DNA of 31,939 bases from positions 1-31,939 of the IMG/VR virus record IMGVR_UViG_3300037961_001168. The stretch is one strand, 5' to 3'. Numbering within the stretch: position 1 is the first letter of the stretch; each line of letters opens with the position of its first letter. Below the pieces are notes generated by a model, which saw nothing but the letters and a program-made list of their open reading frames with translations, searched no databases and had not been told where the DNA came from. A program made the translations under genes and the position numbers. The stretch comes from a virus. This document shows, piece by piece, positions 1 through 31,939 of the stretch.

Positions 1-247
1 GAAAAAAGTCATGGTCGTTATCGCCAGCAGCATTTGTTACTAACAAAATACCACCATCGCCATCGGTCAAAGCCTCTGTTGCGGATCCTGTGCCATCCTC
101 AGTTGTTGTAATTGTCCAATCGGACGCTAAATAAGTATCAAAATCATTAAAGTATGTATGATACTTGTGTGGTGCGGGTGCTTTTAATTTACCTAATGTT
201 CCGTCAGAAGAAACATTGGTAACACCCGAAGTAAAGTGTGTAGTCAT
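1..247 (-). CDS. Partial phage structural protein (C-terminus outside window)
   Basis: The first 82 codons of a minus-strand gene are visible; the rest lies beyond the left edge. The protein begins MTTHFTSGVTNVSSDGTLGK and is rich in Thr, Asp and Gly, with a YFNDFDTYL stretch near residue 32. The ATG at 247 has a strong AGGAGG ribosome-binding site at 254-259. It lies two genes after the major capsid gene, so a virion role is likely. I recognise it only as a type of unassigned protein found next to capsid genes in marine phages; no enzymatic motif is visible. The reading frame is sure, the function is not. Confidence 0.7.
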   Translation of the reverse strand, partial: MTTHFTSGVTNVSSDGTLGKLKAPAPHKYHTYFNDFDTYLASDWTITTTEDGTGSATEALTDGDGGILLVTNAAGDNDHDFF

Positions 248-353
248 AATCAGCCTCCTATAAATTAGCCATTGCAAACACCATTGTCTGCAACAATTAG
301 TTCTACATCTTTTATAATACTACTCGTATAGCTTATCTGCAACACAGATAGGT

Positions 354-584
354 TTAGATGTTTTCATTGCGTTTTTTAAAATGCACTCTAATAAAATATT
401 TTCTTGTAAATGAAACTAAAGTAAAAACTATTGTTTGAAAAACTGCTGTTGGTATAACGCCAAAACCAATCCATCTACAAATTGAAATTACAGCTAAAGC
501 TACTGGAAAAGCCATAACAAAACCAACGCCCACATCTAATAGTGCTTCTTTAAATGCTAATTTGTCAAATTTAGGTTTGCTCAT
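354..584 (-). CDS. Small two-helix membrane protein, DUF7220-like
   Basis: A 76-residue protein if translation starts at MSKPKFDKLAF; an in-frame ATG five codons upstream is possible but less typical. An amphipathic N-terminus is followed by two hydrophobic helices at about residues 17-37 and 44-62, then a basic tail (TRKYF...HFKKR). The pattern GVGFVMAFPVALAV ... VFQTIVFTLVSFTRKY resembles the small phage family DUF7220, known from many phages but without an established function. It lies after the terminator that follows the capsid gene, so it probably depends on read-through or on its own promoter. Confidence 0.6.
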   Translation of the reverse strand: MSKPKFDKLAFKEALLDVGVGFVMAFPVALAVISICRWIGFGVIPTAVFQTIVFTLVSFTRKYFIRVHFKKRNENI

Positions 585-627
585 TATACAAATATACATT
601 TATTTACAAACTTTTACAAATTAACAT

Positions 628-655
628 AAAAAAAGGGCCCTATTTGGACCCTTTT
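628..655 (-). terminator. Rho-independent terminator after the capsid gene
   Basis: Read on the minus strand, a 10-bp stem (AAAAGGGTCC / GGGCCCTTTT, one G-U wobble) closes a 5-base loop (AAATA) and continues into a run of seven T. It lies about 40 bases after the stop of the major capsid gene, at the end of the head operon. On the plus strand the wobble becomes an A-C mismatch, so the hairpin is built for minus-strand RNA. Confidence 0.88.
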
Positions 656-695
656 AATTGTAATACTGAGTAATAAAGTGTATTACGACTTCAAA

Positions 696-1613
696 TTATG
701 CACCTTGAGATCCATAGATACCTCTCCAGTCGGAGAAGCCAAATGAATATCTTTCTCTTGCTTTATATCTAATGTTGCCTGTAGAGAAGTCTGGTTCCAT
801 AGATGTTTCCATTGGAGATCTTTGGAACATTTTTAGACCTTCGCCCATGCTGTTTACAGATGTAAGAACAAAGAAAGCATCTGGATCAGATAGATAATGG
901 TTTACAACGTAACCACCAGGTAAAACACCTGTGTTTCTGATTGCGTTGATGTCATTATCAGCTGTGCCAGATCTTTGTTGAGAGTTTAAAATTCTATCAG
1001 CAACAAATACTAATTGTGGTGGTATTACCAACTTGTCAGCTTGTACTGAGATTGTTAAACCTCTGTCATCTGTAAATGTAGATATATCAATCAATGCGTC
1101 TTCTAGTGAAGCCTCATTTAAGTCAGCCATAGTAGTAGCTCTATTAGCAGCTGATCCACCACCTGCAAGTGGGTGAGCAGTGTTAATAAGTGATACTCCA
1201 TCGCCTCCTGTGAAGCTAGATGAGAAAGCATTGTTTAAAACATCGGCACCTTTGACTTCCTTAGTGTTAGCCATAGATTTTGCTAATGCTTTAACATATC
1301 GTTTACCCAGACTGTCATAAAGATTGTCTTCAACTGCTTCTTCTGTAAGAGCGAAAGCTAACGCCACTGTATCGTGGGTATATCTTGCGCTGTAACTTTC
1401 AGATGCGCTGTCAAAAATAACTCCTTGACCTTCTGATTTTACTGGTGCGGAACCAAAACCGGTAACTAACACCTCTTCTTCAAATGCTCTATTTGAATCC
1501 TCGATGACGAAAATATCTTCATACTCTCTGTCATATTGGTCATAGGACATACCGAAAAGTGCGTTTAGACCAGGCTCTAGCTCTTTCGCTAATTGTGCTC
1601 TTGAAATAGCCAT
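696..1613 (-). CDS. Major capsid protein (Mu gpT-like, HK97 fold)
   Basis: A 305-residue protein forming the icosahedral shell. The start MAISRAQLAKELEPGLNALF and the stretches EEEVLVTGFGSAPVK, LTEEAVEDNLYDSL and VLNNAFSSSFTGGDGV match the Mu-like head subunit gpT type of capsid protein, very common in marine phages. The length is normal and no N-terminal delta domain or protease site is evident. That fits the separate scaffold gene at 2715-3635 and the absence of a head protease gene. It ends the head gene block (portal, co-chaperonin, scaffold, two small virion proteins, capsid) and is followed by a strong terminator. Confidence 0.95.
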   Translation of the reverse strand: MAISRAQLAKELEPGLNALFGMSYDQYDREYEDIFVIEDSNRAFEEEVLVTGFGSAPVKSEGQGVIFDSASESYSARYTHDTVALAFALTEEAVEDNLYDSLGKRYVKALAKSMANTKEVKGADVLNNAFSSSFTGGDGVSLINTAHPLAGGGSAANRATTMADLNEASLEDALIDISTFTDDRGLTISVQADKLVIPPQLVFVADRILNSQQRSGTADNDINAIRNTGVLPGGYVVNHYLSDPDAFFVLTSVNSMGEGLKMFQRSPMETSMEPDFSTGNIRYKARERYSFGFSDWRGIYGSQGA

Positions 1614-1628
1614 ATTAATTTACCTCGC

Positions 1629-2216
1629 TTATGCTAAACCAGCACCTTTTTGTCCCATGATGTGATTTTGAATCACACAAAGAACATTGGTGTTTGACGA
1701 TGCAACATCGTCGTTATCGGGATCCTGAGAGATGTCAATACATTTGAGCGGTAACGTAGCTGTTGTTGCACCAGTTGTTACATCTAGCTCAAGATTGGAT
1801 CTTCCAGACTTAGTATCGCCAACAGGTGAACCATCAACAATGTCAAAGTTACCAAACAGGTCTGCTACCGGGAAGGTATCATCTGCTTGTACTTCAAACA
1901 CAATATTTGGATCATCTATGACGCTTGCAATAATATCCGAAGCAGAAATACTGCCAGGATAATAGTTTTTAAAGACTTGCTCGCCCGTGGTTGGATCGGT
2001 GTAAGAAACACCATTAAACACTCCGACAATAGGAACAGTTCCAGTTGCGGTGTGTCTGCCAATTACGCCAGCTGTCAGTTGAGTTACAAGATCGCCTTGA
2101 AATATTGGAGTTGTAGCTCCACTTGCGATTCTGTATCTTGACTGACCACCAGAATAAGGTGCTCCGCCCATCTCACGAACAGGTCTTAAACCAAATGCGG
2201 CATCTTTATTTGCCAT
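1629..2216 (-). CDS. Probable capsid decoration/structural protein
   Basis: A 195-residue protein encoded directly before the major capsid gene (15 bases apart), with an AGGAGAAAATCTT leader before its ATG. It starts MANKDAAFGLRPVREMGGAP and is rich in Gly, Thr, Asp and Val, with many predicted short beta strands and no catalytic motif. Proteins with this type of N-terminus (NKDAAFGLRPV) sit next to the capsid gene in many marine phages and are presumed head decoration or stabilisation proteins. The call rests mainly on position and general likeness. Confidence 0.6.
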   Translation of the reverse strand: MANKDAAFGLRPVREMGGAPYSGGQSRYRIASGATTPIFQGDLVTQLTAGVIGRHTATGTVPIVGVFNGVSYTDPTTGEQVFKNYYPGSISASDIIASVIDDPNIVFEVQADDTFPVADLFGNFDIVDGSPVGDTKSGRSNLELDVTTGATTATLPLKCIDISQDPDNDDVASSNTNVLCVIQNHIMGQKGAGLA

Positions 2217-2238
2217 AAGATTTTCTCCTAATCGTTAA

Positions 2239-2718
2239 TTACTTTTTTCCAAAAGTAACATTAGACTTTCTATCAGAGTCATACTTTACATATCTGCTAT
2301 CTTTTCTAGACTCATTAAACATATTATTGTCTAACGCTTCCTTTTTCATTCTAGCTTGATCCTCATAATAAGCATTACGCTCCTCACGAGTTTCTGTAGG
2401 TATTTTCGCCAATAGTAAGCCTTCGCTATATACTAAGCCAGCGTGTCTACCTGTATCAGCAGTTGGATAAGAATATTCAGCAGGTAAGTCAGTCCCTCTT
2501 ACGAGTTCCCAACCCTCTCTGATTCTTCTTGCCACATTTGCTTTATCCTCTTGGCCCAACATGGATTCTCTTATCCAACGATATTCGTACCCTTCTGGTG
2601 CCGGAGGAGTTTCAAGTTTTCTTACTGGCCTCCATGGTTGTCTTCGAGTATTTTTAGCGTGATTCTCGGATTCACGAGATTTTCTGGATTGTATTCCTTC
2701 ATTATTAGCTTCTGTCAT
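2239..2718 (-). CDS. Conserved head-region protein of unknown function
   Basis: A 159-residue, highly charged protein. A basic N-terminus (residues 10-35) is followed by a recognisable core, EGYEYRWIRESMLGQEDKAN and VARRIREGWELVRG, which I know as a recurring unassigned protein next to capsid genes of marine phages. Its last part (ETREERNAYYEDQ...) is likely helical. It overlaps the scaffold gene by four bases (ATGA), so the two are translationally coupled. A virion or assembly role is likely; no enzymatic motif is visible. Confidence 0.6.
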   Translation of the reverse strand: MTEANNEGIQSRKSRESENHAKNTRRQPWRPVRKLETPPAPEGYEYRWIRESMLGQEDKANVARRIREGWELVRGTDLPAEYSYPTADTGRHAGLVYSEGLLLAKIPTETREERNAYYEDQARMKKEALDNNMFNESRKDSRYVKYDSDRKSNVTFGKK

Positions 2719-3635
2719 TTTGCCTCCCTGTTAGCTATTTTTTGTTTTTCTTTAGCAACGGATTTTAACCATACGTCATCTGCCATGCCATGCGGTTTAA
2801 TCCCACGGAGCGTTTCGACTTCACTTTTTGTGAAAGATACGCCGTTCTTTTTGCCTTGTGTTTTTTGCCGACTTCCTACGGAAGCAGAGGCGACTCTTTG
2901 CACAGCGGGTCCGCCCTCACTTTGTCCAGCATTATCGGATTGTAAACCCGGATAAACTTTATAAACTCTTGAATTTAACTCATTATAATACTCTTCTGAG
3001 TCTGGTTCATAGCCTTCTTGAACCAAATTTACATGAGTAAAATACGCATATTGTGTTGGTTCAGCATCTTGACCATACCATTGATTTTGTTTTTGCCAAC
3101 TCAAAGCCTTTTCTGATGGCGGTTCTGGTTGAGCTTGTTGCGGTTGTTGCGGTTGTTGTTGCTGATAAGGAACATATTGCGACTGTTGTGCTGTTTGTTC
3201 CTGTTTTTGTTTTGCAACTCTAATTTTTTCTTTTTGTATAGAAACCTCAGATTTTAAACTGTCAGCCTTTGACATAAGATCTGCGTCGCCAGCAGAGTGA
3301 GCTCTTTTGTAGAGATCATTTGCCTCTCTTTCTTTAGCCTCAACTGCCTCTTCTTCTTTTTGCAGTATAGTTTGTTGTTGTTGCATCGCATGTTGATAGT
3401 AATTTTGAGCCTCTACTTCTTTTTGTTGTAAAGCAGCTTCTAATTTTGCAGCTCTTTCTTCTGTTGCACGATTACGGGCGTTTAGTTTATTAATACGCTT
3501 AGATACACTTTTGGTGTAATTTTCTAACTCGTCTTCACTTGAAGCATCGGACGACGCTTCGTTTTCAGTCACTTCTACCTCAATTTCATCAACCTCTGGT
3601 TGCTGAACTTCTTTTACTTCGTTTTCTGTTGTCAT
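2715..3635 (-). CDS. Capsid scaffolding protein
   Basis: 306 residues with the design of a scaffold: a very acidic N-terminus (residues 1-45), a long coiled coil (about 45-150), a Gln/Pro-rich linker (about 150-180, including a QQQQPQQPQQ tract), and a C-terminal part with WQKQNQWYGQDAEPTQYAYF. The W..Q.QW.G.D motif followed by a YEPDSEEYYNELNSRV-type segment is typical of scaffold proteins of marine podovirus-like phages. It would guide assembly of the capsid protein around the portal and leave before DNA fills the head. The genes on both sides overlap it by four bases. Confidence 0.8.
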   Translation of the reverse strand: MTTENEVKEVQQPEVDEIEVEVTENEASSDASSEDELENYTKSVSKRINKLNARNRATEERAAKLEAALQQKEVEAQNYYQHAMQQQQTILQKEEEAVEAKEREANDLYKRAHSAGDADLMSKADSLKSEVSIQKEKIRVAKQKQEQTAQQSQYVPYQQQQPQQPQQAQPEPPSEKALSWQKQNQWYGQDAEPTQYAYFTHVNLVQEGYEPDSEEYYNELNSRVYKVYPGLQSDNAGQSEGGPAVQRVASASVGSRQKTQGKKNGVSFTKSEVETLRGIKPHGMADDVWLKSVAKEKQKIANREAK

Positions 3636-4075
3636 AAGCTCACTATGTCATCTGGATTGAGAATGGTGGCTATTACTTCATCATCATTGATGATTCTAAC
3701 CTCCGCACCATCTTCAAGTTTAAATCTTGAACCGGAGTAACGTCCAATTAAAACCCATTGTTTTTCTTCACACCAAGGTTTATCTCCAAATCTAGCCTTA
3801 TCGTTATAGCATTGTGGTCCTTTTTTGACAACATAAGCTACTATACTTGCTAGAGCCTCACGATCTTTTGTTTCTTTTGTAAGTATAATACCGCCTTCTG
3901 TTTTTGCTTTACCAGCATAGGGCAGCACTAACATTCTCCATCCTGTTGGTTGTGGCATCCGTTCTAATATTGAAGCGTCCAACTTTTCTGGATTTAAAAC
4001 CACTTCTTCGGGATCTACATAGGCCTCTGCCACTTTTTTTGCCATTATGTTGTTTTCTACTGCTTCTGAACTCAT
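3632..4075 (-). CDS. GroES-like co-chaperonin
   Basis: 147 residues. From residue about 44 the protein follows the GroES/Cpn10 fold: GWRMLVLPYAGKAKTEGGII, a mobile-loop-like GGIILT, a middle section with KKGPQCYND, then WVLIGRYSGSRFKLEDGAEV and a C-terminal DDEVIATI. The 43-residue N-terminal extension is not part of GroES. It probably caps the host GroEL chamber during folding of the capsid protein, as T4 gp31 does. Its place between portal and scaffold supports this. Start ATG at 4075 overlaps the stop of the preceding gene (ATGA). Confidence 0.85.
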   Translation of the reverse strand: MSSEAVENNIMAKKVAEAYVDPEEVVLNPEKLDASILERMPQPTGWRMLVLPYAGKAKTEGGIILTKETKDREALASIVAYVVKKGPQCYNDKARFGDKPWCEEKQWVLIGRYSGSRFKLEDGAEVRIINDDEVIATILNPDDIVSL

Positions 4076-4254
4076 ATATCTTTTCCTAGATCACTTATCT
4101 CGTTTGCAATATAGTATAAAGCAGAAAGCTCTCCTTGCAAATATTTATAATGTTCTATATCTTTTAGGCCACCAGACATTAAAGTTTCTTGTATTTGCTT
4201 TTCTCTGCTTTCAATCAATCTCTTGATTTTAGCCATTAAATCTATTTCGTCCAT
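4072..4254 (-). CDS. Small helical protein of the head operon
   Basis: 60 residues, predicted as two helices forming a short coiled coil (MDEIDLMAKIKRLIESREKQ, then LKDIEHYKYLQGELSALYYI). No catalytic motif. Small proteins with the YLQGELSAL pattern occur beside portal genes in many marine phages; their function is not known to me. It is tightly packed between the histone-like gene and the co-chaperonin gene, so a role in head assembly or connection is plausible. Confidence 0.6.
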   Translation of the reverse strand: MDEIDLMAKIKRLIESREKQIQETLMSGGLKDIEHYKYLQGELSALYYIANEISDLGKDI

Positions 4255-4557
4255 TTACGATTTTTTCTTTGGTCTGCCTCTTTTAGCTGGAGCTTTTTTT
4301 GTTGTTTTTTTAGCAACTGTTTTCTTTTTAGCTGGAGTTTTTTTAACAACTGGCTTTTCTTCTACAACAACTTCCTTTTTTACAGGTAAGCCTTGTTCAA
4401 TTTGTGCCATTTTGTTAGCTATTCTTTTAAGATTTGCCTGGTGCTTTTTTTCTTCTGCTTCTTGCGCAGCTTTTAAGTCCTCGGCTTCTTTAATTCTTTC
4501 AGCTTTTTTTTCAGCTTTAAGTTTTTTAATCGCTTCTAATTTATATGATGTTGTCAT
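4255..4557 (-). CDS. Lysine-rich histone H1-like protein with AT-hook
   Basis: 100 residues in two parts. Residues 8-55 are a charged helix rich in Lys, Ala and Glu, likely a coiled coil. Residues 72-100 are a Lys/Ala/Pro/Thr tail like the C-terminal tails of histone H1, ending in KRGRPKKK (92-99), which contains the RGRP core of an AT-hook that binds the minor groove of AT-rich DNA. It overlaps the portal gene by four bases. Known relatives of such tails bind and condense DNA; its location in the head operon suggests it acts in packaged or replicating phage DNA. This function is inferred from composition. Confidence 0.7.
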   Translation of the reverse strand: MTTSYKLEAIKKLKAEKKAERIKEAEDLKAAQEAEEKKHQANLKRIANKMAQIEQGLPVKKEVVVEEKPVVKKTPAKKKTVAKKTTKKAPAKRGRPKKKS

Positions 4558-7043
4558 AACAAGCCTCTTATTTTATTTTCTAATTCGAGTAATTTCAAAT
4601 CAGCATTTTGTTTTAATCTATCGATTGCTACTTCGAGTTTATCATCTGCAATGTCTTTTTGCACACCCATACGCTCTTGTTGTAATTGAGCATCGAGCAT
4701 TTTTTCTTGTGCTCTTTGCTGTTGTTTTGCCTCAAATTGTTGAGATTCCATATCTAATTCTTTATCTTTAAGATCTAATTCTTGTTTTCTAATATCTACT
4801 AGAGGATCTACATTATTGTTCATTCCTATAGATTGTAAGAACTCACTAGCTAATTGAGCCATTATTGTTGAGCTGTATTGTTCTACAATCATTTGCATTT
4901 GTTGCATAATCATTTGTGCTTCTTCTGGTGATACTTGTTGCATCTGTGCTTGTATCTGTGCCATTTGTTGTTTTGTTTCTTCTGGCATTTGTTCTTGTGC
5001 AATTTGGCTTGCTAAGAATTGTAAATGTTGCATGCAATGACTAATAATTAAGGCTTGTACTTGTGGACTTTCTTTAACAATATTGGTTAAAAACAAACTT
5101 TTGTGTGCCTCTAAATGTGCTTGGTGGTTTTGTTCTGGAAAAGCCTGAGCAGGTTGTCCCATTAAAAGTGTAGAATTTTCGATCCCAGCATCGACTGGTC
5201 GTGGTGTCATGTCTGGTGGTGGTTGTAATAATGACTCAACATTATCCACACCCAAAGCTGCATACATTCTACGATATGCTTCATAAATACCAAGTGGTCC
5301 GTGTATTTCTGGATTAGATTGAACCATTTGTAAAAGCTCTTGTGCTAATGTAACTCTTTGACTTTGTGAAAAAATATTAGGATCTGATATAGGAATAATA
5401 TCTACTCTGTCATCAAAGTCTTGTTGTTTTATTTCACTTGGTCCTGTGCCTACTTGAAAAGTGTAAACAGGCGGTAAAAACTCAGCAAAAACCTTAGACA
5501 TTAAGCCAAATTCAATTTTTTGTGAATGATGCAACCTTTTGTGGATTGCGCTCATAACTTTTGTGCCACGCTCTAGCAAAGCGACAGTAGTTCCAACTGG
5601 CATAGCTTGGTTCATATCACCAACATTCATGTCAGCTATTGCAGCAAATCTTTTACCAGAGTCGACCAATATACCGAGTAATTGCATCAATACGCTACTA
5701 GGCTCTTTAATAGGTAACGGAATTAAGTTTTCTCGCAAAGATCCGCCAGTCGTATCTATATCTCTAAACTCTCCGGGTTGTAGTGGATCATCCTCATCTC
5801 TAATCCTCATACCTCTAGCTTTAAAACCAGCTGGTAAATTTGCTAATGTTCCTGCGTCTATAAGTTGTCTTAATATTGATGTTGATGCTTTTGATAATCC
5901 GCCAATCATGTGTGACAGTCCAAGACCATAAAAACCAAGACCAGGCATAAATTTATATTGAACAAAATAATTAATTTTATTTTTTAGTAAATCATTTGGT
6001 AAATAATTTCTGCGAATAGATAATACTTTTTCTGAGTCCTCTTCTATAGTTACTATGTAAGGTAGTTTGAGTCCAGTAGGATTACCTTGTTCGTCTACAT
6101 CCTCAAAACCCTCTATATCTAAAACAGTATGTACTTCATAAACTGTTCTATTTCTATTTTCTTTATATGATGGTGAAACGCCTTGTATTTCATCTATGGC
6201 TTCTGCTATATCAGAAAGATCATCTGAATAACTTTCAGAACCTATGTCTACATTTGCGTAAAATCCAGACAGTTGTTGTTTTTTAATCTCATTAGCTGAC
6301 ATGCTAATAGCATGAGTAATTCTTTCGGCTGAACTTATGTCTGGTGCTTCATAAGGAACAATTAAGTCTTCTGGTGGTATAAACTTAGAAACTGCTCTAT
6401 TTAGAACAAAATCAAAATAAACTTTTTTAAATGTAGATCCTGCTAATGGTAAATAAAACAACATTTGGTCTAACTCTGGATCATATTCCTCCATTACATT
6501 CATAATGTAATAGTTCATAAACTCTTGTACTCTTTCTGCTTGATTTTCTGTTTCTACTGTACGAGCACCAACTATTTCTGTTTTTACAGGTCCTTTTGCT
6601 GGCAACATTTCTTTGTAAGCCTGCGCTTGGAATTGAGTAGCGGCTTCTGCCAAAATCGGATGGACTACGCCAGAACTACCTTCAAATGGTTGCGATCTTG
6701 AGTCATCAAACTTCATACCTAAATATTTAAGGCCGTCGGTATAAGTTTTTTCCCACTCGGACCTAGATTGTTTATCGCTTTTAATTGAGCTTAGTAAATC
6801 GTTTGATATGTTTTGCAGTATATCTTCGCCTAAAAAATCTACTAAATTAGAATTAAAATCCATCTCTTGAGGCTGTGAGCCTTGTATTTCTTCGTCAATA
6901 AACAAATTTTCATTTTCTACAAGTATTTCAGCAGCTTCTCTAATTTGATCTTCTCTTGTGGTATCAAGAGGTATTTCAACAGCAGAGCCTTGTACTCTTA
7001 CATCTGGATTATCTTCTGTGCCTAATTTTTTATCTATCGCCAT
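4554..7043 (-). CDS. Portal protein
   Basis: 829 residues, the size of the large portal type of P22-like and marine podovirus-like phages. The N-terminal third contains WEKTYTDGLKYLGMKFDDSR and GVVHPILAEAATQFQAQAYK, typical of this portal family. Further on, PVGTTVALLERGTKVMSAIH is another family hallmark, followed by a long Gln/Met-rich helical C-terminus (about residues 650-829) that would form the portal barrel. The protein forms the ring at one capsid vertex through which TerL pumps DNA. It sits right after the large terminase and one tiny gene. Confidence 0.93.
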   Translation of the reverse strand: MAIDKKLGTEDNPDVRVQGSAVEIPLDTTREDQIREAAEILVENENLFIDEEIQGSQPQEMDFNSNLVDFLGEDILQNISNDLLSSIKSDKQSRSEWEKTYTDGLKYLGMKFDDSRSQPFEGSSGVVHPILAEAATQFQAQAYKEMLPAKGPVKTEIVGARTVETENQAERVQEFMNYYIMNVMEEYDPELDQMLFYLPLAGSTFKKVYFDFVLNRAVSKFIPPEDLIVPYEAPDISSAERITHAISMSANEIKKQQLSGFYANVDIGSESYSDDLSDIAEAIDEIQGVSPSYKENRNRTVYEVHTVLDIEGFEDVDEQGNPTGLKLPYIVTIEEDSEKVLSIRRNYLPNDLLKNKINYFVQYKFMPGLGFYGLGLSHMIGGLSKASTSILRQLIDAGTLANLPAGFKARGMRIRDEDDPLQPGEFRDIDTTGGSLRENLIPLPIKEPSSVLMQLLGILVDSGKRFAAIADMNVGDMNQAMPVGTTVALLERGTKVMSAIHKRLHHSQKIEFGLMSKVFAEFLPPVYTFQVGTGPSEIKQQDFDDRVDIIPISDPNIFSQSQRVTLAQELLQMVQSNPEIHGPLGIYEAYRRMYAALGVDNVESLLQPPPDMTPRPVDAGIENSTLLMGQPAQAFPEQNHQAHLEAHKSLFLTNIVKESPQVQALIISHCMQHLQFLASQIAQEQMPEETKQQMAQIQAQMQQVSPEEAQMIMQQMQMIVEQYSSTIMAQLASEFLQSIGMNNNVDPLVDIRKQELDLKDKELDMESQQFEAKQQQRAQEKMLDAQLQQERMGVQKDIADDKLEVAIDRLKQNADLKLLELENKIRGLL

Positions 7044-7049
7044 AATTAC

Positions 7050-7226
7050 CTAGTGTATCACTCTTGCTTCATCTTTTTCCATTCCAACTATGTCTGTTAG
7101 CTCACCATCTATAACTAAACCATTCAATTCTGCAATAGCCTGTGCTATTTCGATGGTTTCTGCATGTATGTTAGGTCCGCCATATTCTTTGCCATCCCAA
7201 ACAAACCTAGTTAAATAAATTTTCAA
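7050..7226 (-). CDS. Small conserved phage protein with TTG start
   Basis: A 58-residue protein beginning at a TTG that overlaps the terminase stop by two bases (TTGA). Translation: MKIYLTRFVWDGKEYGGPNI, then HAETIEIAQAIAELNGLVID, ending DEARVIH. The frame is open only from this region and no ATG gives an equal product. Proteins of this type (KIYLT...WDGKEYGGPNI.A.t...A) recur between terminase and portal genes in marine phages, which is the main reason to accept the TTG start. Function unknown. It was overlooked by ATG-based reading because it lacks an ATG. Confidence 0.72.
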   Translation of the reverse strand: MKIYLTRFVWDGKEYGGPNIHAETIEIAQAIAELNGLVIDGELTDIVGMEKDEARVIH

Positions 7227-8704
7227 TAATAAACTGTCCTGTTCTTTTTTAATAATCGCACCTCATCTTGGTAATCTTCATGTAAAGATACAAAACCACC
7301 TTGTCGGAAACGCATCAAGGCCATTGTAGCACTATCGCAATAGTCATCATAATCTCCAAATGGGAATGACGCCATTTCTTCTATTACTTCTTCTGCAAAA
7401 TCATGCTCTGGTGCCCATACCATACCAGACTCAAACATGGGTGCGACACTATTCATTCTTGCTATTTTGTCTTGACCTCTACTTGGTGAGTAAGCAGTAA
7501 CAGGTATTCCCATTCTTCTTAATTCATGCGTAAGCGGTGTTCCAGATGCTTTTGCTTCAATAAGAACACAATCCGGCTCCCAATATCTATATTCTTCTAA
7601 AGCCATGCGTTTCAACTCTGGAAAGTCACAACGCACCCTTTTTGCGTCAAGTAGTATTATTTCATCTGCGTCTTCTTCTCTATTGAATATTGCCCAGGTC
7701 GTTATAGCAGAATAATCTGCTGTTTCTTTTTTTGAGAACGCAGTATCGTAACTTTGTATTACATAAGAGTAATCTGGAATATCTGGGTTTTCCCATCTTT
7801 TCCACCACTCTCTTTTTACTATAGATCCCTCTTCTGCGGTAGGATTTTGCATCCACTGACTATTCCATTTAGATATAGGTAAAGACGCTTTAACACCTAG
7901 CAACTCATCTTTTTTCCAAAACTCTGGCCATAACGGATCCTCTGATTCTGGCATGATTGCCGGAAACTCAACCACTTCCCATTTATCAGCATGGTCTTCG
8001 CCTTGTTTATTTAGGACTTTGCCAACCAAGTCTTTAGTGCTCCATCTTGTCATTACTATCACAATTATTCCGCCTGGTTGTAAACGCTGTCTTGGTCCAG
8101 ATGTGTACCATTCGTAAGCCGATTCTAAGGCTTTTGGTGACATGGCATCTTGTTCAGAATGAGGATCATCAATAACTAAAAGATCCGCACCACGACCTGT
8201 AATTGCACCACCAACACCAGCAGCAAAAAACTCACCTTCTTGATTACTGGTCCAACGACCTGCTGATTTATTATCCGCTTGTAGTTTTAATTCTGGAAAC
8301 ACATGTTGATATTCTTCGCTATCTATTATGTTTCTGACCTTACGACCAAAACGCACAGCTAACTCAGCGGTGTGTGTGGTTTGTATAATTTTTAAATCGC
8401 CTCTGCGGCCCATCATCCAAGCTGGAAAAAATGTTGAGGCAAACTCTGATTTTGAGTGCCTTGGTGGTAAACATACGATTAGTCGTTTTAATTTACCATC
8501 GGCAATCCTGTTAAATTTATCAGCAATGATTTTATGGTGTCTGCCCTCTATAAACTCTGGCCACATGTGTTTTACGAAAGAAATAAAATCGGCTTGGCAA
8601 GAGTCTTGTTTTTCTAACTGATCGTAACGATTTAATAGAGCTACAGCTTCGGCTTTATCTTGCTCCGATAAAATATCAAAATCTTTGAAAGAAACCTCGT
8701 TCAT
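7223..8704 (-). CDS. terL: Terminase large subunit (TerL)
   Basis: 493 residues: the ATP-driven DNA packaging motor and genome-cutting nuclease. The N-terminal ATPase shows a Walker A-like LPPRHSKSE (79-87) and Walker B LLVIDDPH (175-182), with a coupling segment near IIVIVMTRWS. The C-terminal RNase H-like nuclease has its acidic residues at D320 (SYDTAF), E383 (LIEAKASG) and D457 (DYCDSA). The length is normal and nothing appears to be missing. The small subunit gene is about 20 kb away at 28326-28832, an unusual separation. Two RNA hairpins lie just before the start. Confidence 0.95.
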   Translation of the reverse strand: MNEVSFKDFDILSEQDKAEAVALLNRYDQLEKQDSCQADFISFVKHMWPEFIEGRHHKIIADKFNRIADGKLKRLIVCLPPRHSKSEFASTFFPAWMMGRRGDLKIIQTTHTAELAVRFGRKVRNIIDSEEYQHVFPELKLQADNKSAGRWTSNQEGEFFAAGVGGAITGRGADLLVIDDPHSEQDAMSPKALESAYEWYTSGPRQRLQPGGIIVIVMTRWSTKDLVGKVLNKQGEDHADKWEVVEFPAIMPESEDPLWPEFWKKDELLGVKASLPISKWNSQWMQNPTAEEGSIVKREWWKRWENPDIPDYSYVIQSYDTAFSKKETADYSAITTWAIFNREEDADEIILLDAKRVRCDFPELKRMALEEYRYWEPDCVLIEAKASGTPLTHELRRMGIPVTAYSPSRGQDKIARMNSVAPMFESGMVWAPEHDFAEEVIEEMASFPFGDYDDYCDSATMALMRFRQGGFVSLHEDYQDEVRLLKKNRTVYY

Positions 8705-8717
8705 AAGCGAGCTGGGC

Positions 8718-8768
8718 AGTTAGGTAGTGACGTAAAAAACCACCCAACTCTAAGCGTAAAACGCCTAG
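8718..8768 (-). promoter_or_regulatory. Two stacked RNA hairpins upstream of terL
   Basis: In the 82-base gap between lysozyme and terL the minus-strand RNA can form two adjacent hairpins. The first (8750-8768) has a 7-bp stem CTAGGCG/CGCTTAG with loop TTTTA. The second (8718-8749) has an 11-bp stem AGTTGGGTGGT/ACTACCTAACT with a 10-base loop. The three non-Watson-Crick positions are G-U on the minus strand and A-C on the plus strand, which suggests selection for the minus-strand RNA. No U-run follows, so it is not a standard terminator; RNA processing, transcript stability or control of terL translation are options. Confidence 0.55.
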
Positions 8769-8786
8769 GGGTAGTATTACATATAG

Positions 8787-9239
8787 TTAAACTTCGTGCC
8801 ATTGTTCGTTTTGAAAAAGCAGTGATTCAGCTTCTCTACGACGTATTAATCCTTGCAAAGTTTCACCGCCAGCTTTATTCCACCTACGCATTTGTGCTGG
8901 TACTTCACTCTTTTTGTTATCGTTTAGAACTTTAAGCATGGTGCTTGCATTAAGATTTGCAGGACCAAGATTAAATGTCCAAGACACCAAAGCATCAAAC
9001 TCATGTTGCTCCAGCGGTACTTTTACTGCTTTATTTACAGCTTCTTCAAAAACCTCAACGTCCTCTAATAACAAAGCATCGGCTCTTTCTTGTGATATTT
9101 CCATGCCTTCTTTAATACCGCTAGTTGAACCATATCCTATTGTCCAAACGCCAGCAGCACATTGATAGCTTTCAAGTTTACAGCCTTCAAACTTTTTAAT
9201 AAGAGCAAGACCTTCTTGTGATATTTCCATTTTATTCAT
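8787..9239 (-). CDS. Endolysin, GH24 T4-type lysozyme
   Basis: 150 residues from the chosen start MNKMEISQEGLALIKKFEG, which has a GGGGAGAATAAA ribosome-binding site and sits just after the thermonuclease stop. The muramidase signature is clear: FEGCKLESYQCAAGVWTIGY with catalytic E18 and T33, and C27 where T4 lysozyme has Asp, a substitution common in P22/R21-type lysozymes. The C-terminal RRREAESLLF is also typical. It cleaves the glycan chains of peptidoglycan. No signal peptide or anchor is present with this start, so it needs a holin. A longer upstream reading into the thermonuclease gene is rejected. Confidence 0.93.
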   Translation of the reverse strand: MNKMEISQEGLALIKKFEGCKLESYQCAAGVWTIGYGSTSGIKEGMEISQERADALLLEDVEVFEEAVNKAVKVPLEQHEFDALVSWTFNLGPANLNASTMLKVLNDNKKSEVPAQMRRWNKAGGETLQGLIRRREAESLLFQNEQWHEV

Positions 9240-9240
9240 T

Positions 9241-9636
9241 TTATTCTCCCCATTTTTTTGTTTTTGTGCCGCCATAATAATCGACAGCAAGATTTTCTTT
9301 TTTGAGCAAATCAGCGATATTGCCTTTTTCGCAAAATACATCGCCTAATACCCTCCCATATTTGTCAGTTCCATAAGATTTGAGTGTAATATCTCCGACC
9401 AACCATTCTTTTAATTTTTGTTTTGCTAACAAACCAAGTTCTTTTTCTTTTGTTCTTTCTGGATATTTTTTTATGTTAATTCTACTTTCTGGTGTATCAA
9501 TACCAGCAATCCTTACAGCTTTATTGTGTAATTGTACTGAAAAACCAAGATCTATGGTTAATAGACGAATAGTATCTCCATCGGTTACTGATTTTAATTT
9601 GCATTTGTAAACAAAAGCGTCTGGTGATTTACTCAT
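9241..9636 (-). CDS. Thermonuclease, staphylococcal nuclease-like
   Basis: 131 residues from MSKSPDAFVYKC (GAGAGGG ribosome-binding site). The SNase fold is shown by VTDGDTI (metal-binding D19, D21), RIAGIDTPE (R42, D47, E50) and DKYGRVLGD (R95), which line up with the active-site Arg35, Glu43 and Arg87 of staphylococcal nuclease, so it should be active on DNA or RNA with calcium. No signal peptide is visible with this start. It lies between lysozyme and spanin and overlaps the spanin stop by eight bases. It may degrade host nucleic acid late in infection or reduce viscosity at lysis; that is inference. Confidence 0.88.
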   Translation of the reverse strand: MSKSPDAFVYKCKLKSVTDGDTIRLLTIDLGFSVQLHNKAVRIAGIDTPESRINIKKYPERTKEKELGLLAKQKLKEWLVGDITLKSYGTDKYGRVLGDVFCEKGNIADLLKKENLAVDYYGGTKTKKWGE

Positions 9637-10018
9637 TACCCTCTCCTTCATTAGTGGTTACTTTTCTATAGTAAACAACTACCTCTTTGAGTTCTTTAAT
9701 ATATCTTTTTAATTCTTGCATATTATAAGACATAAGCTCATAGTCTGGGACAGACATAGCAACGAATACAACAGATCCGTGCTCTTGTTCTACACGCTCT
9801 AAAAATTCGTCTATGTTTTTCTCGGAAACTACATACCAATACGGATCTTTTAAATCCACAGCTCTAGGCAAAATTGGTTGCACAATCTTACGTTCTATTG
9901 GTTTACTAATTACCTCTACTTTATTGCTCGGAATTAGGCTGCAACTGCAAACCGCTATCGAGATCGTCGATACCAGCAGTATCTTTTTCAATGCTATCGA
10001 ATACATCTTTTGTCCCAT
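9629..10018 (-). CDS. Probable outer-membrane spanin (Rz1-like lipoprotein)
   Basis: 129 residues. A basic start, a hydrophobic stretch KKILLVSTISIAVCSCSLIP with a Cys at the lipobox position (IAVC or VCSC), and a mature region with a Pro-containing segment VQPILPRAVDLKDPYWYVVS. It overlaps the inner-membrane spanin candidate by 98 bases in another frame, the hallmark arrangement of Rz/Rz1 pairs. It is longer than classical Rz1 (about 40 mature residues): the extra C-terminal part (FVAMSVPDYELMSYNMQELK and onward) is a conserved domain I recall from marine phages but cannot name. It probably fuses outer and inner membranes at lysis. Confidence 0.6.
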   Translation of the reverse strand: MGQKMYSIALKKILLVSTISIAVCSCSLIPSNKVEVISKPIERKIVQPILPRAVDLKDPYWYVVSEKNIDEFLERVEQEHGSVVFVAMSVPDYELMSYNMQELKRYIKELKEVVVYYRKVTTNEGEGNE

Positions 10019-10319
10019 TGTTTACCCTAGTTTCTATTAGTCCGGGTTTAGCTATAGCTAATTTAGACAGGTTATGTCGTTTGAAAATGTCAAGATACCT
10101 TGACATCTCCGCTTCTATTTCTTGATTTTTTGATTGTAATTCTAATAAAGAGTTAGTTTGTAAGGTAAAATCGTTTTGTAAATTTTCTATTGCAGCTTTT
10201 TGCTCTGCATCTCTGAGTTCAAAAGCATCATTGAGAGCAGACAGTCTACTATTTTGCCAGTATAAAAAACTACACAATAAAACCAGCACGCCAATTACGC
10301 CTAAAAATACTTTACTCAT
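9921..10319 (-). CDS. Probable inner-membrane spanin (Rz-like)
   Basis: 132 residues with the design of an i-spanin: a single N-terminal membrane helix (about residues 4-20, VFLGVIGVLVLLCSFLYW), a periplasmic coiled coil (about 25-75), and a conserved segment LSKLAIAKPGLIETRVNNGT followed by KDVFDSIEKDT. That segment is typical of Rz-like proteins of marine phages. It overlaps the cyclase gene by eight bases and the lipoprotein gene by 98 bases. The partner at 9629-10018 supplies the outer-membrane half. Confidence 0.68.
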   Translation of the reverse strand: MSKVFLGVIGVLVLLCSFLYWQNSRLSALNDAFELRDAEQKAAIENLQNDFTLQTNSLLELQSKNQEIEAEMSRYLDIFKRHNLSKLAIAKPGLIETRVNNGTKDVFDSIEKDTAGIDDLDSGLQLQPNSEQ

Positions 10320-12063
10320 TTACTGTCCATATCTCTAATTTGTCTTTTTTACCTTTTACATTGATAGGTTTTAGTAATTTTAATACAAGTTTACAATTTT
10401 TTGCAGTCTTGTGTCCAATTAATATATCTTCGCCAACTTCTTTTGTTGCACTCTCAAGTCTAGCTGCCGTATTCACAGGATCACCAATAGCTGAATAATC
10501 AAACCGAGTATCGCTACCCATATTACCAATTACTGCATACCCAGACTGACAACCTACGCCTACTTGGACTGGAGTAGTGAGTGTTTTATTAAGTTCAACT
10601 ATACCCTTTTGTATATCTATTGCAGCTTGCACTGCTTTGGTTTCATGGTCTTCTAAATCTAAAGGAGCTCCAAATATGAACATTCCTGCATCGCCGATAA
10701 ATTTATCCGTCATTCCACCTAATTTTTGCACAGCGTTTACCTGAACAGTTAAAGTTTGGTTCATTATATCGGTCACTTCTTCTGGCGATAATTTTTCACT
10801 TAATGAAGTAAAGCCACGAAGATCTGTAAAAAGATAAGTGCAATATTTTTTCTCGCCACCAAGTTTTAACAAGTCTGGATTGTCTTGCAGCTGTTTAACT
10901 TGTCGTGGATCTAAATAATGTTCAAATTGTTTTTTAATTTCTAAACGCAATTTATACTGTTCTCGGAAGCGCATATAGAAAACTACGCCACTCATAAGCA
11001 TTTCTGATACAAAAGTCCAAGAAAAGTCTAATAAAATCCCGTTTTTGATGCTAAAAACGCCTAAGACGCCCGTAGAGGCAATAAAAATTGCTCCTAAGGC
11101 CAAACCCTTGGTCATGTTAAGATATGCAAGGAGAATTGAAATGGTGAGCACAAAAATCGTAAAAATTAAAATTTCGACCGCAATCGCCCAATCTGGAATG
11201 TAAGGTGAGTTTTCTAACAAAATTGACTCAGATAATGCAGCTTGAATTTTGTGTGGCTCAAGTAATCCAACTGGCGTTGCAACTTGTGGCATGATACCTG
11301 CGGCATCTACTCCAACAAAAACATATTTGCCATTGACATCCATTTCTTCTAATGTGGTTTCTGGTGTTTTTACCCAAGACACCCATTTTCTACCCAAGCG
11401 GTCTACATCAACAGGTGGTAAACCTTGCACAGTAATTTGTTGTATGCCATTTTCGTCGCCTTTTATTATGTAGGTTTTGGCTCCTACTATCATTTTTAAA
11501 ACTTCGGTTCCGAAACTTGGCACAAAACCATCTGGTGTTTGGTACAACAAAGGCACGCGTCTAACTAAATTATCCACCTCTGTTGGAGCCGAGGAAATAC
11601 CTTGGGGGAGAGATTGGAGTAACAGTGTATTTTCTACGACTCCAGAGGCAGATATACCAGATATATTATCGCCGAGCAAAACAGTGCCCGTGGTAGGTGG
11701 GTACTTACCATTGTTATATTCATACATAGATAAAACAGATGGGCCATAGCTTAGTGCTTCTAAAAAAACTTCATCGCCACCAAAACGATCGGGTTGTGGA
11801 AAGCTAACAACCCAACCCACACCAAGTGCACCTGCATTTAATAAATCCACATGTATTTGTGCTAAACGACTTCTAGGAATAGGCCAGCCACCCTCTTTTT
11901 CTATGTCCTCTTCACTGATACTTAAAATAACAAAGTTACCACTAGGTTGTTGTTCTTCTACAAAAGCATCAAATGTTTGTAATTTTAAGATCTGTAAAGG
12001 ATATAACTGAAACAACAGTGGCAGTAACAGTATTATAAATGTCGTGAATATTACTTTTTTCAT
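10312..12063 (-). CDS. CHASE2-domain adenylate cyclase (class III)
   Basis: 583 residues. Residues 4-20 are a membrane helix, 25-285 a periplasmic CHASE2 sensor domain (DAFVEEQQPSGNFVILSISE; GWPIPRSRLAQIHVDLLNAG), followed by three membrane helices at about 293-365 and a cytoplasmic class III cyclase (405-580). Catalytic residues are in place: metal ligands D414 (FTDLRGFT) and D458 (FIGDAG), purine-binding K454, and N531 and R535 (VNTAARLE). S524 replaces the Thr/Asp usually paired with the Lys, so cAMP rather than cGMP is likely but not certain. It overlaps the FecR gene (TAATG) and the spanin gene (8 bases). CHASE2-cyclases beside FecR genes occur in bacteria; in a phage lysis module this is unusual. 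Confidence 0.92.
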   Translation of the reverse strand: MKKVIFTTFIILLLPLLFQLYPLQILKLQTFDAFVEEQQPSGNFVILSISEEDIEKEGGWPIPRSRLAQIHVDLLNAGALGVGWVVSFPQPDRFGGDEVFLEALSYGPSVLSMYEYNNGKYPPTTGTVLLGDNISGISASGVVENTLLLQSLPQGISSAPTEVDNLVRRVPLLYQTPDGFVPSFGTEVLKMIVGAKTYIIKGDENGIQQITVQGLPPVDVDRLGRKWVSWVKTPETTLEEMDVNGKYVFVGVDAAGIMPQVATPVGLLEPHKIQAALSESILLENSPYIPDWAIAVEILIFTIFVLTISILLAYLNMTKGLALGAIFIASTGVLGVFSIKNGILLDFSWTFVSEMLMSGVVFYMRFREQYKLRLEIKKQFEHYLDPRQVKQLQDNPDLLKLGGEKKYCTYLFTDLRGFTSLSEKLSPEEVTDIMNQTLTVQVNAVQKLGGMTDKFIGDAGMFIFGAPLDLEDHETKAVQAAIDIQKGIVELNKTLTTPVQVGVGCQSGYAVIGNMGSDTRFDYSAIGDPVNTAARLESATKEVGEDILIGHKTAKNCKLVLKLLKPINVKGKKDKLEIWTVNE

Positions 12064-13178
12064 TAGGATTCTTGCCTTATTGTTATGGTTGAGTTGCCTG
12101 TGCCATTGATTTGCACAACCTTAGATACGCCGTCTTGTATAAAAATTACTGTGTAAGATTGATCTCCATTTACAAGAATTTGGGCACTTTGATTTACTGT
12201 ACGAATTAGTTTTACTTGGCTGCCTTGAATTAGTGTAGTTATTTGTGTATCTCTGTCTTGACCAACAGCTGTGCCTGCTATATTAATACCAGCAACAAAA
12301 TTAGTAAGCTGGTCTTCTTCTTCTTTAGTATCTAACTCGTCAATAACGTCTAACAAATCTTCAAGAAAATTTACATCTAATAAATCAATATCTAGTTCTG
12401 TAAAATCAAAGTCTGGATCTTCTTCCAATAAATCTTCTGCTAATAAATCTACGTCTAAATCTGTAAAATCTAGGTAATCAGCGGTTTGTGTTTGCTGTAC
12501 TTCTTCCTCTGATATTTCTTGTTTTGGCGGTGAAACAATAAGTAAGTTATCAATAAACTCTAAAGATATATCTAAGGTTACAGGTTTAGATGGTGTGCTT
12601 TCAAACACAGTTGTAGTGGTAGCTTGGTAGGGTTTGTTCAATACAACCTGTCCTGCTGCGGTTGTTACTAATATTTCGCCACTAGCATCGCCAAACTGAT
12701 TAGGCAAAAGAATTATTAAACTTTCGCCAAGCTCGTTTACTGTTGCTGTAAAGTCCGTGCCTCTTACAAAAATTTGTGAAGTCGGCGTGGATAAAGTTAT
12801 ATTTTTTTTGTTTAGCTTATTTACATTGCCAGATATAAAACGAATAGTACCGCTAGCAAACTGCAAAGCCATTTCTGATTTATCTGGGTTTGGATCAAAA
12901 ACATACTTATCAATTAGTAGTTGTGAATGTTCGGTTAGCTTTACTGTGCTGTCATCAAGAAACGTAATCGCAACACGACCAGCTCGTGTTTGCACCTCAT
13001 CATTTGAGGCTATGTCAAAATTTAATTCTGCTGGATAAGTTTCATCCCTAACTACCTGGCCATAGCCTTTTAATTCGGTAATATCACCGATACTAGCAAC
13101 TTGTGCTTGTACCGCCGTCGCTTTGTACGATGCAGATATTAGAATTAGAAGTGTTAGATATGATTTTAAGCCAGTCAC
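12063..13178 (-). CDS. Secreted FecR-domain protein
   Basis: 371 residues from a GTG start; the signal peptide (residues 1-25, LTLLILISASYKATAVQA) decides the start because no later start keeps it. A FecR domain spans about 57-190 (DEVQTRAGRVAITFLDDSTV; TPTSQIFVRGTDFTATV). A strongly acidic Asp/Leu repeat segment follows at 235-285 (DLDVDLLAEDLLEEDPDFDF-like units). The last 40 residues include VQINGTGNSTITIRQES, which resembles one curlin repeat. The first 86 bases overlap the end of the curlin-like gene. FecR domains act as periplasmic signal or binding modules; here it likely works with the CHASE2 cyclase downstream. No kinase or sigma factor gene is near. Confidence 0.85.
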   Translation of the reverse strand: MTGLKSYLTLLILISASYKATAVQAQVASIGDITELKGYGQVVRDETYPAELNFDIASNDEVQTRAGRVAITFLDDSTVKLTEHSQLLIDKYVFDPNPDKSEMALQFASGTIRFISGNVNKLNKKNITLSTPTSQIFVRGTDFTATVNELGESLIILLPNQFGDASGEILVTTAAGQVVLNKPYQATTTTVFESTPSKPVTLDISLEFIDNLLIVSPPKQEISEEEVQQTQTADYLDFTDLDVDLLAEDLLEEDPDFDFTELDIDLLDVNFLEDLLDVIDELDTKEEEDQLTNFVAGINIAGTAVGQDRDTQITTLIQGSQVKLIRTVNQSAQILVNGDQSYTVIFIQDGVSKVVQINGTGNSTITIRQES

Positions 13179-13809
13179 GAGCTAAAGTAGATGTTTGATC
13201 TATGTTAAAAGTATTACCACTGCCATCTAGGTCAAGATAAAAATATCCAGCGTCGCTTGAGCTTGCTCCATAGCCACTACCAGTAAAATTTATTGTATTG
13301 GTTGATCCGTTTATGTCCATGTAATTGGTTGCATATTCGTAATCAATGTCAAAATCAAGATCGTTGCTGTCGCCAGTAATAATCCAATCCAAGTCCAAAT
13401 AACTTGCATCGTCATCTTCACCTATTTTTATGTCAGCAGTGTTGCTTGAGCCTGTAACATCGATGTTTAAATTTACATAGTCTGTTGAACTAAGACCTGT
13501 TGAGTTCATTAGTAAGTCCCAAACATTGCTGTCGCCATCAAACTCAAAGAAACCTGTAAAGTTACCGCCGTCTATAGCATCAGATCTAAAAATATTACTA
13601 GATCCTATTTGATTGATGTCGAGCACCATACTTGCTCCGTCCAAATCGAGAGCAGTCATTGTGCCTGAAACAGCAGATGTACCACCAATAAGGTTAGTAG
13701 ATCCTAGCTGTTCGAGATCAATAGAAGCATTAGAGCCGCTTTGATCCACAAAAATTTCATTATCAGCTAATAAGTTAGCTGACAACAAAAGAATAAATAA
13801 ATATCTCAT
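13093..13809 (-). CDS. Secreted curlin-like repeat protein (CsgA/CsgB type)
   Basis: 238 residues from MRYLFILLLSANLLADNEIF, whose ATG overlaps the csgG-like stop (TAATG) with GGAG upstream. After a signal peptide (about 1-16) come eight or nine repeats of roughly 20-28 residues. The first is classical curlin: DQSGSNASIDLEQLGSTN (Q-x-G-x-x-N...Q-x-G-x-x-N). Later ones follow hxhxhxG(S/D)SNxhxh, for example INQIGSSNIF, IDVTGSSNTADI, LDGSGNTFNIDQ. Asp replaces many Gln/Asn of bacterial curlin, giving a very acidic protein. Two Cys lie in the last 15 residues. It follows csgG, so it is the likely exported, possibly amyloid-forming substrate. Confidence 0.82.
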   Translation of the reverse strand: MRYLFILLLSANLLADNEIFVDQSGSNASIDLEQLGSTNLIGGTSAVSGTMTALDLDGASMVLDINQIGSSNIFRSDAIDGGNFTGFFEFDGDSNVWDLLMNSTGLSSTDYVNLNIDVTGSSNTADIKIGEDDDASYLDLDWIITGDSNDLDFDIDYEYATNYMDINGSTNTINFTGSGYGASSSDAGYFYLDLDGSGNTFNIDQTSTLARDWLKIISNTSNSNICIVQSDGGTSTSC

Positions 13810-14654
13810 TAGTTCTCCGTAAAAGTCCAAAAACCTAACTCACTACCTTGGTTTATAATATCAACGATACCAATTTCTATGGCGCTTTGCAAAGCGATGG
13901 ACTTACTTTCGTTCATAGCATTTCCAGACTCATACTCAACTAATTCAAGACCATCGGCTATATATCTAAAATAATCTTTAGATATTCCTACTGATAAGAT
14001 TGTTTTAGTTGTTAAGTTTTCAAGCAATATTTCACCTGTGCTTACCGACACCATTCGTATAGAAACCAATACAGTATCTTCTCGATATTGCTTGCTTGCG
14101 CCTATGCCTAGGTATCTTGCGCCGATACCACCAGTTAAAAGATTGGTATTGTAATCGACAATCCCACCCTCAATAATAAGTCCAGCAAATAACAAGGGAA
14201 GCTGTTTATTATTTTCATCAAATTTTTCACGAGTAGATCTAATTATCTGCCTTTCTTTTGTTATGTGATCTATACCACCACGCTCAACTACACGAAAGAA
14301 CCCAGATTGTTTTAGTGCTCTAATTAAGTATGTTTCTGGTGCTTGAGTCATTGCAGTAGAAAAATTAGCATAGCCATCTACACTTTTTCTTTGCCCGGTA
14401 TAGTCGCTAAACTTGTAAACAGCTACCACAGGTTTTTGTTTTGGAGCAGGAACCTCTAGTATTTCTTTTGTAATCGGACGATTTATGAAGGCTGATTTAG
14501 AAAAACACTTGCGCTCACCAATAATAGTAACTAGGTCTTTATAGTCTTGGTCTGGGTTTTTAAAGCAGGGTGAAACATACTTTTGATGCGTCGTGCAACT
14601 AACCACCAAAGCCAAAGTCGCCAATAGGGATAGTGATTTCGGTAGTGCTTTCAT
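13809..14654 (-). CDS. csgG: CsgG-like outer-membrane curli export lipoprotein
   Basis: 281 residues. A lipoprotein signal (LATLALVVSC, lipid on C20) precedes a CsgG domain: VVAVYKFSDYTGQ, ANFSTAMTQAPETYLIRALK, VVERGGIDHITKERQIIRST, GGIGARYLGIGASKQYREDT and a C-terminal helix region. N97 and F98 match the Asn-Phe pair in the channel constriction of E. coli CsgG. CsgG forms a nonameric outer-membrane channel that exports curlin subunits. The protein carries about 50 residues between lipid anchor and core that E. coli lacks. The gene overlaps csgF by 56 bases and the curlin gene by one, implying co-expression. From memory, CsgG-like genes occur in some marine phages. Confidence 0.93.
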   Translation of the reverse strand: MKALPKSLSLLATLALVVSCTTHQKYVSPCFKNPDQDYKDLVTIIGERKCFSKSAFINRPITKEILEVPAPKQKPVVAVYKFSDYTGQRKSVDGYANFSTAMTQAPETYLIRALKQSGFFRVVERGGIDHITKERQIIRSTREKFDENNKQLPLLFAGLIIEGGIVDYNTNLLTGGIGARYLGIGASKQYREDTVLVSIRMVSVSTGEILLENLTTKTILSVGISKDYFRYIADGLELVEYESGNAMNESKSIALQSAIEIGIVDIINQGSELGFWTFTEN

Positions 14655-15075
14655 CTAAAGTATTATAAATGGTTAATGTTATATATGTCCCATCGGAGGT
14701 CCAAGTTATGATGTTATCAAATAAAGTAAAAGATCCAGAGGTTGCTGGGTTTTCACCAAACAACTGTTCAACTAATTGACGTGACAGCTGAGCGAAAATT
14801 CTCGATTCAAAATTACGAATGAATCTAGCCAAAGTAGTGTTTTCTTCCTCACGTTTTGCTGCCTCTTTCAAGGCCTTAATTTCTGCTTCTAAGGCCTCAC
14901 GCCTAGTGAACTCTTGATTTTCAATGGTCAAATAATGAGCCGAAGTTCCGACACCGCTGAAAGAGGGTGATTTGAATCCGAATTTAATTTCATCTCCAAA
15001 TATAAATGGTGTGAATAATAAGATATAACTACTTATTATTTTTACGAGGGGATTTTTGTATATTACTTTTTTCAT
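14599..15075 (-). CDS. csgF: CsgF-like curli assembly factor
   Basis: 158 residues. A signal sequence (about 1-27) gives a mature N-terminus DEIKFGFKSPSFSGVGTSAH, matching the F-x-F-x-(N/S)-P-x-F-x-G motif by which CsgF inserts into the CsgG pore. It continues with a helix (RREALEAEIKALKEAAKREE and FIRNFESRIFAQLSRQLVEQ) and a C-terminal beta region ending IPIGDFGFGG, as in CsgF. In bacteria CsgF attaches the curlin nucleator to the CsgG channel. The gene directly precedes csgG. Its start overlaps the preceding membrane-protein gene by 47 bases. The order csgF-csgG-curlin differs from the E. coli csgDEFG / csgBAC arrangement. Confidence 0.85.
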   Translation of the reverse strand: MKKVIYKNPLVKIISSYILLFTPFIFGDEIKFGFKSPSFSGVGTSAHYLTIENQEFTRREALEAEIKALKEAAKREEENTTLARFIRNFESRIFAQLSRQLVEQLFGENPATSGSFTLFDNIITWTSDGTYITLTIYNTLDESTTEITIPIGDFGFGG

Positions 15076-15301
15076 TTTCTTTTAGCCTAACAACAGTGTC
15101 GACCTTCTCTTTTAAGCGTATCATATCTTGGTCGAGTAGTCGAAGTTGATCGGTCAGTCTGATAATAGTAGTTTTCATCTCAGATACAGCAGGATCTATG
15201 GTTTTGGTGATAGTTTGCCATACATAGTAAACAAAATAGCCTAGACCTATAACCATGACTGTAGGAAAACCAAACTTTTGTATAAGATCAACAACCTCCA
15301 T
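15029..15301 (-). CDS. Small BhlA-like membrane protein, copy 2
   Basis: 90 residues from MEVVDLIQKFGFPTVMVIGL, whose ATG overlaps the previous stop (TGATG). One membrane helix at about residues 11-32, then a long amphipathic coiled coil (EMKTTIIRLTDQLRLLDQDM) and a basic tail. The layout resembles BhlA/UviB-type holin-like proteins. It is a diverged copy of its upstream neighbour: both have a GxP turn, a GYF in the helix and an EMKT/EIKT-type segment followed by D-x-IR. Its 3' end overlaps csgF by 47 bases. A membrane role in lysis or in the curli cassette is inferred. Confidence 0.6.
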   Translation of the reverse strand: MEVVDLIQKFGFPTVMVIGLGYFVYYVWQTITKTIDPAVSEMKTTIIRLTDQLRLLDQDMIRLKEKVDTVVRLKENEKSNIQKSPRKNNK

Positions 15302-15597
15302 CAATCTCTTCGGGCGTCGATTTTGCCATCTTCTACAAAGTTTTCGGCTCTTGCAATTCGGTCAAGATCTGGCGGTATATCTAAAGCACTGCTAACAATG
15401 GTGTCTATGCGTATAATATCATTGTTCATTATAGAAGCTCTAGTGATAAGCATTTTAGTTATGCCTTGGACAGTTTTGATTTCTGCTACAAGACCAGTCA
15501 TAAGTTGTTTGATTATGATAAAAATAAAGTAACCCATGATAAGGCCACTCGCGATCGGCAAACCTAAATCACTTATCAAGCCTATGGCTTGGTCCAT
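15301..15597 (-). CDS. Small BhlA-like membrane protein, copy 1
   Basis: 98 residues. One membrane helix near the N-terminus (LGLPIASGLIMGYFIFIIIK) followed by an amphipathic helix (LVAEIKTVQGITKMLITRAS) and a charged end. Paralogous in layout and key positions to the next gene (15029-15301). Start ATG overlaps the holin stop (TAATG). Small proteins of this design often accompany holins in phages; the function is not established here. Confidence 0.6.
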   Translation of the reverse strand: MDQAIGLISDLGLPIASGLIMGYFIFIIIKQLMTGLVAEIKTVQGITKMLITRASIMNNDIIRIDTIVSSALDIPPDLDRIARAENFVEDGKIDARRD

Positions 15598-15962
15598 TAG
15601 TCTTCGCCTTTAAACTTTTTGCTTTGTCCAGATGTGCCAGCATATATACCAAACACAGCTGCCATTGCACCGACAACGATTGATACTAAACCTGCTTGTT
15701 CAAGATTTGGTTCGTCAAGAATCATAAACCATGTCACTACTTTGTATAACAAAACAATGTAAACGCTTACAAAAATTCTTGGAAAAATTCTCCAAGCATC
15801 TACTGTTTTAGCAAGAAAAATCCATTTTTGAAAAGGATTATTACCGCTATTGTGTTGATTGACGTCAATATCAAGCTCAAGTTTTTTCTTAATTATAGGA
15901 TCTTTGTTTTCAGCTGTATCTTCAAAGTTGCCTGTAACTTCTGTGTTTTCTTCTGTATTCAT
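15597..15962 (-). CDS. Holin candidate with two membrane helices
   Basis: 121 residues from MNTEENTEVTGNF; the ATG overlaps the preceding stop (ATGA), so the in-frame ATG 17 codons upstream is less likely. An acidic cytoplasmic N-terminus (1-55) is followed by WRIFPRIFVSVYIVLLYKVV, a first membrane helix at about 62-82, and a second at about 90-109 (AGLVSIVVGAMAAVFGIYAG), ending in a short charged tail. The (W)RI.PR....Y......W.M and final FGIYAGT pattern matches a holin-like family widespread in marine phages. It would release the signal-less lysozyme across the inner membrane. Confidence 0.68.
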   Translation of the reverse strand: MNTEENTEVTGNFEDTAENKDPIIKKKLELDIDVNQHNSGNNPFQKWIFLAKTVDAWRIFPRIFVSVYIVLLYKVVTWFMILDEPNLEQAGLVSIVVGAMAAVFGIYAGTSGQSKKFKGED

Positions 15963-16141
15963 AAAAACGACGCTAGTCCAACCACAGCTACTATAAATGG
16001 ATATACGGCCCAAATCATACTTTCTAATTTATCAAACTTTTTAGATCCTTCCTCAAGCCTTCTTTCTATGTTTTCATAGCGTATAGCACACTCGCGTTCA
16101 TGCGCAGCTATTTTATCCATTGCTTGTTGAAGATCTGACAT
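15959..16141 (-). CDS. XhlA-like small membrane protein
   Basis: 60 residues: a charged helix (MSDLQQAMDKIAAHERECAI and RYENIERRLEEGSKKFDKLE) followed by a C-terminal membrane helix (about 42-60, IWAVYPFIVAVVGLASFL). This coiled-coil-plus-tail-anchor layout is that of the XhlA/hemolysin family that assists holins. It overlaps the holin candidate by four bases. Assignment rests on layout more than on specific residues. Confidence 0.55.
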   Translation of the reverse strand: MSDLQQAMDKIAAHERECAIRYENIERRLEEGSKKFDKLESMIWAVYPFIVAVVGLASFL

Positions 16142-16303
16142 TTACTTTTTAGTAGATTTTTTTACTCTTACTTCGGTGTATGCTTCATTAACATCCGGAG
16201 TAGATTTATCATCGCCAATGTATTGGCCTTGTTTGTTTCTGGCTCTAACTTTTTTACGTTCTGTGTTAGTCCAATAGTCAACTACCTTTTTCCACCAGCT
16301 CAT
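16142..16303 (-). CDS. Small basic conserved phage protein
   Basis: 53 residues starting MSWWKKVVDYWTNTERKKVR, then RARNKQGQYIGDDKSTPDVN and NEAYTEVRVKK. The ATG at 16303 follows the preceding stop by one base and has GGAGAATAAG upstream; an earlier non-ATG reading overlaps that gene and is unlikely. The RNKxGQYxGDDKSTPDVNEA pattern recurs in small proteins of marine phages, including T4-like ones. No function is known to me. It lies within the run of small membrane/holin-like genes. Confidence 0.65.
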   Translation of the reverse strand: MSWWKKVVDYWTNTERKKVRARNKQGQYIGDDKSTPDVNEAYTEVRVKKSTKK

Positions 16304-16304
16304 C

Positions 16305-16478
16305 TTATTCTCCTGGTTTGTTTTTAGCTTTAATAATATTAAGAGCCAAAAGATCAATTAATTTATACAATTTACCAATCCAAACATCATCAGCTGGTGT
16401 TGGCGTAATTGCCGCTATGATACTGCTTACAGTTACTACAGCTGTAACAATACCCACTATGTTTACAATAAATTCCAT
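16305..16478 (-). CDS. Small membrane protein of the lysis cluster
   Basis: 57 residues: a hydrophobic N-terminal helix (MEFIVNIVGIVTAVVTVSSI), the turn TPTPADD, then an amphipathic helix VWIGKLYKLIDLLALNIIKA. The ribosome-binding site AGGAGG lies in the end of the preceding gene, which overlaps the start. An ATG one codon earlier (16481) is possible. The TPTP(A/K)DD followed by a Y-K-x-I-(D/E)-x-LALN segment is a conserved small-protein pattern I know from several phage genomes, function unknown. Confidence 0.65.
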   Translation of the reverse strand: MEFIVNIVGIVTAVVTVSSIIAAITPTPADDVWIGKLYKLIDLLALNIIKAKNKPGE

Positions 16479-16669
16479 CATTCCTCCTTGTCTGTGTCTT
16501 GTAGACTATCGACATTTTCTTCTACTATCTCTTCCAAACTTTTAAGTTTTTCTACGACAGCTTTTCTTGTTAGAGCAACGGCTTCAAGCTCGTTACCACC
16601 CCATGCACCTCTTTTTGAACTAACATCAATAAGCTGTAACATGTTTAAAAATAATTGTCTTTCTTCCAT
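16478..16669 (-). CDS. Small helical phage protein, unknown function
   Basis: 63 residues, predicted mainly helical and acidic (MEERQLFLNMLQLIDVSSKR, GAWGGNELEAVALTRKAVVE, then an acidic end DSLQDTDKEE). GAGGTAG precedes the ATG. Small proteins with a helix, a glycine-containing turn (KRGAWGGNEL) and a second helix occur near tail and lysis genes of marine phages. No function can be assigned. It overlaps the next gene by up to four bases. Confidence 0.55.
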   Translation of the reverse strand: MEERQLFLNMLQLIDVSSKRGAWGGNELEAVALTRKAVVEKLKSLEEIVEENVDSLQDTDKEE

Positions 16670-16692
16670 TTTGCACTACCTCTATAAATAAT

Positions 16693-17040
16693 TTAACTAC
16701 TCAATGTTTTTTGCACAGAAGTTGGAGTAACTTTTTCAGCTATACTTGCGTCTAGTCTAGCTTTCATCTCAGTTACTTTGTCGCTACCTAATGCTGTTTC
16801 TACCCAGCCTTGCACATCACTATTAGTAAGACTAGACCAGTTTTTAAAACTAGATAAATCAGATGTATCTAATGACTGTGCTCCATAAGAAGATGCTGTC
16901 CAGTTATTACCATCACTGTCTTTATTAGTATCGTCTGTAGCAGTTAATCTCCAATGAACTGTGTGTACGACATTTGATTTACCACCTTTTGTAGGGTATG
17001 TATCACAAGTTTTACAGTCCCATTCGTAAGATATTGCCAT
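16693..17040 (-). CDS. Small tail-associated protein, DUF7936-like
   Basis: 115 residues beginning MAISYEWDCKTCDTYPTKGG, with NVVHTVHWRLTATDD, then GAQSLDTSDLSSFKNWSSLT and WVETALGSDKVTEMKARLDA. This W.....YPT..G..dVV..VHWR.T.....YG.Q.ld(T) layout resembles a small phage family (DUF7936-like) found beside tail fibre genes. AAGGAGAATAAAT precedes the ATG. It follows the tail fibre gene by 15 bases. A tail or fibre-accessory role is inferred from position; the family name is a likeness, not a search result. Confidence 0.55.
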   Translation of the reverse strand: MAISYEWDCKTCDTYPTKGGKSNVVHTVHWRLTATDDTNKDSDGNNWTASSYGAQSLDTSDLSSFKNWSSLTNSDVQGWVETALGSDKVTEMKARLDASIAEKVTPTSVQKTLSS

Positions 17041-17055
17041 ATTTATTCTCCTTAA

Positions 17056-19449
17056 TTAACTTTCTAAAGCAGTTATTCTTGCTTCTAATTCTTGTATTGT
17101 TTTTACTAATAACGGCACTAATTTGCTTTGATCTATACCTTGATATATAGCATTATTATCGCTATCAACTGCATCTTTTGCACCTGTAATAGCTTCGGGA
17201 ACTATGTTAGAAACCTCATGTGCAAGAAATCCATCAACCAATGTGTTGGTGCTATCAGCTATAAAATTAAATCTAGCTGGTTTTAGTTGTTTTAATCTAG
17301 TTGTTGCATCCCATGTGTAATCAACATTTTCTTTTAATCTGTAATCTGAAGATGTGTTGTAGGCTGTTGAAGTTCCACTTGTTGTTATTGTACCTACTTC
17401 ACCATTAGGATTTCTAAAACTCATTACATTTCTACCTGCAGTACTATCAGTACCAACTGTTATTGAACCACTAGTACTAAAATAAACAAAAGGTCCATTA
17501 GCTACAGTTGCAGAATATGCATTTATGAAATTTATAACAGCATCAGGGTTTATTGTTCCACCAAAAGTTGCGGCACCTCCTTCTGACATATCAAAACTAA
17601 GAGCTGTTATTGTAGTACCTCCATCATTACCTCTAATTTTAAAATCTGCGTCAGATACTCTTGAAATCAATTCAGGACCGCTTGAGTCTTGTTGTATATC
17701 TAAAAAAGTTCCAACAGCACCATCTTTAAACAGTATGTTACCTCCATCTGCATCAAGAATAATATCTCCTGCTGCATCAACAGTTATATCACTACTAGTA
17801 AAAAGCATCCTTTGTGAACCATTAGTAATAACTTGCAAATCATCATCCGTTAAAGTTCCAACACTTGATACGCCACCAGTATTACCTAAATAAAGTTGAT
17901 CGGCACTTGAAGTTCCTGTATTAACTCTTAAACCATTATTTCCTGTGGTTAGCAAGTCTAAAATATAAGTGCCACCAGTGGTTCCAATCCCTATGGTGCC
18001 GTTTGAATTTATACGCATCCTTTCTGTTGGAGTAACATCAGTACCTACTGATGTAGTTGCAGCTCCATCTGTATAAAATCTTATAGTTCCATAATTTAAG
18101 CTAACAGCAGTCTTAGCCCAAGATGAACCAAAAGATGAAGCAAAAGCATTACTATTATTACTATGCCTATAACCATTTGCTAATACAGTTGCAGCAGAAC
18201 TAGCTTGTCTAAATAAATTTGCATAAGAAGAATCAGCACCTTCTGTTATTGAATAATTAAGTCCTGTATTTAAATTTATACCACTAGCACTTACTGCTGT
18301 TGTTCCTATAGATAAATTACCTTGACTACTAATACGCATCCTTTCCGTTGGAGCTGAGCCGGGACCTGTGCCTGTTGGTTTTAAATTAAAAGCCAAGTGT
18401 GTTCCTTCTGCACTACCACTAAAATCTTCAGCAGCAATACCAACTATTGATGCTCCAGCAGCAGCGTTACTATTAGCACTATCTGCACCTTTCCAACCTA
18501 TTGAACCTAAAGTTTCTCCAGAGCTAGGATAGCTACCATCTTCTTTGTTAAATTGAACACCACCATTACCATCACCAGTTAATATAACTAACCCTTTATT
18601 AGTTGCTGTGTGTGCTGCTGAATACCCTATACCTATATTATCTAAACCACCATCAACAAACAAAGCATGAGTTTGTCCATTTGATTCAACTCTAAAATCT
18701 ACATCAGCACTAGCTTCGTTAAATACAGCACCTCCATCTTGAGTTAAAGCTCCATCAATATCTACTACATCTAGGTTAGTTGTGCCGTCTACATCTATAT
18801 CGCCAGATATATCTAAAGCCGTACCAATTAAAGTTTGTGAAAATGTCACTTGTCCATTTGAGGCAATAGTCATAGCATCTACATCTGAGGCAGAGCCTAT
18901 AGTTTTACCATCGCCTATAATTAGATCGTCTGTTAATGTAACTATGCCTGTGACACCTAATGTGCCTCCAATAGTTGCATCATCTGTAACTGTTAAGTCA
19001 TCTTCTACTTTTAAATCTACTACATTTAAACTTGCAAAAGCATCGGTCACGGCCGCACCAGAACCTGCTCCGTCTAAGTAAACTGCTTTGACATCGCCTG
19101 CGGGTATGGTGACATTTGCGCCTGTGCCTTGTGAAATGATTATGTTTTGTGATCCACTGGTGCCGTTTTCAATAAAGTGCATCCTACTCATGGTGTTGGG
19201 TGCAATCGTAATCGTGCACGCTGAGTCTAGTGTGCCAGTGTATTTGATATACATGGCTCTGCCTGGATCAGTCGATCCATCAGCTACAGTTGTAGTGTGT
19301 GTATCGGCGTTAGTGGTTATGGCCTCGGTGCCAAAACCTAATGCTTCACCTATTAGTTCTAAATTAGTATTTGTTTCAGTCCCCCAGGTTCCACTGGATT
19401 CCCCAGTGCCTATTTCTTTTAATCTTAAATCGTTTACATACGTTGCCAT
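17056..19449 (-). CDS. Tail fibre with S74 self-cleaving chaperone domain
   Basis: 797 residues. The N-terminal region (MATYVNDLRLKEIGTGESSG through about 150) probably attaches to the virion. Residues about 150-690 are a repeated beta-rich shaft with three TERMRI.S.G-type units. From residue 700 an intramolecular chaperone of the peptidase S74 type is clear: SSDYRLKENV (candidate cleavage at S701, with K706), LKQLKPARFNF, GFLAHEVSNIVPEAITGAKD, and a terminal coiled coil (LVKTIQELEARITALES). S74 domains trimerise the fibre and then cut themselves off. It recognises the host surface. Its codon and base use does not differ obviously from neighbours. Confidence 0.92.
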   Translation of the reverse strand: MATYVNDLRLKEIGTGESSGTWGTETNTNLELIGEALGFGTEAITTNADTHTTTVADGSTDPGRAMYIKYTGTLDSACTITIAPNTMSRMHFIENGTSGSQNIIISQGTGANVTIPAGDVKAVYLDGAGSGAAVTDAFASLNVVDLKVEDDLTVTDDATIGGTLGVTGIVTLTDDLIIGDGKTIGSASDVDAMTIASNGQVTFSQTLIGTALDISGDIDVDGTTNLDVVDIDGALTQDGGAVFNEASADVDFRVESNGQTHALFVDGGLDNIGIGYSAAHTATNKGLVILTGDGNGGVQFNKEDGSYPSSGETLGSIGWKGADSANSNAAAGASIVGIAAEDFSGSAEGTHLAFNLKPTGTGPGSAPTERMRISSQGNLSIGTTAVSASGINLNTGLNYSITEGADSSYANLFRQASSAATVLANGYRHSNNSNAFASSFGSSWAKTAVSLNYGTIRFYTDGAATTSVGTDVTPTERMRINSNGTIGIGTTGGTYILDLLTTGNNGLRVNTGTSSADQLYLGNTGGVSSVGTLTDDDLQVITNGSQRMLFTSSDITVDAAGDIILDADGGNILFKDGAVGTFLDIQQDSSGPELISRVSDADFKIRGNDGGTTITALSFDMSEGGAATFGGTINPDAVINFINAYSATVANGPFVYFSTSGSITVGTDSTAGRNVMSFRNPNGEVGTITTSGTSTAYNTSSDYRLKENVDYTWDATTRLKQLKPARFNFIADSTNTLVDGFLAHEVSNIVPEAITGAKDAVDSDNNAIYQGIDQSKLVPLLVKTIQELEARITALES

Positions 19450-19469
19450 TATCTATGTCCTCTTATGTA

Positions 19470-20054
19470 TCATGCCGCATCTCTGCCAGCGTCTATAACA
19501 GTATAGTTTGGAGTTTGACTTGTCGCAACCTCTGAGTAGCTAGGTGTTTGTGTGGTGCTTATCTCTGCATAGCTTGGAGTTTGGTCAGTATCAATTTCTC
19601 CGTACACCATAATAAAGCCTGGACTTGCTGTTACGCTTAGACCTGTAAGGCTAACTATAGCTCCAGCATCTATGGTTGGTGTGCCTAAACTTGCAGCAAT
19701 ATCAAAGCCAGTTAGATTTATGACCTCGTTTTCGTGAACGATTACCGATCCGATAGCAGAGGTAATTCCTTGACCTGTGACTGTAACATTTGCCTCGGCG
19801 TCGACGCTCGGAGCTCCTAAACCAGATGAAATTGCTTGACCTGTAAGCTGGACAATAGCAGCTGCAATTACGCTAGTTGTTCCTAGTCCAGAGGTTACAA
19901 CTTGAGTGGCTGGAACTACGTTAGCTTTGGCAACGACAGTTACGCTACCAAGACCAGAGGTTATTGATCCAACACTAGATAATTCTACAGGTAAGGCTGT
20001 ACCCCAAGCGCCTTGTCCCCAGGTGCCTCTACCCCAGCCGTTAATGTTGGCCAT
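19470..20054 (-). CDS. Repetitive tail/virion structural protein
   Basis: 194 residues beginning MANINGWGRGTWGQGAWGTA, followed by five imperfect beta repeats of about 25 residues built on TSGLGS.TV.A.A.V...G(Q/T) (for example SITSGLGSVTVVAKANV and QAISSGLGAPSVDAEANV). The end has three short repeats TQTPSYAEI, TQTPSYSEV, SQTPNYTVI. Gly/Thr/Val-rich with no catalytic motif. The NGWGRGTWG(Q/E)GAWG start is a recurring one in marine phage virion proteins. Being just before the tail fibre gene, it is probably a tail or fibre-base component. Confidence 0.65.
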   Translation of the reverse strand: MANINGWGRGTWGQGAWGTALPVELSSVGSITSGLGSVTVVAKANVVPATQVVTSGLGTTSVIAAAIVQLTGQAISSGLGAPSVDAEANVTVTGQGITSAIGSVIVHENEVINLTGFDIAASLGTPTIDAGAIVSLTGLSVTASPGFIMVYGEIDTDQTPSYAEISTTQTPSYSEVATSQTPNYTVIDAGRDAA

Positions 20055-20191
20055 TACATGCTGTCGCGGACTTCAACCAACAAGGTTTTGACATTATTGA
20101 GCTCCTCTCTAACAGGATCCGTCATAAAGTCTAAACTTAACATTGAGTCTATTTTTGCTATAGCCGCTATAATTTTTTCTTTATTAGTCAT
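20054..20191 (-). CDS. 45-residue protein, first gene of the tail operon
   Basis: 45 residues, helical: MTNKEKIIAAIAKIDSMLSL, then DFMTDPVREELNNVKTLLVE. The stop overlaps the next start (TAATG). No ribosome-binding site precedes the ATG; instead a consensus -10 box ends six bases before it, so the transcript may be leaderless. Function unknown; coupling suggests it is made with the tail proteins. Confidence 0.6.
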   Translation of the reverse strand: MTNKEKIIAAIAKIDSMLSLDFMTDPVREELNNVKTLLVEVRDSM

Positions 20192-20197
20192 AGCAAG

Positions 20198-20226
20198 ATT
20201 ATAACTGAAACTTTAAAGATTTCTAA
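20198..20226 (-). promoter_or_regulatory. Candidate sigma-70 promoter of the tail operon
   Basis: On the minus strand: TTAGAA, 17 bases, TATAAT (perfect -10 at 20198-20203). The -35 box overlaps the recombinase stop codon. Transcription would start at or next to the ATG at 20191, giving a leaderless message, which agrees with the missing ribosome-binding site. Confidence 0.5.
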
Positions 20227-21011
20227 TCGTGAAGGCCTTGGAACTTTCTTTTGAGTATTCTTTGGACTTTGTGATACGGAAAGTCCTCATAGCCTGGATG
20301 TGAATTTTGGATCTGCGTAGCTATCTTTCTAGCACCTAAACCTTTTTCTCTCAAGGCGTAGATATGTTTTAATACCTCTTGTTCTTTTGGGACTGGCACT
20401 AGCTTAGTCCTTCTTCTACTGCCAGAGTCATCGTATTCTTTGGTATAACCAAAAGGTGTTTGTCCGCCGATTGAATAGCCTTTTTCCGCATAGACTAACT
20501 TTCCGCCGTTGAGCCTAGACATAATCATTTCTCTTTCTATCTCAGCAAACTGCGCCATATTGGTCAGTAGGTTTTGGTTAGCAAGTCTAGTCATATCCAT
20601 TTTTGCCTCAAGACCTGTCTTGGCTTTTTCTTTGGGCAAGACTACCGGTATGTCTGCAAACATATCGCAGAAGAATAATGTTATCCCAGACTCTTCTAAC
20701 GTTGGGACCATATTAACCATCTCTAAAAAGGATCTTGCAAGCCTGTCTAGTTTGGTTGCTACTATCACATCGTTGGCGTCCATGGTGTCAGTCAGCTCTC
20801 TGGAGCCTGGTCGCTCTAACAAAGGTTTCATACCGCTTATGCCAGCGTCGGTAAAGAACTTGTCAACTTTCCTACCGCCGTATTTGTTAGCGACAAACTC
20901 CTCAATGGATCTCTTTTGCTCGTCGAGTGAAGATCCGTCTTTGACCTGCTGCTCAGACGATACTCTGATATAGCCGTAAATATTGTTTACTTGTTTTCTT
21001 GGTTCAATCAT
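20223..21011 (-). CDS. Serine recombinase (resolvase/invertase family)
   Basis: 262 residues. The N-terminal catalytic domain (about 10-165) has YGYIRVSSEQQ with nucleophile S18, FFTDAGISGMK, and VATKLDRLARSFLEMV with arginines R90 and R93; EIEREMIMSRLNGGK marks the start of the linker helix. The C-terminal part (180-262) is a short recombinase/DNA-binding region with an HTH-like GARKIATQI. It is longer than resolvases (about 185) and much shorter than large serine integrases (450 or more), and lacks a zinc ribbon. It could resolve genome multimers, invert a segment, or integrate. A GGAGA site precedes the ATG. It diverges from the plus-strand island. Confidence 0.9.
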   Translation of the reverse strand: MIEPRKQVNNIYGYIRVSSEQQVKDGSSLDEQKRSIEEFVANKYGGRKVDKFFTDAGISGMKPLLERPGSRELTDTMDANDVIVATKLDRLARSFLEMVNMVPTLEESGITLFFCDMFADIPVVLPKEKAKTGLEAKMDMTRLANQNLLTNMAQFAEIEREMIMSRLNGGKLVYAEKGYSIGGQTPFGYTKEYDDSGSRRRTKLVPVPKEQEVLKHIYALREKGLGARKIATQIQNSHPGYEDFPYHKVQRILKRKFQGLHD

Positions 21012-21027
21012 GCTGTCTCCTTTTGAA

Positions 21028-21058
21028 ATTTGTTACTCATAAGACAATAATAACAAAT
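21028..21058. promoter_or_regulatory. Inverted-repeat operator candidate
   Basis: Perfect 8-bp arms ATTTGTTA (21028-21035) and TAACAAAT (21051-21058), 23 bp centre to centre, about two helical turns. They lie over the -10 box and start region of the recombinase promoter, in the gap between divergent genes. A ribbon-helix-helix regulator is encoded next door and is the natural candidate to bind here; that is inference. Confidence 0.45.
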
Positions 21059-21097
21059 GCACAAATATTTGCAACTATTTATAAGTTATAGTATTCT
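21047..21097. promoter_or_regulatory. Divergent promoter pair sharing one -35 hexamer
   Basis: TTGCAA at 21069-21074 is its own reverse complement. Rightward: TTGCAA, 17 bases, TATTCT (21092-21097), leading to the regulator gene at 21123. Leftward: TTGCAA, 16 bases, TATTAT (21047-21052), leading to the recombinase at 21011. Both boxes are fair matches to sigma-70 consensus. The shared box would make the two directions compete. Confidence 0.4.
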
Positions 21098-21122
21098 TGT
21101 CTTAAATTATTTTGGAGGAGCT

Positions 21123-21296
21123 ATGAAATTAGAATTTGATGTATCGAAACCAAACACAACGACTATTCAGTTTAGAATAGATCCATTTACCAAAAAGATG
21201 TTGACCGCTCTCAAAAAACATTATGGCGTTGGCACGGGCCAGCTGCTCAAAAAGATGATTCAAGAATGTTACAAGTCTATCGGAGAAACAAAATGA
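21123..21296 (+). CDS. Ribbon-helix-helix DNA-binding regulator
   Basis: 57 residues from the ATG at 21123, set by the strong GGAGGAG site at 21114-21120; an upstream in-frame ATG lies inside the promoter region and is rejected. The sequence fits the RHH (Arc/MetJ) fold: a strand TTIQFRID, helix PFTKKMLTALKKHYG, turn VGTG, helix QLLKKMIQECYKSI. Such proteins bind DNA as dimers through the strand. As first gene of the plus-strand island and opposite the recombinase, it is probably the regulator of this divergent pair. It overlaps the next gene by four bases (ATGA). Confidence 0.68.
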   Translation: MKLEFDVSKPNTTTIQFRIDPFTKKMLTALKKHYGVGTGQLLKKMIQECYKSIGETK

Positions 21297-21538
21297 ACAA
21301 AGCTAAGTTAGTAGAACTTGCAGATGAAGTATTGACTGATGTTGATGTTGACATGAATACTGTTTTAAGAACATATTTAGAGCGCAAATTATTAGATAAA
21401 CTATCTGATAAGTTTAGGTCAGCTTTTTACTATTTAGATTTTTCATCAGAACTTCGTAAAGATCATAAAAAAGAATATCAATCTGTAAAACCAATACTTG
21501 ATGATTGTATAGATAAATTACTTGGGGAAAAAAAATGA
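21293..21538 (+). CDS. Unknown helical protein of plus-strand island
   Basis: 81 residues from MNKAKLVELADEVLTDVDVD (ATGA overlap with the regulator stop). Predicted all-helical and charged, with VLRTYLERKLLDKLSDKFRS and a C-terminal helix CIDKLLGEKK. It shares its first five residues (MNKAK) with the next gene product, possibly from local duplication of the start region. No recognisable domain. The compact operon with a regulator and a DNA methyltransferase suggests an early or accessory function. Confidence 0.6.
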   Translation: MNKAKLVELADEVLTDVDVDMNTVLRTYLERKLLDKLSDKFRSAFYYLDFSSELRKDHKKEYQSVKPILDDCIDKLLGEKK

Positions 21539-21711
21539 ACAAAGCTAAATACTTTAACCAAGTCATGCCAAAGCTAAAGGCTAAATATAAATTTACAGAT
21601 AATGATTCTATAATTGATATTATGGAAAACATTATTACTGATCCTAAAGATCTACAACAATTCAAGCTGGCGTTTAAATATCCCAACGGCTTGCCTAAGT
21701 GGTTGCATTGA
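21535..21711 (+). CDS. Unknown 58-residue protein of plus-strand island
   Basis: 58 residues: MNKAKYFNQVMPKLKAKYKF, then TDNDSIIDIMENIITDPKDL and a tail FKYPNGLPKWLH. It overlaps the preceding gene by four bases and the methyltransferase start by one (TGATG), so all are translated as a chain. No ribosome-binding site other than the purine-rich GGGGAAAAAAA before its ATG. I do not recognise it. Confidence 0.6.
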   Translation: MNKAKYFNQVMPKLKAKYKFTDNDSIIDIMENIITDPKDLQQFKLAFKYPNGLPKWLH

Positions 21712-23492
21712 TGAAGGTACTAAGTTTATTTGACGGAATGAGCTGTGGGCAAATTGCTCTCAAGCAGCTCGGCATTAAAGTAGATACTTATTACTCATCC
21801 GAGATTGATAAGTATGCTATGCAAATCACACAAAAGAATTTTCCAAACACTATACAAGTCGGCGATATTTGTAATTTAGATCCTAAAGATTTTATGGATG
21901 TGGATTTGATACAGGCTGGCTCACCTTGTCAAGGATTTTCTTTTGCTGGCAAGCAGTTGGCGTTTGATGATCCTAGGTCTGCGTTGTTCTTTGAGTTTAT
22001 ACGCTTGCTCAAAGCCATCAAGCCAAAGTATTTTTTGCTTGAAAATGTCAGAATGAAAAAAGAGTTTTTAGAGGTAATTACTGAGCAAGTATCGAGCTGT
22101 TATACAGCAGATGATGTTGCACCAGAGTTCAAAGACATGTTTGGCAATGTGAAGTTTGAGCCGCATTTTATTAATGCTTCTTTAGTTAGCGCTCAATCAA
22201 GGCAAAGATACTACTGGACTAATATACCTGGAGTCAAACAGCCAGAGGATAGAGGTATAGTATTGAGAGATATATTGGAAACAGAGCCAGAAAGTATTAC
22301 TAAAATGTCAGAGAAGTTTGTCAAAAGAAATGGCGATAAAAATTGCATGATTGACCAAAACAAAGAAAAGGCTAGTAATTTATCTGCTATGGAGTATGTC
22401 AAGAATGGTAGACAGGGCGATTATTTGGCGTGCGATCAAAGTGGCAAACCAACTAATAAGCCAATCAAAGTAGGCATGAATGTAGAAGAGGTAAAGGTTA
22501 GAAAGCATGAAGTCAACATATCTGGATTGCAACATCTTTTACGAGAGATGAAGAAAGAGTCTAAGAAAACAAACAAACAGATAGCAAAAGAAACTGATCT
22601 TCCTGTAACTAAGGTGGAGCATTGGTTTAGAACCGACAAGAGTTTTGCGATACCTAGCGAAGATATATGGTTGAAACTCAAAGAAGTTTTAGGTATTAAG
22701 ACAGAAGTGTTCGATGCGTCGATTATGGAGTTTGAATACAAGGATGGTGTATTTGAAAGCACACAAAGGGTTTACAGCGATCAAGGTAAATCACCTACAC
22801 TTACTGCATCAAACAAAGAGCAGATGATAGAAACTAAGCCAAAACAAGTAGGTGTTGCAGTAGATGTTAATGGATATGATTGTCTTAAACGAGTCTATAG
22901 TCCAGATGGTAAGTCGCCTACAGTAACAACCTGTCAAGGTGGTAATACAGAGCCAAAGGTAGTTACAGGTGCGGCATTTCGTGGTAGAGCTTATGATAAA
23001 GATGGTAAACGCATGGATAAAGATGGTAAATCAGTAGCAAATCAAACCAAACAAATGTTAGAGCTGCGTAAGGATAATAAATCAAATGCAATAACAACAG
23101 TTGGTAAAGATAGTGTGGTTGTTGAAAAGTTGCCAGACAAATCTAAGGTATTAAAGGCTAATTATTACAAATCATCAAAAGCCAACTTTGAAAATGATAC
23201 AAGCAAGGGTGGTAAGTTTTCAGCTACAGGTGTGCCATTAGAATCAAAGGTAAGAGAGAAGTCTAAAACAGTTAGATCTGGTGGCAGAGGATCTTATGAC
23301 AGGCATGAATGGGATAGTGTTGATGAACTACACTGGCGTAAGCTAACACCCTTAGAATGTGAACGATTGCAGACAGTCCCAGATAATTATACTGAGGGTG
23401 TGTCTAACACACAGCGCTACCGCATGCTCGGAAATGGCTGGTGCGTAGCAGTAATCGAACACATATATCAAAACATGGAACACGATGAGTAA
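21711..23492 (+). CDS. DNA (cytosine-5) methyltransferase
   Basis: 593 residues from MKVLSLFDGMSCGQIALKQL; the ATG overlaps the previous stop (TGATG). C5-methyltransferase motifs are present in order: FDGMSCG (SAM binding, 7-13), PCQ with catalytic C73 (SPCQGFSFAG), ENV (111-113), QSRQR (162-166), and the C-terminal LTPLECERLQTVPDNY ... RYRMLGNGWCV. The target-recognition region (about 190-540) is large and includes an HTH-like insert at about 264-335 (TNKQIAKETDLPVTKVEHWF) and two GKSPT(L/V)T units. No restriction enzyme gene is adjacent, so it is an orphan: protection from host restriction or gene control are the usual roles. Confidence 0.93.
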   Translation: MKVLSLFDGMSCGQIALKQLGIKVDTYYSSEIDKYAMQITQKNFPNTIQVGDICNLDPKDFMDVDLIQAGSPCQGFSFAGKQLAFDDPRSALFFEFIRLLKAIKPKYFLLENVRMKKEFLEVITEQVSSCYTADDVAPEFKDMFGNVKFEPHFINASLVSAQSRQRYYWTNIPGVKQPEDRGIVLRDILETEPESITKMSEKFVKRNGDKNCMIDQNKEKASNLSAMEYVKNGRQGDYLACDQSGKPTNKPIKVGMNVEEVKVRKHEVNISGLQHLLREMKKESKKTNKQIAKETDLPVTKVEHWFRTDKSFAIPSEDIWLKLKEVLGIKTEVFDASIMEFEYKDGVFESTQRVYSDQGKSPTLTASNKEQMIETKPKQVGVAVDVNGYDCLKRVYSPDGKSPTVTTCQGGNTEPKVVTGAAFRGRAYDKDGKRMDKDGKSVANQTKQMLELRKDNKSNAITTVGKDSVVVEKLPDKSKVLKANYYKSSKANFENDTSKGGKFSATGVPLESKVREKSKTVRSGGRGSYDRHEWDSVDELHWRKLTPLECERLQTVPDNYTEGVSNTQRYRMLGNGWCVAVIEHIYQNMEHDE

Positions 23493-23718
23493 AGATAACG
23501 TCATTCACTTAGAGGATGTGGCTAGTCGTTTCCGGGACCTTTGTACCATGCAGATTGAAGCCTTAGAAGATCAGCTGCCGAATGTAACCAACCTATTAGA
23601 AAAAGACCAAATCCTAAAAGAAATTGATGCACTCAACGATCTTGCAGATAACTGCAATCGTGAGGCAGAAATATTAATCAAAGAATATAAAAGGAGGAGA
23701 GATGAAAGCAAATCTTGA
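23485..23718 (+). CDS. Unknown coiled-coil protein
   Basis: 77 residues, overlapping the methyltransferase end by eight bases (ATGAGTAA). MSKDNVIHLEDVASRFRDLC is followed by a long acidic helix (IEALEDQLPNVTNLLEKDQI; EIDALNDLADNCNREAEILI) ending in a basic tail KEYKRRRDESKS. Likely an alpha-helical dimer. Not recognised as a named family. Its end overlaps the next gene by 17 bases. Confidence 0.62.
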   Translation: MSKDNVIHLEDVASRFRDLCTMQIEALEDQLPNVTNLLEKDQILKEIDALNDLADNCNREAEILIKEYKRRRDESKS

Positions 23719-23875
23719 ACACGGCCAACGTGTAAAATTATTAGGTCATGCCATATTCGGATATTTTTATGGCTATAATGACGAGGGTAAGGTTAGATTC
23801 CTAGACGAAGAAACTAACCAGGTAAGTTTTGTTGATAAAGATGATTTGGAGGAAACTTATGAGAAGTGGAGCTGA
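23702..23875 (+). CDS. Small protein with SH3-like strand pattern
   Basis: 57 residues: MKANLEHGQRVKLLGHAIFG, YFYGYNDEGKVRFLDEETNQ, VSFVDKDDLEETYEKWS. The ATG at 23702 has an excellent AAAGGAGGAG site. The alternation of short hydrophobic strands with charged turns (G.RVKLLG ... G.VRFLD ... VSFVDKDDLE) suggests a small SH3-like barrel; this is a guess from pattern. It overlaps its neighbours on both sides (17 bases each). Confidence 0.6.
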   Translation: MKANLEHGQRVKLLGHAIFGYFYGYNDEGKVRFLDEETNQVSFVDKDDLEETYEKWS

Positions 23876-24029
23876 AAAAGAAATCTATGTGCCGACTTTT
23901 CAAGATTGGTACACAGAAAATTCTAGTGAGCGTCGCAAAGACCAACTTGAGCCATACTCAAAAGAAGAGGCTAAGAGAATCTATGACGAGCTCGTAAAGC
24001 AAGGCTTTGACTTTCCTGTTTGGAATTAG
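23859..24029 (+). CDS. Small acidic phage protein, unknown
   Basis: 56 residues from MRSGAEKEIYVPTFQDWYTE, with TTGGAGGAAACTT before the ATG, which is why this start is preferred to one ten codons upstream. Continues EPYSKEEAKRIYDELVKQGF and ends DFPVWN. One helix is predicted in the middle. No known domain. It overlaps the preceding gene by 17 bases. Confidence 0.6.
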   Translation: MRSGAEKEIYVPTFQDWYTENSSERRKDQLEPYSKEEAKRIYDELVKQGFDFPVWN

Positions 24030-24031
24030 TT

Positions 24032-24283
24032 ATGCCACACATACCGCCGATACCTTTTCATAATAAGGAAAGTAAAAAAAATTTTGACTTTGCAGAAAAC
24101 ATTTACTTAGCCATGTTTTACTTTATGCCTACCGACACAGTTGCGGCTTTAGAAAAACATTATTTAGTCAATAAAAAAGCTGTAGCAACTATGCAGCGCA
24201 TGAGTCCCAAGCATTACGATAAATTAATCGAAGATTTTAAGACAAGAAAAAAAGAAATCCTAGAGAAAGATACTAAGGATTAA
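24032..24283 (+). CDS. Unknown helical protein, last of the plus-strand island
   Basis: 83 residues from MPHIPPIPFHNKESKKNFDF; an in-frame TTG four codons earlier is possible. The centre (AENIYLAMFYFMPTDTVAAL, EKHYLVNKKAVATMQRMSPK) is helical and could be a small DNA-binding fold (a V.ALEKHYLVNKKAV.T pattern like a two-helix unit), but I cannot name it. Its 3' end overlaps that of the converging gene at 24273 by 11 bases, so no separate terminator fits here. Confidence 0.6.
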   Translation: MPHIPPIPFHNKESKKNFDFAENIYLAMFYFMPTDTVAALEKHYLVNKKAVATMQRMSPKHYDKLIEDFKTRKKEILEKDTKD

Positions 24284-26636
24284 ATATATCGATATTGTCG
24301 ATTGAAAAAGGTTTTAGGACAGCTCCACCAATCGCAAAGTTAGAAAAGCCTTCCTCAAGTATTTTCTTTTTCATTTCTGGCGTGATGTAGATGATGTTGG
24401 CGTCAAATCTTTCTCCTCCAGTTCCATAAGGATCTAATCTTACATCCCCTGGTTTGGGTTTATAAATATCGTCTAAATCTAATTTCCCTTTCTCAAACTT
24501 ACCGCCGTATTTATTTGCTAGCTTTTTCATGGCCGAGGGTATCTTCTGATCGTATAGAGTTTCATAAAACTTGCTATACTGATCGGTATATCTCGCTTTG
24601 ATTGGAGCGGAGCTTGATACAGAAATAGCATCGGAACCCTCTTCAATCGCGTCCATGAGTAGTTGTTTCAGTGACATGGCATACCAATCGTCTTTGAAAG
24701 GGTAGTTAGGAACTCTTGCTTCTTTAGCAGATGCAATTTTGAAAGCTGGTTTCAAGGCGTCATCAAAAGGTGTAAATGCAGCTATATCTTCTAAAGTTGC
24801 ACCTTTGCCCACCCCTAATTCGTTCAAACTATTTATAGCATCAAACATAATTCTTCTAGCATCGTTCATTCTAACAAGAGAATATCTGTCTTGAGGATTT
24901 CTAGCATAAAGTTCCTCTGCATCTGCTATTTGTCTTTTTATTTGATTTATGTCTACAGATCCAATAGTAACTCTATCTCCCATGGCATCTTCGAGCTTTG
25001 GCAATATCCTATTTTTAAGTTTTGTAAACTCAGTACTAATACCAGAGGACATTTTTCCTAACTGTATTGCATCTTCTGCATCGAGCTCTGGTGTAGAGTA
25101 ACCATCTCTCGAACCTTTAGTATGCAAATCCGATTGTAGCTCGTCGACATGCAAAGTTTGTTTGCCGTCGGCTAGTTTTCTGTTTCGAATCAGAGCGCTA
25201 GATATTTGACTGAGCTCGTCGAAATGATTTTGCACGCCATGTTCTACTGGTGCGTTTTCCCAAGTAAATACAACTTCGCGGTAATTATCTCCGCCAGGTA
25301 ATGTTTTATCTACATCACCTTTGTAACGTGTTTCCGTGGATAAATAATCTGTTTCGCCTGGTAGTCGTAGCGGATCGCCGCCTTCTTCTAAGGCGTTTCG
25401 TAATTGTATTTGTGCCTCGGTACGGCTGTAAGCAACATTATCTGGATCAGTCACTCTTTTACCGCCTACAAAAAGTTGGTAACCAGCTAAATCGTTGCCA
25501 AAAGCAAAAGTATTATCTGCTATGTCAACATCGTAGACTTGGTTGGTAGATTTTGGTACGACTAATTCGTATGGATCGTTAAAATATTGGGCTTTTGCAA
25601 AGTTGTCTATCAAATCATCTAGGCTTTCGTTTCTAGCTGATAAATAATTATCAACATCAGAAATGGTCATGGCTCCAGCCTGTGGATTGCTTTGGTTGAA
25701 AAAGTCTATGACTTCTTGCGTTGTGTAATTATCACCTTGTTCTATGTCATAACGTGTATCTTCTATTATATTTTGATAATTTTTATAAGTAGGATCTAGC
25801 GGATCAAATTCTGGAGTAGAAATATCAAAGTCTATCTCCGGTGCATCTGCATTGTGGAAATAAGTGTTTTTTCCAACCACGACTTTATTATCGCTTACGC
25901 CCTCGACTACTTCGTTGATAGTTGCTTTGGGATTAGTGGCAACAAACTCATCTATACCTAGATATTCTAACTCTTTGGGTTTGACGCCTTTGTTGGCGTT
26001 TGCATTAAGCCATTCAGTAATTTGTTTACCTTTTAAGTTTGGTGGTGCACTTTTAAGTAAGGCCTCCAAAGATGGCGATACAAAGCCGTATTCATCTTTG
26101 GCAAATTTGTCTAAATTTTCTTTGAGCGCAGCTTTGGTTGCATCTGTACCTTTGAGTGCCTCAATGCCTGTGGAAGTTTTCTTTGCTTTTGCAATCATGC
26201 CTGGAACCGCACTTAAAGCTCCAACACCTTTTAAGACAGAACCAACAGTTGCTCCAAGTAGAGGTCCGACAAAGGGTGCTGCATAAGTTGCATCTCCCAA
26301 AACACCTAGTCCTTGTAGTGGAGCTATCACATATCTGTCGATACCTCCTGCGGCTATGTTTTCACTAATGCTGGGCATAGGATCGCCAGCAAAAGCATCT
26401 TCTAGCGCTACATCTGGTCCGGGGAACTCTGGAAAATTACCAGTTGCATCTGCTATGCCTGCGCCCGGTGCAAAAATAGCTCCTATATAAGCGGTCTGTG
26501 CTGGTGTTAGTTGTGCTCGGTCTTCTGAATTGTAATAAATACCTGTTCCTGGCAGTGGACTGCCGATAGATGAAAAAGCAGACAGGTCGCTCTGTTGTAT
26601 TCGCTCTTGCAATGCTTTTCTTTCATCTTCGGTCAT
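24273..26636 (-). CDS. Large polyvalent/internal virion-type protein
   Basis: 787 residues. The N-terminal part has hydrophobic Gly/Ala-rich stretches (about 85-145, for example FVGPLLGATVGSVLKGVGAL) that could contact membrane. From about residue 440 on comes a segment seen in very large phage polyvalent or internal virion proteins: YREVVFTWENAPVEHGVQNH, ADGKQTLHVDELQSDLHTKG, then YPFKDDWYAMSLKQLLMDAI, EGSDAISVSS and ITPEMKKKILEEG. I know this as a recurrent associated domain of unclear function; an enzymatic role such as processing or ADP-ribosyl chemistry is unproven. It could be a protein ejected with the DNA. It follows the oxygenase gene by 25 bases. Confidence 0.65.
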   Translation of the reverse strand: MTEDERKALQERIQQSDLSAFSSIGSPLPGTGIYYNSEDRAQLTPAQTAYIGAIFAPGAGIADATGNFPEFPGPDVALEDAFAGDPMPSISENIAAGGIDRYVIAPLQGLGVLGDATYAAPFVGPLLGATVGSVLKGVGALSAVPGMIAKAKKTSTGIEALKGTDATKAALKENLDKFAKDEYGFVSPSLEALLKSAPPNLKGKQITEWLNANANKGVKPKELEYLGIDEFVATNPKATINEVVEGVSDNKVVVGKNTYFHNADAPEIDFDISTPEFDPLDPTYKNYQNIIEDTRYDIEQGDNYTTQEVIDFFNQSNPQAGAMTISDVDNYLSARNESLDDLIDNFAKAQYFNDPYELVVPKSTNQVYDVDIADNTFAFGNDLAGYQLFVGGKRVTDPDNVAYSRTEAQIQLRNALEEGGDPLRLPGETDYLSTETRYKGDVDKTLPGGDNYREVVFTWENAPVEHGVQNHFDELSQISSALIRNRKLADGKQTLHVDELQSDLHTKGSRDGYSTPELDAEDAIQLGKMSSGISTEFTKLKNRILPKLEDAMGDRVTIGSVDINQIKRQIADAEELYARNPQDRYSLVRMNDARRIMFDAINSLNELGVGKGATLEDIAAFTPFDDALKPAFKIASAKEARVPNYPFKDDWYAMSLKQLLMDAIEEGSDAISVSSSAPIKARYTDQYSKFYETLYDQKIPSAMKKLANKYGGKFEKGKLDLDDIYKPKPGDVRLDPYGTGGERFDANIIYITPEMKKKILEEGFSNFAIGGAVLKPFSIDNIDIFNP

Positions 26637-26661
26637 GCAAAAATTTTAGCACAGACTTAAT

Positions 26662-27222
26662 TTATCTAAAAGGCGGACCATTGAACCAAGCAACAACGAC
26701 ATATCTATCGCCTTTGGTCACAGGTTTGACTTTATGTGACAAAAAAGAGCTAAATGCTACCACTTCACCCATTTTTGGGCGCGTACAGCTCTCATTTTCG
26801 CTGGAACGGAAGCAAATTTCGCCGCCTTCATAGTCTTCGTTGAGCAAAAGGCTCATACTGATCTTGCGTGTAGCAGCTGTACCCTCTGGTCCTATGTCCA
26901 AATGATACTCATAGCCGTTAGATGGCGCTTTATAGTGAATTATCTGCGCTTTTTCTATGCCAGTAATGTCATATTTGAAGTATTTATTGGCTGAAAAGGC
27001 AATTTTGTTCAAAATTTGATACAAACGCGTCTGTTTTTCGTCAATATAGTAAATAGTAGCGTCCCGAACAGTTGTTTGCTCGATTTCATCGCCTTTATCG
27101 TGCACTTTGGCCACAATACCTTCGGCTTCAACCACATAATCTAAGAACAGTTCTACATCATCTTGGCTGACAGACAGACCGGTTACGCCGTGATTAGGTA
27201 GAATATCAGTTTTCGTCTGCAT
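26662..27222 (-). CDS. 2OG-Fe(II) dioxygenase (PKHD-type)
   Basis: 186 residues with the prolyl 4-hydroxylase-like fold. Iron ligands are H107 and D109 (YEYHLDIGPEG) and H163 (LSHKVKPV); R173 (DRYVVVAW) would bind 2-oxoglutarate. SLLLNEDYEGGEICF is the usual strand before the second half of the domain, and the family's final strand is present, so the enzyme looks complete. The substrate may be a protein or nucleic acid. Such oxygenases are frequent in marine phages. The gene overlaps the SET-domain gene by 17 bases, suggesting paired modification activity. Confidence 0.88.
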   Translation of the reverse strand: MQTKTDILPNHGVTGLSVSQDDVELFLDYVVEAEGIVAKVHDKGDEIEQTTVRDATIYYIDEKQTRLYQILNKIAFSANKYFKYDITGIEKAQIIHYKAPSNGYEYHLDIGPEGTAATRKISMSLLLNEDYEGGEICFRSSENESCTRPKMGEVVAFSSFLSHKVKPVTKGDRYVVVAWFNGPPFR

Positions 27223-27532
27223 GATAATTTAAAGTAAGCTCATCACCCTCGTTAATATGACTTATTGTATGTAAATGAAAAATCCTATAATCGTCCCAAT
27301 CCAAAAGTTCTATTAAGCAGCAATTTGGTGTTTCTGTATGATTTAAAAAACCACCTAAAGGCGTACGAACGTAGCCATTAATAATTGGTATTTTAATGTG
27401 AGTCATACCTAAATCTGTATCAGCTGGTATCTTTTCAGCTGCGAAGAGTCCCAAGCCTTCGATAACACTATTTTTAATCGTTAGATTGTCCGGCAATGGT
27501 TTGTAATAAAATTTGTTGAATTTATAGTTCAT
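27206..27532 (-). CDS. SET-domain protein (lysine methyltransferase-like)
   Basis: 108 residues, a compact SET domain. Seen: GLGLFAAEKIPADTDLG (26-42, the SAM-binding start), FLNHTETPNC (62-71, the NH-x-x-x-PN pattern that forms the pseudoknot), and EGDELTLNYH (95-104, with the catalytic-type Tyr 103). Length is near the minimum for a SET core, with no pre- or post-SET cysteines. It would methylate a lysine on a host or phage protein. Start overlaps the nuclease stop by four bases (ATGA). Small SET proteins are known in some large DNA viruses and phages; the target here is unknown. Confidence 0.75.
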   Translation of the reverse strand: MNYKFNKFYYKPLPDNLTIKNSVIEGLGLFAAEKIPADTDLGMTHIKIPIINGYVRTPLGGFLNHTETPNCCLIELLDWDDYRIFHLHTISHINEGDELTLNYHADEN

Positions 27533-27954
27533 GTTGTAACCACAAAATGTTTTTCATAGTTCTGCCAGTTGTTTTTCAATGTATCAAGCCAATCATCTAT
27601 CGCCATGACACAGATCTTGTCGTTTTCGTGCGGCCACTCCAGGTTAATCGCATACAGGGGTATGCAAACACGAATCGGTCTGCGGTTGAACTTAAATATC
27701 AGTACAGGAATCTTACCATTACTGGCACTGCAAACTTGATCCCACCAGGCGGACTTTAACCATTCGCCTTCTTTGTAGAATTTGCACTCAACCGCATGAA
27801 AGGGTATATCCAAATCGCATAGGTCTTTTTGTTGGTATTGGTCTAAGTTGCGTTTGGTTTGGAAATCTATGTCATTGTCAGCAAAAAAACCATTGAGGAT
27901 CTTCGCTATATCACGTTCAAATGTTGCGCCTTTATTTCTGGAGTTAATCGGCAT
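27529..27954 (-). CDS. PDDEXK nuclease, Holliday-junction resolvase-like
   Basis: 141 residues. NSRNKGATFERDIAKIL (E13 in the first helix) is the start typical of Hjc-like resolvases, followed by basic KRNLDQYQQKDL, then D47 and the strand HAVECKFYKEG with E56-x-K58: the PDDEXK catalytic set. A later WWDQVCSASNGKIPVLIFKF forms the usual helix and strand. It likely resolves recombination intermediates or trims DNA for packaging. First gene after a 371-bp control region. The start has only a weak GAGAAA site. Confidence 0.78.
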   Translation of the reverse strand: MPINSRNKGATFERDIAKILNGFFADNDIDFQTKRNLDQYQQKDLCDLDIPFHAVECKFYKEGEWLKSAWWDQVCSASNGKIPVLIFKFNRRPIRVCIPLYAINLEWPHENDKICVMAIDDWLDTLKNNWQNYEKHFVVTT

Positions 27955-28325
27955 TGATAAAGTTTCTCAAAATTTGCAAAAAATTGCAAACGCATTGCAA
28001 AATTTTTTTCACAAAATTTTTTTGCCTTGAGTTTTTCTTGTGATTCAATGTATCAAACCTAGTTATAGCTACAACTACAACGCGCTGCTGTATATACGGG
28101 TGGTAGGGGTCCCTAATTAATCAAATGCCAGCAAAAAAGCCGATCCTAGGGACTCCAATTTGTTGCGCGTTACTGTTGTGCTCACAAGTTGCACATAGTT
28201 GCACAAAAGAATACAGGATTGCACACCCAAAAAAGCACAGAAAATCAATGACTTACGGCATTTTTTTGTTTTTTTCCAGATTTTTTTGTTTCTGACCGGA
28301 AAGCGCTCCATAGCAAGTTATTTAT
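27955..28325. promoter_or_regulatory. Intergenic control region with two phased TTGCA repeat clusters
   Basis: A 371-base stretch without a convincing gene. Cluster A: TTGCAAA at 27974, 27984 and 27995 (10- and 11-bp spacing). Cluster B: TTGCACA at 28189, 28199 and 28219 (10- and 20-bp spacing), with a related TTGCGCG at 28163. Also a 12-base CAAAATTTTTTT at 27998 and 28012, and an inverted repeat GGGGTCCCTA (28106-28115) / TAGGGACTCC (28147-28156). Helical phasing suggests cooperative protein binding: an operator for the nuclease-SET-oxygenase operon or a replication origin. Confidence 0.45.
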
Positions 28326-28832
28326 CTATTTATCTTTTGCAGAATAGTTTGAGGTTTCAGCACCAAGCAACTGTCCTAATCTTTCTTTGATTTGCTCCCT
28401 GCTCATCTTCTCTAGGTTTGCATTGATGTTTATGTTCTGGGATCTATTGATTGATAAACCAGCGAGTTGATTTAGCTCTTTGATAGCACTGACCGCTGCA
28501 TTGAACTGCCCATTTTCGTATGCACTTTCCATAACTTTCCACAACATTGTGCCAGTCTTTTGTGGAGTGATCGCATATTTTTCTGCGAGCTCATCTTGTT
28601 TAATTCGGATAGCTTTAACCACATTTGGATAATCTTTGCCGTTCAATAATTTATTCGCCGACTGACTTGGAAACTCATACCCAGCTTTTCTAGCTGCCTC
28701 CGTCATACCGCACGCACCTTCGGTGTAATGCCAAACAAAGCTGGCCTGCATTTCAGTTAAGCCGTGCTCCTCATCTTTATCAAATTGCAACGGCGCATCG
28801 GCGATTGGTTTCTTCTTAATCTTCTTTGGCAT
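28326..28832 (-). CDS. terS: Terminase small subunit
   Basis: 168 residues. LTEMQASFVWHYTEGACGMT, EAARKAGYEFPSQSANKLLN form the helix-turn-helix DNA-binding region of Terminase_2-type small subunits; the centre (ELAEKYAITPQKTGTMLWKV; NAAVSAIKELNQLAGL) is the oligomerisation helix, and the end binds the large subunit. It recognises the packaging site and starts DNA packaging. The basic N-terminus MPKKIKKKP is common. The large subunit gene lies about 20 kb away, so the packaging pair is split by the plus-strand island, tail and lysis genes. Confidence 0.85.
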   Translation of the reverse strand: MPKKIKKKPIADAPLQFDKDEEHGLTEMQASFVWHYTEGACGMTEAARKAGYEFPSQSANKLLNGKDYPNVVKAIRIKQDELAEKYAITPQKTGTMLWKVMESAYENGQFNAAVSAIKELNQLAGLSINRSQNININANLEKMSREQIKERLGQLLGAETSNYSAKDK

Positions 28833-28834
28833 AT

Positions 28835-29005
28835 CTATTCCTTGCAGTCATGCGTTTTAATATCTTCTATCACAATATACTTTCCACATTTTTCACACAT
28901 TGCTTTAACTTTCTTGCGTTTAAATATTCTATCAAACTCTCTATCAAAAACCTTTGGATCATACGGACGTTTTCTTGATCCTTTACCGCCATGCCATTCA
29001 TTCAT
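28835..29005 (-). CDS. Small zinc-ribbon-like conserved phage protein
   Basis: 56 residues: MNEWHGGKGSRKRPYDPKVF, DREFDRIFKRKKVKAMCEKC, GKYIVIEDIKTHDCKE. The start W(H)GGKGS..RP.....F...(F/W)DRIF is a very common small phage protein pattern; the C-terminal CEKC ... HDC could bind one zinc. The basic middle (FKRKKVKA) suggests nucleic-acid contact. Function unknown. The stop is two bases from the terS start, so the two are co-transcribed. Confidence 0.72.
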   Translation of the reverse strand: MNEWHGGKGSRKRPYDPKVFDREFDRIFKRKKVKAMCEKCGKYIVIEDIKTHDCKE

Positions 29006-29014
29006 AATTCAACC

Positions 29015-29128
29015 AGTGTATAGAGGGTAGTGTATAACCATTTCTAAATACCCTATTTGTAACCCATAAGAATACCATCTTATAACCACTAAATAATAAT
29101 ATCTTTATATATATATACACTATACACT
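29015..29128. repeat. AGTGTATA repeats, two direct and two inverted
   Basis: AGTGTATA occurs at 29015-29022 and 29029-29036 (14 bp apart), and its reverse complement TATACACT at 29114-29121 and 29121-29128 (7 bp apart, sharing one base). One pair is just before the gene at 29005, the other overlaps the -10/spacer of its candidate promoter. The layout suits a repressor that bridges two operators. Confidence 0.45.
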
Positions 29129-29141
29129 AATAGTAGCTCAA
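29112..29141 (-). promoter_or_regulatory. Candidate promoter for the terS operon
   Basis: On the minus strand TTGAGC (29136-29141), 18 bases, TATATA (29112-29117). It lies about 105 bases before the gene starting at 29005. The surrounding sequence is very AT-rich, so the match is only moderate. Overlap with the TATACACT repeats suggests repressor control. Confidence 0.35.
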
Positions 29142-29166
29142 ACCCCCATAAATACAGCATTTCAGC

Positions 29167-29200
29167 ATACCCTTTGCTATACCCTTTGCTATACCCTTTT
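29167..29200. repeat. 12-bp tandem repeat
   Basis: ATACCCTTTGCT is repeated at 29167 and 29179, with a third, partial copy at 29191 (ATACCCTTTT). A GC precedes the first copy, so the array reads as nearly three units. It lies in the non-coding gap between the membrane peptide and the terS operon. ATACCC also appears alone at 29048. It may be a binding-site array. Confidence 0.6.
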
Positions 29201-29224
29201 GTTATAAACCTTTGCATATATTTG

Positions 29225-29323
29225 CTAATCTTTATCAAATATCATATACAGCATGAACAAGAGTACGCTCGCAGCAACCATCCCAAACAGTGTACCTAAC
29301 ACTCCAAGCACTATGTCAATCAT
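29225..29323 (-). CDS. Possible 32-residue membrane peptide
   Basis: MIDIVLGVLGTLFGMVAASV followed by LLFMLYMIFDKD: one hydrophobic helix covering most of the peptide. The ATG lies inside the adenine methyltransferase end (8-base overlap, ATGATTGA), which is the coupling style used throughout this genome. Nothing else supports it; it could be chance, but single-helix microproteins are common in phages. Confidence 0.45.
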   Translation of the reverse strand: MIDIVLGVLGTLFGMVAASVLLFMLYMIFDKD

Positions 29324-29867
29324 CAATCACCTCATCTCCCCAAACATCCCAGCCGTTTGCTTTTTCTCTTGCAAATAATTCTATTCTTGGCAAATTGCCA
29401 CACAGTTCTACAATTTTATCTCTAACTACAACCGGTTTTTTTGAGTGTCTATCAATAGGCTCGTGTACTATTTGATGCACTGATTTTGATACTCTTTTTG
29501 GCTTACCCTTTGTGGCTAACAAACAAATTTCATTATTTGCTCTTGTCCAATAACCTAAACCCCAAAAGAAACTGTCTGCTTTTTTATTTTTTTTAACCCA
29601 ACTGAACCCACAAGTTTTATAAGTAAATCCCCACTCTTCTATTGTTTGCAATCCTTCTTTTAATAAAGGGTAAGTAACCCATAAAAACAGAACACAGTTA
29701 TCATCTGCAATATTTTGTATTGGAAGATTGTATATATCTTCTATTTTCATGCAGTCATAATGATTTTCAGCAGATTTTTTTTCTTTGCCTTTTTCAGAAT
29801 AAGTTTTGAATGTCCAAGGTGGATCAGCATATATGATATTGTATTTCTTATTTGGTAATTTAATCAT
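29316..29867 (-). CDS. DNA N6-adenine methyltransferase, MT-A70 family
   Basis: 183 residues. The catalytic DPPW (15-18, NIIYADPPWTF) is followed by CVLFLWVTYPLLKEGLQTIE, ATKGKPKRVSKSVHQIV and the C-terminal PRIELFAREKANGWDVWGDE, all hallmarks of MT-A70-type enzymes of phages. It transfers a methyl group from SAM to N6 of adenine in DNA (or possibly RNA). No restriction partner is adjacent. It overlaps the primase-helicase gene by eight bases, so it is made with replication proteins, which fits methylation of newly made phage DNA against host restriction. Confidence 0.9.
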   Translation of the reverse strand: MIKLPNKKYNIIYADPPWTFKTYSEKGKEKKSAENHYDCMKIEDIYNLPIQNIADDNCVLFLWVTYPLLKEGLQTIEEWGFTYKTCGFSWVKKNKKADSFFWGLGYWTRANNEICLLATKGKPKRVSKSVHQIVHEPIDRHSKKPVVVRDKIVELCGNLPRIELFAREKANGWDVWGDEVIDD

Positions 29868-31939
29868 TCCAATTACTCCCTAATGATCCACCCAGGTCAT
29901 CCTCAATCGGCGTGTAATCTATGTCATATATCTTCTTGCCATTACTTCTGCGCGGCTCGATGCCTCTTTCGTGTAGGACACGGCTTGCTTCTTTGAAGTC
30001 TGGCATCCTCGGGGATTTGATCCCCAAATCGCGCAAGAGCTTAGTCATTTGTACCGGTTGAGTGCGGTCGCTCGTAAAGTCCACATGCTCCAAGATAAGA
30101 TCCTCCACACTAGACTGTGTTCGATATTGCTCATTACTATCTTGCAAGAGCTCACGCTCATCTGGCGAGAGAAACCAATTCTTTTGTCCGGGCACATACA
30201 TTGTTTCTTTTACCTGGGCCCACAGCTGTTGCATGTTGACGCCGTGATTGACGTCTATGTCTCTAACAGCGAGTACCCAAAATCTTCGATTACCCGACGT
30301 GTCCGTCAAAAACTCGCGTGCGTTCACACTGGCATAAAACGCCGTGCGGCGCTGATAGGTCGTAAAGGCTCGGTCATAGGGTAGCCTCAGTTCATCCGTC
30401 TTCGACGTCACAAACGCTTTCAGCTGATCTATGTCGGACTTCTTAAAGGTGGACTCGATTTCGCCTAGCTCTACAATCCAATGACTAACGGCTCTCTTTA
30501 CAGAGTCCTTGTCAGAAGGGTTGAGCGTTGCACCCTCTAAGAGCCAGCCTTTATTGTAATCACATAGGCGCTTGAACCATAAGGTCTTACCGAGTCCTTG
30601 GGCGCCCTGCAAAACAAGTATGCCCTCTAACTCAACGCCATTCTTTTCATAGGCGGCAGCCACACAAGAGATTAACCATTTCTTGAGTAGCAAATCTCGA
30701 AGCTGCGCGGACTCCTCTGTAGTCAGCGAACTGAGAAAGGTAGGTAGTCGGTCTTGTCCATCCCACGGCTCGCTATCAATCCATTCTTTTACCGGGTTGT
30801 ATTCACGCGCTAAGATCTTGAGATAATCCCTCACCTTAGTATGCGGTATGCCCATATTAATACAGCGGTTTTCAACCTCAATCAGCGACGCCTCTTCTTG
30901 CATGTCAGCGATAAAGGTTGTGTCCGGTATGTCTATCTCCATCTTCTTCTTTATCACGTTATAGCGCACATCAATATTGTGCACTTTCATAACCCCACCG
31001 ATATTGTCTTTGGTGTTTAGAAAGCGTCCGCTTGCACTACGACTAAAGTCGTACTCCACCGGGACATCGACATTCTGCAAGACCACCTCGCCTTCCACCA
31101 CTTCAACTTCGTTCTTATGATCGTTATAGTCGCCCTTTGTTTCTGGCATTTGTATCTCGGCGTAACCGCCCTGCTTTTGTATGTAAGCTGCTGCCTTCTG
31201 AGCTTCTTTCTCACCTGTTTTACTATCATCATTATCCGCCACGAAAACGTGCTTATGCCTTGGAAAATACTGATACATAACCTCTGCGACTTTAACAAGA
31301 TTGTAAGCATCGAACGCCACGACCACCGGCTGTGAGCGGTCAGCGTATATAGATGCGGCAGTGGCATAGCCTTCGGCGTAATTTAAGCTGTCGCTTGTTT
31401 TAAATATTTCTCTGCCGAGAAGAAAAAAGCTACCGCTTTTTTTAGAACCAGTGAGAAAACGCTTGGTGCCATCGGGAGCGATAAACTGTAGTCCAACAAT
31501 AGAACCCTGCTTGTCTTTGAGTGGGATAACTAAATTATCATGTTTGTCTTTGCGTAACCCATAAGACAAGACCTGTTTCTTTTCCAGGTAGGCATGTTTT
31601 TGTACTTCCTCACACTGCTCCCAAATAGACTGCGAACGCTGCGCGGCCTGCGAATACTTTTCTGCTGACTTGACTTCGGCTTGACGTCTGAGCTCCTCAA
31701 TCTCGGCGCGTTGCTCTTTAGTCATGCGAAACTTTTGACTGTTCTCTGGTTTCCAGATCGCTGTCGGCTGGTCCGTGCTGATACGATAATCACCTATACG
31801 GCCAAAGGGGGTTGATTGGTCAAGCCATGCTTGATACCAGCCGACGAGCTTTCTCTGATTACCAATGTTGATGTACGCTCGACCTACCGAGCCATCGGTA
31901 ATCAGTCCCTTTTTGGGATCGGGTTCGTAGCCATTAGTG
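29860..31939 (-). CDS. Primase-helicase fusion (TOPRIM + VapE-type), 5' end cut by window
   Basis: 692 residues visible, with no start inside the window: the frame is open past the internal Met at 31725 to the right edge, and the extra 71 residues (LITDGSVGRAYINIGNQRKL; VGWYQAWLDQSTPFGRIGDY) match the N-terminus of TraC/phage-type primases. A TOPRIM domain follows (NYAEGYATAASIY at about visible residue 187; FVADNDDS at 232), then a VapE/D5-like superfamily 3 helicase with Walker A GAQGLGKT (445-452), Walker B HWIVELGEIE (486-495), and SGNRRFWV. It should unwind DNA and prime replication. Confidence 0.88.
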   Translation of the reverse strand, partial: TNGYEPDPKKGLITDGSVGRAYINIGNQRKLVGWYQAWLDQSTPFGRIGDYRISTDQPTAIWKPENSQKFRMTKEQRAEIEELRRQAEVKSAEKYSQAAQRSQSIWEQCEEVQKHAYLEKKQVLSYGLRKDKHDNLVIPLKDKQGSIVGLQFIAPDGTKRFLTGSKKSGSFFLLGREIFKTSDSLNYAEGYATAASIYADRSQPVVVAFDAYNLVKVAEVMYQYFPRHKHVFVADNDDSKTGEKEAQKAAAYIQKQGGYAEIQMPETKGDYNDHKNEVEVVEGEVVLQNVDVPVEYDFSRSASGRFLNTKDNIGGVMKVHNIDVRYNVIKKKMEIDIPDTTFIADMQEEASLIEVENRCINMGIPHTKVRDYLKILAREYNPVKEWIDSEPWDGQDRLPTFLSSLTTEESAQLRDLLLKKWLISCVAAAYEKNGVELEGILVLQGAQGLGKTLWFKRLCDYNKGWLLEGATLNPSDKDSVKRAVSHWIVELGEIESTFKKSDIDQLKAFVTSKTDELRLPYDRAFTTYQRRTAFYASVNAREFLTDTSGNRRFWVLAVRDIDVNHGVNMQQLWAQVKETMYVPGQKNWFLSPDERELLQDSNEQYRTQSSVEDLILEHVDFTSDRTQPVQMTKLLRDLGIKSPRMPDFKEASRVLHERGIEPRRSNGKKIYDIDYTPIEDDLGGSLGSNWND

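Follow-up and report, generated by a model that had tools for sequence, protein, structure and literature searches.

In Escherichia coli, the csg operons encode the reference bacterial type VIII secretion system, with CsgG as the pore, CsgF as a further component and a curli-repeat protein as the substrate. A phage cassette with pore, partner and substrate is already known: PMC9599517 (mSystems 2022) describes a module in HTVC023P-type podophages and pelagimyophages in which CsgF, CsgG, a curli repeat, FecR, an optional second curli repeat and adenylate cyclase follow each other in this order, with one or two histidine kinases placed 5' of CsgF. Pore genes are also reported in PMC7029224 and PMC9004378, which call csgA and csgB missing in pelagimyophages and in phage Melnitz, and PMC7029224 suggests that adjoining hypothetical proteins possibly stand in for these two genes. 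In contrast, the deposited record of HTVC008M has a curlin protein annotated, and that of Melnitz two curlin-repeat proteins and a FecR protein. In Campylobacterota, CHASE2 cyclases are reported to cluster with FecR-domain proteins (PMC9239204): the adenylate cyclase adjoins a FecR-domain outer membrane protein, and the cluster also includes a TPR protein and a phosphodiesterase. The passage on these clusters makes no mention of curli genes.

The stretch analysed here (the window) covers positions 1 to 31,939 of IMG/VR record IMGVR_UViG_3300037961_001168, all 31,939 nucleotides. Bacterial origin of this DNA was ruled out by its terminase, portal, tail fibre and capsid genes. The nearest phage is 023Pt_psg01 (MW574966, deposited by PMC9599517), to which the window terminase is 64.5% and the capsid 64.0% identical; on these sequences, the window phage would belong to the same group as the HTVC023P-type podophages of that study. 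The original prediction of CsgF, CsgG, curlin-like and FecR-domain genes was confirmed: the four lie on the minus strand at the positions given in it and overlap one another. Two of its other claims need revision. The set of pore, partner and substrate, which it took to be unreported in phages, had been described in PMC9599517, and four genes proved too small a set, which usually extends to a cyclase and to small membrane proteins as well. The fifth member, 3' of the FecR gene, encodes a CHASE2 sensor and class III nucleotide cyclase (583 aa; 10312-12063, minus strand), and two genes for holin-like membrane proteins of about 90 residues each (15029-15597) stand 5' of CsgF. The window thus has the gene order of the published module, except that holin-like proteins occupy, here and in relatives, the place of the kinase; the optional second curli-repeat gene is not in the window. 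Pelagimyophages and Melnitz likewise carry CsgF-CsgG and following genes, with the full order in HTVC008M and Melnitz. As in bacterial curli systems, the window encodes a CsgG pore and CsgF, with a putative curli-repeat substrate, but FecR, cyclase and holin-like genes are extra and, as had been predicted, no CsgE, CsgC or CsgD family was found by Pfam among its 37 proteins, the window being a fragment of a genome; no CsgB-like nucleator was identified. CsgE boosts export and is not essential (PMC7029224).

The strongest family assignment is that of CsgG (281 aa; 13809-14654, minus strand), a lipoprotein pore homologue that matched PF03783 with 161.5 bits (cut-off 20.8, E 2.2e-47) and whose family profile matched the E. 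coli CsgG structures 3x2r and 4uv3 at 6-7e-62. The GARYLGIGA region is present, and the predicted lipobox corresponds to a VVSC that we take to be lipobox-like. The Asn-Phe pair of the channel constriction also occurs in the window protein but is not general among viral CsgG: a regular expression, which counts near-copies and fragments and does not use alignment-based positions, assigned 154 viral CsgG ORFs to SF (58), NF (40), LF (31) and other pairs (8), with 17 unmatched. The search for a CsgF profile, set beforehand as a possible refutation, returned a strong match for the CsgF homologue (158 aa; 14599-15075, minus strand), both to PF10614 (49.4 bits, cut-off 25.8, E 6.5e-13) and to phrog_35372 (2.9e-35). 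Its FxFxSPxF motif was found as predicted, and the solved CsgF structure matched only at E 0.005, over the N-terminal part. Signal peptides on all four proteins were judged by eye.

The putative exported curlin-like protein (238 aa; 13093-13809, minus strand) probably starts at the ATG at 13809. A curlin match is seen at the level of the family: PF07012 was matched at E<=0.1 by 16 of 30 scanned relatives (best 1.6e-6), whereas the window protein itself reached 16.2 bits, under the cut-off of 20.7 (E 0.01). Two exact copies of the predicted Q-x-G-x-x-N repeat are present but not a full set. The protein has seven G-[DST]-[STG]-N turns spaced 22-33 residues apart, where 0.31 are expected by chance and seven were reached in 0 of 5000 shuffles, and the 30 relatives retain 4 to 12 G-x-x-N turns apiece. 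The AlphaFold2 model is all beta (mean pLDDT 86.8) and predicts a beta-solenoid; VIA-align related it to beta-helices with Z up to 16.5, and the 50 matches listed were proteins with beta-helices, left-handed helices or leucine-rich repeats and a small number of others, with curlin absent among them. Foldseek returned nothing at E<=0.001 against the PDB, and a modelled solenoid fold would not amount to proof of amyloid. The second curli-repeat protein of HTVC008M exceeds the cut-offs for both Pfam curlin (33.1 bits versus 20.7) and a PA14 domain (27.7 versus 24), the latter suggesting a surface role.

The FecR-domain protein (371 aa; 12063-13178, minus strand), with an acidic linker and a small C-terminal beta domain, matched PF04773 (39.5 bits, cut-off 24, E 7.9e-10), as did 12 of 12 family members. 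For its model, in which 86 of 346 residues have a pLDDT below 50, Foldseek gave nothing at E<=0.001; anti-sigma domains of the FecR family came up at E 0.004. The cyclase matched PF05226 (5.9e-27) and PF00211 (2.7e-18), as well as the bacterial cyclase structures 6fht (2.2e-33) and 2w01 (4.5e-29). Among 11 sequences, one of them incomplete, D414, K454 and D458 are invariant and R535 nearly so; in Melnitz, Ser replaces the transition-state Asn. If, as we presume, the roles of these residues are those of the metal-binding Asp pair, the purine Lys and the transition-state Asn and Arg, the catalytic domain appears to have the residues of a class III nucleotide cyclase.

The small membrane proteins tm1 (98 aa; 15301-15597, minus strand), the first of the conserved block, and its paralogue tm2 (90 aa; 15029-15301, minus strand) belong to a family in which all 22 members scanned matched phrog_18771, the best family, which carries no known function. 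Six of the 22 matched the 'holin' family phrog_4898 (best 4e-5), and none matched a Pfam kinase family at E<=0.1. One or two such genes stand 5' of CsgF in 73 of 73 loci with enough sequence, and the proteins at that position, in the window and these relatives, measure about 80-122 aa. Judging by position, the 'histidine kinase' of PMC9599517 would be the same gene and thus a holin-like protein that lacks a kinase domain; the words 'holin', 'endolysin' and 'lysozyme' have 0 occurrences in the main text of that paper. The predicted holin-like and spanin flanks were both recovered, the latter as an Rz/Rz1 pair (9629-10319, minus strand; phrog_739 at 1.1e-11 and phrog_812 at 8.3e-13) which, like the endolysin (8787-9341, minus strand; PF00959 at 8e-48), neighbours the cassette and lies outside it.

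Co-occurrence, the absence of which had also been named as a refutation, was surveyed in the window, in the cultured phages HTVC008M and Melnitz and in 80 contigs chosen for their CsgG, counting only where there was enough sequence. The gene set is conserved together: CsgF was found in 77/77 loci, membrane proteins in 73/73, curlin in 75/75, FecR in 69/69 and cyclase in 51/51, and the order is kept across contigs and the two cultured myophages. FecR comes next in 69/69, 49/49 and 98/98 loci of three sets that have contigs in common. The cyclase is missing from 8 of 39 tm-led loci with enough sequence and from 2 of 16 whole phage records. The cassette genes are under purifying selection, with dN/dS of 0.006-0.19 in 18 of 21 gene comparisons (the remaining three saturated); for tm1 the values were 0.006 and 0.015 (third comparison saturated), and for curlin just one of three comparisons was usable. 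Profile matches, conserved gene order and purifying selection rule out chance resemblance. Profiles, gene order and the structure model give good support to the prediction of a minimal exporter of type VIII character that brings its own substrate.

Ocean phages would thereby bring a whole secretion module that is absent from their likely hosts. Among 118 Pelagibacter-family genomes, CsgG occurred in two, both times on phage contigs, which suggests that infected cells may gain a new surface; a cyclase domain above the cut-off was also found only on two phage contigs. In the class to which genome G001 belongs (a genome linked to a Cohaesibacteraceae contig), a CsgG match of any strength was present in 13 of 385 genomes, where six strong places and one weak were examined. 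The same profiles found no FecR, cyclase or tm genes around the six strong places, so that no bacterial operon already combining CsgG with FecR and cyclase came to light there. A scan of genome contigs gave 32 loci, of which L085-L088, L090, L091 and L114, with tm genes adjoining CsgF, look by gene content like phage contigs binned into MAGs.

We consider it fairly probable that the locus combines a minimal type VIII (curli) secretion module, which exports a surface beta-solenoid, with an envelope sensor formed by FecR and the CHASE2 cyclase. Homology, gene order, co-conservation, purifying selection and the predicted solenoid are what the analysis shows; that the protein is exported and forms fibres, that the envelope is sensed, and when and to what benefit this happens, is inferred. 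The cassette would be expressed late in infection alongside the lysis genes, as its position beside them suggests. CsgG would form an outer-membrane pore with CsgF as its neck at the surface, and the curlin-like protein would pass by Sec into the periplasm and out via CsgG, fold into a surface beta-solenoid and stay bound as an adhesive fibre or coat. The FecR-domain protein may be the periplasmic partner of both the exporter and the CHASE2 domain, with the cyclase converting envelope or export state into a cyclic nucleotide signal. Against this reading, no clumping was seen in cultures of Melnitz (PMC9004378). The sub-threshold curlin score of the window protein, its empty Foldseek result, the missing CsgB-like and CsgE genes, the loci that lack the cyclase and the bacterial curli loci that show no FecR, cyclase or tm gene weigh against it too.

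A doubtful alternative is that the pore proteins were repurposed for lysis timing or help, acting with the neighbouring spanins and holin-like proteins, a pinholin or gated pore having been hypothesized for Melnitz (PMC9004378). In the window, the cassette does lie between the tm genes and an Rz/Rz1-nuclease-endolysin array, and 18 of 27 loci with enough sequence have a lysis gene within 7 kb downstream, but nine have none by the profiles used, and HTVC008M and Melnitz have no annotated lysis gene, among many hypotheticals, within about 8 kb on either side. Moreover, ten contigs keep the tm proteins and lack CsgF to cyclase, which is a separable block; lysis genes are still found 3' of the tm pair in nine of the ten, so the block is not needed for lysis. 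Curlin and FecR are also kept in all loci with enough sequence, and a bare pore would not need them. We regard as improbable an ungated CsgG-CsgF channel for nutrient import or (cyclic) nucleotide leakage, with the curlin-like protein as plug or relic: import was proposed in PMC7029224 and PMC9599517, the window has no CsgE gate, and cyclic-nucleotide-binding domains are absent from 113 of 118 host-family genomes, yet the universal presence of the curlin-like protein and its retained turns make relic status unlikely. Equally improbable is a coat that conceals receptors from rival phages, which fits surface export and was hypothesized, as was aggregation, in PMC9599517, but, if the genes are expressed late as their position suggests, would come at the stage where keeping rivals out brings the least gain.

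Within the secretion-and-sensor reading, the phage cyclase seems to lack an evident receptor, as a cyclic-nucleotide-binding domain was found in none of the 16 phage records with the cassette and in 5 of the 118 host-family genomes; this, too, counts against that reading. It is conceivable, though unlikely, that the CHASE2 cyclase, with FecR, watches over export or the envelope and increases the level of a cyclic nucleotide inside a host with no class III cyclase of its own and mostly no known cyclic-nucleotide-binding protein. The nucleotide would then act on a phage effector or, leaving via the ungated pore of CsgG and CsgF, signal to phages or cells nearby. In E. coli, csgD is controlled by cyclic AMP via CRP; the holin-like proteins, the separable block and the apparently receptor-less cyclase weaken an explanation derived from that circuit. 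The literature searched, with supplements, preprints and most subscription journals outside it, contained no mention of holin-like proteins at the 'kinase' place, cassette-less tm contigs, the scarcity of host cyclase and cyclic-nucleotide-binding domains, or the curlin solenoid.

A search of the phage collection with the cyclase yielded three further records that lack the cassette, covering 22-49% of the query. Among 30 alphaproteobacterial FecR loci examined, two (L242 and L251) had an adjoining cyclase match, which, like the Campylobacterota clusters, speaks for the secretion-and-sensor reading; L242 is a FecR-cyclase tandem pair, and in L251 the cyclase lies on the opposite strand.

The cassette lies on the minus strand of the 31.9-kb window, and its transcription order starts with two small membrane protein genes, tm1 (15301-15597) and tm2 (15029-15301), followed by CsgF, CsgG, the curlin-like, FecR-domain and CHASE2-cyclase genes. 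Beyond it come the spanin genes Rz/Rz1, then those for a nuclease, an endolysin and the large terminase. Matches above Pfam cut-offs were obtained for CsgF, CsgG, FecR, CHASE2 and the cyclase. Pfam gave no CsgE hit for any of 37 window proteins. The original prediction of a four-gene CsgF, CsgG, curlin-like and FecR set was right about all four genes, and the set proved larger through the addition of tm1, tm2 and the CHASE2-cyclase. The cassette is real, conserved and already described: the phage module, its gene order and its proposed roles are published in PMC9599517, PMC7029224 and PMC9004378. The literature matches listed contained neither the holin-like correction nor the separable block nor the missing receptor described here. 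The likeliest reading of the cassette is a minimal export system for a predicted surface beta-solenoid, combined with an envelope sensor.

Conservation was assessed with iterated profiles built from the window proteins and run on the ORFs of the loci. In a CsgG-selected set (best 80 of 269 IMG/VR loci, plus the cultured myophages HTVC008M and Melnitz and the window), all loci with enough sequence had CsgF ahead of CsgG (77/77), tm genes ahead of the cassette (73/73), curlin after CsgG (75/75), and FecR (69/69) and cyclase (51/51) downstream; a lysis gene followed within 7 kb in 18 of 27. A tm-seeded scan (best 80 of 545 loci) recovered CsgG in 71, and of the remaining nine, five end after CsgF, one (L153) ends after tm and three are without the cassette. 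Where these tm-seeded loci had room, FecR was found downstream in 49/49 as against 31/39 for the cyclase, which was also missing from 2 of 16 whole cassette records; of the two, FecR thus has the closer tie to the exporter. In several of the eight cyclase-less loci, spanin genes come directly after FecR or after a second curlin gene. Searches of the phages collection with tm1, an HTVC008M tm protein and FecR matched exactly the six CsgG-carrying HTVC008M and Melnitz records; the one other record with CsgG, a 1.5-kb fragment of a Salmonella phage, matched none of these queries. When seven genes were each compared with three relatives, dN/dS was 0.006-0.19 in 18 of 21 comparisons, the other three being saturated (curlin twice, tm1 once), with high synonymous distances throughout. 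The phage cassette was also seen on contigs in Pelagibacter and Rhodobacteraceae MAGs (L085, L086, L088, L091, L114), which are probably phage contigs binned with bacteria.

In relatives with room, the place before CsgF is occupied by proteins of ~80-122 aa with a hydrophobic stretch at the N-terminus (one gene in 59 loci, two in 19, none in view in 5). From this position we infer that they are the "HK", the one or two histidine kinases drawn before CsgF in PMC9599517. All 22 tm proteins scanned matched phrog_18771, a family of unknown function, six matched a holin family, and none had a Pfam kinase match.

The tm pair was kept and the block from CsgF to the cyclase was missing in ten distinct contigs (L158, L159, L137, L254, L255, L256, L324, L325, L326, L339); L252, L253 and L323 are the first three fetched again. 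Lysis genes were in view in nine of them. The next recognised genes after the tm pair are Rz-Rz1 and endolysin in L158, L159, L254-L256 and L339, and endolysin in L137, while in L324 and L325 ~4.3 kb of other sequence (in L324, a 622-aa ORF and smaller ORFs) separates the pair from Rz; no lysis gene was seen in L326. Two further scans, with tm proteins from contigs without the cassette as queries, brought in 146 new loci, of which 133 had CsgF, 10 had none and 3 were cut off. In the tm tree, the five distinct cassette-less sequences were interspersed among cassette-bearing ones, with four changes, at least three of them forced by starred branches, in a tree with many weak branches and an average of 4.9 for shuffled labels. 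The retained tm pair and this placement suggest that the block was lost or gained as a unit, the tm genes staying.

The curlin repeat of the window protein scored 16.2 bits, below the 20.7-bit Pfam cut-off, and 16 of 30 relatives matched at E<=0.1 (best 1.6e-6). The window protein, modelled minus its presumed signal peptide, gave an all-beta solenoid (mean pLDDT 86.8); its sequence has seven G-[DST]-[STG]-N turns spaced 22-33 residues apart. Foldseek returned no significant PDB match for it; on structural alignment of the top chains, beta-helices of the SufB/SufD type were best (Z up to 16.5). HTVC008M encodes a second curli-repeat protein (L081:10411-11736, annotated "hypothetical protein"), with PA14 and curlin repeat both above Pfam cut-offs and no counterpart in the window, which is possibly an adhesive part of the phage fibre.

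The predicted cyclase keeps the positions of the metal Asp, the purine Lys and the transition-state Arg, and cAMP and cGMP are its candidate products. On the host side, the search covered the class III cyclase domain and cNMP-binding domains in 118 genomes, many of them probably incomplete, from the family to which G389 belongs, a genome with a contig titled Candidatus Pelagibacter. A cyclase domain exceeded the cut-off in two, on contigs G389:C11 and G390:C1, which also carry phage CsgG, and one further match, in G445, was below it. Since cNMP-binding domains occurred in 5 of these 118 genomes and in none of 16 cassette phage records (HTVC008M and Melnitz being deposited as complete genomes), the predicted cyclase has no evident receptor. 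The E. coli CRP-csgD route, on which PMC9599517 draws, is thus a poor fit. In Campylobacterota, FecR-domain proteins are reported to adjoin CHASE2 cyclases in a likely signalling pathway (PMC9239204), and by analogy the phage pair would probably act in this way rather than in iron control.

The window's large terminase was closest to 023Pt_psg01, the phage deposited by PMC9599517 (64.5% identity), followed by HTVC027P (59.3%), DSL-LC04 (60.5%) and HTVC023P (57.2%), and the capsid to 023Pt_psg01 (64.0%), DSL-LC04 (63.5%) and HTVC023P (60.9%). The putative host is likely SAR11; that of DSL-LC04 is listed as gammaproteobacterial. No curli annotation occurs in the stretches of 023Pt_psg01 and HTVC023P inspected, up to the terminase, and both are missing from the 7 records, out of 50,697 in the phages collection, that match the window's CsgG. 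A serine recombinase/resolvase (20223-21011; PF00239, 4.2e-26) may serve as an integrase, which raises the possibility of a temperate lifestyle. A GroES-like co-chaperonin (3632-4075; Cpn10, E 1.1e-6, above cut-off) lies in the structural region. The 787-aa protein at 24273-26636 had no PHROGs match at E<=0.001 and no Pfam match at E<=0.1. The window also encodes a C5-cytosine DNA methylase (21699-23492, 5.9e-48), whose 597 aa match a 324-position profile in a spread-out manner that implies long inserts, an MT-A70 adenine methylase (29316-29867, 8.8e-30), and a 2OG-Fe(II) oxygenase adjoining a 108-aa SET-domain protein (26662-27532).

Follow-up and report, generated by a model that had tools for sequence, protein, structure and literature searches.

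A free-standing minimal SET-domain gene, probably a mobile accessory gene of marine phages

Known SET proteins of viruses and chlamydiae

Viral SET enzymes are already known. The chlorella virus PBCV-1 encodes vSET (A612L), a minimal stand-alone SET protein (119 residues in the PDB) whose target is H3K27 of a host with histones (PMC7019647). The chlamydial protein cpnSET, which methylates the H1-like protein Hc1 (PMC3980110), likewise occurs outside eukaryotes, but it is cellular, and we liken it to the protein presented here by description and not by sequence. The residues expected in an active SET enzyme can be read from SET7/9, in which Asn296 and His297 are the Asn-His pair that contacts SAM and Tyr335 is the catalytic tyrosine (PMC1282579). 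Phage SET proteins have also been named in databases: BFVD holds SET-domain-named proteins of uncultured Caudovirales phages. A full-text literature search turned up no paper that describes the phage family studied here, and to our knowledge very little work has been done on phages that methylate lysines of proteins.

We examined a virus record of 31,939 bases, called the window in the following, to which all coordinates refer. The host of vSET has histones, whereas the virus of the window appears to be a phage. H3 would not be expected in the hosts of phages.

The SET gene and its neighbours

Reading along the minus strand, the terminase small subunit is followed by a PDDEXK nuclease, a SET-domain protein and a 2OG dioxygenase. 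The last three genes together span 26662-27954. The features discussed below are as follows.

28326-28832, minus strand: terminase small subunit, the upstream neighbour (PF03592, 8.1e-06)
27529-27954, minus strand: PDDEXK-family nuclease, 141 aa, resolvase-like
27206-27532, minus strand: SET-domain protein, 108 aa, probable protein-lysine methyltransferase
27207-27555, minus strand: 349-bp block containing the SET gene, with 8 bp at the same place in SET-less sister phages (DNA alignment A6 with L222, L224 and L231)
26662-27222, minus strand: 2OG-Fe(II) dioxygenase, 186 aa, PKHD/prolyl-hydroxylase-like
24273-26636, minus strand: 787-aa protein, the downstream neighbour (no Pfam match)
4255-4557, minus strand: histone-H1-like Lys-rich protein, 100 aa, 28% Lys, candidate substrate

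The 108-aa protein matches the Pfam SET family (PF00856) with 3.2e-08 and 34.4 bits, above the curated cut-off of 22.4. Residues 9-104 are covered by phrog_28741 (9.1e-23), a family annotated in PHROG as of unknown function. The AF2 model, predicted without SAM or substrate, has a mean pLDDT of 90.6 and a pTM of 0.81, and comparison with the PDB assigns it a SET fold: it aligns with the SET domain of MLL1 over 97 residues (Z 11.7, rmsd 2.8) and with vSET (3kma) over 89 residues (Z 11.0, rmsd 2.3). A sequence-profile match to vSET was found as well (E 9.9e-09), at an identity of 21%.

An alignment of 286 relatives showed that the GxG (G26/G28), NH (N64/H65) and catalytic tyrosine (Y103) motifs of SET methyltransferases are all present. 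The residues G28, R56, G60, N64, H65, N70 and E98 are invariant. Within the NH...PN motif, N64, H65 and N70 occur in 286/286 relatives and P69 in 218, while Y103 is found in each of the 284 relatives that align at that position. N64, H65 and Y103 correspond in their roles to Asn296, His297 and Tyr335 of SET7/9 (PMC1282579). The gene is under purifying selection, with dN/dS values of 0.04 and 0.07 against two close relatives, at a high dS. These motifs, the predicted fold and the selection suggest that the protein is probably a protein-lysine methyltransferase. The G26-x-G28 and N64-H65 motifs would hold SAM, with Y103 assisting the transfer of the methyl group to a lysine that comes in through a channel.

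The nuclease matches PDDEXK_15 (PF24608) with 2.2e-12 and 47.6 bits (cut-off 27) and phrog_244, a Holliday junction resolvase family, with 1e-17. Its D...ExK residues D47, E56 and K58 are invariant in nine sequences, and a PDB sequence search with it returned no match. The dioxygenase matches 2OG-FeII_Oxy_3 (PF13640) with 1.3e-14, above the curated cut-off. Its HxD...H iron triad (H107, D109 and H163) and the 2OG-binding R173 are invariant in 24 sequences, and its AF2 model has a pLDDT of 89.7. Profile matches in the PDB are prolyl 3-hydroxylase 1 and PKHD-type hydroxylases, with E-values from 6.4e-07 to 6.9e-06 for PiuC, Sbal_3634 and prolyl 3-hydroxylase 1. The NCBIfam cut-off for PKHD-type hydroxylases (YbiX/PiuC) is not reached (48.9 bits against 143). 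The PHROG matches are concordant with Pfam.

An earlier note made from the letters alone had named a Lys-methyltransferase-like SET domain, an Fe(II) dioxygenase and a PDDEXK nuclease in three overlapping genes, all of which its range of positions takes in. The SET assignment is borne out by the agreement of Pfam, PHROG and the predicted fold, and the other two by scores above the Pfam cut-offs and by the retained catalytic residues. The ORF coordinates confirm the overlaps, 4 bases between nuclease and SET and 17 bases between SET and 2OG. The conservation check that the note had proposed for the NH...PN motif and Y103 came out as given above, with only P69 variable.

Presence and absence at the nuclease/2OG junction

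The same note had taken the three genes to be coupled. Their packing is indeed tight, and in this phage they are probably translated together. The comparison with sister phages nevertheless speaks against a unit whose genes are kept together. In the junction alignment, a shared AACTAT is followed by 349 bases in the window and by 8 in L222, and identity resumes at ATATTC. Some of the SET-less sister phages encode 2OG proteins 98–99% identical to that of the window. We looked for SET along three SET-less sister contigs of 46, 51 and 57 kb, and it was absent throughout. Among 67 orthologous 2OG loci newly fetched via the 2OG protein, SET was absent from 50 and present in 16, with one locus cut. 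The nuclease gene runs straight into the 2OG gene in about 40 of those 50 SET-less loci, which thus represent the empty site. With these SET-less loci and contigs, and with SET found elsewhere without the two partners (see below), we rejected the three-gene functional unit.

In the close relatives of the window SET, the gene adjoins this 2OG gene wherever the contig reaches. These loci had been fetched through SET and are therefore uninformative on how often the 2OG gene occurs without it. SET and 2OG share 17 bases because the start codon of 2OG is provided by the last part of the SET gene. The amino-acid divergences of the two proteins are discordant (L010: SET 87%, 2OG 70% identity; L014: SET 74%, 2OG 87%) and point to separate histories. 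Presence and absence of SET at this junction are compatible with either gain or loss. The three genes would thus adjoin mostly because SET comes and goes at that spot, and overlapping phage genes need not be functional partners. The sister phages with and without SET provide a natural comparison of the two states.

The same junction is also occupied by PAPS-reductase-like genes (L228 3441-4205, L237 4082-4987, L019 3480-4364, also L021 and L026), so it may be a hot spot for cargo. The L041 homologue of this gene has a Pfam match below the cut-off.

Distribution of the SET gene and candidate substrates

In the wider phage group, SET is found in several other places, mostly without the 2OG and nuclease genes. 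It lies ahead of the small terminase gene (L283, L285), right after the homologue of the 787-aa gene (L041), within a Lys-rich gene cassette (L042, L043, L046 and L051 among others) and ahead of the large terminase gene (L044, L098; L044 also counts as a Lys-rich cassette). A tree of 32 non-redundant window-like SET proteins, in which only three branches are well supported, requires 11 changes among four location labels, of which the label "other" is a mixture. No Pfam family dominates among the recurrent neighbours of SET. We also looked for fusion proteins that could name a partner and found none among 293 SET ORFs; the longest has 168 aa, and the longer ones are apparently start extensions. 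A 971-aa SET protein listed in BFVD lies outside this set.

Scans of viral collections with SET gave at least 585 and at least 551 matching stretches, and the isolates Kolga EXVC016S, P-SSM7 and P-RSM6 encode proteins 45–47% identical to it that are annotated as hypothetical. For marine phages, the remark in the earlier note on the rarity of such domains therefore does not hold. The neighbours in the isolates differ from those in the window, with nrdB in P-SSM7 and gp25 in P-RSM6. Ocean phages, isolates included, thus carry a widespread and strictly conserved predicted enzyme of 100 residues, small enough to be tractable. A further 30 SET loci come from cellular genome assemblies, although a good part of them may lie on contigs of phages. 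Six SET genes in Porticoccaceae assemblies (L116, L121, L125, L126, L113, L137) have the neighbours 3-oxoacyl-ACP synthase (fabB-like), peroxiredoxin and SSB in common. These are of chromosomal type, which suggests a resident gene.

From the motifs, the predicted fold, the purifying selection, the empty site and the independent distribution, all computed here, we consider it probable that SET is a free-standing, mobile and selected accessory protein-lysine methyltransferase of minimal size (108 aa), and that each of the three genes has its own job. We infer that the protein is enzymatically active on a lysine target and benefits the phage. Its small gene would come and go where nuclease and 2OG meet as well as elsewhere in related phages, while the nuclease would act as a resolvase-like DNA enzyme and the 2OG protein would hydroxylate proteins, each most likely separately. 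It is very unlikely that the SET fold was retained in a protein that is no longer an enzyme and binds only SAM or another protein. The protein is very short, which would suit such a loss, but the invariant N64, H65 and Y103 and the low dN/dS (0.04, 0.07) speak for kept catalysis. As to the target, a host protein such as a ribosomal protein, a translation factor or RNA polymerase, modified in the phage's favour, is a tentative possibility. The gene is carried by widely differing phages at widely differing positions, as expected for a target common to their hosts, and histone H3 of the host is what vSET of PBCV-1 modifies (PMC7019647); against this, the computational analysis identified no host target. 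It lends support to none of the targets named in the note, which were RNA polymerase, the ribosome and DNA-binding proteins of the phage. Quite unlikely, in our view, is a coupled pair in which SET methylates a protein and the 2OG enzyme hydroxylates or demethylates it at the same site. The 17-base overlap is retained in much of the close clade, and in a T4-like second phage group a non-orthologous 2OG gene (2OG-FeII_Oxy_5) lies directly after SET (L114, L389-L402, L417-L421, L361), so some functional link is conceivable; the second-group arrangement is one of two remaining leads, both weak. However, SET is missing from 50 of the 67 newly fetched 2OG loci, nearly all distant SET loci are without an adjacent 2OG gene of the window's kind, and the two genes have diverged discordantly (L010, L014). 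In non-redundant loci, 2OG genes account for 5/190 genes adjacent to SET against 8/843 further away (Fisher p = 0.07, in a test run after the first cases had been seen).

The phage's own Lys-rich, histone-H1-like proteins are a further candidate target, and their methylation could adjust how DNA is packed, be it in the phage head or in the course of infection. We regard this as unlikely. In one sub-lineage the genes for small Lys-rich proteins form a cassette around SET, which is the other weak lead. Among distant viral loci, 15 of the 99 non-redundant ones have a Lys-rich gene directly beside SET, where a within-locus permutation that ignores shared ancestry leads one to expect 8.6 (p = 0.005). 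The methylation of the H1-like Hc1 by cpnSET is a precedent and no more (PMC3980110). Yet the excess comes from a single subfamily (10/27 window-like members against 5/72 others), whose phages carry Lys-rich cassette genes with or without SET. A reciprocal search with one Lys-rich family found SET nearby in just 2/80 loci. On these grounds we rejected Lys-rich neighbours as general partners of SET. The H1-like protein of the window, too, was discarded as a gene that tracks SET, as it occurs both in the SET-carrying G016 and in the SET-less G008, G009, G013 and G014. On a wider reading, the minimal SET enzymes of marine phages would place methyl groups on the phages' own Lys-rich histone-like proteins, as a phage counterpart of chromatin marking, and a protein hydroxylase would work beside them in some lineages. 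This is improbable to the same degree. The reading of SET as a mobile accessory methyltransferase with a job of its own is the one that we prefer.

Several other genes of the window deserve mention. The gene for the H1-like protein, which has a PAKK tail, overlaps the portal gene, and both adjoin a GroES-like co-chaperonin gene in the head module (Cpn10, 1.1e-06; 3632-4075, minus strand). The contig further encodes a C5-cytosine DNA methylase (21699-23492, plus strand, 5.9e-48) and an MT-A70-type methyltransferase (29316-29867, minus strand, 8.8e-30). Between 10312 and 15075 the minus strand carries, one after another, genes for CsgG (2.2e-47), CsgF (6.5e-13), a FecR-domain protein and a CHASE2-guanylate/adenylate cyclase, with a neighbouring 245-aa protein (13093-13830) that is repeat-rich in appearance and has no Pfam match. 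Such a curli-type secretion set is unusual in a phage contig.
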